Source: Acidobacteriota bacterium (GTDB lineage Bacteria; Acidobacteriota; Terriglobia; Terriglobales; Acidobacteriaceae). Taken from it: DNA of 64,000 nucleotides. Shown one piece after another: positions 1-64,000 of the stretch. The DNA lies in contig JAJZBZ010000006.1 in NCBI GenBank assembly GCA_021846275.1, positions 1-64,000 on the forward strand. Direction: 5' to 3'. Position 1 is the first letter of the stretch, and each line of letters begins with the position of its first letter. The notes under the pieces are model-generated. The model had not been told where the DNA came from and made no database searches. It worked only from the letters and a program-made list of their open reading frames with translations. The position numbers were made by a program, and so were the translations under genes.

Positions 1-110
1 TGGAAAAAGTAGACTGGCTGTTCGTCTTCAGCTGCGCGGCGCACAACCTGATACGGCTACCGCGACTGATGGCGCAACCGCCGACAAGGCTCAGGGAGAA
101 GTGTGCCTGA
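1..110 (+). CDS. IS5-family transposase, C-terminal fragment at window edge
   Basis: The frame beginning at base 3 encodes the last 35 residues of a DDE transposase and stops at TGA 108-110. The protein end, including LFVFSCAAHNLIRLPRL and the terminal REKCA, is identical to the end of the transposase at 31494-32635. Only the C-terminal helix region is visible, so it cannot be judged here whether this copy shares the frameshift of the other. A complete upstream sequence would show whether it is the active partner. Confidence 0.85.
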   Translation, partial: EKVDWLFVFSCAAHNLIRLPRLMAQPPTRLREKCA

Positions 111-262
111 AAGATGGTTGCAGGCCGGCGGAGATGTTTCCGGAGGCTCGAAGACCCTGGGAAACACCGGACAGAACCACAATGCAAACAGATTTCCAAA
201 GCAACAAAATGAAAATCACCCGCAAAGATGCAGCAATCAGGCGAATTTCAACGAGTTCCTAA
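1..262 (+). mobile_element. IS5-type insertion sequence, right end only (cut by window edge)
   Basis: This is the tail of a second copy of the element at 31343-32683, in the opposite orientation. The first 110 bases differ from that copy at one position. The non-coding tail after the stop is clearly related but much more diverged, with one indel. It ends with a terminal repeat at about 245-262 (ATTTCAACGAGTTCCTAA), matching the outer end of the other copy at 32666-32683 with one difference. The rest of the element lies outside the window. Confidence 0.85.
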
Positions 263-550
263 GGGTATTTCTCAGCCCCGCATGCGCGAAGCACCCCTGG
301 TCCACTGCTTAATTTAAGCACGGAATCCCGACCGACACAAACGGCTGCTGCTTTCAAATTCGTATCTCATCTAGATCGACTTGCCTGGATGAAACTGGAG
401 AATTTTGATTGGCTGGAGCCTGCGATCTTTCAAACCATTGTCGAGCACACATTTCCTCGCAGTCTTTTTTGTATGCGTTCAGCGGATGTTCCGTCAGATT
501 TCGTAGTCAGTTCTGTGCGGAAAACCGGGAGCAGGCCGCGTCAATCTCAA
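263..550. other. Spacer between IS end and cobF stop; no gene seen
   Basis: This 288-base stretch lies between the IS terminal repeat and the end of the minus-strand cobalamin operon. Short open frames here have no recognisable protein features. No clear T-tract terminator for cobF was seen. It is AT-richer than the right half of the window. Confidence 0.6.
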
Positions 551-1363
551 TCACCTTGTCGCAGAATCAGTGTCTGTTACAACGAATTCTTGGATTGAGC
601 GATTTCTGTTTGGTTTGCAAAGCAAATAAGCGTCCATAATCCACCCGTTCTTTTGTCTCTTCTCATGGCGAATTGTTTCAATCGTTTCTGCAACTTCACG
701 GAGCTTTCCAGATACAAGTACCTCTTCTTCCATTCCCAGGTAGGCACCCCAGAAAATATCGAGATCCTCTTCGAGCAGATTGTTGAAAGAGCATTGCCCA
801 TCCAACATCACGATTGTTCTTTCCGCTTCGCCACTTAGTCCGGCAGAGAGTTGGCGACCTGTCGTAATGACGATTGATTCCCCTATTCCATTCAGAGTGA
901 TCCTGTGGCGCGCGGCCAAAGCTTGAATGCTTGTAATGCCCGGGATAACCTCGAACTCAAAACTTAGTCTTCCACGGGCCTTTATGCCTTCGATGATTCG
1001 GATGGTGCTGTCATACAGCGATGGATCTCCCCACACCAGAAAAGCACCGCACTCATCCTCTGCAAGTTCCTGTTGGATCATTTCCTCATAAATCAAGGCT
1101 CGCTCTCGATGCCACAGTACAACTCGGGTTGCGTAATCCGATATGGTTGTATCGCGGACGGGATCATCTATCTCGACAATCCGATACGACGTATTTTCGA
1201 TATATCGTTCACATATCTCTTTTCTGAGGTTTAAGAGCTGCTGCCTCGCTTCGCCCTTGTCCGGGAGAAAGAATACGTCTACGAGATTCAGTGCCTTGAT
1301 CGCCTGCACCGTAATGTATTCGGGATTGCCTGCACCAATACCGATTAGAAAGAGCTTTCTCAT
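551..1363 (-). CDS. cobF: Precorrin-6A synthase (deacetylating) CobF
   Basis: CobF is the SAM-dependent methyltransferase of the aerobic cobalamin pathway. It methylates C1 and removes acetate to give precorrin-6A from precorrin-5. The 270-residue protein starts MRKLFLIGIGAGNPEYITVQA, the family's nucleotide-binding start, and carries the GDPSLYDST segment near residue 110 and the VIPGITSIQALAARH segment further on. The frame is open 93 bases upstream, but the family start is the ATG at 1361-1363. It is the last gene of the minus-strand operon, 43 bases after cobK. CobF belongs only to the oxygen-dependent route, so it helps type this cluster as aerobic. Confidence 0.95.
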   Translation of the reverse strand: MRKLFLIGIGAGNPEYITVQAIKALNLVDVFFLPDKGEARQQLLNLRKEICERYIENTSYRIVEIDDPVRDTTISDYATRVVLWHRERALIYEEMIQQELAEDECGAFLVWGDPSLYDSTIRIIEGIKARGRLSFEFEVIPGITSIQALAARHRITLNGIGESIVITTGRQLSAGLSGEAERTIVMLDGQCSFNNLLEEDLDIFWGAYLGMEEEVLVSGKLREVAETIETIRHEKRQKNGWIMDAYLLCKPNRNRSIQEFVVTDTDSATR

Positions 1364-1406
1364 AGGGACTATCACTCCGTGGAAGGCAACATCGTTGTGG
1401 GAACAT

Positions 1407-2201
1407 TCACAGCAGTTGTGCAAGTTTTTGAAGCACATGAACTGGTTGCGATACAACAGGTGCGCTGTGTTTCATTGGACGATCAATCATGACGACTGGG
1501 ATCCGGAGGGTTCTCGCAGCCTCGATTTTTGAATAGGTTGCTGTGCCACCACTATTTTTGGACACGATCAGGCTGATGGACTCAGTGCGAAGCATCTGTA
1601 GTTCATCATCGAGATGAAACGGGCCACGCTTCAGAATAAGCTTTGAGTTGGCTGGCAATGTTTCGCCGGGAGCATCGATGGAACGCACCAGAAACCATGC
1701 ATCATTGCAGTTGGAAAATGCGCCAAGCTCTTGCCGTCCAATAGAGAGAAAAACACGATTGTGCTTATGGTTCACCATTGACGCAGCGGCTTGTGCATCG
1801 GGCACCGTGTACCAGCAATCATGCTCGTTTGGCTCCCACGGCGCGCGTTCCAAAGCGATGAGTGGAAGGCTTAAGGCAGTGCAGGCCAACTCGGCGTTGC
1901 CACTTATCTTCGATGCGAAGGGATGAGTCGCATCGATGACCACTCCGATCTTTTCATCACGCAGATAAGAGATCAATCCGGCAACCCCGCCGAAGCCACC
2001 AACTCTAACAATCCCGGCGGGCAACCTGGGCTGGCTCACTCGACCGGCGAGGGATGAGATCACGGTAACATCGGTTCTGGCTGCCAACTCCGTGGCAAGC
2101 TCCGACGCCTCGCTTGTTCCACCCAGAATGAGAACTCGTGGAGCACAACTTCGGGTTGGTTCCGTAACAGATCGCATATCGGTGACCTTGTTTGGATTCA
2201 T
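1407..2201 (-). CDS. cobK: Precorrin-6A reductase CobK
   Basis: CobK reduces precorrin-6A to precorrin-6B (dihydroprecorrin-6) with NAD(P)H. The protein opens its conserved part with RVLILGGTSEASELA, a Rossmann-type GGT start, followed by VVIDATHPFA, the CobK/CbiJ signature, near residue 90. NSGGTATYSKIEAA near the C-terminus is the usual motif before the last strand. The ATG at 2201, seven bases after the cobM stop, gives 264 residues. A second ATG at 2177 has a better-placed AAGG and may be the true start. It sits between cobM and cobF in the minus-strand operon. Confidence 0.94.
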   Translation of the reverse strand: MNPNKVTDMRSVTEPTRSCAPRVLILGGTSEASELATELAARTDVTVISSLAGRVSQPRLPAGIVRVGGFGGVAGLISYLRDEKIGVVIDATHPFASKISGNAELACTALSLPLIALERAPWEPNEHDCWYTVPDAQAAASMVNHKHNRVFLSIGRQELGAFSNCNDAWFLVRSIDAPGETLPANSKLILKRGPFHLDDELQMLRTESISLIVSKNSGGTATYSKIEAARTLRIPVVMIDRPMKHSAPVVSQPVHVLQKLAQLL

Positions 2202-2208
2202 AGCGCAA

Positions 2209-2964
2209 TTACTCGGAAGTATTCGTACGGTCCCTTGCCGTGGAGTAGAGGTAACTCTCGCCGGAAGGTAACTGGTCCAGAGAGCGCCCGACCAGAATGA
2301 GGGCATTGCGATCAATGCCGCATGCCTTCACTATCCCATGAATCGTAGAAAGCGTGCCGCGTAGGATGCGTTCGTCGGGCCAAGTGGCCCGGAAGATAAT
2401 GATGACGGGGCAGTCCTTGCCGTAGAGCGGTGATAACTGTGAGGAAACCTGGTCGAGGTTCATGATGGATAGGTGAATGGCAAGCGTCGCACCGGTGCGA
2501 CCGAGGGTCGCGAGGTCTTCTCCGGCTGGCATCGGTGTGGATCTTGTCGAGGTGCGAGTCAGGATTAGCGTCTGAGCCACGTTCGGCAACGTGAGTTCCT
2601 GGTTGAGTGCAGCGGCAGCAGCGGCAAAAGCAGGAACACCCGGAGTGACGTCATACGGAATACCAAGCAGCTTTAGACGACGAATCTGTTCCGCCATGGT
2701 GCTCCATATGGAAAGATCGCCGGAATGGATGCGAGCGACGTCGAGGTCTTTGGCGTGCGCGTCGACAATCTCGGCGATGATCTGATCCAGATTCATCTCG
2801 GCCGTGTCAACGATGCGGGTGCCAGGTCGTGCGTGGGCAACAATCTCCCTGGGTACGAGGGAGCCAGCATAGAGGCATACGGGGGAGTTATGGATGAGAT
2901 CACGGCCACGAAGCGTGAGAAGGTCAGGTGCTCCTGGGCCTGCGCCGATGAAGTGGACGATCAT
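2209..2964 (-). CDS. cobM: Precorrin-4 C(11)-methyltransferase CobM
   Basis: CobM transfers the C11 methyl group from SAM to precorrin-4 to give precorrin-5. The 251-residue protein begins [20 protein letters not shown], the uroporphyrin-III C-methyltransferase-type start. CLYAGSLVP and [16 protein letters not shown], near residue 80, are characteristic of the CobM/CbiF subgroup, and [13 protein letters not shown] follows. The start overlaps the cobE stop by four bases, indicating translational coupling. Its length is normal and all motifs are intact. Confidence 0.95.
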
Positions 2965-3356
2965 GAATGCACCTCCGCAGAGAGCGTCGCAATTGCACAG
3001 GTGCAGAAACGACCTTTCGTTTGCGGTACGATGAGGCGCGCTAAGGGGCCAAGCGACGCCAGTGCGGATGCCTCCGCGACGTTGGCGGTGCGTGTTTTCG
3101 CGAGAGCCAGGGAGGAGTGCGTGGTGACTCCCGCGACGCCTGCAAGGGCGCTCGCTGGGAAGAGCACGAGGCGGAGGGACAGCTTCGAGGCTACGATCTT
3201 TCCTATCGAAACACGACGATCAAGCGTTGCGATCACGGTGCCGGAAGGTATTCGGTCGATGGTGGCTTCGATCAATCGGATGACATCGTCGCAGCAGGCG
3301 CGGGAGGAGCAGCCGATCCCGATCGAGAGACGCTCATGCTGGATCCTATCGGTCAT
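2961..3356 (-). CDS. cobE: CobE / CbiG C-terminal-domain protein
   Basis: This small protein of 131 residues matches the CbiG C-terminal domain family (CobE in aerobic pathways). The start [20 protein letters not shown] and the later [17 protein letters not shown] stretch are typical. In anaerobic pathways CbiG opens the lactone ring. CobE's role in the aerobic pathway is less clear; it is proposed to bind an intermediate or help C-17/C-20 processing. The gene is nested by four-base overlaps between cobL and cobM, so it is made with the methyltransferases. Confidence 0.85.
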
Positions 3357-4579
3357 GGCTTAGTCACCGTCCACTGTGTAATAGGCATCATCGACCGCCA
3401 CCCACGTGCTCCGCCAATTGGGTCGGCTCGGGAGACCATCATGCGCATCAGGTCGCCTCCATAAAGTGTATGGCGCGTGACAAGTGTCGCTTCGCTCTGG
3501 AGCGTGACTGCGTTTGCAACGAGACGACCGCCGGGGGAAAGCTTCGCCCAGCAAGCGTCGAAGAGATCATCATTGCCGACGCCTCCTCCAAGGAAGATCG
3601 CATTCGGCGAAGGCAGGCTTCCAAAAGTGGCGGGCGCAGTCCCCTGAATAACCTTCAAGTTTGGTACACCGAGTTGCATAGCATTTTCCAGGATTCGTAG
3701 TGCGCGGTCTTCTCTTGCTTCGAAAGCGATACAGGAGCACGTGGGATGAAGACGCATCCACTCGATCCCGATCGATCCTGTGCCTGCGCCAACATCCCAC
3801 AGGGTTTGGTTCGGTAGCGGTGCGAGCCGTGACAGCGTCACCGCACGAACCTCGCGTTTAGTCAACTGCCCGTCCGTATAGAAGGCATCATCCGGGAGCC
3901 CTGGGGCCAGAGACAGCGGCTTGGTCATCCTGTCGGGAACACAGAGCACCGCCACGAGATTCAGCTTGCCGCACTGCTTGTTTCTCCAGCACGCCGCCGA
4001 TTCCGCGATGTTGCGCTCCGAGGAGCCACCCAGATTTTCGAAAACATCCATCTTGCTTGATCCGTATCCTGATTCCATCAGTAGCCTGGCGACGGTTGAC
4101 GGCGTGCTTCCGTCTTCGGAGAAGATGACAAGCCGTTGGCCAGGATAGAAATGGCGAAGTAACTGCTCTGCCGGTCGGTTGACAAGCGTAATCAGGGTCG
4201 TCTCCGCCATTGGCCAGCCAAGTCGCGCACAGGCGAGAGAGAAAGCGGAGACCTGCGGAAGAACGCGAAACTCGGTCGCTGCCAGGTCGCGGGTGAGCGG
4301 TACTCCGACACCGTGGAGCATCGGATCGCCACTGGCGAGCACGCACACTCTCTTCTTTCCGCGATACTCCGTCAGGATTTGCAGCACGGCTGGGGTCATC
4401 GGGGACGGCCAGGCAACTCGGGGTGCTGAAGAAATGGCAAATGGCACGAGGGCAAGGTGGCGAGATCCTCCGTAGAGCAACTCAGCGGACGCGATTGCTC
4501 GCCTGGCCTCACTGTTCAGTCCATCGTAGCCATCTTCGCCAACGCCTACGATGGACAACCAATGCTCAGCGGCAGTCAT
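3353..4579 (-). CDS. cobL: Precorrin-6Y C(5,15)-methyltransferase (decarboxylating) CobL
   Basis: CobL methylates C5 and C15 of precorrin-6B and decarboxylates the C12 acetate, giving precorrin-8X. The 408-residue protein is the usual fusion of two domains. Residues 1-200 are CbiE-like (WLSIVGVGEDGYDGL; LASGDPMLHGVG). About 215-400 is CbiT-like, with the SAM-binding LWDVGAGTGSIGIEW and IFLGGGVG. Four-base overlaps join it to cobIJ before it and cobE after it. Length and motifs are normal. Confidence 0.95.
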   Translation of the reverse strand: MTAAEHWLSIVGVGEDGYDGLNSEARRAIASAELLYGGSRHLALVPFAISSAPRVAWPSPMTPAVLQILTEYRGKKRVCVLASGDPMLHGVGVPLTRDLAATEFRVLPQVSAFSLACARLGWPMAETTLITLVNRPAEQLLRHFYPGQRLVIFSEDGSTPSTVARLLMESGYGSSKMDVFENLGGSSERNIAESAACWRNKQCGKLNLVAVLCVPDRMTKPLSLAPGLPDDAFYTDGQLTKREVRAVTLSRLAPLPNQTLWDVGAGTGSIGIEWMRLHPTCSCIAFEAREDRALRILENAMQLGVPNLKVIQGTAPATFGSLPSPNAIFLGGGVGNDDLFDACWAKLSPGGRLVANAVTLQSEATLVTRHTLYGGDLMRMMVSRADPIGGARGWRSMMPITQWTVTKP

Positions 4580-6102
4580 GGGCCATAACTCCTGTCGCCA
4601 TAGCTCCGTGGAGTGTAGATGAGCTTCCTGGCGTTCGACAATGCAATCGCACGAGTTGTTGAGGAGCCAATGAGGACGACCGTTTGCATGTCAGCCAGCG
4701 AAGGATCAAAATGCTCGAGATCAGTAATAATCGTTCGCTCGTCGGGCCTGCCGATGCTGCGTGCAAGGACAACAGGCGTCTCTGGACCTCGGTGTTTGGC
4801 GATGATTCTCCGCGCTTCGGTGAGTTGCCATAGTCTTTCCGATGAGATCGGGTTGTAGATTGCGATCGCAAAGTCGGCGGATGCCGCCGCCTCCAGTCGC
4901 TTCACCACAATCTCCCAGGGTTTGAGCCGGTCGGAAAGAGAGATGACGCAGAAGTCGTGCCCCAGAGGCGCTCCCACTCTCGAAGCGGCCGCCTGCATAG
5001 CCGACAATCCGGGAATGATGCGAATGTCCAGCGAGCGCCAGGCCGACGGTCCCTGGTCCACACATTCCAGAACAGCCGACGCCATGGCGAAGATACCGGG
5101 GTCGCCCGATGAGACGACACAAACGCGGCGTCCGGATTCAGCAAGCGAAAGAGCGTGTCGAGCGCGATCCGCCTCAACCTTGTTGTCGGAGCCGAAGCGG
5201 CGCTGACCGGATCTTATGGGTATGCGAGCGAGATAGGTGTGATAACCCACCAGGTCTGTTGCCTCGGTCAGCGCTTGCTGAGCTTCGGGCGTAATCCAGC
5301 CAGCAGCACCCGGTCCCAAGCCGACGACGGATATCCAACCGGCGCTCCGAATGTTTTCCTTCCGCTGGGACTGACTTGCGTCGGGAATCAGGATGAGCGA
5401 AAAGTAGGGAACAAGGATCGGGTCGACTTCGCGGAGCGAGAGGATGCGTTCAGCAGCCATCGTCGCTCGTTCGATATAGAGCGCTCTGTCCGCGAGACCG
5501 GCAGCATCGATGGCTCGTTTTACCTTCGCGAAATTTCGCCCCAGCTTCATGACGGCAAAAGCCCCCTGCTGGCTTAGCTTGTCAATCAGTACATCCTCGG
5601 AGAGAGTTCCAGGCAGTACCGTGAACTCGGCGTCCCTGCGGACTAGTGGTGTTCCAAGCTGCGCGGCTGCGCCCATGATTGAGGCAACTCCAGGAATTAC
5701 CTGCGTTGAAAAGCGATGAGCGAGGCGGTCATGAAGATACATATATGATCCATAAAAAAAGGGGTCGCCTTCACACAGGATGGCTACGTCCCGACCGCTT
5801 GCAAGGTGCTCTGCAACCTGTTCCGCCATCTCGTCATAAAACTGTGACAGCGCGACCTCGTATCCTCCGGGATGGTCCGTTTGCTCTGTCGTAACCGGGT
5901 ACATCATCGGAAGCTCGACCTGGCCACGAATCAAATCGGAACAGACGACCGAACGCGCATTGCTGTTACCATGCCTGGCGCAGGGATATGCGATGACATG
6001 CGCCTCCCGGAGCACTCGCCGCGCTTTGACTGTAATCAGTTCCGGATCGCCGGGGCCGACTCCGACTCCGAAGAGGCGTCCGCTTCGTACATCTGTGCTC
6101 AT
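4576..6102 (-). CDS. cobIJ: CobIJ: precorrin-2 C20- and precorrin-3B C17-methyltransferase fusion
   Basis: Two SAM-dependent methyltransferases are fused in one 508-residue chain. Residues 1 to about 240 are CobI (GVGVGPGDPELITVKA; ILCEGDPFFYGSY), which methylates C20 of precorrin-2. From about residue 255 the chain is CobJ (ISVVGLGPGAAGWITPEA; CVVSSGDPGIFAMA; IYNPISSERLWQL), which methylates C17 during ring contraction of precorrin-3B. CobIJ fusions are known in actinobacteria. The two steps flank that of CobG, encoded two genes upstream. Four-base overlaps with cobH and cobL show coupling. Confidence 0.95.
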   Translation of the reverse strand: MSTDVRSGRLFGVGVGPGDPELITVKARRVLREAHVIAYPCARHGNSNARSVVCSDLIRGQVELPMMYPVTTEQTDHPGGYEVALSQFYDEMAEQVAEHLASGRDVAILCEGDPFFYGSYMYLHDRLAHRFSTQVIPGVASIMGAAAQLGTPLVRRDAEFTVLPGTLSEDVLIDKLSQQGAFAVMKLGRNFAKVKRAIDAAGLADRALYIERATMAAERILSLREVDPILVPYFSLILIPDASQSQRKENIRSAGWISVVGLGPGAAGWITPEAQQALTEATDLVGYHTYLARIPIRSGQRRFGSDNKVEADRARHALSLAESGRRVCVVSSGDPGIFAMASAVLECVDQGPSAWRSLDIRIIPGLSAMQAAASRVGAPLGHDFCVISLSDRLKPWEIVVKRLEAAASADFAIAIYNPISSERLWQLTEARRIIAKHRGPETPVVLARSIGRPDERTIITDLEHFDPSLADMQTVVLIGSSTTRAIALSNARKLIYTPRSYGDRSYGP

Positions 6103-6734
6103 TCCTTTTCACTCGCAAGCGCATTGACTGCTGCCGCTGCAATTGCGCTCCCGCCGCGGCGTCCTCGAACGGTCAGGAAGGGTATTCCGAGCCGATTCGC
6201 AGCAAGGGCTGCCTTGGACTCGGCCGCACCTACAAATCCGACAGGAGTTCCGATGATCAGAGCCGGCGCGAGCGCATGGCCCGGGGTTTCCGCCTCCAGC
6301 ATATCGAGGAGGTGAAACAACGCTGTAGGAGCGTTGCCGATCACAACAACCGAGCCAGCCAGTCGATCCCGCCATAATTCGACCGCAGCGGCACTTCGGG
6401 TCGTGCGGAGTTTTGCAGCGAGTTCTGGCGTTCGCACATCGCTCAAAGTGCAGATGACCTCGTTATTCCGTGGGAGCCTGGAACGGGTAATTCCATCCGC
6501 CACCATCGTCGCATCGCAAAACAATGGTGCCCCTCCGCGCAGCGCATGGACGCCCTCCGAGGCAGCGTCCGGCGAAGCCTGGATATCCTGCGACAGGTCC
6601 GTCATGCCGCATGCATGGATCATGCGCACGACAACCCGAGCAAGATCAGTCTGAAAAGCAGATAGATCGGCCTCTCGTCTGATGATGGAAAAAGACTCGC
6701 GATAGATGGCGTCACCATTCTTAACGTAGTTCAT
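6099..6734 (-). CDS. cobH: Precorrin-8X methylmutase CobH
   Basis: CobH moves the methyl group from C11 to C12 of precorrin-8X, producing hydrogenobyrinic acid, the last ring-level step before amidation. The 211-residue protein has the family's IYRESFSIIRREADL near the start, with the likely catalytic His in RMIHACGM near residue 40. It ends with VIGNAPTALFHLLDML, IIGTPVGFVGAAESKAAL and VRGRRGGSAIAAAAVNAL, the conserved C-terminal half. It overlaps cobG by four bases upstream and cobIJ by four bases downstream. Confidence 0.96.
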   Translation of the reverse strand: MNYVKNGDAIYRESFSIIRREADLSAFQTDLARVVVRMIHACGMTDLSQDIQASPDAASEGVHALRGGAPLFCDATMVADGITRSRLPRNNEVICTLSDVRTPELAAKLRTTRSAAAVELWRDRLAGSVVVIGNAPTALFHLLDMLEAETPGHALAPALIIGTPVGFVGAAESKAALAANRLGIPFLTVRGRRGGSAIAAAAVNALASEKE

Positions 6735-8014
6735 CGGGCAGCGACCTCGGAGATCAAATCTTCATGCAGCGCGGCGACGGCATTGAGTGCGAATTCAGGC
6801 GAACAGTTGGTAGCAACACAGCGTCCCGCAATATTGAGGCTGTAGCCCGACAGACCGGCGACAAGTTCAGCGGTCGCGCCTTGCCGACGGGCGCATCGCT
6901 TGTCGCATCCGGATAGGTTCACGGTCCATCCGGAAGGCACAGCGCGGCCTGAAAGGCACTGGGCGAGCGAAGCTGCATCTCTCCGCACATCAGCCAGTGA
7001 CGCATCGCAGCCGGTCATTCCGGCGCAAGCCGCAATACCTTGAAAGCCGTCTCGGCCTTCACAGGACAATCCTATGGACGGGAGGTGGTTAACAATCTTG
7101 TCCGCCGCTCTCTTCGGCATAGAACCCAGAACGATACCACGCCATGGAGCAAGGCGAAGATCGCCGCCCCATTCGTTCGACGTGTCGGCAAGATAACGTG
7201 CCTGTTCCGGGTTGAGCCGACCGAGTGCGACCGATGGGATGATGTTCACGCGGCCGTCTTGAGTCGTTGGATGGACGCCCACAGGGGCCTCGTTGACTGT
7301 GTGTGAGGGAGGCGCAACAGAAGACGGCGTCAACAGGTGAGGGAGAGCATCGGAAATGTGTTTCAAAGCGTCCGGAATTTTCACTACTGTTTTCGCGCGA
7401 ACGGGTGAGCCGCACTCATGCGCCAGTCGGATGCAAAGTCTTGTCACTGCGAGGATACAGTCGACGGCATCCGATCTCTTCACCACAAATCCCGTGAAGG
7501 CTCCGCCGAGCGAAATGTGGAAATGCGGTGCAGAGTTGAAGTCTGCTGCCTCCAGCGCGATATCGTCCAGATCGCGGCTGAAGCGCCTCGGCCCACCGTG
7601 AATTGCGAAGCTGAACTTGGGATGAAGGTTTGCAAAAATAGGCTCTGCGCGCAATTGCCGATCCAGTTCCAGAATCAGCGGTCGCGGATCGAGGAGTTCT
7701 TCCCCATCAAGCCCCGCAAAGGGACTGGTGACAATGTTGCGAACTCGATCATGTTGCGGCGAGGGCAGCAGGCCAACCTTAGCAATGCTGTCAACAATAA
7801 GGCTCAGATCCCGGCGCTGGATCGCCCGCAACTGAAGGTTCGCCCGTGAGGTGAGTTCAATGGTTCCGTCAGCGAAGTCGCGCGACAGATCGGCAATCAA
7901 CCGGAGCTGATCCGCCTCTATCAAACCTCCCGGAACTCTGATTCGAATAAGTAAACCGTCTTTTGCCTGGACTGCATGAAGCACGCCAGGGCAGAGGTGT
8001 TCCCCAATTTTCAT
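6731..8014 (-). CDS. cobG: Precorrin-3B synthase CobG (O2-dependent)
   Basis: CobG is a sulfite/nitrite-reductase-like monooxygenase that uses O2 to hydroxylate precorrin-3A to precorrin-3B, which commits the pathway to the aerobic route. The 427-residue protein contains two ferrodoxin-like nitrite/sulfite reductase repeats, with TIELTSRANLQLRAI near residue 55. The four cysteines for the [4Fe-4S]/siroheme centre are present: Cys330 and Cys336, Cys370 and Cys374 (C-x5-C, C-x3-C). It is the first gene of the minus-strand operon, and its leader carries the riboswitch at 8168-8345. Its presence means the host makes B12 only when oxygen is available, unless other genes exist elsewhere. Confidence 0.94.
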   Translation of the reverse strand: MKIGEHLCPGVLHAVQAKDGLLIRIRVPGGLIEADQLRLIADLSRDFADGTIELTSRANLQLRAIQRRDLSLIVDSIAKVGLLPSPQHDRVRNIVTSPFAGLDGEELLDPRPLILELDRQLRAEPIFANLHPKFSFAIHGGPRRFSRDLDDIALEAADFNSAPHFHISLGGAFTGFVVKRSDAVDCILAVTRLCIRLAHECGSPVRAKTVVKIPDALKHISDALPHLLTPSSVAPPSHTVNEAPVGVHPTTQDGRVNIIPSVALGRLNPEQARYLADTSNEWGGDLRLAPWRGIVLGSMPKRAADKIVNHLPSIGLSCEGRDGFQGIAACAGMTGCDASLADVRRDAASLAQCLSGRAVPSGWTVNLSGCDKRCARRQGATAELVAGLSGYSLNIAGRCVATNCSPEFALNAVAALHEDLISEVAAR

Positions 8015-8167
8015 GGAGCGCCTGCTTTCTGAACGATAGCGGGCGAAATCGACATCCGCATGAGCATGTGTACCTCACCGAAAGCGGGGAAGAAAACACA
8101 AGGCTCAAAAACCCGTGAGCGATTGCTTTCCGTTTCCGCGCGGACAAGAATCAAGACAACATCTGAG

Positions 8168-8345
8168 GTAGGTCTCCTGATTGACAGGCTGAGCACATTT
8201 TCATGCTGCTCGGGAGTCTTCGCCTTCCGCGGTATAACCCGAGTGGCTTACGAAGAATCCGTATCCTGAACACAGTGGCGGGACCATGCCGGACTCACAC
8301 CGGACTTCCCTTTTCAGCCCTCGCGGGCACCCCAGAATCTTTATG
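8168..8345 (-). promoter_or_regulatory. Cobalamin riboswitch upstream of cobG
   Basis: Read on the minus strand, this leader has the order of conserved boxes of the AdoCbl/cobalamin riboswitch: GGGTGCCCGCGAGGGC, then GGGAAGTCCGGTG, GGTCCCGCCACTGT (the B12-box core), GGAAGGCGAAGACTC and a 3' CAGGAGACCT. The aptamer ends about 155 bases before the cobG ATG. It should lower expression of the eight-gene ring-synthesis operon when cobalamin is abundant. No T-tract terminator was clear in the platform, so control of translation is more likely. The 35 bases at 8298-8332 are a perfect inverted copy of 8471-8505. Confidence 0.9.
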
Positions 8346-8464
8346 TAATTTACCAGACGAATATCGTCTCGCTCTAATTTTATATCCAGCAAACTGGCTG
8401 GCGACGCTTCGATCCGTTAACGTATCTGCGACTGAATAACCTGTGGCGTGGTACAAATGTGTCA

Positions 8465-8633
8465 GACCCAGGGTGCCCGCGAGGGCTGAAAAGGGAAGTC
8501 CGGTGCAATCCCGGTGCGGTCCCGCCACTGTAAACGAAGAGGAGTCGCCAAATATCCACTCGGCCGTCAAGCCGGGGAAGGTGGAGACTCGGTAGCTGCA
8601 AAAAGTGCCACTTCGGAGCCAGGAGACCTGCCA
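8465..8633 (+). promoter_or_regulatory. Cobalamin riboswitch upstream of cobN
   Basis: The plus-strand leader of cobN carries a full cobalamin aptamer: GGGTGCCCGCGAGGGC, GGGAAGTCCGGTGCAATCCC, GGTCCCGCCACTGTAAAC (B12-box core), CGGGGAAGGTGGAGACTCGG and GAGCCAGGAGACCTGCC. The aptamer ends about 110 bases before the GTG of cobN. A small hairpin (TTTCTG...CAGAAA near 8649-8667) and the GCCAGG/CCTGGC pairing may form the expression platform, but this is not resolved here. It should control the 13-gene assembly operon in step with the divergent ring operon. Confidence 0.92.
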
Positions 8634-8742
8634 GGGGTAAATAGCAATTTCTGCGGAGAACAGAAACCATGCGCCTGGCACCATCACCCCGTCCTTTTTC
8701 CGTCATTTTTTCCGACCACGCGCCGGAGAATGGGGTGTAGCC

Positions 8743-11700
8743 GTGGCCGATTCTTTTCGACAACGCGTGCTCCGCGCCGATGGCCGTGCCTTCAACATCG
8801 TCCAGCACCGCGCGCATCTGACCTATTGCTACACCGGCTGTTGCTGTGGCATCACCGAGCGCGGATATGCAGCAGTCCCGGCAGATGTCTATACGGAGGA
8901 GTGGCTCGGGCGCAAAATCCGCAATCATGTTCATCTCACTAAGGGCGGTTGCCTTGGACCCTGCGCGCTCGCTAATGTTGTGAGCCTTGTCTTCGATGGC
9001 AGATCGATCTGGTTCCATTCCGTGAACAGCCCCTGGCAAGTTCGGCAGATATTTGATTACATTGACGCGATGCTGGCTGCGGATCGCTTTCTCCTGCCGC
9101 CAGCCGAACTGAGTGAATTCGTCTTCAACTACTATGACTGGGACGTCCGCAAGCCAGGTGAGATCGTTGCTGCATCCACGCTCGTCAAGACTACTCCAGA
9201 CGCGACCGGCGGCATCATGCTGCTTTCACATGCAGACACCGATCTGCTCACGCTCATCAAGGCTTCGGAGCTACTTCCGACAGAGCTTCGTGTGAGCGCC
9301 TTCTCGCTGAATGCACTGCGCAACGAAGATCAGTTGGACGTGCTGATAAACGGTGAAATGGCTAAGGCTCGGGTGATGATTGTGCGCTGCCATGGGCCTC
9401 TTCGCTGCATTCCAGGCTTCGACCGCCTGCGCGCGGCCTGCATCGAACGCGGACAATCTTTAATTCTCCTTAGCGGTTGCGGAGAGAATAGTCCTGAGTT
9501 CTCCGAGACCATCAATGTGCCTGCCGACGTCATCCAAAGTGCCGACAGTTATCTCGCACTAGGCGGGGTCCATAACTGCGCCGAGTTGTTCCGATTCCTT
9601 TCGGATCGTCTCATGCTGACCGGCTATGGCTACGCGCCACCCACCCCCATGCCGGAGCACGGCATTTATCTGCCGAATTCATCTGAAAACTACCCGGATA
9701 TTGCCACAGTACAGGACTGGGAACGGCAGGCCAATCCTGAGCGTCCCACCGTGGCGGTGCTCTTCTACCGCGCTCATCAAATGAGCGGCAATACGGGTTT
9801 CATTGACACGATTGCCCGAGCACTGGAGGCTAAGGGCGTGAATCCGCTCTGCATCTTTACCTCGAGCCTGAAGGCGAAGCAGGATGGACGTCCAGCAGTA
9901 TTCCAAATGATCGAAGGCCGTGCCAGCGTTCTGATTACGACGCTGTCGTTTGCGCTGGGCGAGGTCAATACGGGATCCGTCACAGAGCCTGGAGAGGCGA
10001 TGCTCTCGTTCGAAAGGCTTGGCATTCCGGTTGTTCAGGCAATTGCGTGTCAGATGCCGCAAGGTGCCTGGGAGGGTTCGCGCCGCGGCCTGAATGCGGT
10101 CGATACCGCAGTCAACGTCGCGATTCCTGAGTTCGATGGACGCATCATTTCCGTGCCTGTATCGTTCAAGGAACGAAGTAAAAATGGTACGGAGAGTTTG
10201 TATGTTGTGAGTGAGGACCGGGCTGCTCGTGTTGCTGGAATTGCGAGCCGTCTTGCCGGACTTCGCAGTAAGGCGAACTCTGACCGTCGCATCGCCTTTG
10301 TGCTGACGAACTCTGCCTCCAAAGCATCCCAGGTTGGAGGAGCGGTTGGCCTCGACACTCCCGCCAGTCTCCTCATGACGTTGCATGCGATGCGGGCACG
10401 TCGCTATGCCATTGCCGAGTTACCGGAGACCGCCGATGAACTGATGCAGGATTTGCTCGGGCGCGGAACTTATGATGGGAATTACCCGCTCGACCCAGCG
10501 CGAGCCATGCGGTTTTCGCGAGCGGCCTATCGGAAAATATATTCGGCCTTCCCTGCCCGTCCGGCGCGTCGGATGCAGGATTTCTGGGGCCAGCCACAGG
10601 ACCGCGGACCCGGCGTAAAGGCTGAAAAAAAAACCGATAAGAAACTTCTTCCGACCATCGCAGGTAAGGTCGTCTCGATTGAAGAAAGCGAGCCTTGGGG
10701 CGACGAGCACGATTATCTGTTTGCCGCCATGGATCTTGGCAATGCAGTGATCGCATTGCAGCCGCCCCGCGGCTACGGCATCGACCCAGACGCTATCTAC
10801 CACACGCCCGACTTGCCACCAACGCACCACTACACAGCCTTCTATCGCTGGCTTGGGACTCCTCAAGCGGAAGGCGGCTGGGGCGCGGATGGGATCGTCC
10901 ACATGGGCAAGCATGGCACGCTCGAATGGCTGCCCGGCAAGGGCGTCGGTCTCTCCGGCGAGTGTTTTCCCGATATTCTGCTTGGCGACATTCCACTTGT
11001 CTACCCGTTCATCATCAACGACCCTGGGGAAGGCAGCCAATCCAAGCGGCGAGCGCACGCTGTGATCGTCGACCACCTGACGCCGCCGATGACATCAGCG
11101 GAGACCTATGGCCCGCTTGCCGAACTGAACCAACTGGTCAACGAGTATTATGCCGTCGAAAAGCTTGACCCTCTGAAGCTACCCTACCTTCAGCAGCAAA
11201 TATGGCAGTTGGTCCAAAGCACCAACCTGAAGGCCGATCTGGATTTGAAGGCGATGATGACGCGCGAGCGCGGCGATCATAGCCACGAGTGGGATGACAC
11301 ACTCACGCCCGAGGGTATTCCGACGCAGCTTGCTTCCATGAACGGCAACGAGGTGGCGCACCTGATCGAAGATCTTGACGGCTATCTCTGCGAGTTAGGC
11401 CTGGCACAGATTCGCGATGGCCTGCACATCGTCGGGCAGATGCCACCGCTGCCAGAGATGCTGCGCTCTCTTACGCGTCTGGTAAACGCCAGTGCCCCGA
11501 GTCTGCAGGCAAGCCTTGCATCGGCATTTGGTTTCGATTTGAAGGAAATGCTGGACAAGCCGGGCGAACGGTTTGAACATTCACTCGAACTGCTGGGCCA
11601 GCCCTGCCATACACGCGCCGATGCACTGGAGATTCTCGACCGCGCTGCGCTCGACCTTTACACAATGCTCGAAACGCTCGGCTTTCAAAGCACCCTGCTC

Positions 11701-13128
11701 GGCGAAGTGCAGCGCGCCGTGCTCGGACTTGAATCGGAAGAGATCACGGCTGCTCTCGCCTTCGCTTGTCATGAACTCGTCCCCAAGCTTGAGCAGTCCG
11801 GCGACGAGATTGACCACCTGCTCGATGCACTTGAAGGCAAATATGTTCCAGCAGGGCCAGCCGGCGCACCAACTCGCGGTATGGCACACATTCTGCCGAG
11901 CGGACGTAACTTCTATGCGGTTGATCCTCGTGCCCTGCCCTCACAGGCGGCATGGCGAGTCGGCCAGCAGCTTGCACGTGAAGCCGTCGCTCGGTTTTAC
12001 AAGGAAGAAGGCAAGTATCCGGAGATGATGGGACTCAGTGTTTGGGGAACCTCGCAAATGCGAACTCACGGCGACGATATCGCTCAGGCGTTGGCGCTAC
12101 TTGGCGTCAAACCCTTGTGGAACGCCCAGTCCCGTCGAATTGAAGGCGTCGAAGTAATTTCTCTGGAGCAACTGGGCCGACCCAGGATAGACGTGACGCT
12201 GCGCATCAGCGGCTTTTTTCGCGATGCATTTCCACACCTGATCGATACATACGACCAAGCCATCTCAATGTTGGTCGAACTGGATGAACCGATCGATCAG
12301 AACTTTCCGCGCAAACACTATCTCGCTGATATTGAGGCAAAAAAGGACTTACCGATGCACGAAGCCGAAGCTCAGGCGCGCTATCGCGTTTTCGGCTCAA
12401 AGCCAGGTTCTTATGGCACCGGTATTCTGCCACTCATCGAGACCGGAAACTGGCAGAAAGAGGATGACTTTGCACGCACGTTCCTCGCTTGGGGAGGCTA
12501 CGCGTACGGCAACGGTGCCGATGGAGTCGACGCACAACTCATCTTCGCCGAGCGGCTCAAATCCATCGAAGTTGCGCTCCACAATCAGGATAACCGCGAG
12601 CACGATATTTTCGATTCAGACGACTACTTCCAGTTTCACGGAGGCATGATCGCCTCCATTCGTGCGCTCACGGGCGCACAGCCGAAAACCTATTTCGGCG
12701 ATACCTCCCGTCCGGAATCCGCGCAGGTTCGGGATCTGCGCGAAGAAGCGCTGCGGGTCTATCGCTCGCGCGTGGTGAACCCAAAGTGGATCGAATCGAT
12801 AAAACGCCACGGCTACAAAGGTGGTTTGGAACTTGCCGCAACGGTTGATTACATCTTCGGTTTCGATGCCACGGCGCAGATCGCTCCGGACTTTATCTAC
12901 GAGGGGCTTGCAGAGCACTATGCGCTAGACCGAAATATGCGTGATTTCCTCGGTGCTTCAAATCCCTGGGCACTGAATGCGATCGCGGAACGATTGCTTG
13001 AAGCGGCAAAACGCGAGCTATGGGAGAACCCCGCGCCGGAGACTCTCAACGCATTGCGAGGCGTTCTGCTTGAAGCAGAGATGTTGCTGGAAGCGCAAGG
13101 CGAGCAGAAGCGGAGGACTGTTTCGTGA
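8743..13128 (+). CDS. cobN: Cobaltochelatase CobN with fused N-terminal [2Fe-2S] ferredoxin-like domain
   Basis: CobN is the large, corrinoid-binding subunit of the ATP-dependent aerobic cobaltochelatase; it inserts cobalt into hydrogenobyrinic acid a,c-diamide. From about residue 165 the 1461-residue chain is a normal CobN/magnesium-chelatase H-type protein (for example GIVHMGKHGTLEWLPGK, GMAHILPSGRNFYAVDP, MMGLSVWGTSQMRTHGDD). The first 110 or so residues are extra and have a thioredoxin-like ferredoxin cysteine pattern: Cys29, Cys33-35, Cys70 and Cys74 in KGGCLGPCALANV. A GTG start at 8743 is preceded by GGGGTG. It is the first gene of the operon and overlaps chlID by four bases. Confidence 0.93.
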   Translation: MADSFRQRVLRADGRAFNIVQHRAHLTYCYTGCCCGITERGYAAVPADVYTEEWLGRKIRNHVHLTKGGCLGPCALANVVSLVFDGRSIWFHSVNSPWQVRQIFDYIDAMLAADRFLLPPAELSEFVFNYYDWDVRKPGEIVAASTLVKTTPDATGGIMLLSHADTDLLTLIKASELLPTELRVSAFSLNALRNEDQLDVLINGEMAKARVMIVRCHGPLRCIPGFDRLRAACIERGQSLILLSGCGENSPEFSETINVPADVIQSADSYLALGGVHNCAELFRFLSDRLMLTGYGYAPPTPMPEHGIYLPNSSENYPDIATVQDWERQANPERPTVAVLFYRAHQMSGNTGFIDTIARALEAKGVNPLCIFTSSLKAKQDGRPAVFQMIEGRASVLITTLSFALGEVNTGSVTEPGEAMLSFERLGIPVVQAIACQMPQGAWEGSRRGLNAVDTAVNVAIPEFDGRIISVPVSFKERSKNGTESLYVVSEDRAARVAGIASRLAGLRSKANSDRRIAFVLTNSASKASQVGGAVGLDTPASLLMTLHAMRARRYAIAELPETADELMQDLLGRGTYDGNYPLDPARAMRFSRAAYRKIYSAFPARPARRMQDFWGQPQDRGPGVKAEKKTDKKLLPTIAGKVVSIEESEPWGDEHDYLFAAMDLGNAVIALQPPRGYGIDPDAIYHTPDLPPTHHYTAFYRWLGTPQAEGGWGADGIVHMGKHGTLEWLPGKGVGLSGECFPDILLGDIPLVYPFIINDPGEGSQSKRRAHAVIVDHLTPPMTSAETYGPLAELNQLVNEYYAVEKLDPLKLPYLQQQIWQLVQSTNLKADLDLKAMMTRERGDHSHEWDDTLTPEGIPTQLASMNGNEVAHLIEDLDGYLCELGLAQIRDGLHIVGQMPPLPEMLRSLTRLVNASAPSLQASLASAFGFDLKEMLDKPGERFEHSLELLGQPCHTRADALEILDRAALDLYTMLETLGFQSTLLGEVQRAVLGLESEEITAALAFACHELVPKLEQSGDEIDHLLDALEGKYVPAGPAGAPTRGMAHILPSGRNFYAVDPRALPSQAAWRVGQQLAREAVARFYKEEGKYPEMMGLSVWGTSQMRTHGDDIAQALALLGVKPLWNAQSRRIEGVEVISLEQLGRPRIDVTLRISGFFRDAFPHLIDTYDQAISMLVELDEPIDQNFPRKHYLADIEAKKDLPMHEAEAQARYRVFGSKPGSYGTGILPLIETGNWQKEDDFARTFLAWGGYAYGNGADGVDAQLIFAERLKSIEVALHNQDNREHDIFDSDDYFQFHGGMIASIRALTGAQPKTYFGDTSRPESAQVRDLREEALRVYRSRVVNPKWIESIKRHGYKGGLELAATVDYIFGFDATAQIAPDFIYEGLAEHYALDRNMRDFLGASNPWALNAIAERLLEAAKRELWENPAPETLNALRGVLLEAEMLLEAQGEQKRRTVS

Positions 13129-14864
13129 GACCGGGCGCTTATCCCTTCTCCGCAATCGTTGGCCAGAGCGAGATGAAGCTCGCGCTGCTACTGGCTGCTG
13201 TCGATTGGCGACTTGGAGTTTTGCTGCGCGGTGACAAAGGATCGGGGAAGACAACCGCCGCGCGCGGTCTGGCTACGCTATTGCCGGCACCCGCACGTTT
13301 CATCAATCTGCCGCTCGGTGCCACGGAAGACCGTCTGCTTGGGGGGCTTCATCTGCAGCGCACACTGAAGGGCGATCCTGTCCTCAAGCCGGGATTGCTT
13401 GCCGAGGCACATGGCGGCGTGCTTTACGTGGATGAGGTAAATCTTCTCGCTGCGCACTTGGGTGACGCCTTGTTGGACGCTGCTGCAAGCGGGGTTCATC
13501 TGGTGGAGCGTGAAGGCTTAAGCTCAACTCATCCAGCCGAGTTTATCCTCCTGGGCAGCATGAACCCGGAGGAAGGTTCACTGCGCCCGCAGTTGCTGGA
13601 CCGTTTTGCATTATCAGTGACGGTTTCTGCTCCACTCGACCCAGCCGAACGCCAACTCGTGATGGCGCGAAGAATTGCATACGAACGTGACTCAGTTCGA
13701 TTTGCCAGTGAGTGGTCACAAGCCCAACAGGTTTTGCAATCGCAGATCGCCTCCGCCAGAGCGTCTCTCGGCAGCATCCCGTGTTCCGACGACATGATGG
13801 GACACATCAGCTCCACTATCTGCGCAAATGGGGTTCGATCCTTGCGAGCCGATCTGGCTGTTGTGCGGGCTGCAATCGCATATGCAGCTTTCACGGGCGA
13901 TGCATGTGTTGGAGGACACCATGTTGACGCTGTCTTGCCCCTTGTCCTTTCCCACCGGACGCAGGAGGGCAGACGTTCCTCACTCGCTCCGCCGCCGCCA
14001 CCACCTCCGCCGCAACCAGACAGGCCTGAATCACAATCCGAGGCCGCCGGACAACAAGCCCGGGAACTCATACACGAACGCATATTCACTTCTTCGGACA
14101 CCACAACTCCCGCCCTTGACCTCCGGTTCAGCACAGCAGCGACACGAGGGGCAGGCGTACCTGCGGATAACTGTGGTTGCGGTCCAGCCATAGGCAATCG
14201 TCAGACAAATTTCCCTGTCGAGCTTGATTTGCGCGCCACGCTCAGCCAAACACTGCGTGAAACCGGCGGTTTGCAACCGCGTGTCGAGGATTTACACGAA
14301 CGGGTGCGCAAGCCGAGGACCGGAACTCGTTATCTCTTCGTCGTCGACTCCAGCGGCTCGCACGCCGCACAGCAGCGAATGCGAATCGTCAAAGGCGCTA
14401 TTGCAAGCATGCTGACCCGCTCTTTCAAACGGGAGGATGAAGTGGCCATGATTGTCTTCCGCGGAACTACCGCGCAGGTCGTTCTGGAGCCAACTCAGGT
14501 GCTTCCCGACGCTCTTGCTGCGCTCGAATATCTTCCCACCGGTGGTCGAACGCCGCTGGCTGCTGCGCTCGATCAGGCACGCCGTTACCTGACGCCCACG
14601 ACGCTTCTCATCCTGGTCACCGACGGCAGGGCTAATTTCCCGCTGCATGGAGGAGACCCCTGGCAAGAGTCTCTTGATGCAGCGCAGTCAATGAACTGCA
14701 ACGCAATCCTCATCTATACAGATCCTGCCACACAGCGACCAGGTCGATGCGAGGAACTGGCGAATATCCTAGGCGCGCGCTACCTCTCGCTGGAGGAGCT
14801 TGTGCAGAATGAGAATTTTTCGATTTTGGTCGAACCGGTCGAGCCACAGAGGCAGGGGGTTTAA
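13125..14864 (+). CDS. ChlI/ChlD-type cobaltochelatase ATPase subunit (AAA+ plus vWA)
   Basis: This is the ATPase partner of CobN, of the magnesium-chelatase I/D fusion kind rather than the CobS plus CobT kind. Residues 1-280 are an AAA+ module with Walker A GDKGSGKTTAARG and Walker B GGVLYVDEVNLL. A proline-rich linker (eight or so prolines near 287-294) follows. From about 395 comes a von Willebrand A domain with the MIDAS DSSGS and LVTDGRANFP. The GTG start overlaps the cobN stop (GTGA) after a GGAGG. A single 579-residue chain would provide both motor and regulatory parts. Confidence 0.9.
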   Translation: MRPGAYPFSAIVGQSEMKLALLLAAVDWRLGVLLRGDKGSGKTTAARGLATLLPAPARFINLPLGATEDRLLGGLHLQRTLKGDPVLKPGLLAEAHGGVLYVDEVNLLAAHLGDALLDAAASGVHLVEREGLSSTHPAEFILLGSMNPEEGSLRPQLLDRFALSVTVSAPLDPAERQLVMARRIAYERDSVRFASEWSQAQQVLQSQIASARASLGSIPCSDDMMGHISSTICANGVRSLRADLAVVRAAIAYAAFTGDACVGGHHVDAVLPLVLSHRTQEGRRSSLAPPPPPPPPQPDRPESQSEAAGQQARELIHERIFTSSDTTTPALDLRFSTAATRGAGVPADNCGCGPAIGNRQTNFPVELDLRATLSQTLRETGGLQPRVEDLHERVRKPRTGTRYLFVVDSSGSHAAQQRMRIVKGAIASMLTRSFKREDEVAMIVFRGTTAQVVLEPTQVLPDALAALEYLPTGGRTPLAAALDQARRYLTPTTLLILVTDGRANFPLHGGDPWQESLDAAQSMNCNAILIYTDPATQRPGRCEELANILGARYLSLEELVQNENFSILVEPVEPQRQGV

Positions 14865-14865
14865 C

Positions 14866-15426
14866 GTGCAGAAGAACCAGGGTCATTCCGTAATCCTCGT
14901 CCTGGGGGGCGTCCGAAGCGGGAAGAGTCGCTACGCGCAGCAGTTAGCCGAGCACTCCACCCGGGTTACGTTTCTTGCCACAGCCGAGCATCGCGATGAT
15001 GAGGAGATGCACCGGAAGATCGAACGCCACCGCGCAGACCGGCCCGCACACTGGACTACCGTGGAAGAACGGATCGCTTTAGGCCGTGTCGTTGAGGCCA
15101 GTGAAGATAGCTGCGATGCCATTCTTATCGACTGCCTCACGCTCTTCGGTGCCAATCTTATGGAAGTATACGGGAGCAATGAAGCGGGCCTCAATGCATG
15201 CATCGAAGACCTCTGCGCCGCTTTGAAGGCGACTTCCCGTAAGGTCATCCTGGTTTCAAACGAAGTTGGCAGCGGCGTCGTCCCCGCCTATGCGCTCGGT
15301 CGCCGCTTCCGTGACGTTGTGGGAGACATCAACCAGCGCGTTGCGGCTTTGGCCGATACTGTACTCCTGATGGTCGCCGGACTTCCGCTTGTACTCAAAG
15401 GTTCGCTCGAAGGAGGCTATCGGTGA
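14866..15426 (+). CDS. cobU: Adenosylcobinamide kinase / guanylyltransferase CobU (CobP)
   Basis: This bifunctional enzyme phosphorylates adenosylcobinamide and transfers GMP to it, activating the corrinoid for nucleotide-loop assembly. The GTG at 14866 follows the chlID stop by one base and is preceded by AGGCAGGGGG; it gives 186 residues. The P-loop GGVRSGKSRYAQQLAE lies near residue 15. The catalytic segment ATAEHRDDEEMHRKIERHRADRP follows (shown in part), with ILIDCLTLFGANL and VSNEVGSGVVP later. Its stop overlaps the cobB start (GTGA). Confidence 0.95.
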   Translation: MQKNQGHSVILVLGGVRSGKSRYAQQLAEHSTRVTFLATAEHRDDEEMHRKIERHRADRPAHWTTVEERIALGRVVEASEDSCDAILIDCLTLFGANLMEVYGSNEAGLNACIEDLCAALKATSRKVILVSNEVGSGVVPAYALGRRFRDVVGDINQRVAALADTVLLMVAGLPLVLKGSLEGGYR

Positions 15427-16814
15427 AAGGCTTCCTTGTTGCCGGCACGGCCAGCGGAGTCGGGAAGACCACTGCCACTCTCGCAATCATCGCGTCATTT
15501 CGTCGTCGAGGGCTTGCAGTTCAGCCCTTCAAGTCCGGTCCGGATTTTCTTGATGCTGGCCACCATACCCGCATCGCAGGCCGCACAGCACGCAACCTCG
15601 ATACATGGATGCTCTCTGCACAGGCAAACCGCGACGTGATTCGTCACGCGTCGCACGGTGCCGATGTCCTGGTGGCAGAGGGCATGATGGGGCTGTTCGA
15701 CGGCAAGGATGGATCTTCCGAGACGGGTAGCAGCGCCGAGATTGCAAAGCTTCTAAAGCTACCAGTGGTGCTTGTGCTGGACGCAGGGAAGATCGCTCGG
15801 AGCATCGCTGCCGTGGTGCTTGGATTTGAACTCTTTGATGCTGAACTCCCCTTGGCGGGAGTCATCCTGAATCGTGTCGCAAATCACCGCCATTTTTGCA
15901 TGTTAAAAGCTGCGATCGAATCTGCTTGCAAGACGCCGGTTCTGGGTTGGCTGCCGCGGGAGCCTGCAGTCGCCATCCCAGAGCGACACCTTGGGCTTCA
16001 AACAGTGGAAGAAGGCGTGACAGGCGGGGCTCTTGAAAACCTGATCGATACTCTTGCAGACCTTGCAAATAAACACCTGGACATAAACAATTTAATGAAT
16101 TTGGAATGTGGACTGAACTTAAAGCCTGAAGTTCTTCCAGTGCTTCGCAAAGCGCGAGATCAGATTCGCGTGGGAATAGCTCGTGATCGGGCTTTTTCCT
16201 TTTACTACGAAGACAACCTGGACCTGCTCCAGCAGCATGGAGCCACCCTCGTGCCGTTCAGCCCGATGCATGACCGCTGCCTGCCGCCGGACCTCGATGC
16301 TCTCTATCTCGCTGGAGGTTACCCGGAGCTTTATGCGGCTCAAATTAGTGAAAATGCTGCAATGCTCTCGGCTATTCGCGAATTTGTCGCCTCCGACCGT
16401 CCCGTGTATGCCGAATGTGGAGGCATGATCTTCCTGTCGCAGCAACTCATTTCGCGCGACGGAACCACATATCCCATGGTCGGTGTACTGCCTTTCGAAA
16501 TCGAGATGACCGGAAGACTCGTCGATTTCGGATACGTCACGGTGGAATTAACCGATGACTGCCTGCTCGGCAGGGTAGGCACTGTGCTCCGAGGGCACAG
16601 CTTCCATTACTCCCGCATCTCGAATGAATTTCAAGCCGCCACGAATTACCAGGTCCAATACTCCCTCTCCGGCCGCACGAAGAGTGAAGGCTATCGGCTG
16701 GGCAATATGCTCGCGAGTTACATGCACCTGCACTTTCGTACAGAGCAGAACATAGCTCGCAATTTCATTGAGACGGCCATCACCAATCGAACCGCGAAGG
16801 TGGTGCCCCAATGA
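15423..16814 (+). CDS. cobB: Hydrogenobyrinic / cobyrinic acid a,c-diamide synthase CobB
   Basis: This glutamine-dependent amidase converts the a and c carboxylates of the ring to amides, using ATP. The 463-residue protein begins with a P-loop NTPase domain (VAGTASGVGKTTATLA; AEGMMGLFDG). From about residue 240 it has a class I glutamine amidotransferase domain with the nucleophile Cys in YAECGGMIFLS. In the aerobic pathway its substrate is metal-free hydrogenobyrinic acid, which fits the CobN cobaltochelatase encoded upstream. The GTG start is preceded by GGAGG and overlaps cobU. The stop overlaps the ATG of cobT (ATGA). Confidence 0.94.
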   Translation: MKGFLVAGTASGVGKTTATLAIIASFRRRGLAVQPFKSGPDFLDAGHHTRIAGRTARNLDTWMLSAQANRDVIRHASHGADVLVAEGMMGLFDGKDGSSETGSSAEIAKLLKLPVVLVLDAGKIARSIAAVVLGFELFDAELPLAGVILNRVANHRHFCMLKAAIESACKTPVLGWLPREPAVAIPERHLGLQTVEEGVTGGALENLIDTLADLANKHLDINNLMNLECGLNLKPEVLPVLRKARDQIRVGIARDRAFSFYYEDNLDLLQQHGATLVPFSPMHDRCLPPDLDALYLAGGYPELYAAQISENAAMLSAIREFVASDRPVYAECGGMIFLSQQLISRDGTTYPMVGVLPFEIEMTGRLVDFGYVTVELTDDCLLGRVGTVLRGHSFHYSRISNEFQAATNYQVQYSLSGRTKSEGYRLGNMLASYMHLHFRTEQNIARNFIETAITNRTAKVVPQ

Positions 16815-18004
16815 CACCACTGGAGCAGAATCTCAGCTACTGTTCCGAGCGGAGACCATCCGGATGCTGCCGTTCCTCGAAGAACGGCAGCCCAGGCGAT
16901 TGTGAGTCCGGGTACATCGACTGTGATTCTGCCTTAAGCGCAGCCGCCGTGACAGAATTGATCTGCGGAATTGAGCCTCCGGACGAGATATGGAGAACTC
17001 GCTCGCGCGCGCGTCTGGACGCGCTTACCAAACCTCTGGGCAGCCTTGGCAGACTCGAAGACCTTGCCGCTCAGTTAGTGGCGATCCGACGCGAACACCT
17101 GGTGTTGCCCCTCGACGCGGCTGTCTATGTCTTCGCCGCGGATCATGGCATTGCCGCCGAAGGCGTGAGCGCATATCCACAAGCGGTCACACACCAGATG
17201 GTGCTCAACTTTCTCGCCGGAGGAGCCGCTGTCAATGTCCTTGCTCGTTTGCATGACGTGACACTGCATGTGGTCGATGTGGGAGTCAACGCAGACTTCA
17301 ACAATATCGAGGGCCTGCTTCACTACAAAGTCTCAAATGGCACAAAAAATATGCTCCGCGATGCAGCCATGACCGACGATGAACTCTCGCGAGCCTTGCT
17401 TGTCGGCGCACAGCTCGCGAATGAAGCAGCGGATGCCGGGCGTACCTTGTTGGCCGTGGGGGAAATGGGCATCGGCAATACTACCTCAGCCAGTGCAATT
17501 ACCTGCGCCATCACAGGTGCCGCTGAGTCACTCGCAACCGGGCGCGGGACTGGCCTGGACGACGCGGCTCATACGCGCAAGATTGCAATTGTCGAAGCGA
17601 TTGTGAAAAAGCACTTCGCAAACTGTAGGTCACCCCATCCACTCGAGATAATGCGCTGTGTTGGTGGCCTGGAAATCGCTGCCATGGCCGGCATGATCCT
17701 CGCAGCAGCTCGCAACCGTATCGCCATCGTTGCCGACGGCTTTATCTCCACTGCGGCAGCGGCCCTTGCCGTAAGCCTCGAACCGAAGGTAGGCGGCTAT
17801 CTGATCGTTGGCCACCGCTCGGAGGAGCCAGGGCACAGATTACTGCTCGACTACCTCAAACTAACTCCCCTTCTGAACTTGGATATGCGCCTGGGCGAAG
17901 GCAGCGGAGCCGTTCTCGCCATGTCTGTCATTCAGTCGGCCATCGGACTCTACTCACAGATGGCCACCTTCACCTCCGCCGGCATCAGTGAGGCTTCTCT
18001 ATGA
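16811..18004 (+). CDS. cobT: Nicotinate-nucleotide:DMB phosphoribosyltransferase CobT with repeat-encoded N-terminal tail
   Basis: CobT makes alpha-ribazole phosphate from dimethylbenzimidazole and nicotinate mononucleotide. The enzyme body starts near residue 50 (LTKPLGSLGRLEDLAAQL; FAADHGIAAEGVSAYP; GEMGIGNTTSASA; MRLGEGSGAVLA at the end) and is complete. Residues 4-42 are not part of the family. They are encoded by a 117-bp palindromic repeat also found in cobC (SGCCRSSKNGSPGD in both). The ATG at 16811 overlaps the cobB stop like its neighbours. A GTG at 16949 (residue 47) is the alternative start that would leave the repeat untranslated. Confidence 0.93.
   Translation: MTPLEQNLSYCSERRPSGCCRSSKNGSPGDCESGYIDCDSALSAAAVTELICGIEPPDEIWRTRSRARLDALTKPLGSLGRLEDLAAQLVAIRREHLVLPLDAAVYVFAADHGIAAEGVSAYPQAVTHQMVLNFLAGGAAVNVLARLHDVTLHVVDVGVNADFNNIEGLLHYKVSNGTKNMLRDAAMTDDELSRALLVGAQLANEAADAGRTLLAVGEMGIGNTTSASAITCAITGAAESLATGRGTGLDDAAHTRKIAIVEAIVKKHFANCRSPHPLEIMRCVGGLEIAAMAGMILAAARNRIAIVADGFISTAAAALAVSLEPKVGGYLIVGHRSEEPGHRLLLDYLKLTPLLNLDMRLGEGSGAVLAMSVIQSAIGLYSQMATFTSAGISEASL
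16820..16936 (+). repeat. 117-bp palindromic repeat, copy A, in frame within cobT
   Basis: This copy matches 23999-24115 at 105 of 117 positions by my hand alignment. It is built as nested palindromes. Outer arms AGCAGAATCTCAG (16824-16836) and CTGTGATTCTGC (16921-16932) differ from perfect pairing at one base. The inner hairpin GCTGCCGTTC / GAACGGCAGC (16866-16875 and 16882-16891) has a six-base loop. It begins nine bases after the cobT ATG, is a multiple of three long and contains no stop in the gene's frame. Confidence 0.88.
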
Positions 18005-18780
18005 ACGGCTGGAAATTCGTGAAAGAAACTGGCTCAGACGCACTGGCTGCAGTGCAGTTTCTCACCCGAATCCCCATGCCTTATCTGCCTTATGACCCGG
18101 CCTCGCTTTCGCGCGCGGTCAAGTTCTTTCCAATCGTGGGTCTTGTTATTGGGAGCGCTGCTGCTCTGCTTCATCAGCTTCTCACGCCACACCTTCCCAG
18201 GATGGTCACGGCTCTCCTCGTCATTGCCTTTTTGGTTGCGATCACAGGATGTTTGCATGAAGATGGTCTGGCAGACACCGCTGACGCCTTCGGAGGCGGT
18301 TCGAGCCGCGAACAGATTCTCGTCATCCTTAAAGATAGCCGCATCGGTAGCTATGGCGGCACAGCCTTGACGCTCAGTTTGGTTGCCCGCGTCCTGTTGC
18401 TTGCATCACTGCCTTTAGCCCAGGTTCCGAAATACCTCATCGCCGCTCACGTTCTTTGCCGCTGGACCACTCTGCCGTTGAGTTACTACCTCACCTCGGC
18501 CCGCAATCAGCAGGATCAGGATGGAGCCGGTCAGGGAGCGCGAATTGCCAAGCTTACCACGCGTGGAACACTCATTGCTGGCTCTATCTTCAGCCTCGCA
18601 ATCTGTTCGTTTGCGTTGCGAATTCACATGGCCGCCGCAGTCACCGCAACCATTCTGGTTACGTTATTGAGCGGCCTCTACTACCAACGGAAAATCGGTG
18701 GTGTAACCGGAGATTGTTTTGGAGCCACCAATCAAATCGCAGAGATAGCCGTTTACCTCACCGGAGTGTGGCTCGCATGA
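18001..18780 (+). CDS. cobS: Adenosylcobinamide-GDP ribazoletransferase CobS
   Basis: CobS is the membrane enzyme that joins adenosylcobinamide-GDP to alpha-ribazole (phosphate), the last assembly step of the cobalamin nucleotide loop. The 259-residue protein has FLTRIPMP near residue 22, and the signature DGLADTADAFGGGSSREQ with DSRIGSYGG near residue 90. It has about six hydrophobic stretches, in line with the polytopic family. GDCFGATNQIAEI near the end is also conserved. ATGA overlaps tie it to cobT upstream and to the phosphatase downstream. Confidence 0.95.
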   Translation: MNGWKFVKETGSDALAAVQFLTRIPMPYLPYDPASLSRAVKFFPIVGLVIGSAAALLHQLLTPHLPRMVTALLVIAFLVAITGCLHEDGLADTADAFGGGSSREQILVILKDSRIGSYGGTALTLSLVARVLLLASLPLAQVPKYLIAAHVLCRWTTLPLSYYLTSARNQQDQDGAGQGARIAKLTTRGTLIAGSIFSLAICSFALRIHMAAAVTATILVTLLSGLYYQRKIGGVTGDCFGATNQIAEIAVYLTGVWLA

Positions 18781-19364
18781 ACGATCTGCTTTTCATTCGC
18801 CACGCCGAGACCCATATGCACGGCACATTCTGCGGTCAATCTGACCCGCCCGTGAACGCCGCAGGCCGCCGACAAATCCAGAAACTCACAGAACGCCTGC
18901 GCACCGAATCAATTGTTACGGTCTTCACGAGCGATCTGCAACGCTCAGTGACTACCGCACGCGCACTCGCTCAGGCCTTCGCAATTCCATGCATCACTCG
19001 CTCAGCCTTGCGCGAGATCAATTTCGGACAGTGGGAGGGACTGACATGGAAAGAAATCGAGAAGCTTGACACGTCCATGGCTCAGCAGTGGCTCGAAACC
19101 TTTCCCCGCATGACGCCGCCAAATGGAGAATCCTTTGAGACATTTGAGGCAAGAGTAATGGCCGAGGTAAGCTATCTCCTCAGTCAGTCTCCCGGCGGCT
19201 TGATCGCCGTCGTCACACACGCCGGAGTTATGCGTGCGGTCCTGCGTACTCTCTGCGGTCTCGACGATAAGACAGCATGGGATATGACAAAACCCTACTG
19301 CTGTACCTTTCGATATGCGCATCATTCCAATTTCGACAGGCGATTACAGGAGGTTTTCGTATGA
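18777..19364 (+). CDS. Alpha-ribazole phosphatase-like histidine phosphatase
   Basis: This 195-residue protein of the histidine phosphatase (phosphoglycerate mutase) superfamily has the phosphohistidine motif LLFIRHAETHMHG at its start. It also has INFGQWEGLTWKEIE near residue 80 and the second catalytic His in VTHAGVMRAVL. Placed directly after cobS, it most likely removes the 5' phosphate of alpha-ribazole phosphate or adenosylcobalamin phosphate (the CobC phosphatase role in enterics). That substrate is inferred from position. The ATG overlaps the cobS stop. Here the name cobC is kept for the aminotransferase-like gene at 23990. Confidence 0.88.
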   Translation: MNDLLFIRHAETHMHGTFCGQSDPPVNAAGRRQIQKLTERLRTESIVTVFTSDLQRSVTTARALAQAFAIPCITRSALREINFGQWEGLTWKEIEKLDTSMAQQWLETFPRMTPPNGESFETFEARVMAEVSYLLSQSPGGLIAVVTHAGVMRAVLRTLCGLDDKTAWDMTKPYCCTFRYAHHSNFDRRLQEVFV

Positions 19365-20194
19365 TGCCTCATATCCTCAATCCGATTCGTACCATAGAGC
19401 TTGTTGCATGGGACTTGGACGAATACATATCCCGTCCAGAGACGATTGAGCGCGAAAGACAAATCAAAGCGCGGGAGCTTGTCGCTCTGAGGCAATTGGA
19501 TCATTCTTCCACCGCGTTGTGCGAAGAGCAGACGCGACAGCTTCGCGGTATTTTAGATCGACAGCAATCCCGCCTCGACCTCCACGAGGAGATGATGGGC
19601 CTCGATTGGTTTCTTGGTGTCGTCGACTTGCGGCGGCTGCTCGCCTTTCAGCGCAGGCTGTCTTTCAATGCAACGCTACCCGTCCTCACCGTTCCTCCGC
19701 AGTGCGACTGGGATCGTCTCATCGAGATCGCTTTCGCTTCTCCAAATCCAGTTAACTGCGATGTGGTCCACGATGCAGATAAAAAAATGGTCATTCTGCA
19801 ATCCAGCAACCCCAACATGCAGCTCCGAGTGAGGCAGGATCCCGCAGCGCCCATCGCCGTGCATACAGGCAGTCCCTTCTTTGAGGTAGCTCAATACGCA
19901 GGGCGCTGGTTCCTGCGGGATGGCTATCACCGCGCCTACAAACTGCTTCGAGCGGGAATTTATCAAATTCCCGCCGTAGTTGTTCGCGCCATGACTCTTG
20001 AGGATCTCGGTGCCATCCAACCGCAGTTTTTCTCCGAGGCAGTCCTTCTTTCGGAACATCCCCCGCTGGTCAGCGACTTCCTCAATGAGGCGCTGATCAT
20101 CGAATACGAATGCTATCCCATCGTCAAGACGTTGCGTATCACACTGGAAGAGAGCATCGCATTTCCACTTCCGGTAGAAATGTCAGGAGAGTAA
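19361..20194 (+). CDS. Uncharacterised protein coupled inside the cobalamin operon
   Basis: I do not recognise this 277-residue protein. It begins at ATGATG overlapping the phosphatase stop and ends two bases before pduO, so it is clearly part of the operon. The first third is rich in charged residues and probably helical. From about residue 180 a segment WFLRDGYHRAYKLLRAGI, followed by IPAVVV, resembles the DGxHR loop of ParB/sulfiredoxin-like domains, which bind nucleotides. No signal peptide or membrane segment is visible. It may act on a nucleotide or corrinoid intermediate, but this is a guess from context. Confidence 0.75.
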   Translation: MMPHILNPIRTIELVAWDLDEYISRPETIERERQIKARELVALRQLDHSSTALCEEQTRQLRGILDRQQSRLDLHEEMMGLDWFLGVVDLRRLLAFQRRLSFNATLPVLTVPPQCDWDRLIEIAFASPNPVNCDVVHDADKKMVILQSSNPNMQLRVRQDPAAPIAVHTGSPFFEVAQYAGRWFLRDGYHRAYKLLRAGIYQIPAVVVRAMTLEDLGAIQPQFFSEAVLLSEHPPLVSDFLNEALIIEYECYPIVKTLRITLEESIAFPLPVEMSGE

Positions 20195-20196
20195 CT

Positions 20197-20772
20197 ATGA
20201 GCATCTCAACCACACGCGGTGACAGCGGACAGACTGGTCTCGCGGGCGGGATCCGCGTCTCCAAGGCGGATCTACGAGTTGAATCCTATGGCACCGTCGA
20301 CGAACTCAACACTGTCCTCGGCTTCGCCCGCAGCATCTGTCAAAACCCCGAGATTAAGGCATGGACTGAAACCATCCAGCGCACACTTTTCCGGTTAGGC
20401 TCCGCTCTGGCCACACCTCCTGAGAGCAAGAAGCAACCGCCCGTCATCTCTTCCGAAGACGTTGCCATGCTCACCGAACTCGTCCACAAGATTGAGGCGA
20501 TTGAAGGCATCTTGTCGGACTGGTCGCTGCCCGGCGCACACACTGAGTCCGCAGCCTACGAGGTGGCGCGCACCGTCTGCCGGCGCGCAGAACGAAATGT
20601 GATTCGATTTATCGAAAGCGGCGGAGTGGTCAAGCCCGAAATCATCGCCTACCTCAACCGGCTCTCCGACACGATCTGGCTCTTTGGCCGGCTCATCGAA
20701 TTCAATGCGGGCGTCGACGCGCGCCTCCGCGATGAGACCAAGACTGGTCCCAAGTGGTCGAGGGCATGGTAA
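20197..20772 (+). CDS. pduO: PduO-type ATP:cob(I)alamin adenosyltransferase
   Basis: This enzyme attaches the 5'-deoxyadenosyl group from ATP to cob(I)alamin or cobinamide, forming the active coenzyme. The 191-residue protein has the PduO-type N-terminus (TRGDSGQTGLAGGIRVSK, then VESYGTVDELNTVLGFAR) that binds ATP. NRLSDTIWLFGRLIEF lies near the C-terminus. The ATG at 20197 has AGGAGA seven bases upstream. It is the adenosylation step for the pathway; no cobO-type enzyme is present. Its stop shares a base with the bluB ATG (TAATG). Confidence 0.94.
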   Translation: MSISTTRGDSGQTGLAGGIRVSKADLRVESYGTVDELNTVLGFARSICQNPEIKAWTETIQRTLFRLGSALATPPESKKQPPVISSEDVAMLTELVHKIEAIEGILSDWSLPGAHTESAAYEVARTVCRRAERNVIRFIESGGVVKPEIIAYLNRLSDTIWLFGRLIEFNAGVDARLRDETKTGPKWSRAW

Positions 20773-21449
20773 TGAACGACCGCGCAGAATTTGAGTTGCA
20801 AGAACGCGATGCTATCTATCGAGCCATCGCCACCCGGCGCGATGTACGCAGAGGCTTTCTTGATAAGCCACTGCCTGACGAGTTGATTCAACGCTTGCTA
20901 TCCGCAGCGCATTGCGCTCCTTCCGTCGGTCTTATGCAGCCCTCGCGGTTCGTTTTGGTCCGCGACTACAACGTCCGCCAAGCCATCCATGAAGCATTTC
21001 TCTTGGCAAACGAACAGGCCCTGGCAACCTACACCGGCGCGCGACGCGAGCAGTACGCAAGGCTGAAGCTCGAAGGCATCCTGGAAGCTCCACAAAACCT
21101 GTGTGTTCTCAGTGATCCCCAAAGTGAGCGCGGCCATCGACTTGGCCGCCATACGATGCCTGAGACTGCGATCTATTCAACAGTCTGTGCGATACAGAAT
21201 CTTTGGCTCGCAGCCAGGTCCGAAGGAGTAGGCGTAGGATGGGTCAGCATCCTCGATGCGGATCGTCTTCGCGAGATTCTGCATATTCCGGCGAATATTG
21301 TGCCAGTCGCCTATCTTTGTCTTGGCTACGTCGACCGATTCGCCACGGAGCCTGACCTTGAGCGTTTAGGGTGGGAGAGCCGGATACCACTCGAAGGGGT
21401 TGTATCTTATGACAGATATTACCCCACCACCGAGGTCAAAAAAACATGA
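20772..21449 (+). CDS. bluB: 5,6-dimethylbenzimidazole synthase BluB
   Basis: BluB is an oxygen-dependent flavin-destroying enzyme of the nitroreductase fold that cleaves FMNH2 to make 5,6-dimethylbenzimidazole, the lower ligand. The 225-residue protein has AIATRRDVRRGF near residue 15, AAHCAPSVGLMQPSRFVLV near 40, and VGVGWVSILDADRL with PVAYLCLGYVDRF in the second half, all typical. The ATG at 20772 overlaps the pduO stop. Its presence means the host can make true cobalamin aerobically without imported base, and CobT is encoded in the same operon to use it. Confidence 0.95.
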   Translation: MNDRAEFELQERDAIYRAIATRRDVRRGFLDKPLPDELIQRLLSAAHCAPSVGLMQPSRFVLVRDYNVRQAIHEAFLLANEQALATYTGARREQYARLKLEGILEAPQNLCVLSDPQSERGHRLGRHTMPETAIYSTVCAIQNLWLAARSEGVGVGWVSILDADRLREILHIPANIVPVAYLCLGYVDRFATEPDLERLGWESRIPLEGVVSYDRYYPTTEVKKT

Positions 21450-23014
21450 CGGCGCGCGCGATCATGGTGCTCGGCACGAGTTCTCATGTAGGAAAATCAC
21501 TTATCACGGCTGCGCTCTGTCGAATCTTTGCGGATCAGGGAGTGAGTGCCGCACCCTTTAAGGCGCAGAATATGTCGCTCAATTCCTCTGCGACCATAGA
21601 AGGTTTGGAAATCGGCCGTGCGCAGGCTCTGCAGGCGGAAGCAGCCCGCATCCCAGCCTCGGTCCACATGAATCCCATCCTTCTGAAACCTGCTGGAAGT
21701 ATGACATCGCAGGTGGTTGTTCGGGGCAAGATATGGGGTAGACTCTCTGCTGCGAATTATCAACAACGCCGTGTCGAAGAACTACTACCCATAGTTCGCG
21801 AGAGCTACGAGATTCTTGCTGCGAAACATGACGTTATCATCCTCGAAGGCGCTGGCTCGCCTGCGGAGATTAATCTGAAACAGCACGACATCGTCAACAT
21901 GAGAATGGCCGAGATCGCCGATGCGGTCTGCCTGCTGGTGGGCGACATCGACCGCGGAGGTGTCTTTGCCTCGCTCCTCGGCACTGTTCAGTTGCTCGAC
22001 GCAACAGAACAATCCCGCATCCGCGGATTCCTCATCAACAAATTTCGTGGGGATATCGCGCTTCTCGAACCCGGTGTCCGCATGATGGAAGATCTTCTCC
22101 TGAAGCCATGCCTTGGCATCGTCCCATACATGCATCATCTTGCGCTCGAAGAGGAAGACAGTCTCGGTCTCGCCGATATAACTGGCGAGGCAGAGCCATG
22201 GTTACCGCAGGATGTGCCTGATAGAAAACTCCGTATCGCTGTCGTTGCCCTGCCATCCTTTTCAAACTTCACCGACTTCGATGCACTACGCCACGAGCCA
22301 TCTGTCTCCTTGCATTTCTGCCGGGAATCATCGCAGCTTGCGCTTGCCGACTTAGTAATTTTGCCTGGCAGCAAACAGACGGTCGAAGACCTTCTCTGGA
22401 TGCGCCGGAAGAATCTGGATTCCGGAGTTGTTGGGCATGCCTCTCACAGCCTTGTCGTTGGCATTTGCGGAGGGATGCAGATGCTGGGCACTGCGATTGT
22501 CGATCCGCTCGCGATGGAATATAGCGGTGCAATCAACGCACTTGGGCTGTTGCCGTTTTCCACTCGTATGAAATCGGACAAAGTGACACGCCCGATAACG
22601 GGTCGACTGTCTCGATCCATCCTGTTTGGTCAGCCTGTGCCCGCAATGGACATCGACGGTTATGAAATCCATATTGGCGAAACAGTGTATGCGTACGGCG
22701 CTCAGGCATTTTCTATCCTGAACGGGCACGAGCTTGACGGATGTATCTCCGCGGACACTCGAGTCTTCGGAACGTATCTGCATGGCATCTTCGATGACGA
22801 CAGATTCCGTCACGTCTTCCTGGCTGCGGCTCGGAGTTTCCATCAACTTGATCCTGTGACTCATTTCGAGAACTGGAGGCAAAAACGCGAAGACTCATTG
22901 AACCGATTAGCAGATACCGTTCGTGAATCGTTGGACCTGCCCCTCATCTTCGATTGGGTTGGCCTTCGTTGCAAAGCTCAAGGCCGGATTGAGACCTTGG
23001 AGAAAATCCGTTGA
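21446..23014 (+). CDS. cobQ: Cobyric acid synthase CobQ
   Basis: CobQ amidates the b, d, e and g side chains of adenosylcobyrinic acid a,c-diamide, using glutamine and ATP, to give adenosylcobyric acid. The 522-residue protein begins MVLGTSSHVGKSLITAALCR, a P-loop NTPase domain, and has VGDIDRGGVFASLLG near residue 165. The glutamine amidotransferase domain starts near 260, with nucleophile Cys in VGICGGMQMLG and the conserved GTYLHGIFD near the end. ATGA overlap with bluB and TTGA overlap with cbiB link it to both neighbours. Confidence 0.96.
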   Translation: MTARAIMVLGTSSHVGKSLITAALCRIFADQGVSAAPFKAQNMSLNSSATIEGLEIGRAQALQAEAARIPASVHMNPILLKPAGSMTSQVVVRGKIWGRLSAANYQQRRVEELLPIVRESYEILAAKHDVIILEGAGSPAEINLKQHDIVNMRMAEIADAVCLLVGDIDRGGVFASLLGTVQLLDATEQSRIRGFLINKFRGDIALLEPGVRMMEDLLLKPCLGIVPYMHHLALEEEDSLGLADITGEAEPWLPQDVPDRKLRIAVVALPSFSNFTDFDALRHEPSVSLHFCRESSQLALADLVILPGSKQTVEDLLWMRRKNLDSGVVGHASHSLVVGICGGMQMLGTAIVDPLAMEYSGAINALGLLPFSTRMKSDKVTRPITGRLSRSILFGQPVPAMDIDGYEIHIGETVYAYGAQAFSILNGHELDGCISADTRVFGTYLHGIFDDDRFRHVFLAAARSFHQLDPVTHFENWRQKREDSLNRLADTVRESLDLPLIFDWVGLRCKAQGRIETLEKIR

Positions 23015-23997
23015 ATCGCTGCTTCCTTATTCCTGCGGCGTGGCTCCTCGACCAACTTGTCGGCGACCCTGAGATGTTCCCGCACCCGGTGCGCCTGATC
23101 GGTTTTGCCGCGGCGCGTGGTGAGGCTGCCCTTCGCAGGCCAAGCCAGAGCGAGCTTTCGGAACTTATCTCAGGCGGAACCTTGTGCGTCGCTGTCGTCG
23201 CTGCCAGTTACTATGCAACGCGCCGGTTGATCCGCGCAGCAAACCGCCTTTCGCCCACAGTGGGCAATACAGTGGAAGTACTGCTCGCATGGACTTGCCT
23301 GGCGGCTCGCAATCTTGAACAGGAGGCAACCTCAGTCGTGGAAGCGCTGGATTCCGGAGAGCTGCCGCTGGCTCGTCTCCGCCTGGCACGCATCGTCGGG
23401 CGCGACACCACACATCTGGACACGCACGAAATCTGCCGTGCCTTGATTGAGACGCTGGCTGAAAGCGCATCCGATGGCATTCTTGCGCCGCTCTTTTACA
23501 TGGCCCTGGGTGGCGTGCCTCTGGCTATGGCCTATAAGGCCGTGAATACGCTCGACTCGATGATTGGACACGCTGACCACCGTTATTTCTACTTCGGCAA
23601 AGCTGCCGCACGGCTGGACGACGCAGCCAACTACCTGCCTGCGCGCCTCACTGCGGCTGCCTTCGTCGCGGCCTCGGTCGTCCACAAAGATTCCGATCCG
23701 CTGACCGCGTGGCAGACCTGGCGTCGCGACGGTGACAAGCACAAGAGCCCCAACGCTGGCCACCCCGAAAGTGCTATGGCGGGAGCACTGCGCGTTCGAC
23801 TTGGAGGCGACAACACTTACGCTGGCGAGTTGATTCCTGCTGCACATATCGGTCCCGAGTTTCCACGGCCATCGCTGCCAAAGGCGAAAAGAGCCATCCG
23901 TCTGGTCTCGACCGTTACTTTGATGGGTATAGCCGGTGCCGTTCTTCTCTCAGCCTGCGCTCAGTTACGTAAAGCCCAGGGGCGTCGAAATGACTGA
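23011..23997 (+). CDS. cbiB: Adenosylcobinamide-phosphate synthase CbiB (CobD)
   Basis: This membrane protein joins (R)-1-amino-2-propanol phosphate, or the free amino alcohol, to adenosylcobyric acid. The 328-residue chain has LLDQLVGDPEMFPHPVRLIG near the start and ESASDGILAPLFYMALGG then AYKAVNTLDSMIGH near residue 155-195. SPNAGHPESAMAGALRVRLGG near 248 is also family-typical. Start is a TTG overlapping the cobQ stop. The last 17 or so residues form a hydrophobic segment. Its stop lies eight bases into the following gene's start region. Confidence 0.95.
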   Translation: MNRCFLIPAAWLLDQLVGDPEMFPHPVRLIGFAAARGEAALRRPSQSELSELISGGTLCVAVVAASYYATRRLIRAANRLSPTVGNTVEVLLAWTCLAARNLEQEATSVVEALDSGELPLARLRLARIVGRDTTHLDTHEICRALIETLAESASDGILAPLFYMALGGVPLAMAYKAVNTLDSMIGHADHRYFYFGKAAARLDDAANYLPARLTAAAFVAASVVHKDSDPLTAWQTWRRDGDKHKSPNAGHPESAMAGALRVRLGGDNTYAGELIPAAHIGPEFPRPSLPKAKRAIRLVSTVTLMGIAGAVLLSACAQLRKAQGRRND

Positions 23998-25225
23998 ACT
24001 GGAGCAGAATCACAGCTACGATGCCCAGCGGAGTCGATCCGGATGTTGCCGTTCCTCGAAGAACGGCAGCCCTGGCGATTGTGAGTCCGAGTACACCGAC
24101 TGTGATTCTGCTTTAATCCCCCTGCACGGCGGCCAACTGCGGCATATCTCCGAGCGCTTCAAAATTCCTTCATCGCAACTGATCGACTTCAGCGCCAACA
24201 TCAATCCTGACGGACCGCCGATCGCAGTCCTGTCCACCCTGCGAACGAGCCTGGAAGACATCTCGATTCTGACCGCATATCCGGATATTGAACAGGCCGA
24301 ACTCAAGAAAGCGATCGCTGACTATGCTGGAGTTCACCAAAAACAACTCGTAGTCGCCAACGGCTTCATTCCACTGCTGGAGTCTGCGCTTCACGCGCTC
24401 AGGCTCAAGCGCTGCCTTCTCCCAGTACCCGCTTTTGTTGAGTATCGCCGCAGCCTCGCGCGCGTTGGCGTAGAGGTCGAACCGCATATCCTCAGTGCAA
24501 ATTCCAATTTCCGTTATGACATCCGTGTCATGGTACATGGTGGTCATGACACTGTTTTGCTCGCCAATCCTCAGAATCCATCTGGTGTCCTTACAACTAG
24601 GGATACTCTGCTCCAGTTTGTCTCTGAGTGTGCGGAGCGAAACATCACCGTACTGCTCGATGAAGCATTCATAGACTACGCGCCTTTGCATTCACTGACT
24701 GCGGATGTCGAACAATTTGCAAACCTGATCGTCTTTCGCTCCGTGACCAAATTTCTCGGCATTCCGGGACTCAGAGCAGCCTATGCAGTCGCCAACGAGG
24801 CTATCTCACAAGCCCTGAATGAAACATTACCGCCTTGGCCAATCACAACCCTGGCTTCATGCGCCGTCGCTTCCGCGTTAGCTGACCACTCCTTCGCTAA
24901 GCGCACCAGGCTGCAAAATGATCGACGAAGATCGAATCTGAGAGATGAACTGGATACCCTTGGCATCCGCACCTATCTTTCGGCAGCAAACTTTCTGCTT
25001 CTTCAGCTTCCCGAATTTATCTCCGCAGGCCGCTTTTGGGGACATATGCTCGTTGAGCATCATATGGTTTTAAGAGACTGCTCAAACTATGAAGCTCTGC
25101 CATCCGGGCACTTACGGATCGCAGTTCGTACGACAGAGGAGAACGATAAGTTCATCAGAGCAGTCGCTCAATCATTACAATTTTTCCAGCACGGCCAGTG
25201 TGCATTGACGAAGGGGATGAAGTAG
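23990..25225 (+). CDS. cobC: Threonine-phosphate decarboxylase-like CobC with repeat-encoded N-terminal tail
   Basis: This PLP-dependent class I/II aminotransferase-fold enzyme is expected to make aminopropanol phosphate from threonine phosphate for CbiB, its upstream neighbour. The family body starts near residue 46 (HGGQLRHISERF; IDFSANINPDGPP; LLANPQNPSG; LLDEAFIDY; PLP Lys in SVTKFLGIPGLRAAY). Residues 4-42 come from the 117-bp palindromic repeat shared with cobT and are not part of the family. The ATG at 23990 overlaps the cbiB stop. No ATG or GTG occurs between the repeat and the enzyme body, so the tail is probably translated. Confidence 0.92.
   Translation: MTELEQNHSYDAQRSRSGCCRSSKNGSPGDCESEYTDCDSALIPLHGGQLRHISERFKIPSSQLIDFSANINPDGPPIAVLSTLRTSLEDISILTAYPDIEQAELKKAIADYAGVHQKQLVVANGFIPLLESALHALRLKRCLLPVPAFVEYRRSLARVGVEVEPHILSANSNFRYDIRVMVHGGHDTVLLANPQNPSGVLTTRDTLLQFVSECAERNITVLLDEAFIDYAPLHSLTADVEQFANLIVFRSVTKFLGIPGLRAAYAVANEAISQALNETLPPWPITTLASCAVASALADHSFAKRTRLQNDRRRSNLRDELDTLGIRTYLSAANFLLLQLPEFISAGRFWGHMLVEHHMVLRDCSNYEALPSGHLRIAVRTTEENDKFIRAVAQSLQFFQHGQCALTKGMK
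23999..24115 (+). repeat. 117-bp palindromic repeat, copy B, in frame within cobC
   Basis: This copy aligns with 16820-16936 without gaps. Its outer arms AGCAGAATCACAG and CTGTGATTCTGCT are perfectly complementary over 13 bases. The inner hairpin has one G-T pair in place of G-C, which keeps the stem in RNA. Like copy A it starts nine bases after an ATG that overlaps the previous stop, and it runs in frame without a stop into the host gene. Confidence 0.88.
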
Positions 25226-25867
25226 CAATTGATCCGGTACGAAACGAATACTGATTTTGCGCGTCTAACGAGGTATGACATCGCTGCATATCCGTGGGTC
25301 TTCTTCCGGCGCGTTACGCATCCCTTCCTGCACGATCTGATTCTGCACCACATCGAAGTCGACCATGGGCCGGCGAAGATCATGCACTTCGGAACCCACG
25401 TGGCCTAGGCTTCCGCCATGATCCATAATGACTCCATCCTCGGCTGGATCAACCCAGCCGGAGCTGAGCTTGCGGTCCATCAGGGCTTTGTGTGCCTTCC
25501 GCTGATGGACGAGCACATCCACATGGACACTCATTTGGTGTCGCTCGCCGACAACCGTTCACAACTGGTCAGCGAGTTCGCGCGCAAATTTGTGAAGTGC
25601 TGGGAAGAGCGGAATGGAGTGCCCGGCGAATTCTGTACCAGTGGGAGTGAGACAAACTGGTATAGAATTCGCCCGGCACTCCAAATCCTCCGCCCTAAAA
25701 GGCTCGGTTCTGGCCGAAGACTTACATTCAAGCTGGATCAGAAATATCGAGGCCGATCAAAGCATCTTTACACGATTAGGGACAGACATCCTGCGGTATT
25801 GGGGAAGACACGAACAAGGTACAGAAGGGTATGCAAAGAGATGGGCCTCGCAATTGAGCGATGCGAT
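25226..25867. other. Accessory stretch after the B12 operon; no secure gene
   Basis: No convincing complete gene was found in these 640 bases. An open plus-strand frame from about 25685 to 25919 reads as a plausible protein tail (HSSWIRNIEADQSIFTRL; ASQLSDAIHAVE) but has no clear start or known family and overlaps the end of the Fic gene on the other strand. The most distinct element is the hairpin at 25616-25682. The stretch may be what remains of decayed mobile DNA. Confidence 0.5.
25616..25682. repeat. 27-bp inverted repeat forming a strong hairpin
   Basis: Arms at 25616-25642 and 25656-25682 pair at 25 of 27 positions around a 13-base loop; both arms contain GGCGAATTCT or its near complement. 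There is no T-tract on either side, so it is not a standard intrinsic terminator. It could be the remnant of a small inverted-repeat element, or an inverted duplication made during rearrangement. Confidence 0.75.
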
Positions 25868-27004
25868 TCACGCGGTGGAACGTCGGTCGGCATCAGTTTT
25901 GGACAAATTCAGCGTATAGCGTGCATGTTTGCGCTCGCCGGTGCGGATGAGTGCTCCCTTTTCCACCAAGTCAGCCAAATCGCGCGTTGTCGTTGCTGGT
26001 GACGCACCGGTGATCGTGCTGTAATTGCCCGCGCTCAAGCCGCCTTTGAACCCTTCTGGACCTTCGCGGAACATGCGAAGGAGCGCCTTCCCTTGCCTCT
26101 CATTGATTTGGCCGCTCAGCCGATCGAGCATCTTCGTCTTGGCGATGATGAATTCGACCTGGGCAATGCTCTGGCGTTGCGCTTCCAACGCGATTTCAGC
26201 GAACCAAACCAGCCAATCGGTGATTTCTATCTGCTGATTGGCTCTCTCCAGGGCGGAATAGTAACTCTTTTGGTGGGCCAGGATTGTCGTTGCCAGCGAG
26301 ACCAGGACCGGCTGATCGAAGCTCTGCATCAAAGCCTTTTCAGCGATGGCGCGTCCGATGCGCCCGTTTCCGTCCTCAAACGGGTGAATGGACTCGAAAT
26401 ATAAGTGCGCAGTTCCCGCGCGCGTGACGGTCGGCAACGGTTCTTTGCCGTCCGATGCCGTGCGATTGAACCATGCAATAAATCGCTTCATTTCCGTCTG
26501 CACTTGTTTGGAAGGCGGGGCTTCGAAATGAACCGTCGGATCGCCTATTGGACCGGAAATAATCTGCATCGGCTCCCGGCTTGTGCGGAATTGCCCGATG
26601 TCGGCCAGGTCTCTTCTGCCTGCCGTGACCATTCGATGCCAATCGAACAGCATTGCCTCAGAGAGCGGCCGTGAGAATGACCGGTAGAGATCGACCATCA
26701 TCTCGGCAATGCCCTGTTCGGCAGGCATAATGCGTCGCTTGTCGGGAGATGCCAAACCAAACTGTCGCAGGATCGACGATTGCACACTGGCCCGGTTGAG
26801 GACTTCGCCCTCAATTGCCGATGTAGTCACAGCCTCACCGCTCAGCAGTTCCACTTGGATCTGCTTATGATCGTCCTCGCTGAGATGCTTCACGGTGCCG
26901 ATGGCGACACCGGAACCAACGAGGTACTGATTTTCCGCGGCTGCAATCCGCGAGCGGTCCCATCGGAAATTGGGCCAATCCAGGCTTTGCCAGTTCCAGG
27001 TCAT
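25868..27004 (-). CDS. Fic/DOC family protein with N-terminal inhibitory motif and C-terminal winged helix
   Basis: Fic enzymes usually transfer AMP or another nucleotide monophosphate onto target proteins. The 378-residue protein has the complete Fic active-site motif HPFEDGNGRIGR at 207-218. The inhibitory motif T61-x3-E65-G66 (TSAIEGE) before the Fic core marks a class II, self-inhibited enzyme. An N-terminal DUF4172-like segment precedes it and a C-terminal winged-helix-like part (GASPATTTRDLADLVEKG) follows, common in chromosomal Fic regulators. It stands alone, with no antitoxin-sized partner gene visible. Targets cannot be inferred. Confidence 0.9.
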   Translation of the reverse strand: MTWNWQSLDWPNFRWDRSRIAAAENQYLVGSGVAIGTVKHLSEDDHKQIQVELLSGEAVTTSAIEGEVLNRASVQSSILRQFGLASPDKRRIMPAEQGIAEMMVDLYRSFSRPLSEAMLFDWHRMVTAGRRDLADIGQFRTSREPMQIISGPIGDPTVHFEAPPSKQVQTEMKRFIAWFNRTASDGKEPLPTVTRAGTAHLYFESIHPFEDGNGRIGRAIAEKALMQSFDQPVLVSLATTILAHQKSYYSALERANQQIEITDWLVWFAEIALEAQRQSIAQVEFIIAKTKMLDRLSGQINERQGKALLRMFREGPEGFKGGLSAGNYSTITGASPATTTRDLADLVEKGALIRTGERKHARYTLNLSKTDADRRSTA

Positions 27005-27529
27005 GAGCGATAGCCGACCCCTCTTTCGATCATAATAACTGATAATATGAGCGATACGGTTCTATTCTATCGCTCATTCAGTCTCACTGAGCTTCACTGG
27101 ATGGTCGTGATACATCAGCCGGATGGTAGCTGATGGACGAGCAGAAATATGAAGAAGATGGCCTGCTCGGTAATTAGGATCAGTTTTATCCAGGTACTTC
27201 TGTCATTCTATGTTGTTCATAAATAGATGGTTGACAGGACTCTTCAGACGCAGAGAGAGAATTTGCGCCTCAGAGCGTTGCGAGCCCCCGCAACCAATCA
27301 AACAATTGATTCTAAAGCAACTTAGAAAAGGCCGCCCGAAGGCAGCCCTCTCGTTTTTTGCCCGACTGGCCGCTTTCTGTCCGTGTTCTCGGAAAATTAC
27401 TGACGCGAAAACCGCATCCGAACTACGTTGGCTGGCTTTGTTTTCTGACCACCTTCGTTCAAGTAGGTTTGTGAGGTGGCTCCGAGCTATTCCACAACTT
27501 ACTGCTCAAGCACATCGCAGAAGTGACGC
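27005..27529. other. Intergenic stretch upstream of fic; possible terminator hairpin only
   Basis: No secure gene is seen. An open plus-strand frame at 27210-27602 has a composition unlike a real protein and runs into the dnaE2 remnant out of frame. Around 27329-27358 an imperfect GC stem (GGCCGCC / GGCAGCC) around CGAA is followed by six Ts on the plus strand, which could be an orphan terminator. A TGA at 27524-27526 closes the frame of the following dnaE2 remnant. Confidence 0.5.
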
Positions 27530-28258
27530 GCAAAGAAGTGGGACAAGGAGGACTGTGCCGATCTTGGCATCATCAAGGTCGATCAGCTCGGCCTCGGCAT
27601 GATGGCCGTGCTCAAGGACTGCATCGAGCTGATCCCGAAGCACTACGGAAAAGAGATGGATATTGCACAACTGCCCGAAGACGCCGAGGTCTACAAGACT
27701 CTTCAGCGTGCCGATACTGTGGGGATGTTCCAGGTGGAGAGCCGCGCGCAGATGGCCGCACTGCCGCAGAACCATCCCGAGCACTTCTATGATCTCGTCG
27801 TCCAGGTCACCATCATCCGGCCCGGCCCCATCGTCGGCAAGATGATGCACCCCTACATGCGCCGACGGCAGAAGCTGGAGCCGGTGATCTACCCGCATCC
27901 ATCGCTTGAACCCGTTCTCCGGCGCACGCTCGGCGTGCCCTTGTTTCAGGAGCAGTTGCTCCGCATGGCGATGACTGAGCCGGTCTCGCAAATTCGGACA
28001 GTGGTATGAGTGGAAGGCTTGCTCCTGCGGCAGCAGGGTGCCTGTCTGCATGCAGAAGAAGCTCAGCCGCTCGCTTCCATGACCGACACCGAGCGGCTCG
28101 TCGCCGATTACAGTGGAACCGGCCTCACCGTTGGCCGCCACCCATGCAGTTCCGCCGCGAAGCACTCCGCGCCAAAGGCATCCTCGCCGCGAGGGACCTG
28201 CAACAAAAACCCGATGGCACATGGGTGCGCTCGGCAGGCTGCGTCATCGCGCGCCAGA
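27530..28258 (+). pseudogene. dnaE2: Remnant of error-prone DNA polymerase dnaE2
   Basis: Only pieces of the roughly 1,050-residue DnaE2 polymerase survive. The frame from 27530 encodes a central block ([71 protein letters not shown]), intact until about 27990. The protein then jumps to the C-terminal region (TDTERLVADYSGTGLTVG), implying a large internal deletion. One frameshift later comes MQFRREALRAKGI and WVRSAGCVIARQR, after which homology ends at an IS630 fragment. Neither polymerase activity nor the N-terminal PHP domain remains. Confidence 0.88.
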
Positions 28259-28261
28259 GGA

Positions 28262-28470
28262 CGATGCCCATGTCGCACCGTGACCGCAGGCCAGCCGCCC
28301 TGCCGATACGCCTTCACCGTTCCCCACGCTGTGCGCACAGCCAACTCGCACTGCCTCGCCGTTGCGGCGATGGTCGCCCCGCTCAGAACCATCTTCACCG
28401 CAAGCCGACGACGCTCATTCAACGCCGCCTCGGACAACTTCCTTCCGTCGCTTCCACCCAGACACTTCAC
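28262..28470 (-). pseudogene. IS630-family transposase, N-terminal fragment
   Basis: The minus strand encodes a helix-turn-helix start typical of IS630-type transposases: ERRRLAVKMVLSGATIAATA, then RTAWGTVKAYRQGGW. It lacks the whole DDE catalytic part. The coding sense runs into the dnaE2 remnant at about 28260, so the fragment and the polymerase remnant meet tail to tail. It is likely a rearrangement scar. A C-terminal IS630 fragment, possibly of the same family, is at 56211-56399. Confidence 0.75.
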
Positions 28471-28504
28471 AAACGCTCAAATCAGGCATTCGTTTCATGC
28501 TGGA

Positions 28505-29770
28505 TCAAGAATTTGCGAGAAAGCCTGTCATCCAGTCGGCGATCTGTTCGGGGCGAGCATCATTTGCGATGGCAGTATTGTCTTTGTAGGCCTTCGGAAA
28601 AATAATATAGGCACTCCGTGCAGATTCAGAGACGCATAGAAAAGCCGTCTGCTGACTTTCTGGATATCTTTCAACTGCCAGGAAAATGTATCGGGCGAGG
28701 ATTGATGCATCCACCGCGCTTCCCTGAGGGTCCGGAACATCGGGCAGAGTGCTGACCAGGCTTTGGTTTTCAAAGATTGCGATACTTGTAAAAGGCTTAG
28801 GTTTCGCTCGTATGCCGAAGCGAGCGAACAGGACGCGAGGGCGAGCGCGGCGAATAGCCTCGCTTGAAGCCCACTGAACAAAAGCGTTGGAAAAGACGAG
28901 AGCTCCGTTGCCACTAAGGTAAAGATCGATAACAAATCTGCGCAGCGACGACTGTCCGGCGAGATTGTTTGGCCACCATGCATCCCAGTTTGTGTTCCGA
29001 ATGGAAGCAAGGGTCGTATCACTAACTACAATGTTTTTGGGAATGGTATTGATACGCTCAAGTACTCGTTCGCGCAAAGGTTGAAGCTCAGGGCAGTTAA
29101 GAGAAAAGGCATCATCACGATCTGGGAAGACGGACGTTAAGGTCCGTTCTGCGTCAATGAGCCATAAATCGGAAGGTTCATAACCGTTTTCCCGTCTGAG
29201 CAATTCCGGAACAGAGGGCGTGCCCTGTAAGAGCAGTTCGGTAACGCGTCCGGGGTCTCCATTAATGCTCACCTCTACGCCCTTGCCGCCCCACTTGTCC
29301 CATAGTCCCGCATGCTCGAAAGGCAGATTCTGCGGCAAGACGACAACTGCCATACGGGGTAGCGAAGCCGACGGTGACGCTGACGAGTGCGCAGCGCTTA
29401 CAATAGTGAGGTAAATACGCTGGACTTCTTCACGCCATTCAACATAGTATGCAGAACGCGCAAGCAGCGAAGCATTCTCCAGCGTGTTGGTATCTTCCGA
29501 AAAGTCCCATCTGTCCACTCCCATCGTTTGTTCTAATTTGCGCAGTGGTTCCGTTAAAGCCGCAAGCGTCGATGGATTAAACGACTGAATGCCGCGCATG
29601 AATTCTCTTATGCGGCTGCGCTCAAAGGGGAAGAGCGTCTCCCATTCTGCGAGTTCACTATTCAACTCTGGTCGAAGTGTGAGCGGCATTTGCCGAATGA
29701 GTTTGCGGTAGACGGCTATCTCACCCCCCCCAGCGTCGCTAATCAGAATGTCCCATGCATGCTTTGTCAT
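28505..29770 (-). CDS. Uncharacterised protein coupled to a phosphatase-like gene
   Basis: I do not recognise this 421-residue protein. Its ATG at 29770 overlaps the stop of the upstream gene (ATGA), so the two are translated together. There is no signal peptide or obvious membrane segment. The middle contains a stretch MAVVVLPQNLPF and later FVIDLYLSGNGALVFSNAFVQWA, which suggest an alpha/beta fold, and RVLFARFGIRAKPKPF. GTG at 29776 is an alternative start. Its codon use is like the low-G+C region rather than the chromosomal right half. Confidence 0.8.
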   Translation of the reverse strand: MTKHAWDILISDAGGGEIAVYRKLIRQMPLTLRPELNSELAEWETLFPFERSRIREFMRGIQSFNPSTLAALTEPLRKLEQTMGVDRWDFSEDTNTLENASLLARSAYYVEWREEVQRIYLTIVSAAHSSASPSASLPRMAVVVLPQNLPFEHAGLWDKWGGKGVEVSINGDPGRVTELLLQGTPSVPELLRRENGYEPSDLWLIDAERTLTSVFPDRDDAFSLNCPELQPLRERVLERINTIPKNIVVSDTTLASIRNTNWDAWWPNNLAGQSSLRRFVIDLYLSGNGALVFSNAFVQWASSEAIRRARPRVLFARFGIRAKPKPFTSIAIFENQSLVSTLPDVPDPQGSAVDASILARYIFLAVERYPESQQTAFLCVSESARSAYIIFPKAYKDNTAIANDARPEQIADWMTGFLANS

Positions 29771-30924
29771 AACCACAACCCCGGCAAGGGATGTCCAGGC
29801 AAGCCCAGACTTCCTAGATCAAAGAGTCTGGCGATGGTTGGGCAGATATCCGTTTGCAACACAGGGTTTTCGATAATCTGCGCTGTCCGAATCGCATCAC
29901 CAAGACACATCATCCAGGCCAGGCGTGTTGAATCGGCGTTCTGGCGATGATTGAAAAATCCATTTGTGCTGGCCCCATCCAGATCGCGGCCGAACTCCGG
30001 CAAGATGAACAGGGTCGTCTTTCCCTGATACGCGGGCATTGATTGCAGCAGGCTCCACAACTCATAGACGAGGCGGTCCATGGTGGCAATACCGCTCAGA
30101 TGCAAGGAGTACGAGCCAAAATGGGCGACTTCCATGTCGGAAAATGTGATAACCAGCATGGATGGAGCAAAACGTTGCAGTATCTCGGCCGCGACCAGAT
30201 AGGTGAACTCATCCCCAGTGGCAGGAGCGGTTGTGCGCACGAGATCCTCGATGGCCTGGCGCATCGTCCCCAGGGTGATACTGTCGAGTGAGGAAGATTC
30301 TCCTCCTACTGACCAGCCCAGTCCGTCGTAGTTATCGCTGTTGAGAAAGCTCTCGATATCTGGCTGCACCGTAGAGCGGTCGGTGCTTTGCACCGGGCGT
30401 CCCTGATTCGCTGCCTGCACTACTGCGCTGATGAGAAGCTGCTTTGGAAAAATTACATTTGGTCCGTAGTTTGGTCCATAGCCCGGGACGGTGCTCGAAC
30501 CGATCTGGCTGGTGAGAGCTTTATTGCTGGAGATAAACCATGTCTGATTCCGATCCAACCCCATAGCCTTGCGCAGGTATTCGTAGATAGTCGGACTCTG
30601 TGGCGGCGTCTTGCCCCAATCGTCGACACGTTGCCAGTTGCCGCTCAGCACACTGGATATCGTGTTGAAATGCGAAGTGACCCCATCGTTACGAAGAAAT
30701 GGATAAAAGACGCTCTGAGGCAGAAGGTCATGGGTAAGGTGGGGGATGTTGGCAAACCCGGAACTGGCAAAAGTATCCTCGCGGCGCATTCCACCACACA
30801 TTACCAGTACCACTTTGCGATTTCTGATAGACGTAGTTGACTCGGCAACACCGTGCGCTGTGGCCCATTGTGATACGAGCAGGGCGGCAGCCTCCGTCAG
30901 TAATTTTCGGCGCGAGAGAGACAT
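29767..30924 (-). CDS. Tat-exported alkaline-phosphatase-superfamily-like protein
   Basis: The 385-residue protein starts with a twin-arginine signal (MSLSRRKLLTEAAALLVSQW), so it is probably exported folded. The mature part resembles the alkaline phosphatase/sulfatase superfamily: VVLVMCGGMRREDTF near residue 40 is placed like the nucleophile loop. SMLVITFSDMEVAHFGSY and TLFILPEFGRDLDG, with FFNHRQ after it, supply Asp and His positions expected for metal binding. TDICPTIARLFDL near the end is a common sulfatase-like motif. The exact reaction is unknown. It is the first gene of a two-gene unit. Confidence 0.75.
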   Translation of the reverse strand: MSLSRRKLLTEAAALLVSQWATAHGVAESTTSIRNRKVVLVMCGGMRREDTFASSGFANIPHLTHDLLPQSVFYPFLRNDGVTSHFNTISSVLSGNWQRVDDWGKTPPQSPTIYEYLRKAMGLDRNQTWFISSNKALTSQIGSSTVPGYGPNYGPNVIFPKQLLISAVVQAANQGRPVQSTDRSTVQPDIESFLNSDNYDGLGWSVGGESSSLDSITLGTMRQAIEDLVRTTAPATGDEFTYLVAAEILQRFAPSMLVITFSDMEVAHFGSYSLHLSGIATMDRLVYELWSLLQSMPAYQGKTTLFILPEFGRDLDGASTNGFFNHRQNADSTRLAWMMCLGDAIRTAQIIENPVLQTDICPTIARLFDLGSLGLPGHPLPGLWL

Positions 30925-31342
30925 AAGATAACCCCGTTTACAGTTGCATGGTTATTGTTTCCTCAAGCATGTTTCCTATATGCCTCTACGCCATGGTCAA
31001 AATTCGTCAGACCCCCATCAAGAGCGTGTATGATCCGGGCTATTTCATTCGTAAGGTTACTTATGAAACACGCTTTCGCGAATAGGTTATAAAGTTGCGG
31101 TCTGAGACGTTCGTCTTGAGGTTTTACCTTTGGCTGTTATGGAACATTGTTGGAAACGATGCCCAAAATAAATCGGATCGAACTCGGCAGCAGTATCGTC
31201 CGCTAGTCTGACCCCATACTCATCCTGTCGATGCATCAAGGGGCAGCTCGCGAAACGACAACATACTACGCGAAGCAGAAAGCGTTTGACAAGAGTCTCG
31301 ATCCATCTGTGACAGATATGGAGCCGCTGCTCAAGTGTCCTA
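30925..31342. other. Intergenic stretch between phosphatase-like gene and right IS; no gene seen
   Basis: About 420 bases without a supportable gene. It should hold the promoter for the minus-strand pair at 28505-30924. Short frames on either strand extend only by running into the insertion sequence and show no protein features. Confidence 0.55.
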
Positions 31343-32683
31343 TTCGGGACTTGTTGAAATTCGCCTGATTGCTGCAGTTCTGTTGGAGATTTGCATTTCT
31401 TTCCGCTGAAAATCTGTTTGAATTGCAGTTCTATCCGGTGTTTCCAGGGTCTTCGAGCCTCGGGGAACATCTCTGGCGGCCTGCAACCGTGGTTCAGGCA
31501 CACTTCTCCCGGAGCCTTGTCGGCGGTTGCGCCATCAGTCGCGGTAGCCGTATCAGGTTGTGCGCCGCGCAGCTGAAGACGAACAGCCAGTCTACTTTTT
31601 CCAGGCCTCGCAACTTGACCTGCCGTAGCGGGCCCGTTTGCTTCAGCCACCCGAAGCTTTTCTCGACCAGCCAGCGCCGGCTCAGGCTGATGGCATAGCC
31701 CGGATGCCGCGTGGTTCGGCGGTCCAGATTGCTACGCCGCCCCTTGTCGTTCTTGCTCACATGCGGCGTTACGTTCAACTCGCGCACCGTGCCGACGAAA
31801 TCTTTGGTGTCGTAAGCCTTGTCCGCGCCCACCGTGATGCGACGCTTACGCTTCTTCTGCTTCTCGTGGAGCATCAACAGCGCCGCGTCGCGCTCGGCGT
31901 AGCCATCGGCCTCTGTCACCATCGCGGCGGCGATCAGCCCGTTGCGGTTTTCCACGCCGGGGTCTCCACGAACAGGCTTTCGTTCGTGGGGTAGAGCAGT
32001 GTGTGGCCCAGGTAACTCAGCTTCGACTCGGTGCCATAACTCTTCTTGTACAGCCGCGCATCGCCGTCCGTGGTGGACTGGTGTGTGCTGTTCGAGCGCT
32101 TCTGCCCGCGGAAATCCGTGCCATCGCTGTCGCCATCCTTCGCGCGAAAACTCTTCTGCGAGGCCCAGACATGAATCAGCGTGCCGTCCACCGTGAAATG
32201 CTCGTCGCTCATGTACTTCTTCGCCTGTCGATTCACTTCGGCAAAGAACCGCTGCGCCACATCGCTGGTCAGCAACCGGTCGCGGTTCTTCGAAAACACC
32301 GCGTGGTTCCACACCGCATCGTCCATGCCCAGGCCCACAAACCAGCGAAACAGCAGGTTGTAGTCGATCTGCTCGACCAGCAGCTGCTCCGAGCGCACCG
32401 AGTAGAACACCTGCAACAACAGCGCACGAAGAATGTACTCCGGCGCGATCGACGGACGGCCAGAGTCGGCATACAGCGCATCAAACTCCGCGTCCAACCT
32501 CCGCAACACCACATCCGTCAATTTGCGAACCGCGCGCAACGGATGGCCCTGCGGCACACGCTGCTCCAACGACACATAACTGAACATCCCATCCTGTATC
32601 CGCTCGTCCCCACGCATACTCGTTCGACGCTCCACCCCTTGTGGATCGCCGCAGAATCGATGCCTATTTCAACAAGTTCCTAA
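31343..32683 (-). mobile_element. IS5-type insertion sequence, complete copy
   Basis: The element is about 1.34 kb long with terminal inverted repeats of 18 bases: TTCGGGACTTGTTGAAAT at 31343-31360 and the complement of TTAGGAACTTGTTGAAAT at 32666-32683 (15 to 16 positions match). No convincing target duplication is visible at the borders. It lies 86 bases from the 3' end of a tRNA-Leu gene. The partial copy at 1-262 is in the opposite orientation, so the two enclose the B12 region. Confidence 0.85.
31494..32635 (-). pseudogene. IS5-family transposase, frameshifted
   Basis: The N-terminal part (DGMFSYVSLEQRVPQGHPLR; LLFRWFVGLGMDDAVWNH; HFTVDGTLIHVWASQKSF) includes the DUF772-type helical domain and first catalytic Asp. 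The C-terminal part (ITVGADKAYDTKDFV; RWLVEKSFGWLKQTG) carries the second Asp and the Glu. They lie in different frames. The switch is -1 at a run of four Cs near 31960, where one added C would restore GAG-ACC-CCC-GGC-GTG. A simple deletion is the likely cause; programmed slippage cannot be excluded. Without frameshifting the protein would be inactive. Confidence 0.85.
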
Positions 32684-32769
32684 AGCAGACTGACTACGAG
32701 TTAGGGCACAGTTTTGGCACAGAAAAACGCATCTGAGGATGCGTTGATTTGGTAAATTATTGATTATAT

Positions 32770-32858
32770 TGGTGCCCGGAGGGGGACTTGAACCCCCACG
32801 GAGGGTTATCTCCTGCGGATTTTAAGTCCGCTGCGTCTGCCAGTTTCGCCATCCGGGC
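32770..32858 (-). tRNA. tRNA-Leu (anticodon UAA)
   Basis: The minus strand reads GCCCGGATGGCGAAACTGGC at the 5' end and closes with TCCGGGCACCA; the seven-base acceptor arms pair. The anticodon stem GCGGA/TCCGC encloses CTTAAAA, giving anticodon UAA. A long variable arm (GGAGATAACCCTCC) identifies leucine. TTCAAGT is in the T loop. The 3' end, a common integration site for islands, faces the insertion sequence and the lower-G+C region. Confidence 0.96.
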
Positions 32859-33030
32859 TGGGTGTGGCCAGTGTTGCTCGCCATCCTGCGTTATTCCTGA
32901 TTGTAGATGGGATTCTGGGAAGATTTCGGCCGGGAACTTCGGATGATCCGTGCGCCGACGGCAGGAATAACGCTGCGACGGCGGAATCTTCTTGGCGATT
33001 GCACGGGAGTGTGTTTTGCTGAGGCTACGA

Positions 33031-34338
33031 ATGCTTGCGCGACTGGAAAGATTTTTTGAGTTTGAGCGGCTGGGAACGAACTGGCGCACGGAGATGCTGG
33101 CTGGCGCGACCACCTTCCTGACCATGGCCTACATCGTGCTTGTGAATCCCGCCATTCTGGCGCAGACCGGGATGCCGCTGGCGGCGGTGACAGCGGCGAC
33201 GTGTCTTTCGGCGGCCTTTGGCTCCATCCTGATGGGCATTGTCGCGCGCTATCCGCTTGCGCTTGCGCCTGGCATGGGCCTGAACGCCTACTTCACCTAC
33301 ACCGTCTGCCTGAAGATGCGCATTCCCTGGCAGACGGCGCTGGGCGCGGTCTTTCTGAGCGGGGTTCTGTTTCTGCTGCTCACGGCCTTTGGCATTCGCC
33401 AGCTCATTCTGCGCTCCATCCCGCGCGAGCTGTACGCGGCGGTCGCCGGCGGCATTGGTCTCTTCATTGCGCTCATCGGCCTGTCGCGCGCCGGAGTCGT
33501 CGTCGCCGACCCAGCCACGATGGTGCGCATGGGTGACCTGCGCGCGCCGCAGACGGCTCTTGCGCTCGTCGGCCTCGTACTGATGGCGGCGCTCGAAATC
33601 CGCCGCGTGAAAGGCTCGATCCTGCTCGGCGTGCTGGCCGTGACAGCGGCAGGCTGGGCGCTGGGACTCACGCACTGGCAGCCGGTCAGCGCGGGCTGGT
33701 CCAGCCTGGGCGCAACGGCGATGAAGCTTGACGTGCCCGCCGCCTTCCACGTCGGGCTGCTGGAAATTGTCTTTGTTTTTTTCTTCGTGGACCTCTTTGA
33801 CAATGTGGGCACGCTGGTCGCGGTCACGCGCCGCGCTGGCCTCCAGGGCGAGGATGGCTCGATTCCTCGGTTGAAGCAAATCTTCTTTGCCGATGCGGCG
33901 GCGACGGTCGTTGGCGCTCTCACCGGCACCTCCACGGTGACCAGTTACGTCGAGTCCACGGCGGGCGTGGTCGCTGGCGGGCGATCCGGCGTGACAGCCA
34001 TCGTCACGGGCCTGCTCTTTCTCGTCGCGCTGGCGGCGGCTCCGTTTGTCGGCGTCGTGCCCCAGTCGGCCACGGCTCCGGCGCTGGTGCTGGTCGGCTC
34101 CATGATGCTGGCCACGATCTCCGAGATTAGCTGGACCGATCCGCTGGTCGCTGTTCCTGCGTTCCTCACGCTGGTCATGATCCCGCTCAGCTACTCGATC
34201 GCCAACGGGCTGGGCTTTGGCCTCGTCGCCTGGGCTGTGCTCCATGCCGCCGCCGGACGGCTGCGTCAGCGCGACTGGCTGCTCTGCCTGCTGGCCGCGC
34301 TGTTTCTTGCGCGGTTCCTTTATATGGCCGCCGCATAA
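33031..34338 (+). CDS. NCS2-type adenine/guanine/hypoxanthine permease (AzgA-like)
   Basis: This inner-membrane purine:proton symporter has about 12 hydrophobic segments in 435 residues. The AzgA-type start (LERFFEFERLGTNWRTEMLAGATTFLTMAYI, shown in part) and ALAPGMGLNAYFTYTV near residue 80 are diagnostic. FFFVDLFDNVGTLVAV and TSTVTSYVESTAGVVAGGRSG in the second half are the substrate-binding motifs of this branch. The ATG at 33031 with GAGG upstream fits the family start; the frame is open 39 bases further. It is a single gene. G+C is higher than in the region left of the tRNA. Confidence 0.92.
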   Translation: MLARLERFFEFERLGTNWRTEMLAGATTFLTMAYIVLVNPAILAQTGMPLAAVTAATCLSAAFGSILMGIVARYPLALAPGMGLNAYFTYTVCLKMRIPWQTALGAVFLSGVLFLLLTAFGIRQLILRSIPRELYAAVAGGIGLFIALIGLSRAGVVVADPATMVRMGDLRAPQTALALVGLVLMAALEIRRVKGSILLGVLAVTAAGWALGLTHWQPVSAGWSSLGATAMKLDVPAAFHVGLLEIVFVFFFVDLFDNVGTLVAVTRRAGLQGEDGSIPRLKQIFFADAAATVVGALTGTSTVTSYVESTAGVVAGGRSGVTAIVTGLLFLVALAAAPFVGVVPQSATAPALVLVGSMMLATISEISWTDPLVAVPAFLTLVMIPLSYSIANGLGFGLVAWAVLHAAAGRLRQRDWLLCLLAALFLARFLYMAAA

Positions 34339-34562
34339 GCCGCGGGCTGCGCCGCAAACCACGCGCTCGCACCGCGCAGAATTGTCCGCGCGGCAGCAAC
34401 AGATGCGCGGCTGCAATGTATGCAGAATGGTTCCCGCGCAGCCCGCACCTGCGATTCGTCATCCGCCGGGCGGGCGCGCGCATTACAATGAAGCAGCATC
34501 GCGGCGCAGGCCGCAGACGAACTCCGAGGATGCCGGTGCCGAGAGCCGACAGCGACAACCGA

Positions 34563-35342
34563 ATGCAGCCCAGCCGCATCGTTTCTCCATGCGAGCCGCA
34601 ACGCGCGAGCCGGGCGCTGCTGCGCAGCCTCAGCGCTCTGTTGCTGGTCGCCGCCGTCAGTCTCGTCGGCGCGCTCGCGCTGGCAGGCTGCCAACAGGTT
34701 CAGGGCTACTCGCCGGTCAGTCTCGTCCGCGTGATTGACGCCTCCTACAACGCGCCCGCGCTCGACGTTTACATTGGCGGCTCGCTGGTGGCCACCAACC
34801 TTGGCCAGGGCGAGATCACGCCCTACGGCACCTACGGGCCAACGCCAAGCACGAAGATCACCGTCACCAGCACCCAGAACACCAACGCGCTCGTCTCCAC
34901 CACAGGCACGCTCCAGGCGAACCAGAGCAGCTCCGTGCTCATCACGGACATCAACGCCACCTACGAGGTCACGCTGCTGGCCGATCAATCCACGCCCGCG
35001 CCCAGCGGACACTCTGCTTATCGCGTGCTCAATCAGGCTCCCTCGACCGGACCCATCGATGTCTATTTCCTGGCCGGAACGACGGCTGCCGACTACGCCG
35101 CCGCCAAGCCCGTCATCACGGCTCTGGCCGTCGGCGCAACGTCGGGCTACGTCACCATTCCCTCGTCCACGCTTTACATGGTGATCGTCGCCGCCGGCAC
35201 CACTCTGACCACGACCAGCACCAGCATCTACGTCTCTCCGGCGCAGACGCTGACCGGCGGCGAGGTGCGCACCGTGCTCGTCGTCGATCCGCTTGTGACC
35301 TCGCAACCCGTGCAGGTCTACATCGCCGACGACGTGAACTGA
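34563..35342 (+). CDS. DUF4397-domain lipoprotein
   Basis: This is a predicted exported lipoprotein of about 259 residues. A hydrophobic signal ending in the lipobox LALAGC puts the acylated cysteine near residue 43. After it come two related beta-rich segments, SLVRVIDASYNAPALDVYI and SAYRVLNQAPSTGPIDVYF, each with the RVxxxxPxxxxxDVY pattern of DUF4397 domains, which are common in surface proteins. No enzyme motif is seen. The start is uncertain: ATGs at 34416 and 34488 are in frame, but 34563 leaves the most ordinary signal peptide. Confidence 0.8.
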   Translation: MQPSRIVSPCEPQRASRALLRSLSALLLVAAVSLVGALALAGCQQVQGYSPVSLVRVIDASYNAPALDVYIGGSLVATNLGQGEITPYGTYGPTPSTKITVTSTQNTNALVSTTGTLQANQSSSVLITDINATYEVTLLADQSTPAPSGHSAYRVLNQAPSTGPIDVYFLAGTTAADYAAAKPVITALAVGATSGYVTIPSSTLYMVIVAAGTTLTTTSTSIYVSPAQTLTGGEVRTVLVVDPLVTSQPVQVYIADDVN

Positions 35343-35440
35343 CCACGCCAGGCGCGCAATAGAGCCAGACAACCGATCTCGACAATGCGGCTCGCCGGGT
35401 TCTGCAAACAGGAATTCTCGTTCAAGGTCAGCGGACCTGA

Positions 35441-36868
35441 TTACGGCTGATAGTTCCACAGATCATTCAGGAGCGTATCAGCACCGGCCGGAAGCGGAGT
35501 CGTTGTGCCCACTCCGCCAAAGAGCCAAAGATTTCCGCCCGCGTCAATCCACCCCGATGCAGCCGCACGCGCCGGAGGGGCATTGGTTACCGCCGCCTGA
35601 TCCTGCGTTCCGTATTTTCCCACTGAATTCGCGCTATTGCTTCCGCTCACCCACGTCCACTCCAGATTGCCCGGATCGAACTCCCACAGATCGCCGAAAT
35701 TTGCGGAGTTTTGCCCGGTGGTGCTTCCATATCCGCCAAACAGCCAGAAATTCCCGCTTGCATCCGTCCAGCCGACGGAACCTGCGCGCGCGCCTGGGAT
35801 ATTCGTTGCCGCCGCCACGCCCAGTGCGCCATAAACTCCGGGAGCGTCTGCTTTGTTGCTGCCGCCCATCCAGGTCCACTCTTCGCTCACTGGGTCAAAC
35901 TTCCACAGATCATTCCACTCGGAGTTGATGCCCAGGCCCGTCGAAGTATCGATCTGTTCGCCTCCGAAGAGCCAGAAGTTGCCTTCGGCATCGGTCCAGC
36001 TCAGCATATTCTGGCGTCCACCCGGCACATTGCTCGCCGCCGCAACGCCCTTCGTGCCATAGACCCCGTAGCCTCCGGGAACGCCGATGCTCACCCACGT
36101 CCACTCCTTGCTGCTCGGGCTGAACTCCCACAGATCACTCAACTCGTACCCAGACCCATCCGGCGCCTGATAGAGACCACTGAAGAGCCAGAGATTTCCG
36201 CTTGCATCGATCCAGCCAGTTGCTCCCTCGCGAGCGCCAGGCATATTCGTCGCCGTGGCTATTCCCGGAGTGCAACAGTTCTGGTTGCCGCCGGTCATGC
36301 TGCCGCTCACCCAGGTCCATTCCTTGCTGGCCGGGCTGAACTCCCACAGATCATTCAAAACATTTACGCTTCCGTCGGCATCGACTCCGTATCCGCCAAA
36401 GAGCCAGAAATTGCCACTCGCGTCCTTCCAGCTCACAGCCTCTTTTCTGGCCCCCGGCACCGTCGTTGCCGATGCTGTTCCCTCGGTGCCATAAGCGCCA
36501 GCCGCGCTGACAACTTCGCTGCCGCCCACCCAGGTCCACTCGTTGCTGCCTGTGTTGTACTCCCACAGATCGTTCAGAACGTTCTGGTTTCCGTTCGCAT
36601 CCACTCCATATCCGCCAAACAGCCAGAAATTACCGCTTCCATCCGTCCAACTCGCTGCGGCCTCCCGCGATCCGGGCAGATTCCCGGACGATGGCTGGCC
36701 TTTGGCGCCATACACCCCAGTCCAGTTGCCAATGTAGGTGCCGCCCATCCACGTCCAGTCCTTCACCGCCTGCACGGGGCTTGTGCTCCCGCCTCCGCCA
36801 CAGGCGGTCAGCAGAAGAGGACTCGCCAGGAGTCCATAACGGAGCATGTTGGAGAGAGGTTTCGTCAC
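35441..36868 (-). CDS. Kelch-repeat (galactose-oxidase-like propeller) lipoprotein
   Basis: Six or so repeats of about 65-75 residues each carry the kelch-type core FWLFGGYG...NDLWE(Y/F)...EWTWV(S/G)GS, predicting a beta-propeller. Each is preceded by PGAREGA-type turns with a tryptophan. The signal ends in LLTACGGGG, a lipobox followed by a glycine linker, so the protein is anchored in a membrane and faces outward. The GTG at 36868 has GAGG six bases upstream and gives 475 residues; ATGs at 36901 and 36847 are alternatives. The catalytic copper site of galactose oxidase is not evident; a binding role is likely. Confidence 0.85.
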   Translation of the reverse strand: MTKPLSNMLRYGLLASPLLLTACGGGGSTSPVQAVKDWTWMGGTYIGNWTGVYGAKGQPSSGNLPGSREAAASWTDGSGNFWLFGGYGVDANGNQNVLNDLWEYNTGSNEWTWVGGSEVVSAAGAYGTEGTASATTVPGARKEAVSWKDASGNFWLFGGYGVDADGSVNVLNDLWEFSPASKEWTWVSGSMTGGNQNCCTPGIATATNMPGAREGATGWIDASGNLWLFSGLYQAPDGSGYELSDLWEFSPSSKEWTWVSIGVPGGYGVYGTKGVAAASNVPGGRQNMLSWTDAEGNFWLFGGEQIDTSTGLGINSEWNDLWKFDPVSEEWTWMGGSNKADAPGVYGALGVAAATNIPGARAGSVGWTDASGNFWLFGGYGSTTGQNSANFGDLWEFDPGNLEWTWVSGSNSANSVGKYGTQDQAAVTNAPPARAAASGWIDAGGNLWLFGGVGTTTPLPAGADTLLNDLWNYQP

Positions 36869-36975
36869 GGTAGCCTCGGCAGCGGGGAGATATTCGAGCA
36901 TGCCAGATCGCGGCTGACAGGATTATACCGGCTTTTCAGGATCCGCAGTCGGACGCATCTGCGCCACAAACAAAC

Positions 36976-37005
36976 AATCCCATCCGCCACGTTGCGGATG
37001 GGATT
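36976..37005 (-). terminator. Intrinsic terminator downstream of rpsU
   Basis: A perfect 12-base stem AATCCCATCCGC / GCGGATGGGATT encloses a six-base loop. On the minus strand it is followed by a T-rich tail (GTTTGTTTG). It lies 45 bases after the rpsU stop and ends that transcript before the kelch lipoprotein gene. Confidence 0.8.
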
Positions 37006-37050
37006 GCGGTTTCTGCCGGAGTTTTTGTCCCAACTCAGCCCAAGGCCGAA

Positions 37051-37248
37051 TCAGTCCTGCTCCTTGCGGGCCTTTTTGCGATTCCGTTTGCGCGCCAGCG
37101 CTTCCTTCACGCGACGCTTTTCGCCCGGCTTCAGGTAAAAGGAGTGACGCTTGACTTCCTTGATGATGTCTTCCTGCTGCACCTTCCGCTTAAAGCGGCG
37201 CAGGGCATTCTCAAGGGGCTCGCCTTCCTGGATACGAACCTCTGCCAT
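37051..37248 (-). CDS. rpsU: 30S ribosomal protein S21
   Basis: The 65-residue protein is a small basic ribosomal protein of the 30S subunit, involved in initiation. It starts MAEVRIQEGEPLENALRRFK and has EDIIKEVKRHSFYLKPGEKR, then a lysine/arginine-rich tail, as in the S21 family. The ATG at 37248 has a strong GAGGAGGT nine bases upstream; the longer open frame is not needed. It is a single gene with its own terminator at 36976-37005. Confidence 0.96.
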   Translation of the reverse strand: MAEVRIQEGEPLENALRRFKRKVQQEDIIKEVKRHSFYLKPGEKRRVKEALARKRNRKKARKEQD

Positions 37249-37521
37249 GCTGAAATACACCTCCTCACCCGCCAGACCGGCTCTTTCCAGAATACGGAAC
37301 AATCGCCCGGCTGGCAACCGCAGGCGTCCAAAGATAAGAGTGCTAATTTGGTCTCGAGAAGAAAGTTTAAACCAAAGCGTGAAGACTTGAGTGTATCTCT
37401 CCTGAAGGTGAATAGCAGAGGTTGGCGATACTCCGCGCAGATGCGATTCTGTCCTTAAACTTCTGTAGAAACGTCTGAGCGGCGATGGTGCGCATGCGGC
37501 GCGAAGTGCTCTAATGCGAGT

Positions 37522-39117
37522 ATGCGTTTTGCTCGTTCTTCCGGGGTCTTGCTATCGGTCACCTCGCTGGCCTCGCGTGGCGGCATTGGCGATCTCGGGC
37601 CAGAGGCGTATCGGTTTCTTGAGTTCCTCTCTGCCGCGCGACAGCATGTGTGGCAGGTGTTGCCGCTGTGTCCCACCGGCTACGGGAACTCGCCCTATGC
37701 GGGCAGTTCGGCTTTTGCCGGGAATCCGTATCTGATCAGCCTGGAATTGCTTGCCGAGTGGGGCTGGGTCGAAGCCGAGTGGCTGGAGCGCGAGGTTTTT
37801 CCGGCGCTCCAGGCAGCATCGGACAGCCCGAATGCCCGCGTGGATTTTCAATCTGTGGAAGAGCGCAAGCTGCCTGCTCTGGAGCATGCGGCGCGGGAGT
37901 TTCTGCGGCGCGGGGCGAGCGATGGCGATCTCGCCGCGCAGTGGCGGCTCTATGAGGATTTCTGTCGCGACCAGGCGGCGTGGCTGGAGGATTACGCGCT
38001 CTACGCCGTGCTGCGGCGTGTCTACGCGACCGGTGCGTGGGTGACGTGGCCGGAGCCGGTGAAGCGGCGGGACGGCCAGACGCTGGACGCGCTTCGCGCT
38101 CAGCATGCCGAGGCGCTGGCGGTGGAGCGTGTGTTGCAGTTCGCCTTTGATTTGCAGTGGGCGCGGCTGCGCCGCGCGGCCAATGCCGACGGCATCCGCA
38201 TGATGGGCGATATTGCGATCTTTGTGAGCATGGACTCGGCGGATGTGTGGGCGAATCCGGGGCTGTTTCAACTGGACGACACACTGAATCCGGTGCGCGT
38301 GGCGGGCGTTCCGCCGGACTATTTTTCGCCGACGGGGCAGCGCTGGGGCAATCCACTCTACGACTGGGAGGCAATGCGGCGAACGGGTTACGCGTGGTGG
38401 ATTGAGCGTGTGCGCCGGGCCTGCTCGCATTATGATCTGGTGCGCCTCGACCACTTTCGCGGCTTCGAGGCCTACTGGTCGATTCCGGCCGATGAGGCGA
38501 CGGCCGTGAATGGCGAGTGGGTGAAGGCTCCTGGGCACGAGTTGTTTCAACATCTGGAGGCTGCGCTGGGCAAGTTGCCGCTGATTGCCGAAGACCTCGG
38601 CGTCATCACCCCCGCCGTGGAACGGCTGCGGCAGCAGTGCGGCATGCCGGGAATGCGGGTGTTGCAGTTTGGGTTTGGTTCGGCGGAGGCGCACAATCAT
38701 CTCCCGCATCGGTTTGACGCGGATACCGTGGCGTACACGGGCACGCATGACAATGACACGACGACGGGGTGGTGGGCGCAGGCTGGCGCGGACGAGCGCG
38801 CCGCGGCCGAGCACTACATCGGCCCGGTGGGCGGGCATGGTGACTGGGCTGCGTGGGGCCTCATGCGCGCGCTGCACGCCTCGGTGGCTGCGCTGACGAT
38901 TGTTCCGGCGCAGGACTGGCTTGGGCTTGGCTCGGAGGCGCGGATGAATACGCCCGCTGTGGCCGAAGGAAACTGGAGCTGGCGCGCGGGCGAGTGGAGG
39001 CTGCCGGAGATGGCTGGGCTGGCAGAGGGTCTGGCGGGTCTGGCGCAGGTGACGGATCGCGATGGCGATCCGCTGGACGGGCCGGAGGCTGATCCAGCAG
39101 CCAGCGAACGCGCCTGA
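37522..39117 (+). CDS. malQ: 4-alpha-glucanotransferase (amylomaltase)
   Basis: MalQ transfers alpha-1,4-glucan segments between chains in maltodextrin and glycogen metabolism. The 531-residue GH77 enzyme has the start [18 protein letters not shown] and [20 protein letters not shown]. Catalytic positions are visible in [30 protein letters not shown] (nucleophile Asp), [11 protein letters not shown] (acid/base Glu) and [13 protein letters not shown]. Length is normal. It stands alone, with no glycogen genes next to it. Confidence 0.95.
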
Positions 39118-39229
39118 CAGGAACAGACCTGGCGCAGGCGCGACGGAGATGAGCAGTCGGATGAAGAGGCTGCGCCGGAATTCCTGCGATACTGACGACA
39201 GGCAGTTCTCAGCATTTGTCCGGTCGCCT

Positions 39230-40567
39230 ATGAACCTCCCCGTGCGCAAAAACTCGCAGGCTGAAAGCGCGTCGCCAGCGAGCGCGGGGCAGGCACACGC
39301 GGCCACGATTTCGATCTCCTCGTCGCCGTTCTTCTGGCGGCGGATGCTGGGGTTTGTGGGGCCGGGATTTCTGATCTCCGTTGGCTACATGGACCCTGGA
39401 AACTGGGCGACTGACCTTGCCGCCGGCTCGCGTTACGGCTACACCCTCCTGTTTGCCATCATGCTGTCGAACCTGATGGCGATTCTGCTGCAAAGCCTCT
39501 CCCTGCGGCTGGGCATCGCCGCCGAGCGCGACCTGGCGCAGCTCTGCCGGGACCGCTATCCGCGCTGGGTTTCGCACCTGTTGTGGGTCTTTGCCGAGGT
39601 GGCGATTGCGGCCTGCGACCTGGCCGAGGTGATCGGCTCTGCGATTGCGCTGCAACTGCTGTTTCATCTGCCGCTGATGGCGGGCGTGCTCATCACCGGA
39701 GCGGACGTGCTGCTGATCCTGCTGCTGGAGCGGCGCGGCTTTCGCACCGTCGAGGCCGTGGTGATGGTGCTGATTGGCACGATTGCCGTGCTCTTCGGAA
39801 TTGAGATTGCGCTGTCACGGCCGGAGTTTGCGCCGATCCTGCGCGATCTCTTCCTGCCGCGGGCGGCGATGGTGACAGACCCTTCGATGCTCTACATTGC
39901 AATTGGCATTCTGGGCGCGACGGTGATGCCGCATAATCTCTATCTGCACTCCTGGCTGGCCCAGATGCGCCGCTATCCGCGCACGGCTGAGGGCAAGCGC
40001 GAGGCGATACGCTTTGGCAATCTGGACTCGGGCGCGGCGCTGACCTTTGCGCTGTTTGTGAATGCGGCGATCCTCGTGGTGGCCGCCGCTGTCTTCCACG
40101 GCAGCGGACATACGGATGTGGCCGAGATTCAGGACGCGTATCGGCTGCTGTCGCCGCTGCTGGGCGCGGCTGGGGCGAGCGCTCTGTTTGCCGTGGCGCT
40201 GCTGGCCAGCGGACAAAACTCCACGCTGACAGGCACACTGGCCGGGCAGGTGGTCATGGAAGGCTTCCTCGAACTGCGCATGCCGCAGTGGCTGCGGCGG
40301 CTCATCACGCGGCTGGCGGCGATCGTACCCACAGTCATGGTGGTCGCGCTCTACGGACAGCACGGCATTGCGAAGCTGCTGCTGCTCAGCCAGGTCGTGC
40401 TCAGCATGCAACTCAGCTTCGCCGTGATTCCGCTGGTCAGCTTCACGGGCAATCGCGCTATCATGGGTGAGTTTGTCAACGCGCAATGGATGAAGGCGCT
40501 GGCATGGACGGTTGCCGCCGCCATCCTCGGACTGAATCTCTGGCTGCTCGTTGACACCTTCCGCTGA
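39230..40567 (+). CDS. mntH: Nramp-family divalent metal transporter (MntH-like)
   Basis: This proton-coupled importer of Mn2+ and other divalent cations has about 11 membrane segments in 445 residues. The metal-binding [17 protein letters not shown] in the first helix and the [11 protein letters not shown] motif in helix 6 are both intact. The start is unsure: ATG 39230 leaves a 45-residue soluble tail before the first helix, and ATG 39149, with GGAG upstream, would lengthen it. The gene follows malQ by about 110 bases. No MntR site or known manganese riboswitch was noticed in the leader. Confidence 0.92.
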
Positions 40568-40654
40568 GCATTCCACGCCGCTGCCCATCCCCGCGTTCGG
40601 CAGCCGCGCCACTCCGGGCGAAGAGCAACATCACTGTATGCCAGAACGAAACAG

Positions 40655-41644
40655 CTAATTGCCGGACAACAGGCTCGGCTCTTCCGGCGACCGCAGCCGT
40701 ATGATGCGGTCAATCGCATACGGCGTTCGTTGCGCGCCCGTGTAGTAGTGGCGCACCTGAAGTTCGCCCAGCAGCCCGATCGCCAGCATCTGAATCCCGG
40801 CCAGAATCAGTATCCCGGCAATCACAAACAGCGGCCCATGCTGGTCCATGATGCTCGCATGCCAGTTCGCCAGCTTCAGCACAAACAGGCTGAGCGCCGT
40901 GAATCCCCCGCCCAGAATGCTCAGCGCGCCCACCGGCCCGAAGAAGTGCAGCGGTCGGCTCATGTACTTCAGCAGAAAACGAATCGTCAGCAGGTCAAAG
41001 AAGACGCGAAACGTCCGGCTGATCCCGTAGTGGCTCTTGCCCCGCTCGCGATGCACGTTCTTGATCGGAATCTCGCAGATCGACGCCCCATACCACGCCG
41101 CCAGCGCCGGAATGAACCGATGCAGCTCGCCATACAGCGGAATGTTATGGATCACCTCGCGGCGATACGCCTTGAACGTCGTGCCGAAATCGTGAATATC
41201 CACGCCCGACAGCTTCGCCATCAGCCAGTTCGCGCAACGCGACGGAATCCGCCGCATCACGAAGTTGTCAATCCGTTCCCTGCGCCAGCCGGAGACCACA
41301 TCGTAGCCCTCGGCCAGCTTCGCCAGAAAATTCGGAATCTCCGCCGGATCGTGCTGCAAGTCGCCATCCATCGCCAGGATGAAATCCCCCGAAGCATTGT
41401 CAAAACCCGCCGCCAGCGCCGAAGTCTGCCCGAAGTTCCGCCGCAGCTTCACCACCAGCACTCGGCTATCGACGGCCGCAATCTCCTCCAGCAGCTTGTA
41501 GCTCCGGTCGCTCGAACCATCATCGACCAGCACCAGCTCAAAACTATCCCCCACATGCTCCATCACCGACTTCAGCCGGGCATACATCTGGGTCACATTC
41601 TCTTCTTCATTGTGAAACGGCACGACAATCGAATACTTCGGCAT
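40655..41644 (-). CDS. GT2 glycosyltransferase with C-terminal membrane segments (DPM1/GtrB-like)
   Basis: This enzyme likely transfers a sugar from a nucleotide donor to a polyprenyl phosphate at the inner membrane. The 329-residue protein begins MPKYSIVVPFHNEEENV, the GT-A fold start, with DDGSSDRSYKLLEE near residue 38 and the metal-binding ALAAGFDNASGDFILAMDGDLQ at about 75-95. Two hydrophobic helices lie near 230-300 (GPVGALSILGGGF; LFVIAGILILAGIQML). The ATG at 41644 is the family start although the frame is open further. It is adjacent to and divergent from the phosphatase at 41742. Confidence 0.9.
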   Translation of the reverse strand: MPKYSIVVPFHNEEENVTQMYARLKSVMEHVGDSFELVLVDDGSSDRSYKLLEEIAAVDSRVLVVKLRRNFGQTSALAAGFDNASGDFILAMDGDLQHDPAEIPNFLAKLAEGYDVVSGWRRERIDNFVMRRIPSRCANWLMAKLSGVDIHDFGTTFKAYRREVIHNIPLYGELHRFIPALAAWYGASICEIPIKNVHRERGKSHYGISRTFRVFFDLLTIRFLLKYMSRPLHFFGPVGALSILGGGFTALSLFVLKLANWHASIMDQHGPLFVIAGILILAGIQMLAIGLLGELQVRHYYTGAQRTPYAIDRIIRLRSPEEPSLLSGN

Positions 41645-41741
41645 AGTCTTCAGTATAGAACCGATCCTGTGGAAAAACCATTGGCACGGCGTTGACGCCA
41701 TCTTCACATTTTTCCCAACATGCCGCATATAAGATGAACGC

Positions 41742-43454
41742 ATGCCGTTTCTCCGCTCCATCTTTTCGCCCATCCGTCGCTGCTCCGCCGCCTGCCTCAG
41801 CCTGCTGCTCGCCGTCGCACCCGCCGCGCCTGCCCGCGCACAGGCTTACAGCGCCCGCCCGAAGCTCGTCGTGCTCATCGTCATCGATCAGTTTCGCGGC
41901 GACTATCTCCAGCGCTACCGCTCCGAGCTGTCGCCACGCGGCTTCCGCCTCCTGCTTGACCACGGAGCCTGGTTTCCGGACTGCTACTACAACTACGCGA
42001 ACACGATGACCGCGCCCGGCCACTCGACGCTCGGCACCGGCGCTTACACCGATGGGCACGGCATCCAGGCCAACGAATTCTGGGACGCCTCGCGCTCGCT
42101 CACCCACAAGGTGACTTCCGTTGAAGACGAGCGTTATCGCCTCGTCGGCATTCCCTCGGACTCGACCACCCCCGCCACGCCTGGCGCTTCGCCGCTCAAC
42201 CTGCGCGCCACCACCGTCGGCGACGAGCTGCGCCTCGCCACCCAGGGCCGGTCAAAAGTCATCGGTATCTCGCTCAAGGATCGCGCCGCCATCCTGCCCG
42301 CCGGACAGGCCGCCAACGCCGCCTACTGGGTCGATCAACCGACCGGCGCATTCCTCACCAGTACCTACTATCGCAGCAACCTGCCCGCCTGGGCGCAGGC
42401 CTTCAACAGCGGCCCGGCGCGCACCCAGGCCGCGCAGGCCGCTCACTGGGACGGCCACGGCAAATTCTTCAACAAGGTCGGCATCACCCCCGCCGGCAAC
42501 GAGTACGAAATCCAGTTCGCCGAAGCCGCCATCCAGGGCGAAAAACTCGGCCAATCGCCCACAACGGACATGCTCACCCTGTCGCTTTCGCCCAACGACA
42601 TCATGGGCCACAAATTCGGCCCGGACTCCGAGCAGGAGCAGGCAATGGTCCTCGGCCTCGACCACGATCTGGCGGGATTCTTTGCCTGGCTTGACCAGCA
42701 CGTTGGCCTCGCCAACGTCTGGATCGCGCTCTCGGCTGACCACGGCGTTGCGCCGGTTCCGGCGCAGGCCGCAGCGCTTGGCATCCACGCGGCGACGGTG
42801 GACATGAAGGCTCTGGTGGCGAGCGTGAATGCCGCGCTCAACGCCCGCTTCACGCCCGGCCAGTCCGTCGCCTACCTCATGCCCGGCGAAGACCTGCCCT
42901 ACTTCCAGCTCGACCCGCGCGTCTTCGCCCCCGGAGGCGCAGCCGCCGGAGTCACCGAAAAAACCGCCGAAGAAGCTCTCGGCGCGGCGCTCCGCTCAGG
43001 CGTTGACGAACAGAACACCGCCGTGGCCCACGAACAGGCAACCAGCGGCAAGCTGCCACCCATGCTTCAGGTCGTCGGCACGTATACCAAGCTGCAACTG
43101 GCCGACGGCGAGCTGCCACAGACGCCTTTTGGTGCCGAACTGGCCCACAGTTACACCGATCGCGGCCTCTGGTACACGATGCTCGTCCTCGCCGGTTACC
43201 AGATGGAAGACCTGTCCGGCTGGGGCGGCAAGACCGGCACCACCCACTTCAGCCCGTGGAACTACGACCGCCACGTTCCGCTCGCCTTCTACGGCTCGGC
43301 CTTCCGCACCGGAACCTACCGTGGCCGCGTCGAGCCGGTCGATCTCGCCGCCACGCTGGCCTCGATGCTCGGCATCAATCAGCCGTCGGCAGCCATTGGC
43401 CACGTACTGACAGAGGCGATCCAAGTCCAACCCAGCCCTGTCCAAACCCGATAA
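41742..43454 (+). CDS. Secreted PafA-type alkaline phosphatase/phosphodiesterase
   Basis: The 570-residue protein has a signal peptide (hydrophobic SACLSLLLAVAPAAPARAQA) and belongs to the alkaline phosphatase superfamily, PafA-like branch. LVVLIVIDQFRGDYL supplies the first metal ligand Asp. ANTMTAPGHSTLGTGAY holds the catalytic Thr. LSLSPNDIMGHKFGPDS and ALSADHGVAPVPAQA provide further Asp/His ligands. It probably releases phosphate from organic phosphates in the periplasm. No regulatory PHO-box was identified by eye. Confidence 0.9.
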   Translation: MPFLRSIFSPIRRCSAACLSLLLAVAPAAPARAQAYSARPKLVVLIVIDQFRGDYLQRYRSELSPRGFRLLLDHGAWFPDCYYNYANTMTAPGHSTLGTGAYTDGHGIQANEFWDASRSLTHKVTSVEDERYRLVGIPSDSTTPATPGASPLNLRATTVGDELRLATQGRSKVIGISLKDRAAILPAGQAANAAYWVDQPTGAFLTSTYYRSNLPAWAQAFNSGPARTQAAQAAHWDGHGKFFNKVGITPAGNEYEIQFAEAAIQGEKLGQSPTTDMLTLSLSPNDIMGHKFGPDSEQEQAMVLGLDHDLAGFFAWLDQHVGLANVWIALSADHGVAPVPAQAAALGIHAATVDMKALVASVNAALNARFTPGQSVAYLMPGEDLPYFQLDPRVFAPGGAAAGVTEKTAEEALGAALRSGVDEQNTAVAHEQATSGKLPPMLQVVGTYTKLQLADGELPQTPFGAELAHSYTDRGLWYTMLVLAGYQMEDLSGWGGKTGTTHFSPWNYDRHVPLAFYGSAFRTGTYRGRVEPVDLAATLASMLGINQPSAAIGHVLTEAIQVQPSPVQTR

Positions 43455-43664
43455 ACCCAATTGTTCCGGTCATCCTCGCCCACGCGGCAGGTATCCCATC
43501 CGAGCGCCGCCTGGAAGGACAAGCGCGGATTCCGCGCTCTCCGGTTACGCTGTACCGCCCCGGGCATCCCGCTGCCGGTGTTCCCTTTTCCCTTCCTGTT
43601 GTCATTCCCGCAAAGCCTGCCCGCGCCCAGGCGCGAACACAGTCGTCCGTGGCGCGCAAAGCAT

Positions 43665-43685
43665 AGCACTGCCGCGCGCAGTGCT
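43665..43685. terminator. Possible hairpin between the convergent phosphatase and permease genes
   Basis: AGCACTGC and GCAGTGCT form an eight-base perfect stem around five bases, right at the stop of the minus-strand permease. There is no T-tract, so a terminator role is only suggested by position between converging genes. Confidence 0.4.
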
Positions 43686-44941
43686 TATTCGTAGCGGAGG
43701 GCTTCGATGGGGTCCAGGTTGGCGGCCTTCCAGGCCGGGTAGATGCCAAAGACGAGGCCGATGGCGCAGGAGACTGCGAGTCCAACTGCGATCCATATGG
43801 GCGAGACGGTGGCCGGCAGTCCGATGGGCAGGAAGTAGACGATGTAGGTGATGACGGTGCCAACGAGGACGCCGAGGATGCCGCCGAGGACGCAGAGCGT
43901 GATGGCTTCCGTGGTGAACTGAACGAGGATGGTGCGTTTGGTGGCGCCGAGGGCTTTGCGGATGCCGATCTCGCGCGTGCGTTCCGTCACCGAAACGAGC
44001 ATGATGTTCATCACCCCGACACCGCCGACCATCAGCCCAACGCTCGAAACCGCAAGCATGAAGAGGAACAGTCCGCTCGAAAGCTCACCCCATAGACGGG
44101 CGAGCGAGTCCGGGCCGAATATCTCGAAGTCGTCGTCAGCGTCCACCTTGACGCGGCGGCGGATGCGGAGCATCTCGCGGATTTCCTCGTGGACAAGTTC
44201 CTTGTATTTGGGGTCGTCGAATTTGGCGCTGATCCACACATCCTTCTGCTCAGGGTGGATATTTTCGAAGGTTCCGAGCGGGAAGTAGACGATGTTGTCC
44301 TGGGGATTGCGTCCGCCGCCGAAGGGCTGTTTGCGTTTGGTGGCCACGCCGATCACGGTGTAGAGTCCGGTTTCGACGTTGACCTGTTTGCCCAGGGCGC
44401 TCCTGCCGTGGAAGAGATCGTTCCATGTGTCGTAGCCGAGGAGGCAAATCTTGGCATGCCGCTTGTCCTCGTCGTCGCTGAACCAGCGGCCTTCGACGAG
44501 GTCGATGTCGTCGGTGATGGCGATCTGGGCGGTGCTGCCCTGAAGGATCGTCCCAGCCACTTTTTCGCCGTTGTACTTGACGGAAACGTCGCCCACGCGA
44601 AACTGCGATTTCGTGTATTGCTTGGAGGCGTCGACGGCGATGACGTGCGGCAGCGTGCGCAGAGCGTAGGCGTCCTCGACGGTGAGCTTTTTGCGAGCCA
44701 GCATCTCAGCCGTCGGCTGCACGCCAATCACCGGCATGTGAAAGACCCACCAGACATCGGTGCCAAGTGAGTTCACGAAGTCGGCCACGCGGTTGTTCAG
44801 GCCGTTGATGATCGACGAAATGGCAATGACCGAGGTGACGCCGATCACAATGCCCAGGATCGTCAGCCCGGAGCGCAGCTTGTTGGCGCGCAGCGTCTCC
44901 AGGGCCATGCGGACCGATTCGCGGGTTTGTCCTTTTGCCAT
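43685..44941 (-). CDS. MacB-type ABC transporter permease (second of a pair)
   Basis: The 418-residue protein has the MacB/FtsX architecture. One N-terminal helix (GLTILGIVIGVTSVIAISSI) is followed by a large periplasmic domain at about 45-285. Three helices follow, including MVGGVGVMNIMLVSVTERTREIGIRKALGA, the FtsX core (shown in part). The protein ends AANLDPIEALRYE, the usual MacB tail. It follows the permease at 44966-46192 by 24 bases and shares its layout. No ATPase gene lies beside it, so the pair must use one encoded elsewhere. Confidence 0.9.
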   Translation of the reverse strand: MAKGQTRESVRMALETLRANKLRSGLTILGIVIGVTSVIAISSIINGLNNRVADFVNSLGTDVWWVFHMPVIGVQPTAEMLARKKLTVEDAYALRTLPHVIAVDASKQYTKSQFRVGDVSVKYNGEKVAGTILQGSTAQIAITDDIDLVEGRWFSDDEDKRHAKICLLGYDTWNDLFHGRSALGKQVNVETGLYTVIGVATKRKQPFGGGRNPQDNIVYFPLGTFENIHPEQKDVWISAKFDDPKYKELVHEEIREMLRIRRRVKVDADDDFEIFGPDSLARLWGELSSGLFLFMLAVSSVGLMVGGVGVMNIMLVSVTERTREIGIRKALGATKRTILVQFTTEAITLCVLGGILGVLVGTVITYIVYFLPIGLPATVSPIWIAVGLAVSCAIGLVFGIYPAWKAANLDPIEALRYE

Positions 44942-44965
44942 GACGGAGCCTCCTCGGCTGCTGTC

Positions 44966-46192
<1,227 letters not shown>

Positions 46193-46354
46193 CGTCAGAC
46201 CTGTTTCCTCATGCTACCCCATGCAATCAGGGAAGCAGCCGCGGAGGACTGCAAGGAATTACGCAGCCATCGGGGTGGTGGTTCCCGGCCCGATGGCGGT
46301 TCCTGGCTTCCGCGCAGTTCTCGATGAGAAGGATGTGGCGGGCCTGCCGGTGGA

Positions 46355-48391
46355 GTGGATGAATCCGTGGGAGTGGCGCGGAACTGGCTGGGCGAGTGTG
46401 TGATTCAGAGCGCGCGGCACGCAGGTGGAGGGTGCGAGTGGTGGAGTGGGTGGAAATGGAAATCTGATAGGCTGAGGACGGGCCGGATTTCCCCGGTTTG
46501 GCCGAATGAATGTGTGCGCGATGCCAGAGGCAGTCCTGAAGTCAGAATCGAAATTATCGGTGCGGAACTGACCCCCGTTTTGAACGAATCCAGAGCCAAT
46601 TCGAGCGCGAGCGGCGGATGGAAGCTGCCAGCGAAGATTCCGTGGTGGGAGATTGCCAGCCTGCTGCTGTTCGTGGCGTTTTTCACGCTCTATGGCGTGG
46701 TGCCGCTGCTCGGTGGAGCGGGGCTGGGTCTGGTGGGTGCCGACGAGCCGCGCTATGCGCAGATAGCGCATGAGATGCTGATGAAGCTGATGCATGCGTC
46801 GTCGCTGCGAGGGAAGCTGGCCGCCTGCGTGACGCCGTACTTGTATGGGCGGCCGTGGCTGGAGAAGCCGGCGCTTTACTACTGGCGCGCGATGTATTCG
46901 TTCAGCGAGTTCGGAGTTTCGGACTGGGCGGCGCGGCTGCCTTCTGTGAGCTTTGCGCTGTGGCTGGTGGGGCTGACCTATCTGCACATGCGCAGTTTCC
47001 GGCGCGGCGGACATCTGGATGCGGCGCTGATTACGGCGACCTGCGTGGGGATTCTGAGCTTTTCGCGCGGGGCATCGACGGATATGCAACTGGCCGCGCC
47101 GTTCTGCATCGGGATGCTGGGCTGGTATGCGTGGTATGAGACGCGCTCGAAGTTCTGGCTGGTGGACATATATTTCTTCACGGCGCTGGCGACGCTGGCC
47201 AAGGGTCCGGTGGCGCCGTTTCTCGCGCTGCTGATTATTGGCGCGTTTGCCGCGCTGCGGCGCGAGTGGTGGATTCTGCGGAAGTCGCTGTGGTGGCCGG
47301 GGATCCTGCTCTATTTTGCGATTGTGCTGCCGTGGTTTGTGGCCGTGCAGCGGGAGAATCCGACGTTCTTTGTGGAGTTTTTCCTGCAACACAATCTGGA
47401 GCGTTTTGCGACGAACCGCTATGAGCATGAGCAGCCATTCTGGTACTACCTGGTGGTGGTGGCGGTGGCGACGATGCCGTGGACGGTGGTGGCGGCCCGG
47501 GCGCTCTGGGACGGAATTCTGACGTCGGTGAAGGAGTGGCGGCTGCGGCACTCGACTCCGGATCAGGTGGCGAAGAGCCAGCCGGGGGATGCGTTTCCGG
47601 AGTATCTGGTGCTGTGGGCGCTGATTCCGATTGTGTTTTTCTCGCTTTCGCAGTCGAAGCTGCCGGGGTATATTCTGCCGTCAATTCCGCCGATGATGAT
47701 TCTGACCGGGGATTACCTGTTTCGCCGGCGGGAGCGCGGGCTGGGACGCGGCGTGCTGGTGGGCCATGGGCTGCTGGTGGGCTTTGCGACGGCGGCGGTG
47801 CTGCTGGGGCCGTGGTATGTGGCGCATGGCGCGCATGGGCATCCGCCGATGGGGCAGGTGGGCGTGGCGCTGCTGGCGGGGCTGACGGCGCTGGCGCTGC
47901 AACTGGTGGTGGTCCAGCGGCTGGGACTGAAGCGGCTGCGCGTGGCGACGAGCGCGGTGATGGTGGCGTTGCTGCTGTTTCTCTACGGAGTGGGTCCGTT
48001 CTTCGGCGTACCGGCTGCGCAGGCGAGCAAGGGAACGATCCGGCTGCTGGACAGAACGTATTCGGCACGACCGCTGGCGGAACGGCTGGCGACGATGTTT
48101 CCGCCGGATGAGACAATTGCGGTCTTCCGCGTCAGGCGGGACATGGAGTATGGCCTTGCCTTCTATCGCAACCACGAAGTGGCGAACTATGACGTGGTGG
48201 GCGTGCCGGCGGGCGAGCATGTGCTGGTGGTGCGGGTGACGGGCAAGAATGGCGCGGACCTGCATTCGATGGATGCGCTGGAGGAGTATCTGGACGGGCG
48301 AAGCTACAGGAAGCTCTTCGACTGGCCGGAACAGGGGCTGGCGGTCTATCAGGTGGGCGCGCAAACGCTGGCGACAGGCGCGGCGGAGTAA
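46355..48391 (+). CDS. ArnT/PMT-like polyprenyl-sugar glycosyltransferase
   Basis: This integral membrane glycosyltransferase (GT83-like) would move sugars from polyprenyl-phosphate donors onto lipid or protein acceptors outside the inner membrane. The core starts near residue 96 (PWWEIASLLLFVAFFTLYG) and has GADEPRYAQIAHEML with the catalytic Asp-Glu pair. YGRPWLEKPALYYW and LAKGPVAPFLALL follow, then about ten hydrophobic helices and a C-terminal soluble part. The GTG at 46355 gives 678 residues, but the first 85 look unconserved; GTG 46514 or TTG 46580 may be the real start. Confidence 0.87.
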   Translation: MDESVGVARNWLGECVIQSARHAGGGCEWWSGWKWKSDRLRTGRISPVWPNECVRDARGSPEVRIEIIGAELTPVLNESRANSSASGGWKLPAKIPWWEIASLLLFVAFFTLYGVVPLLGGAGLGLVGADEPRYAQIAHEMLMKLMHASSLRGKLAACVTPYLYGRPWLEKPALYYWRAMYSFSEFGVSDWAARLPSVSFALWLVGLTYLHMRSFRRGGHLDAALITATCVGILSFSRGASTDMQLAAPFCIGMLGWYAWYETRSKFWLVDIYFFTALATLAKGPVAPFLALLIIGAFAALRREWWILRKSLWWPGILLYFAIVLPWFVAVQRENPTFFVEFFLQHNLERFATNRYEHEQPFWYYLVVVAVATMPWTVVAARALWDGILTSVKEWRLRHSTPDQVAKSQPGDAFPEYLVLWALIPIVFFSLSQSKLPGYILPSIPPMMILTGDYLFRRRERGLGRGVLVGHGLLVGFATAAVLLGPWYVAHGAHGHPPMGQVGVALLAGLTALALQLVVVQRLGLKRLRVATSAVMVALLLFLYGVGPFFGVPAAQASKGTIRLLDRTYSARPLAERLATMFPPDETIAVFRVRRDMEYGLAFYRNHEVANYDVVGVPAGEHVLVVRVTGKNGADLHSMDALEEYLDGRSYRKLFDWPEQGLAVYQVGAQTLATGAAE

Positions 48392-48606
48392 TCGACGGAA
48401 AATTTTCTTCGGGTTGTCGACGAAACTGGTCTGCCACGAAATCCGCGTGCCGGGAAATCGGGTTGCAACCGAAATCGGCGTGGGGAGTGAGGGAAACTGC
48501 GCTATGCTCAGAGCAATTGCCGAAGCGCCATGGATATGGAGATGGCTGCAACGGAGATCGCTGCTGCCGCGTCCTATGAAAGAGACGAAGCGCGCGGAGA
48601 GAACGC

Positions 48607-49617
48607 ATGAGGACCAGCGTGACGCCGGAGATCAGGGATTTGCGGCTGTATGGATCGGCCGCGCTGCGCCCGCTGCTGGAGGTCGAAAGCGATCTGTGGC
48701 GGAGGCGTCTGGACTGGGAGTACATGGGGTCGGCGCGGCTGCTGCTGGAATATCTGGATGCGCGCGCACTACCGGGTTTCGTGGCCGTGGAGCAGGGCGA
48801 GATTCTGGGCTATGTCTTCTGCGTGTATGAGGCGAACAAGGCGGTGATTGGCAATGTGTTTGCCGCGCCGCGAGCGACGGGAAAGTGGACAACCGAAGAG
48901 ATGACGCAGTGCGAGGTGGAACGCGTGCTGCTGGAGCACGCAGTCTCGCTGCTGACGCATTCGCCCGGCGTCGACCGCGTCGAGACGCAGTTGCTGCTGC
49001 ATCCAGCCGGCGAGTTGGCTGAGCCGCTGGAGACGGCGGGATTTCGCCGGGCTGAGCGGCTGTATCTGGAGCGGGAACTGAGCGCGGGAGCGTCTGTGCA
49101 GGCACCGCGCTGGACGCTCGATGGCGGATGCCGGTTGCGCGCGTGGCACGACGGCGAAATGACGCGCGCGGCGCAGTTGATTGTGGCCGCGTACAGCGAT
49201 CATCCCGACAGCCGGATCAACGATCAGTACTGTTCGACGCAGGGCGCGCAGCGGTTTCTGCACAACATCGTGCGCTATCCGGGCTGCGGGATATTTGTGC
49301 CGGAGGCCTCGTTTGTGGCCGTGGATGTTGTGAGCGGCGAACTGGCGGGGATGGTCCTCAGCTCGCAGATCAGCGCGCAGCCCGGCGCGGAGTGCGGGCA
49401 CATCACGCAGATATGCGTGCTGCCGGAATATCGGAGGCGCGGACTGGCGGAGCGGCTGATGCGCGAAGCGGCGGATGCGCTGGCGGCGAAGGGATTGCGG
49501 AAGCTGACGCTGACGGTGACGGCGAGCAATGCGGGCGCGATTCGGCTGTATGAGCGCGAGGGATTTCGCGAGCGGCATCGATTTGACGCGGCGGTGTGGG
49601 TGAGGCCGGGCGCGTAA
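48607..49617 (+). CDS. Tandem GNAT-type acetyltransferase
   Basis: The 336-residue protein seems to contain two GNAT-fold halves. The N-terminal half (about 1-165; ALPGFVAVEQGEILGYVFCV) is a degenerate domain. The C-terminal half has the acetyl-CoA loop ICVLPEYRRRGLAERLMREA and LTVTASNAGAIRLYEREGF, so it should be active. The acceptor is unknown. GGAGAG lies eight bases before the ATG. G+C is high, as for the chromosomal neighbours. Confidence 0.85.
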   Translation: MRTSVTPEIRDLRLYGSAALRPLLEVESDLWRRRLDWEYMGSARLLLEYLDARALPGFVAVEQGEILGYVFCVYEANKAVIGNVFAAPRATGKWTTEEMTQCEVERVLLEHAVSLLTHSPGVDRVETQLLLHPAGELAEPLETAGFRRAERLYLERELSAGASVQAPRWTLDGGCRLRAWHDGEMTRAAQLIVAAYSDHPDSRINDQYCSTQGAQRFLHNIVRYPGCGIFVPEASFVAVDVVSGELAGMVLSSQISAQPGAECGHITQICVLPEYRRRGLAERLMREAADALAAKGLRKLTLTVTASNAGAIRLYEREGFRERHRFDAAVWVRPGA

Positions 49618-49709
49618 CGAGCGGCGAAAAACAGTCGCGCGCAGGGCGGGAATCGGGTCGGGATCAGCGGTGAGTTTGGGCGGGGATTTGCGCCGGGTGA
49701 GCGCTGCGC

Positions 49710-49919
49710 TCAGCGCACGACGAGCGCCATCAGCCAACTCGCCGCGATGACCGAAACCGTGAAGAGCAGAAAACACCAAGCCCCGTAGCGCACCATGGCG
49801 CGCGGCGAGCTTCGCTGGGTGATGCCAAAGATGGTGGAGGCAAAGAGCGCGCAAAGCAATACGGCGGTGAAGTGAGTCGGGCGGTATACGAACGAAGCCA
49901 CCAGTGTGGAGACAAACAT
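49710..49919 (-). CDS. Small two-helix membrane protein
   Basis: The 69-residue protein has two hydrophobic stretches, FTAVLLCALFASTIFGI and WCFLLFTVSVIAASWLMALVV, separated by a basic loop, so it spans the membrane twice. Its start overlaps the stop of the gene at 49919-50332, indicating coupling. No known family was recognised; its job is probably tied to that partner. Confidence 0.65.
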   Translation of the reverse strand: MFVSTLVASFVYRPTHFTAVLLCALFASTIFGITQRSSPRAMVRYGAWCFLLFTVSVIAASWLMALVVR

Positions 49920-50332
49920 CAGGGCTGGTCCTGCTTTCTGCCGATGGAGAGATTGTGCGCATCGACGGCGGCCATGATGTTGAGCAGGCCGGCCATGACC
50001 ATGAAGCGCGTGCCGTAGTCGGCTGTCGTCACCTGCACGGAGTCCGCGCCCCAGCCGAACAGCTTGCTCAGGAAGAAGCAGAGTCCGCTGCCAAGGTCAC
50101 CGGCCAGACCGAGCAGGTCGAGAATGTCCTTGGCCGAGCCATAGATTTTGCCCTGCATGGCGATGCCGAGGAAGTACATGCTCACCACGCAGGCGAAGAT
50201 GAGCGCGGCGCGGATGGGGCGGCGGATCATCAGGTGTCCCGCGCCGGGGACGAGCCATCCAAGCACGAGAGGCAGCCAGCCACGCGCGTTGGCGGGCTGT
50301 GCGGAAACGGGTTTTGCTGTGGCGGCAGGCAT
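49919..50332 (-). CDS. Small membrane protein, DUF6677-like
   Basis: The 137-residue protein starts with a soluble tail, then WLPLVLGWLVPGAGHLMIRR, a short motif shared by small polytopic proteins of this kind, and hydrophobic segments ALIFACVVSMYFLGIAM and LSKLFGW. The family name is my best memory match, not a search result. It is followed by a coupled 69-residue membrane protein and preceded within 16 bases by the stop of the MetX-like gene on the same strand. Confidence 0.7.
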   Translation of the reverse strand: MPAATAKPVSAQPANARGWLPLVLGWLVPGAGHLMIRRPIRAALIFACVVSMYFLGIAMQGKIYGSAKDILDLLGLAGDLGSGLCFFLSKLFGWGADSVQVTTADYGTRFMVMAGLLNIMAAVDAHNLSIGRKQDQP

Positions 50333-50347
50333 CGCTCTGATTCTAAC

Positions 50348-51475
50348 TTACTGGCCGGATGCGGCCGCGCGATGGGGCGCTGGCAGGCCCAGGAATGCGG
50401 CGATGTGCTGGTTCAGAAACTGCTCATCGGCGGCACTGGCACCGGCTCCGGCGGGATGGCCCCAGAGCGAAGGAATGGGCAGCAGCGTACAGTGCGGAAT
50501 CATCGGCGCTTCGTACGCGGCGTCGGTCACGGGAAAGTAAAGATCGCTGGCCGAGGGCATGTAGAGCACGCGCGCGCGGATGCTGCCGAGTGCCTTGCGC
50601 AGGTCACCGCCGAAGCCCGGAGTGGCGCCAACGTTCTGCGTCTCCCAGGTGCGCATCTGGAGGATGATATTGTTGGCGTCAGCGCCGGAAATGAAGTTTT
50701 TGCGATAGGAATCGATCACCTGCTGGAGGGTGGTGCCTTTGGGGAAGTCGGGTTTCCAGAGTTCCTCGCGCCACCACGGCTGGGAGTAGAGCCAGGCCGT
50801 CCAGACCAGCGAGAACGCCTCGATGCCTTTCACCGGCTCGGTCTTGTAGTCGCCGCGCTGGAATGCCGGGTCGGTTTCAAGCGCGGTGATCTCGCTTTCC
50901 AGGCGCACGATGCCGTGGCCATAGGTCTTCGCCGTCCCGGACGTCGCGACGATGCGGTCCATGAAGTCCGGGTAGGAGACGGCCCACTGAAAAGCCTGCT
51001 GCGCGCCCATCGAGAAGCCGACGACGGCGCGCAGGTGGTGAACGCCAAGGCCGTCCGTGAGCAACTGGTGGACGGCGCGAACGTTGTCACGAATGGTCAT
51101 GACGGGAAAGCGCGGGCCGTCGAATGGCGCAGGCGTGTTGCTGGGCGACGACGACCGTCCATTGCCGAAGAGTTCGCTGCAAATGAGGAACTGTTTGGCG
51201 GGGTCGAAGACGTGTCCGGGGCCGACGAGCCAGCCGTAGCCGTGCATGTTGGCCATGTAATGCGACGGCAGCAGGTAGGCGTTGTCTCCGGCTGCGTTCA
51301 ATTTCCCATAGGTGCCATAGACGATCTTCGCCTCTGGCATGACGACACCGCTCTCTGTGCGGAAGTTGTGGAGGATGTATTCGTGACGAATCGGCTCCGG
51401 CGCTTTCGCCTCGGTTGGCGCGGCGAAAACAGGCAGGCAGGCGAAATACACAGTCAGGATCAGAATCCGGCGCAT
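50348..51475 (-). CDS. Exported MetX-like alpha/beta hydrolase
   Basis: The 375-residue protein belongs to the alpha/beta-hydrolase fold close to homoserine O-acetyltransferase. The nucleophile elbow is VVGFSMGAQQAFQWA (Ser near residue 145), with SASDLYFPV (Asp) and SLWGHPAGAG (His) near the end. A hydrophobic start (ILILTVYFACLPVFA) is a signal peptide, which cytoplasmic MetX lacks. So the substrate is likely periplasmic and the methionine role is doubtful. The ATG at 51475 has GAGG. It follows the amidase by seven bases. Confidence 0.85.
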   Translation of the reverse strand: MRRILILTVYFACLPVFAAPTEAKAPEPIRHEYILHNFRTESGVVMPEAKIVYGTYGKLNAAGDNAYLLPSHYMANMHGYGWLVGPGHVFDPAKQFLICSELFGNGRSSSPSNTPAPFDGPRFPVMTIRDNVRAVHQLLTDGLGVHHLRAVVGFSMGAQQAFQWAVSYPDFMDRIVATSGTAKTYGHGIVRLESEITALETDPAFQRGDYKTEPVKGIEAFSLVWTAWLYSQPWWREELWKPDFPKGTTLQQVIDSYRKNFISGADANNIILQMRTWETQNVGATPGFGGDLRKALGSIRARVLYMPSASDLYFPVTDAAYEAPMIPHCTLLPIPSLWGHPAGAGASAADEQFLNQHIAAFLGLPAPHRAAASGQ

Positions 51476-51482
51476 GGGAGCC

Positions 51483-53189
51483 TCATGGATGAACTGGAGT
51501 GAATGTGGCCGAAGGTCGCGCGGCCCGCGCGGGATTGAGCGTGGAATGGAGCGCCGGATACAGCGCCGGGTCGCGGCGCGCATGCGTCGTCTGCTCGAAG
51601 TCGTAGGCGAAGCCGATCAGAGTGGATTCGCTGAAGGCCGGGCCGAGAATGGTCATGCCTGCGGGCAGGTCGCCGTGCGTAAATCCCATCGGCACGGTGA
51701 TGGCCGGAAAGCCGGTCTGCGGGCTGAGCACCTGGCTGTTGTCTCCTGCCGGCGAGGTCATGTCGCCGACCTTGCGCGGAGGATCGCTCCATGTGGGATA
51801 GACGATTGCGTCCAGATGAGCCGCCGCCATGGCCTCCAGCAGCGCGTTGCGAAAGCGGATTTTTGCCGGATCGTGGTAGACATCCGGGCATGGCGCGCGG
51901 CGCTCATCCTTCGTAGGCGGCGCAATGGATGCGTTGATCTCGTCGCCGATGTAAGGCAGATACAGGCCGGAGGCGACGATCTGTCGCAGGGAGTGATAGG
52001 GCGCGTTGGCGTGCAGGTCGAGGTAATGGTTGAGATCGGCCTCGAAGTCGCCGCACCAGAGATCAGGCACCAGGGTCTTATAGTCGGGAATGGTGAAGGG
52101 ATCGACAATGGTCGCGCCCTCGGCGCGCAGCGTGGCGATGGCCCGCTCCATCACCGCCTTCACTTCCGGGTCGGTGCGCTGCGTGTCAAAGTACTGGCGA
52201 AAGACCCCGATGCGCGCGCCGCGCAGCGCGTGGCGGCGCAGGGCGCGCGTGTAGTCGATGCCCCGCGTTTGCGAATAAGCCTGTGGATAAGCCGCGGCAG
52301 CGGCGGCCAGATCAGGATCGGTCGGGTCAGGGCCGGCGACGACCGTGAGCAGACGCGCGGCGTCTTCAACCGTGCGCGCCATCGGGCCGCCCACATCGTT
52401 GTGGGCGAAGAGCGGAATGATGCCGGAGCGGCTGGTCAGGCCGATGGTGGGACGGATGCCGACCAGGTCGTTGTGGCTGGAGGGTCCGCGTATGGAGTTG
52501 CCGGTGTCGGTGCCCAGACCGGATTCGCCCAGACTGGCGGCGACGGCTGCTGCGGTGCCGCCGCTGGAGCCGGCCGGAACGCGGCTCAGGTCGTAGGGAT
52601 TGCGCGTGATGCCTGCAATGGAGCTGGCCGTCAGATACGGACTGAAGGCCCACTCGGCCATGTTGGTCTTGGCCAGCACGATGGCTCCCGCACCACGGAG
52701 CCGCGCGACCATCGCCGCGTCGGTCGTCGGCACAAAACCCTTCATCGCGAGCGAGCCGCCCGTCGTCTGGAGTCCGGCGGTGTCGTAGTTGTCCTTGATG
52801 AGCACGGCGATGCCGCCGAGCGGCGGCAGTCGATGGGTGCGGCGAACGGTGGCATCGCAGGCGTCGGCCTCGGCAAGCGCCCGAGGATTGAGCGTGACGA
52901 TGGCGTTCAGCGGAAATTGCTGGTCGGGATCAAGCGTGTGACCAGGCATCGACGGCACCGTCTGGTCGTAGGCGCGGATGCGCGTCAGATACGCCTCGAC
53001 GACGGCGCGACAGGTCGTGCGTCCGGCGAGGATGGCCGCCTGCGTCTGGGCGATGGTGGCGCCGACAACGTTGAACGGCGCGGAGGTCTCAGTCTTTCTG
53101 GCTGCAACAGCGGGCTGCGCGGCAAGCGGGATCGACACGGCGAAAAACGCCAGCAGGATGAGTCGAAGCAGACGACCGGGAACGAGCAT
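51483..53189 (-). CDS. Secreted amidase (amidase-signature family)
   Basis: The 568-residue protein has a signal peptide ([20 protein letters not shown]) and the amidase-signature core: Lys in [15 protein letters not shown], then [18 protein letters not shown] with the catalytic Ser pair. [14 protein letters not shown] and [10 protein letters not shown] near the C-terminus are also typical. It hydrolyses an amide outside the cytoplasm; substrate unknown. It is coupled by a seven-base gap to the exported MetX-like hydrolase, so the two may act on the same compound. Length is usual. Confidence 0.92.
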
Positions 53190-53298
53190 GACAGATTGGT
53201 ATCACGCGCGGCGCGCGGTGGCGAGAAAAATTTGAAGGGAGATTTCCACGGCTGTTTGCGCACTGCCTGCGGGGCTGGGTTCGCGCCAGTTTTCGTGG

Positions 53299-54777
53299 CT
53301 ATTTTCTTTTCCAGCGAACGCCGTCCCGGCTGTCTTCGATCAGGATGCCGAGTGAGGCAAGCTCGTCGCGAATCTCGTCGGAGCGGCGAAAGTTGCGCTG
53401 GCGGCGCGCCTGATTTCGCTCTTCGATGCGGGCTTCGACCTCGGCATCGGTGAGCGTTTGCGCGGCGAGCAGTTCGGGCGCAACCTCGTCGAGTCTGCCA
53501 CTGGCGCGCGCCCACTCGATGGCGGCGCGGGTCGGCTCGGCGTCGTGGTCGGCGATGACGGCAAAGACCGCGTCGAAGTCGTCGAGCACGCGCAGCATGG
53601 CGTCGCGGTCGTTCGAGCGAAGCTGGCCCGCGTCCAGCGCGATGTTGCCTTCGCGAACCATCTCGAAGACGGCCGCGCGCGCTTCGGCGGTGTTCAGGTC
53701 GCCGGCCAGCGCATCGCGGAACTCCTCCTCGGCGCGCGCCGCTGCGGCCATGCACGCAAGCGAGGAACCGGCGGGCAGATCGGCGGAGCGCAGGCGCGCT
53801 GCAAAGGTGCGCAGGCGATCAATCGCACTCGTCGCCTCATCCAGCCCGTCAAAGGTGAAGTTGAGCTGATGCCGATAGGGAACCGAGATGAGCGCGAGGC
53901 GTATGGCCGAGGCTTTGTAACCGCGCAGCAGCAGATCGCGCAGCGTGAAAAAGTTGCCCTCGGATTTGGACATCTTGCGACCGTTGACGAGCAGGAACCG
54001 AACGTGAAACCAGTGTCGCGCGAAGGTCTTTCCAGTGGCGGATTCGCTCTGCGCAATCTCGTTCTCGTGGTGTGGAAACATCAGGTCTTCGCCGCCCGCG
54101 TGCAGGTCAAAGCTCTCGCCGAGAAACTCCATCGCCATCGCCGAGCACTCAAGATGCCAGCCGGGACGACCGCGCCCGATGGCCGTCTCCCAGCCGGTTT
54201 CGCCGGGCGGCGTCGCCTTCCACAGGGCAAAGTCGCGGGCCGAGTCGCGCTCGTACTCATCCACATCCACGCGCGCGCCGTCGGTCATGCCGTCCAGATC
54301 TTTTTTGCTGAGCTTGCCGTATTCCGGAAACGCGCTCAGGCGGAAGTACCAGTTGCCGTCGTCGGTGCGATAGGCGGCGTTGCGCGCGGCCAGCCGCTCG
54401 ACCAGCGAGACCATCTGCGGGATGTGTTCCGTCGCGCGGGTCAGTATCTCCGGCCGCTCCACGGCGAGGCTCGCCAGATCGTCGAGGAACGCCTGCTCGA
54501 AGCGCGGCGTGTATTCGCTGATGGGTACGCCCGCTGCCGCGGCGTTGCGAATGATCTTGTCGTCCACATCGGTGATGTTCATGACATGACGAACGCGGGT
54601 GCCAAACAGACGCAGTGTGCGGCGCAGCAGATCGACCTGAAGAAAGGTGCGAAAGTTGCCGATGTGTCCGTAGTCGTAGACCGTCGGTCCGCAGGCATAC
54701 ATGCGCAACTCGGCTCCGTCGGCGGGAACCACTTCGTCCAGTTGTCCGCTGAGGGTGTTGAAGAGCCGTAGAGTCAT
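53299..54777 (-). CDS. cysS: Cysteinyl-tRNA synthetase
   Basis: CysS charges tRNA-Cys. The 492-residue class I synthetase has MYACGPTVYDYGHIGNFRTF near residue 27, with the HIGH-like HIGN and the zinc-ligand Cys. GWHLECSAMAMEFLG holds further Cys and HxxxE zinc ligands. NGRKMSKSEGNFFTL supplies the KMSKS loop. The frame is open for more than 1.4 kb upstream, but this is a high-G+C shadow; the ATG at 54777 begins MTLRLFNTLSGQ as in the family. It is divergent from the gene at 55054. Confidence 0.96.
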   Translation of the reverse strand: MTLRLFNTLSGQLDEVVPADGAELRMYACGPTVYDYGHIGNFRTFLQVDLLRRTLRLFGTRVRHVMNITDVDDKIIRNAAAAGVPISEYTPRFEQAFLDDLASLAVERPEILTRATEHIPQMVSLVERLAARNAAYRTDDGNWYFRLSAFPEYGKLSKKDLDGMTDGARVDVDEYERDSARDFALWKATPPGETGWETAIGRGRPGWHLECSAMAMEFLGESFDLHAGGEDLMFPHHENEIAQSESATGKTFARHWFHVRFLLVNGRKMSKSEGNFFTLRDLLLRGYKASAIRLALISVPYRHQLNFTFDGLDEATSAIDRLRTFAARLRSADLPAGSSLACMAAAARAEEEFRDALAGDLNTAEARAAVFEMVREGNIALDAGQLRSNDRDAMLRVLDDFDAVFAVIADHDAEPTRAAIEWARASGRLDEVAPELLAAQTLTDAEVEARIEERNQARRQRNFRRSDEIRDELASLGILIEDSRDGVRWKRK

Positions 54778-55053
54778 GCGTGTCCGGAGCGCGCGCGATG
54801 CGGATGGGGCTGCGCGGCGACCTATTCGATTGTAGCAGCGCGACGCATCGGATTGGCGCGGCGGATGGAATGGAACTGCCCGACCGGGATCGGGAAACCT
54901 CGCGCGGCAATCCCGGCTGTTGAAACGGATTCTTCTCCCCAAAACAGGTTTGAGCCGTCTACCATGGAGCAGGGACAAATTTTGCCGGAGCCATCCTACT
55001 CCCCATGGATTTGCTTCAGCACGCGGCGCGAAGAGCGCAGGAGACCGCACCGC

Positions 55054-56214
55054 ATGACTGCGGAAAGACCGGCCGCAGGCGCGCGGCACAATCTGTGGGC
55101 TGCTCTTCTGTTGCTGCCGCTGTGCGCGAGCGCGCTCCGCGCGGAGACGCCTTCGCTGCCCGCTGTCCCAGAGACTGCCTCTCTGCCTGCTCTGGATTCC
55201 GCCGCGCAGACTCCGCTGGTGACCGCCTCCCAGGCTGTTCCCAATCCCGCCGCGCAGTCCATCCCGAACGCCGCCGCGCAGGCGGCGGAAAACCCGGTCG
55301 AGCCGGGATCGATCACCGGCGTCGTGATGGGCAGCGAGGATGCGGTCTACGAAGGCGCCACCGTCACGCTGGAGCCGCTGCACCGGAAGACAACGACCGA
55401 TGGAATGGGCAGCTTCCGCATTGCCGATGTGCCGCCGGGGCGCTACACACTCGTGGTGGCCGCTCCCGGATTCAAAACCGCGCGGCAGGCGCTGACGCTC
55501 GACGCGGGCCAGCCTCTGGCGCTGCCTGCGATTCGCATGGAGATTGCGCCCACGACGACGCAGGTGCTGGTCACGCCCGACGAGCGCGAGATCGCGACCC
55601 AGGAGGTGCATGCCGAGGAGCAGCAGCGCGTCTTCGGCTTCATTCCGAATTTTTACGTGGTCTATGACAAGAACGCGCCTCCGCTGACCAAGCGCGAGAA
55701 GTTCCATCTTGCGTGGCGGACGATGATTGATCCCTTCACCTTTGTGGGCAGCGCCGCGGTGGCCGGCGTCCAACAGGCGACAGACGCCTTCAGCGGCTAT
55801 GGACAGGGTGCCGAAGGTTATGCCGATCGATTCGGCGCGGACCTGGGCGACAACGAGATTGGCACATTCCTCGGCGGAGCGGTTTTTCCGTCGCTCTTTC
55901 ACCAGGATCCGCGCTATCTGGTGCTGGGACCGAGCAGCACCACGCGGCATCGCATCTGGTACGCGCTGGAGAATGCCGTCATCTGTCGCGGCGACAATCG
56001 CAAATTTCAGTTCTGCTACTCCGGGCTTCTGGGCAGCCTTGCCGCGGCGGGCATCTCGAATTTCTACTATCCCGCTGTGAATCGGCATGGAGCTTCGCTG
56101 ACCTTTGAGAATCTGGGGATCGGCATCGCGGCCAGCGGCGCCAGCAATATCTTCCAGGAATTCTTCGTGCGCCGATGGACCCCGCATGCGCAGGTGCAGA
56201 CGGATACGCCCTAG
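55054..56214 (+). CDS. Exported protein with carboxypeptidase-regulatory-like domain
   Basis: The 386-residue protein has a signal peptide (LWAALLLLPLCASALRA) and an alanine/proline-rich linker. A carboxypeptidase regulatory-like beta domain follows at about 100-180 (GSITGVVMGSEDAVYEGATVTL; GSFRIADVPPGRYTLVV). The rest (FHLAWRTMIDPFTFVGSAA; FLGGAVFPSLFHQDPRYLV; FENLGIGIAASGASNIFQEF) looks like a compact outer-membrane-associated domain often seen in acidobacterial proteins; its function is unknown. GGAG lies before the ATG at 55054. The stop overlaps the transposase relic on the other strand. Confidence 0.8.
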   Translation: MTAERPAAGARHNLWAALLLLPLCASALRAETPSLPAVPETASLPALDSAAQTPLVTASQAVPNPAAQSIPNAAAQAAENPVEPGSITGVVMGSEDAVYEGATVTLEPLHRKTTTDGMGSFRIADVPPGRYTLVVAAPGFKTARQALTLDAGQPLALPAIRMEIAPTTTQVLVTPDEREIATQEVHAEEQQRVFGFIPNFYVVYDKNAPPLTKREKFHLAWRTMIDPFTFVGSAAVAGVQQATDAFSGYGQGAEGYADRFGADLGDNEIGTFLGGAVFPSLFHQDPRYLVLGPSSTTRHRIWYALENAVICRGDNRKFQFCYSGLLGSLAAAGISNFYYPAVNRHGASLTFENLGIGIAASGASNIFQEFFVRRWTPHAQVQTDTP

Positions 56215-56399
56215 TGTACTGAGACATTAATTTGCCTGCAAAACCGGGCGACGAAATCGAGAATTTGGTCTGCGGCTTTATGCCAGATGAAGGGTTTTGG
56301 ATCGCGATTGTGGTGTTCGATGCAGTCGTTGATGGCTGTTTTCAGTTCTTTGGTTGAGCGGTAAACGCCGGTTATAAGTGGTTCATCGGCGATTTGCAC
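56211..56399 (-). pseudogene. IS630-family transposase, C-terminal fragment
   Basis: The 62 residues match the end of IS630-type transposases: STKELKTAINDCIEHHNRD followed by PKPFIWHKAADQILDFVAR. The catalytic part and the N-terminus are gone. It lies tail to tail with the exported protein gene and head to head with the gamma-carbonic anhydrase. It is a relic of an insertion. Confidence 0.8.
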
Positions 56400-56461
56400 A
56401 GAACCGCGACCGCTGGCGCTATACTCTTGTTTTGCGCCACCGCGCCAGAGGGAGCAGGCAA

Positions 56462-56995
56462 GTGATTCGCAGCTATCAGGGCCGCTGGCCCGTCATCGCC
56501 GAGGGCTGTTACCTCGACCCATCCGCTCAGGTCATCGGCGACGTCACGCTCGGCCAGCGCTCCAGCGTCTGGATGAACGCCGTCCTGCGCGGCGACGTAC
56601 ACTCCATCCGCATCGGCCAGGGATCGAACGTCCAGGACTGCGCCGTGCTCCACGGCCAGCGCAATCTCTACGCCGTCACCATTGGCGACATGGTCACCAT
56701 CGGCCACAACGCCACCGTCCACGGCTGCACGGTCGAGGACGCCGTGCTCATCGGCATCGGCGCGCGCGTGCTCAACAACTGCCGCATCGGCGAAGGCTCC
56801 ATCATCGCCGCCGGAGCCGTCGTGCCGGAGGGAACGGTCGTCGCGCCGCGCACGCTCTGGGCCGGCGTTCCGGCGAAGATGCGACGCGCGCTCGACGACA
56901 AGGACCGCGAACTGATCCTGCACTATGCGCGCAATTATCTGGACTACACGGCAATTTATCTGGACGAAGAAAAAGCGGCTCAGGCCAATATCTGA
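56462..56995 (+). CDS. Gamma-carbonic anhydrase-like hexapeptide-repeat protein
   Basis: The 177-residue protein forms a left-handed beta-helix of hexapeptide repeats (for example VIGDVTLGQRSSVWMNAVLR, then GSNVQDCAVLHG). The zinc-ligand histidines of gamma-carbonic anhydrases occur in AVLHG, TIGHNATVHG. YrdA/PaaY-like members often share these, so bicarbonate chemistry is likely but not certain. The GTG at 56462 has GGGAGCAGG upstream. The upstream frame overlaps a transposase relic and should be ignored. Confidence 0.88.
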   Translation: MIRSYQGRWPVIAEGCYLDPSAQVIGDVTLGQRSSVWMNAVLRGDVHSIRIGQGSNVQDCAVLHGQRNLYAVTIGDMVTIGHNATVHGCTVEDAVLIGIGARVLNNCRIGEGSIIAAGAVVPEGTVVAPRTLWAGVPAKMRRALDDKDRELILHYARNYLDYTAIYLDEEKAAQANI

Positions 56996-57016
56996 ACTGC
57001 TGGCCTGAACCGCTTT
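56975..57016. terminator. Bidirectional terminator between gamma-carbonic anhydrase and desaturase
   Basis: GCGGCTCAGGCCA (56975-56987) and TGGCCTGAACCGC (57001-57013) pair at 12 of 13 positions. TTTT follows on the plus strand and the preceding A-run gives Ts on the minus strand, so it can end both converging transcripts. It includes the last codons of the plus-strand gene. Confidence 0.8.
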
Positions 57017-57043
57017 TGCATTTCCGAGGTTGTTTGCTCCGGC

Positions 57044-58021
<978 letters not shown>

Positions 58022-58228
58022 GCCGGTGTGTTCCTGCTTCCTCTTGACTCATTCGTGGCGAGAGCCACTGCTCAAATTGTACCGGGAGCAGGCTCTGCCG
58101 CGAAAAAAATCGTGCCAATTGACGATCCGAAGTTGGATTTCAGGATGCATCGCCTGTTTGCGCTGTTCGACCGGCATCCAAGCCACCAATCTGCTCCACA
58201 AACCTGCTTCACGGCGCACCGGACCGCT

Positions 58229-59896
58229 TCAGTGCATGGCAATATCGCTGTTGCCGCCTGCCGGACGGTTCTTGCTCAGCAGAAACGCCAGCAGAATCAT
58301 GCCAATGGCCATCCAGAAGAGCATCTTGAAGACATCCACATAAGCCTGCATCGCCGCCTGCCGGTTCAGCTCGCCATAGATCGACGCCATCGCCGCGCCA
58401 GCTCCGTTGTGCGCGCCAAAGTTCTGGTTCAGGAAGCTCGTCGTCCCGCCCAGTTCCGTCGCATAGGGAATCCGCAGCGTCGTCATCTTCTCCTGCAACA
58501 GCGCCTGGTGGTGCATCGACTGGTTGGTCACCGCCGCGCCCGTGATCGCAATGAAGATGCTGCCGCCGATATTGCGCACAAAATTGATCAGCCCGGCCAC
58601 CTGATTGCTTTGCTCGCGCGGAATCCCCACATACGCCGCCGTCGTGATCGAGATGAAGCAGAAGGGAATCGGCAGCATCTGCACCACGCGCAGCATCGAC
58701 GCACTGTAGAAACTCATGTCCAGCGTCAGTTGCTTGGTCGTGTACCAGTAGGAGATGGCGAAAAACACAAATCCCGTCGCCGCAATGTAGCGCGCCGAAA
58801 ATTTCCCCGTCGCCCATCCGGCAAACGGCATCACAAAAACCAGCGCCAGCCCGCCCGCCGTCAGCGCCTCGCCCGCGTTCATCGCCGTATAGCCCAGCAG
58901 CGATTGCAGCATCTGCGGCTGCAAGACCGTGCTCGCGTTCAGCACGCCGCCCACCAGCGCCATCAGGAAGCAACTGATCGCAAAATTCTTGTACTTGTAA
59001 AGCCGCAGATTGATCAGCGGATTCTTCTGCCGCAACTCCCGGACAATCAGCGCAATCAGCCCGCCCACAAACATCACGGCGAAAAAGCGTATGAAGCCCG
59101 ACGAGAACCAGTCGTTCTCCTCGCCCTTGTCCAGCATGATCTGCATGCCGCCCATGGCCAGGCTCAGGAACGCGAGGCCCAGATAGTCCATGTTCAGCAA
59201 GTGCCTGCGATCCGGCACAATCCACGGCGGATCATCCACCATGCGCACCACCAGCACGTAAGCCAGGATGCCGACCGGAATGTTGATGTAGAAGATCCAG
59301 CGCCAGGAGTAGCTGTCTGTGATCCATCCGCCCAGCGTCGGCCCGATCGACGGCGCCAGCACGGCCACCAGGCCATACAGCGCAAAGGCCTGCCCGCGAT
59401 GCTTCTCGTCAAACGAGTCCGCCATGATCGCCTGCGCCATCGGCTGCAATCCGCCGCCGCCCGCGCCCTGCAGCACGCGGCAGATCAGCAGCATCGGCAG
59501 CGTCGGCGCAATCCCGCACAGAAAACTCGACACCGTGAAGATCGTGATGCAGAGCAGAAAAAAATTCTTGCGCCCGATCAGATTCGATGCCCATCCGCCC
59601 AGCGGCAACACGATCGCATTCGAAACCAGATAGCTGGTCAGAACCCACGTGCCCTGGTCGGTGCTCGCGCCCAGGTTTCCGGCAATATGCGGCAGCGCCA
59701 CGTTGGCGATCGAAGTGTCCAGCACCTCCATGAACGCCGCCAGCGCCACCGTCATCGCAATCAGCCAGGGATTCGCGCGCGGCTTCCAGCTCGCGTGCAG
59801 ATCGACCGAGGGATTCTCGACCGTCCGCTCCACGACCGTCTGCTCCACGGCTGCCGCGGAATCACTGCCCGGATGTGCGTCACTCGTGCTTGCCAT
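58229..59896 (-). CDS. DHA2-type MFS multidrug exporter (EmrB-like)
   Basis: This 14-helix proton antiporter of 555 residues exports drugs or other small compounds. After a soluble N-terminus, AFMEVLDTSIANVALPHIAG is the DHA2 motif in helix 1. GWASNLIGRKNFFLL is the MFS motif A loop and VLAPSIGPTLGGWITD is motif C, which marks exporters. No emrA or tolC gene adjoins it, so it may act alone or with distant partners. Confidence 0.92.
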   Translation of the reverse strand: MASTSDAHPGSDSAAAVEQTVVERTVENPSVDLHASWKPRANPWLIAMTVALAAFMEVLDTSIANVALPHIAGNLGASTDQGTWVLTSYLVSNAIVLPLGGWASNLIGRKNFFLLCITIFTVSSFLCGIAPTLPMLLICRVLQGAGGGGLQPMAQAIMADSFDEKHRGQAFALYGLVAVLAPSIGPTLGGWITDSYSWRWIFYINIPVGILAYVLVVRMVDDPPWIVPDRRHLLNMDYLGLAFLSLAMGGMQIMLDKGEENDWFSSGFIRFFAVMFVGGLIALIVRELRQKNPLINLRLYKYKNFAISCFLMALVGGVLNASTVLQPQMLQSLLGYTAMNAGEALTAGGLALVFVMPFAGWATGKFSARYIAATGFVFFAISYWYTTKQLTLDMSFYSASMLRVVQMLPIPFCFISITTAAYVGIPREQSNQVAGLINFVRNIGGSIFIAITGAAVTNQSMHHQALLQEKMTTLRIPYATELGGTTSFLNQNFGAHNGAGAAMASIYGELNRQAAMQAYVDVFKMLFWMAIGMILLAFLLSKNRPAGGNSDIAMH

Positions 59897-60097
59897 AAAT
59901 ACTCATTGCCTTTGCATTCCCAGCTTGCTCTATGCGCCGCGCCACGCAAGAAGACAGACTGTCCCAGGCACGCGCCAAAGCAACGCGCGCCGCACGCTTT
60001 CGCTGCGGTGTCCCTGTACTTTCTAGAGATGCGGCGCAAGGGCCGGGGATGCAGAAATCCGCCGAATGCTCCGAAGCGCGCCGTCGACCTGACGCGC

Positions 60098-61672
<1,575 letters not shown>

Positions 61673-61748
61673 TCATTGTAGCGAACCCCGGCACTGGCTT
61701 CGGCACGCTGGAACACGCTTTCCTCCGTCGCCATCCGGCCACTTCGGC

Positions 61749-62813
<1,065 letters not shown>

Positions 62814-62961
62814 TTAGCTCTTCTTTTCAGTTTAACGAAAAACCACCTATACTTGCGGGTAATGTCCCATTTCGAGCCAGGGCCGCGCGCCCATCGGCTC
62901 CTGCATCCTCGTTTTCCCCGGTCTTCTGCCGCGTTCCAATGTCTTTCCGCGGAGCAGGGCC

Positions 62962-64000
62962 GTGATCCAGTTTCGTCGCCGCCTCCGGTGCGTGCCGTCT
63001 GAAGTGCGTCGCCTGTCGCCGAGCGCCTTCGCGCAGTTTCTGGCGCGTTCGCGCCGACAGACCTGCCTGCTTGCCGGAACTCTTTTCGCTGCCATCCTGA
63101 TCCCAGTTCTCTCCACGCAAGCCCAGAGCGGCGCCGGAGCGGGCACCGGAGCAATTGACGGCGTCATCACCGACCAGCACAGCCGTCCGCTCGCTGAGGC
63201 CACCGTCGTCCTCCACTGCGGCTCCGTGACCGCCACGGCCACCACCAACCGCAAGGGCGCCTATCACCTCACCGGCCTCGCGCCCGGCGAATACTCGATG
63301 CACGTCGCCGTCGATCTGCTCGGCCAGGCCGAACTCGACGGCATCGAGATCATCTCCGGCCACACCACCAAACTCCAGGCCGCGCTCAACGTCACCGTCT
63401 CCCACACGCTCACCGCCGCCGCCGTCGAGGACGACGGACTCGATCCCGTCGATCCCGCCGTCACCACCACGCTCACCGGCCAGCAGATCGCCGCCATGCC
63501 CGCGCGCGAGCATGACTGGGTGGCCATCGCCGCCACCACTCCCGCTGCAGACGTGACCAACGTTCCGCCCGCCGACAACTCGCTCGGCGGATACATGGAG
63601 CAGGACTCGTCCAACCAGACCGTCTCGCTCGGCGGCAGCCCGCGCCAGGCCGCCACCAGCGTCGATGGCATCCGCACTCCCGTCGGCTTCACGCGCGGAG
63701 GCAACAATCAGGGCCGCACCGAGCAGACGCTCGGCGAATCCGCCGTCATGAACCTGAGCGCGCGCACGGGCCTCGCCGGAGCCGACCAGTCCCACGGCGA
63801 CGGCGGCGCGGTCGATCTCGTCACCCAGCACGGCCGCAACGGCCTCCACGGCCAGTTCTTCGCCAACACCCGCAACAGCGCCTGGAGCGCGCTCAATCCC
63901 TACACCCAGAACCTCGCCCTCACCGCGCCGGCCACTTCCACCACCATCGTCCAGTACACGCCCGTCAGCTTCAGTCCTCCGTGGAGCCGCGAAGCCGTCG
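62962..64000 (+). CDS. TonB-dependent outer-membrane receptor, N-terminal part (runs off the window)
   Basis: The frame from GTG 62962 (GGAGCAGGG upstream) is open to the window end, 346 codons. A signal peptide (LLAGTLFAAILIPVLSTQAQS) is followed by a carboxypeptidase regulatory-like domain (GAIDGVITDQHSRPLAEATV; LTGLAPGEYSMHV). The plug domain then starts (LTGQQIAAMPAREHDW; VSLGGSPRQAATSVDGI; ARTGLAGADQSHGDGGAVDL). This order is typical of large Oar-like acidobacterial receptors of about 1,000 residues. Most of the barrel is missing. Ligand unknown. Confidence 0.88.
   Translation, partial: MIQFRRRLRCVPSEVRRLSPSAFAQFLARSRRQTCLLAGTLFAAILIPVLSTQAQSGAGAGTGAIDGVITDQHSRPLAEATVVLHCGSVTATATTNRKGAYHLTGLAPGEYSMHVAVDLLGQAELDGIEIISGHTTKLQAALNVTVSHTLTAAAVEDDGLDPVDPAVTTTLTGQQIAAMPAREHDWVAIAATTPAADVTNVPPADNSLGGYMEQDSSNQTVSLGGSPRQAATSVDGIRTPVGFTRGGNNQGRTEQTLGESAVMNLSARTGLAGADQSHGDGGAVDLVTQHGRNGLHGQFFANTRNSAWSALNPYTQNLALTAPATSTTIVQYTPVSFSPPWSREAV

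Follow-up and report, generated by a model that had tools for sequence, protein, structure and literature searches.

What is the palindrome that stands, in near-identical copies, directly behind the start codons of two unrelated enzyme genes, and how did it come to be there? The window, which is the whole 64,000-nucleotide stretch of acidobacterial DNA analysed here, carries a cobalamin gene cluster at 8743-25225, in which the CobN, CbiA, CobT, CobD/CbiB, and CobC families were matched. Two of these genes, cobT and cobC, contain the repeat. In the following, G000 is the host genome, other G numbers are other genomes, and L numbers are fetched loci.

Results

Two copies of a nested palindrome in cobT and cobC

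The features of the two copies and their host genes are as follows.

16811-18004, plus strand: cobT, 397 aa; the insert follows Met-Thr-Pro (domain matches and insert-free orthologues)
16820-16937, plus strand: element copy A, 118 bp; cobT codons 4-42 plus one base (BLAST and covariance-model matches)
16824-16836, plus strand: left outer arm of copy A, 13 nt (pattern match and pairing)
16921-16933, minus strand: right outer arm of copy A (pattern match and pairing)
16866-16891, no strand assigned: inner hairpin of copy A, 10-bp stem and 6-nt loop
23990-25225, plus strand: cobC, threonine-phosphate decarboxylase type, 411 aa; the insert follows Met-Thr-Glu
23999-24116, plus strand: element copy B, 118 bp; cobC codons 4-42 plus one base (BLAST and covariance-model matches)
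24003-24015, plus strand: left outer arm of copy B (pattern match and pairing)
24100-24112, minus strand: right outer arm of copy B (pattern match and pairing)
24045-24070, no strand assigned: inner hairpin of copy B, 9/10 pairs

The two copies are 90% identical over 117 bp by BLAST, and 88% identical over 128 nt including flanks. With the cobT copy as query, the cobC copy is found at E 1e-39, which rules out a chance repeat as their origin. The outer arms pair at 11/13 positions in the cobT copy and at all 13 in the cobC copy, and the inner stems at 10/10 and 9/10 positions, respectively. RNA folding of the cobT copy gave z values of -3.0 and -4.4, one per strand. Each copy starts 9 bases past an ATG (16811 in cobT, 23990 in cobC) with which the upstream gene's end overlaps; in both genes, the host frame runs through the element without a stop. 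The initial annotation had described near-identical nested palindromes at these places, 9 bases after such an ATG and without a stop in the host frame, and all of this is borne out for both genes. It had also given them 117 bp and 39 residues. The location stands and the size is refined: the full unit is 118 bp, and the insert between the terminal dinucleotides (TG on the left, TA on the right) is 114 bp, or 38 codons.

Orthologues lack the insert

CobT is present in 28/297 genomes of the phylum sample, the host included. Among the 27 others, 26 align only from query residue 42, the last one of the element, or beyond. The exception, G124, aligns back to residue 13 via an in-frame stop, and its upstream translation has no visible likeness to the tail. 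Two cobT genes within the family open with MTPP... and MTPD..., comparable to the MTP on the left of the element. As for CobC, the seven in-family orthologues fetched from cobalamin loci are all without the insert. In each of them the conserved HGGQL lies 4-11 residues past the nearest in-frame ATG, and in the host CobC minus the insert it would fall after 7 residues. The repeat-free orthologues that had been proposed for comparison thus exist for both enzymes, and the cobT and cobC repeats, as judged from these alignments, are insertions. CobT had no match in the other 14 genomes of the genus, several of which are 84-88% complete; the cobalamin cluster was therefore gained in the host or lost elsewhere.

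The conserved domains of both enzymes start behind the insert. In CobT, Pfam DBI_PRT begins at residue 54 and NCBIfam NF000996 at residue 48. In CobC, position 1 of TIGR01140 falls at residue 46, with a score of 272 bits that is below the curated cut-off of 290.55. With respect to solved relatives, CobT residue 50 aligns to chain residue 7 of 1d0s (CobT type), and CobC residue 45 aligns to chain residue 7 of 1lc5 (threonine-phosphate decarboxylase). Domain matches and orthologues together confirm that the insert is N-terminal to the conserved domains of two unrelated enzymes. We also inspected start codons past the repeat, at which both proteins had been suggested to begin if the tail were not translated. 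Between the ATG at -9 and +531, cobC has zero in-frame ATG, GTG, or TTG; hence, a functional CobC can only be made by reading through the element. The suggestion survives for CobT, as a start at GTG 16949, downstream of the element, is possible.

The element is dispersed in the host genome and across the taxonomic family

G000 carries at least 20 copies of the element, dispersed over contigs. A first BLAST search of this genome found 16 distinct places, of which 14 are full or nearly full and two are partial. To these, covariance models brought at least five older copies of full length, as well as some that are shortened. By BLAST, the cobT/cobC sequence type occurs in G013 alone among the other 14 genus genomes, and in none of 46 further relatives. 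A first covariance model, built from 14 G000 and two G013 copies and used at E <= 0.001, detected relatives of the element in 8/15 genus genomes; 35 copies were collected from G012. A second model, built from 24 copies of nine species, detected the element in 32/120 family genomes and 21/79 genera, host included, with G006 and G011 being further positive members of the genus. The second scan scored the best 30 candidates per genome and its matches fall on both strands of one place, so copy numbers from it are neither full nor strand-free. The repeat is more widespread than the initial annotation had reported.

The common plan extends beyond the genus. In forty loci from eight genomes outside it, an outer stem of 13 bp encloses an inner hairpin, and the whole unit spans 116-120 bp. 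Twenty-two of these loci have precisely TAGAGC as their left end, and others have near variants; CTTTTC or CTTTTT occurs together with GAAAAG in 23, and a TTTT/AAAA tip in 34. Overall, 103/108 collected copies are 117-120 bp long. The family thereby shares features of a miniature inverted-repeat transposable element (MITE): it is short, multicopy, and without a transposase gene, and it has terminal inverted repeats (the 13-bp outer arms). A 29-bp mini-palindrome of the outer arms alone lies at G000:C8:368096-368124 (L073:1597-1625), beside the stop codon that ends a TolC-like gene, and has the appearance of an element that lost its interior by deletion.

A known RNA family was considered as the identity of the element and dropped, as six loci gave no curated Rfam match; their only two matches are far below the gathering scores (E 0.19 and 0.54). 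Carriage by plasmids or viruses is likewise unsupported: plasmids searched with two queries, and viral contigs searched with the core pattern of one subtype, gave no match. In the open-access literature, as distinct from subscription papers, we found no description of this acidobacterial family. The string 'acidobacter' has zero occurrences in a 2024 MITE review, PMC8841776 holds one mention only, within its reference list, and PMC12306157 lists predicted short REPs for Granulicella aggregans.

The arms change between species and stay paired

The arm letters differ from species to species, yet both nested stems are still complementary. In 24 aligned copies, 90 cells changed on both sides compared with 34.9 in shuffles, and none of 500 shuffles was as high. 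The covariation score was 0.448 against 0.186 for shuffled alignments, again reached by 0/500, and sliding the partner cut it to 0.09-0.23. Two of five covariation measures, which count pairs or types, were not above the shuffles (104 and 192 of 500). Helix 2 is undercounted because rows with 6-nt loops have their inner stem out of register in the alignment.

Pairing counts are in line with the species-specific arms. With one copy per species, the outer arms pair at 11.3/13 positions, compared with a mean of 7.7 and a maximum of 9.4 when arms are swapped between species. In a position-fixed count of 100/108 copies from 17 species, the other eight being omitted for register or trimming, 11.8/13 positions pair within copies and 7.9 between species. 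The inner stem pairs at 9.5/10 positions within 68 copies and at 5.5 between species, the within-copy figure being favoured because the hairpin was picked for best pairing in each copy.

Ends, target sites, and gene context

Gene context was tabulated for 97 copies. These are top-scoring matches and no random sample, 35 of them coming from G012; partial copies L018, L020, and L026 were left out, and 11 further copies, including L230, are in the arm count and absent from the context tables. As the gene calls come from a simple codon score for which the window was the training set, and the copies are non-random, the context percentages are indicative only. With a few bases' slack allowed, the stop codon of a flanking gene lies within an element end in 43/97 copies (at both ends in five). 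Another 51 copies are intergenic or other, and three are within called genes, which is a low count, the gene caller having placed the cobT copy under 'other'. Among the 81 copies with both flanks called, 36 have convergent and five have divergent flanks. In an exact count, the terminal TA is part of a gene's stop codon in 39/97 copies (39/94 outside genes), whereas 31/174 non-genic YTAR sites in the same loci are at stop codons (Fisher p 4e-5), and so are 84/1052 non-genic TA sites.

A terminal TA is found at the left end of 61/97 copies and at the right end of 66/97, with 39 copies having it at both ends. The left TA is preceded by Y in 53 of 61 cases and the right TA is followed by R in 55 of 66, giving a YTAR context. 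The cobT and cobC copies carry TG rather than TA at the left end. At L346 (G382), a full copy adjoins what is left of a second one, a truncated right end, and the two have a single TA in common; another full copy is located ~1.2 kb away. No empty site with a single TA opposite a full duplication was seen in the orthologous comparisons.

Compared by eye with seven relatives, G012 has an element end at the place of a stop codon, which is TAA or TAG in six of them and TGA in G000. A similar comparison of G014 with G008 places an element end at a stop codon, with TAA versus TGA. Some of the end stop codons may have arisen when an element inserted into the final codons of a gene, rather than having been there before; it is on this point that the two comparisons bear. 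At one convergent stop-codon site, G000 (G000:C3:237875-237992) and G007 (L230) hold different element subtypes, while G003, G008, G012, G013, and G014 have no element there; vertical inheritance with concerted change could account for the shared site. A second repeat family, at L163:767-922, is roughly 140-160 bp long with ends like GTGTTAACAGGCCCTA and has multiple copies in several members of the genus. Directly at the TA end of this second family, G012 carries a 118-bp element.

The encoded peptide

We compared 16 copies with their consensus by codon position and counted 74, 68, and 86 differences at positions 1, 2, and 3, respectively. The substitutions are even over codon positions, so the peptide is without visible selection, and coding selection was set aside as an explanation. 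The frame is open in 14/16 copies of G000 and G013, 7/35 copies of G012, and 13/40 copies from eight other genomes. Since it is closed in 28/35 and 27/40 of the latter two sets, the family as a whole does not conserve the peptide. A wider read-through scan returned 18/97 copies, few of them convincing and some probably shadow frames. Its in-frame copies include L330 (G367), at the Met-Met-Pro of a TonB-like gene, and L170 (G012), within a 622-codon open frame that has no Pfam match.

Structure models of the two enzymes are confident for most of the folds and have very low confidence in CobT residues 1-40 and CobC residues 1-48. The low tail pLDDT arises in part because no homologue covers the tail. 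Given tails modelled in this way and a peptide without coding selection, the tails of CobT and CobC would most likely be neutral or mildly costly.

Search for a mobilising enzyme

Pfam Y1_Tnp (PF01797) has no match in carriers G000, G013, and G005. It is present in 10/15 genus genomes, other element carriers among them. At 30 of the 34 Y1 matches of the genus, which are those whose loci were inspected, there are only scattered single element-end matches (2-3 mismatches) and no flanking pair. Mobilisation by a RAYT was therefore rejected for G000 and G013 specifically, since other carriers do have Y1 genes. End patterns were inspected as well. At 16 loci with single end matches (<=1 mismatch) in G000 and G013, there is no facing second end (<=3 mismatches); many further 2-mismatch end matches of these two genomes lie outside this set. 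The 45 end matches of G196 (<=2 mismatches) are paired at element spacing only, and none at transposon distance. The RAYT-like or other transposase sharing the ends, which the initial annotation had proposed to look for, was thus not found by the Y1_Tnp profile or by end-pattern searches. With the autonomous partner unseen in G196, at the 16 single-end loci, and at the 30 Y1 loci, the element is called MITE-like only.

The window also contains a DDE insertion sequence at 31343-32683, with imperfect 33-nt terminal inverted repeats and a transposase in two overlapping reading frames. It was discarded as a partner, its ends being different by eye. A partial inverted second copy of it (94% over 163 nt) is at 1-262. 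At 27599-28009 and 28108-28470, a fragment of the DNA polymerase III alpha finger domain stands beside a homeodomain-like HTH fragment; these two are apparently debris adjoining the cobalamin cluster.

Discussion

A probable MITE-like element, occasionally trapped in frame

The element is probably a non-autonomous palindromic MITE-like unit of ERIC type that inserts at YTAR/TA, is tolerated at gene ends, and is occasionally trapped in frame. It is ~118 bp long and has TAGAGC...GCTYTA-type ends; its outer stem measures 13 bp and its inner hairpin 10 bp. A trans-acting enzyme would move it into YTAR sites, leaving TA at both ends by duplication. Beside the terminal TA, G/A predominates at the left end and T/C at the right, so that an insertion into TAA or TAG would leave a stop codon. 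With the stop codon preserved, copies would be tolerated and therefore survive often at gene ends, chiefly between convergent genes; the gene-end positions are observed, and the selection behind them we infer. In cobT and cobC, each of which begins before the preceding gene has ended, a copy would have inserted at codon 4. The 38 stop-free codons added would give CobC, and probably CobT, a disordered N-terminal tail of no evident function.

Among known systems, ERIC, IRU, and RU-1 (127 bp) resemble the element in size class, imperfect palindrome, and TA ends, the likeness being one of anatomy. ERIC reportedly prefers stop codons (attributed to De Gregorio 2005), and TA ends and stop-codon overlap are both present in the acidobacterial family. 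The differences are the phylum, and stems that change letters between species yet stay paired. PMC2229807 and PMC2759123 describe ERIC as intergenic, with intragenic in-frame fusions. RUP, Correia/NEMIS, and other TA-flanked bacterial MITEs are also small with TA ends and terminal inverted repeats (PMC2229807), but no partner insertion sequence was found for the acidobacterial element in the loci searched. In-frame MITE insertions are reported for another bacterium in PMC5896051. GTAG REPs, moved by RAYTs, have palindrome ends able to supply TAG stops, according to PMC3733652, but they are 20-40 bp rather than about 118 bp long and come with a resident Y1 transposase, which the profile does not detect in G000 and G013. 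The same paper describes acidobacterial Y1 transposases with terminal repeats (TIRYT/TIRtrons), and as described there, these TIR-associated enzymes differ from the present family.

Alternative explanations

The initial annotation saw in the cobT and cobC copies the logic of Rickettsia palindromic elements (RPEs), palindromic units, roughly 105-150 bp long, that interrupt unrelated genes without breaking their reading frame (PMC2229807 and PMC10969869). The acidobacterial family shares this description. A family specialised for in-frame protein insertion, with the peptide as a selected product, could explain why cobT, cobC, and probably an EAL-HDOD gene of G000 carry a copy in frame at the N-terminus, and likewise the copies in the TonB-like gene of G367 and the 622-codon frame of G012. 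We consider it very improbable, as most of the 97 copies are at stop codons or intergenic/other, the codon positions are evenly substituted, and the frame is closed in most copies of G012 and the eight other genomes. RPEs are described as unusually often intragenic (PMC10969869), whereas the 97 copies are mostly outside genes, and frequent insertion into open frames with one conserved frame is not what the family displays. RPE logic therefore applies to a minority of copies, including those in cobT and cobC, and not to the element's general nature; its closest behaviour is ERIC-like rather than RPE-like. It also appears quite unlikely that, instead of two separate insertions, a local duplication or a gene conversion produced one of the cobT and cobC copies from the other. 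The two are mutual best or tied best matches (89.8%) and have a CTGG left end in common, but L004, on another contig, matches copy B just as well (89.8%), CTGG ends are also found at L013 and L025, and the flanks differ beyond the starting ATGAC.

The stop-codon preference and the excess of convergent over divergent flanks are also what one would expect of a structured RNA or DNA element kept for its action at gene 3' ends, such as a bidirectional terminator, an RNA-stability element, or a transcription-collision barrier, that is incidentally mobile and is misplaced in cobT and cobC. The strong covariation fits this reading, and an effect of ERIC RNA on upstream transcripts has been reported (PMC2229807). 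It is nevertheless unlikely: no T-run terminator was found in the single stretch scanned, around the cobT copy, the six loci have no Rfam match, and the species-specific amplified subfamilies resemble bursts of a mobile element. The manner of movement invites a more speculative proposal, to which we give a small chance of being right, namely that an undescribed enzyme may mobilise the element in single-stranded, folded form, as DNA or RNA, and may read the nested two-hairpin shape and not a fixed sequence. If true, this would explain why each species has its own arms while the stems, the 118-nt length, and the TAGAGC-type ends are kept, and why no matching insertion sequence is seen.

Covariation of paired arms on such a scale makes it a testable question whether the fold or the sequence is under selection. 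The tails of CobC and probably CobT provide an example of enzyme tails derived from a small palindrome in a phylum other than those of Rickettsia and the enterobacteria, with tail-free orthologues at hand. The family from which they stem is a widespread one in a major group of soil bacteria.
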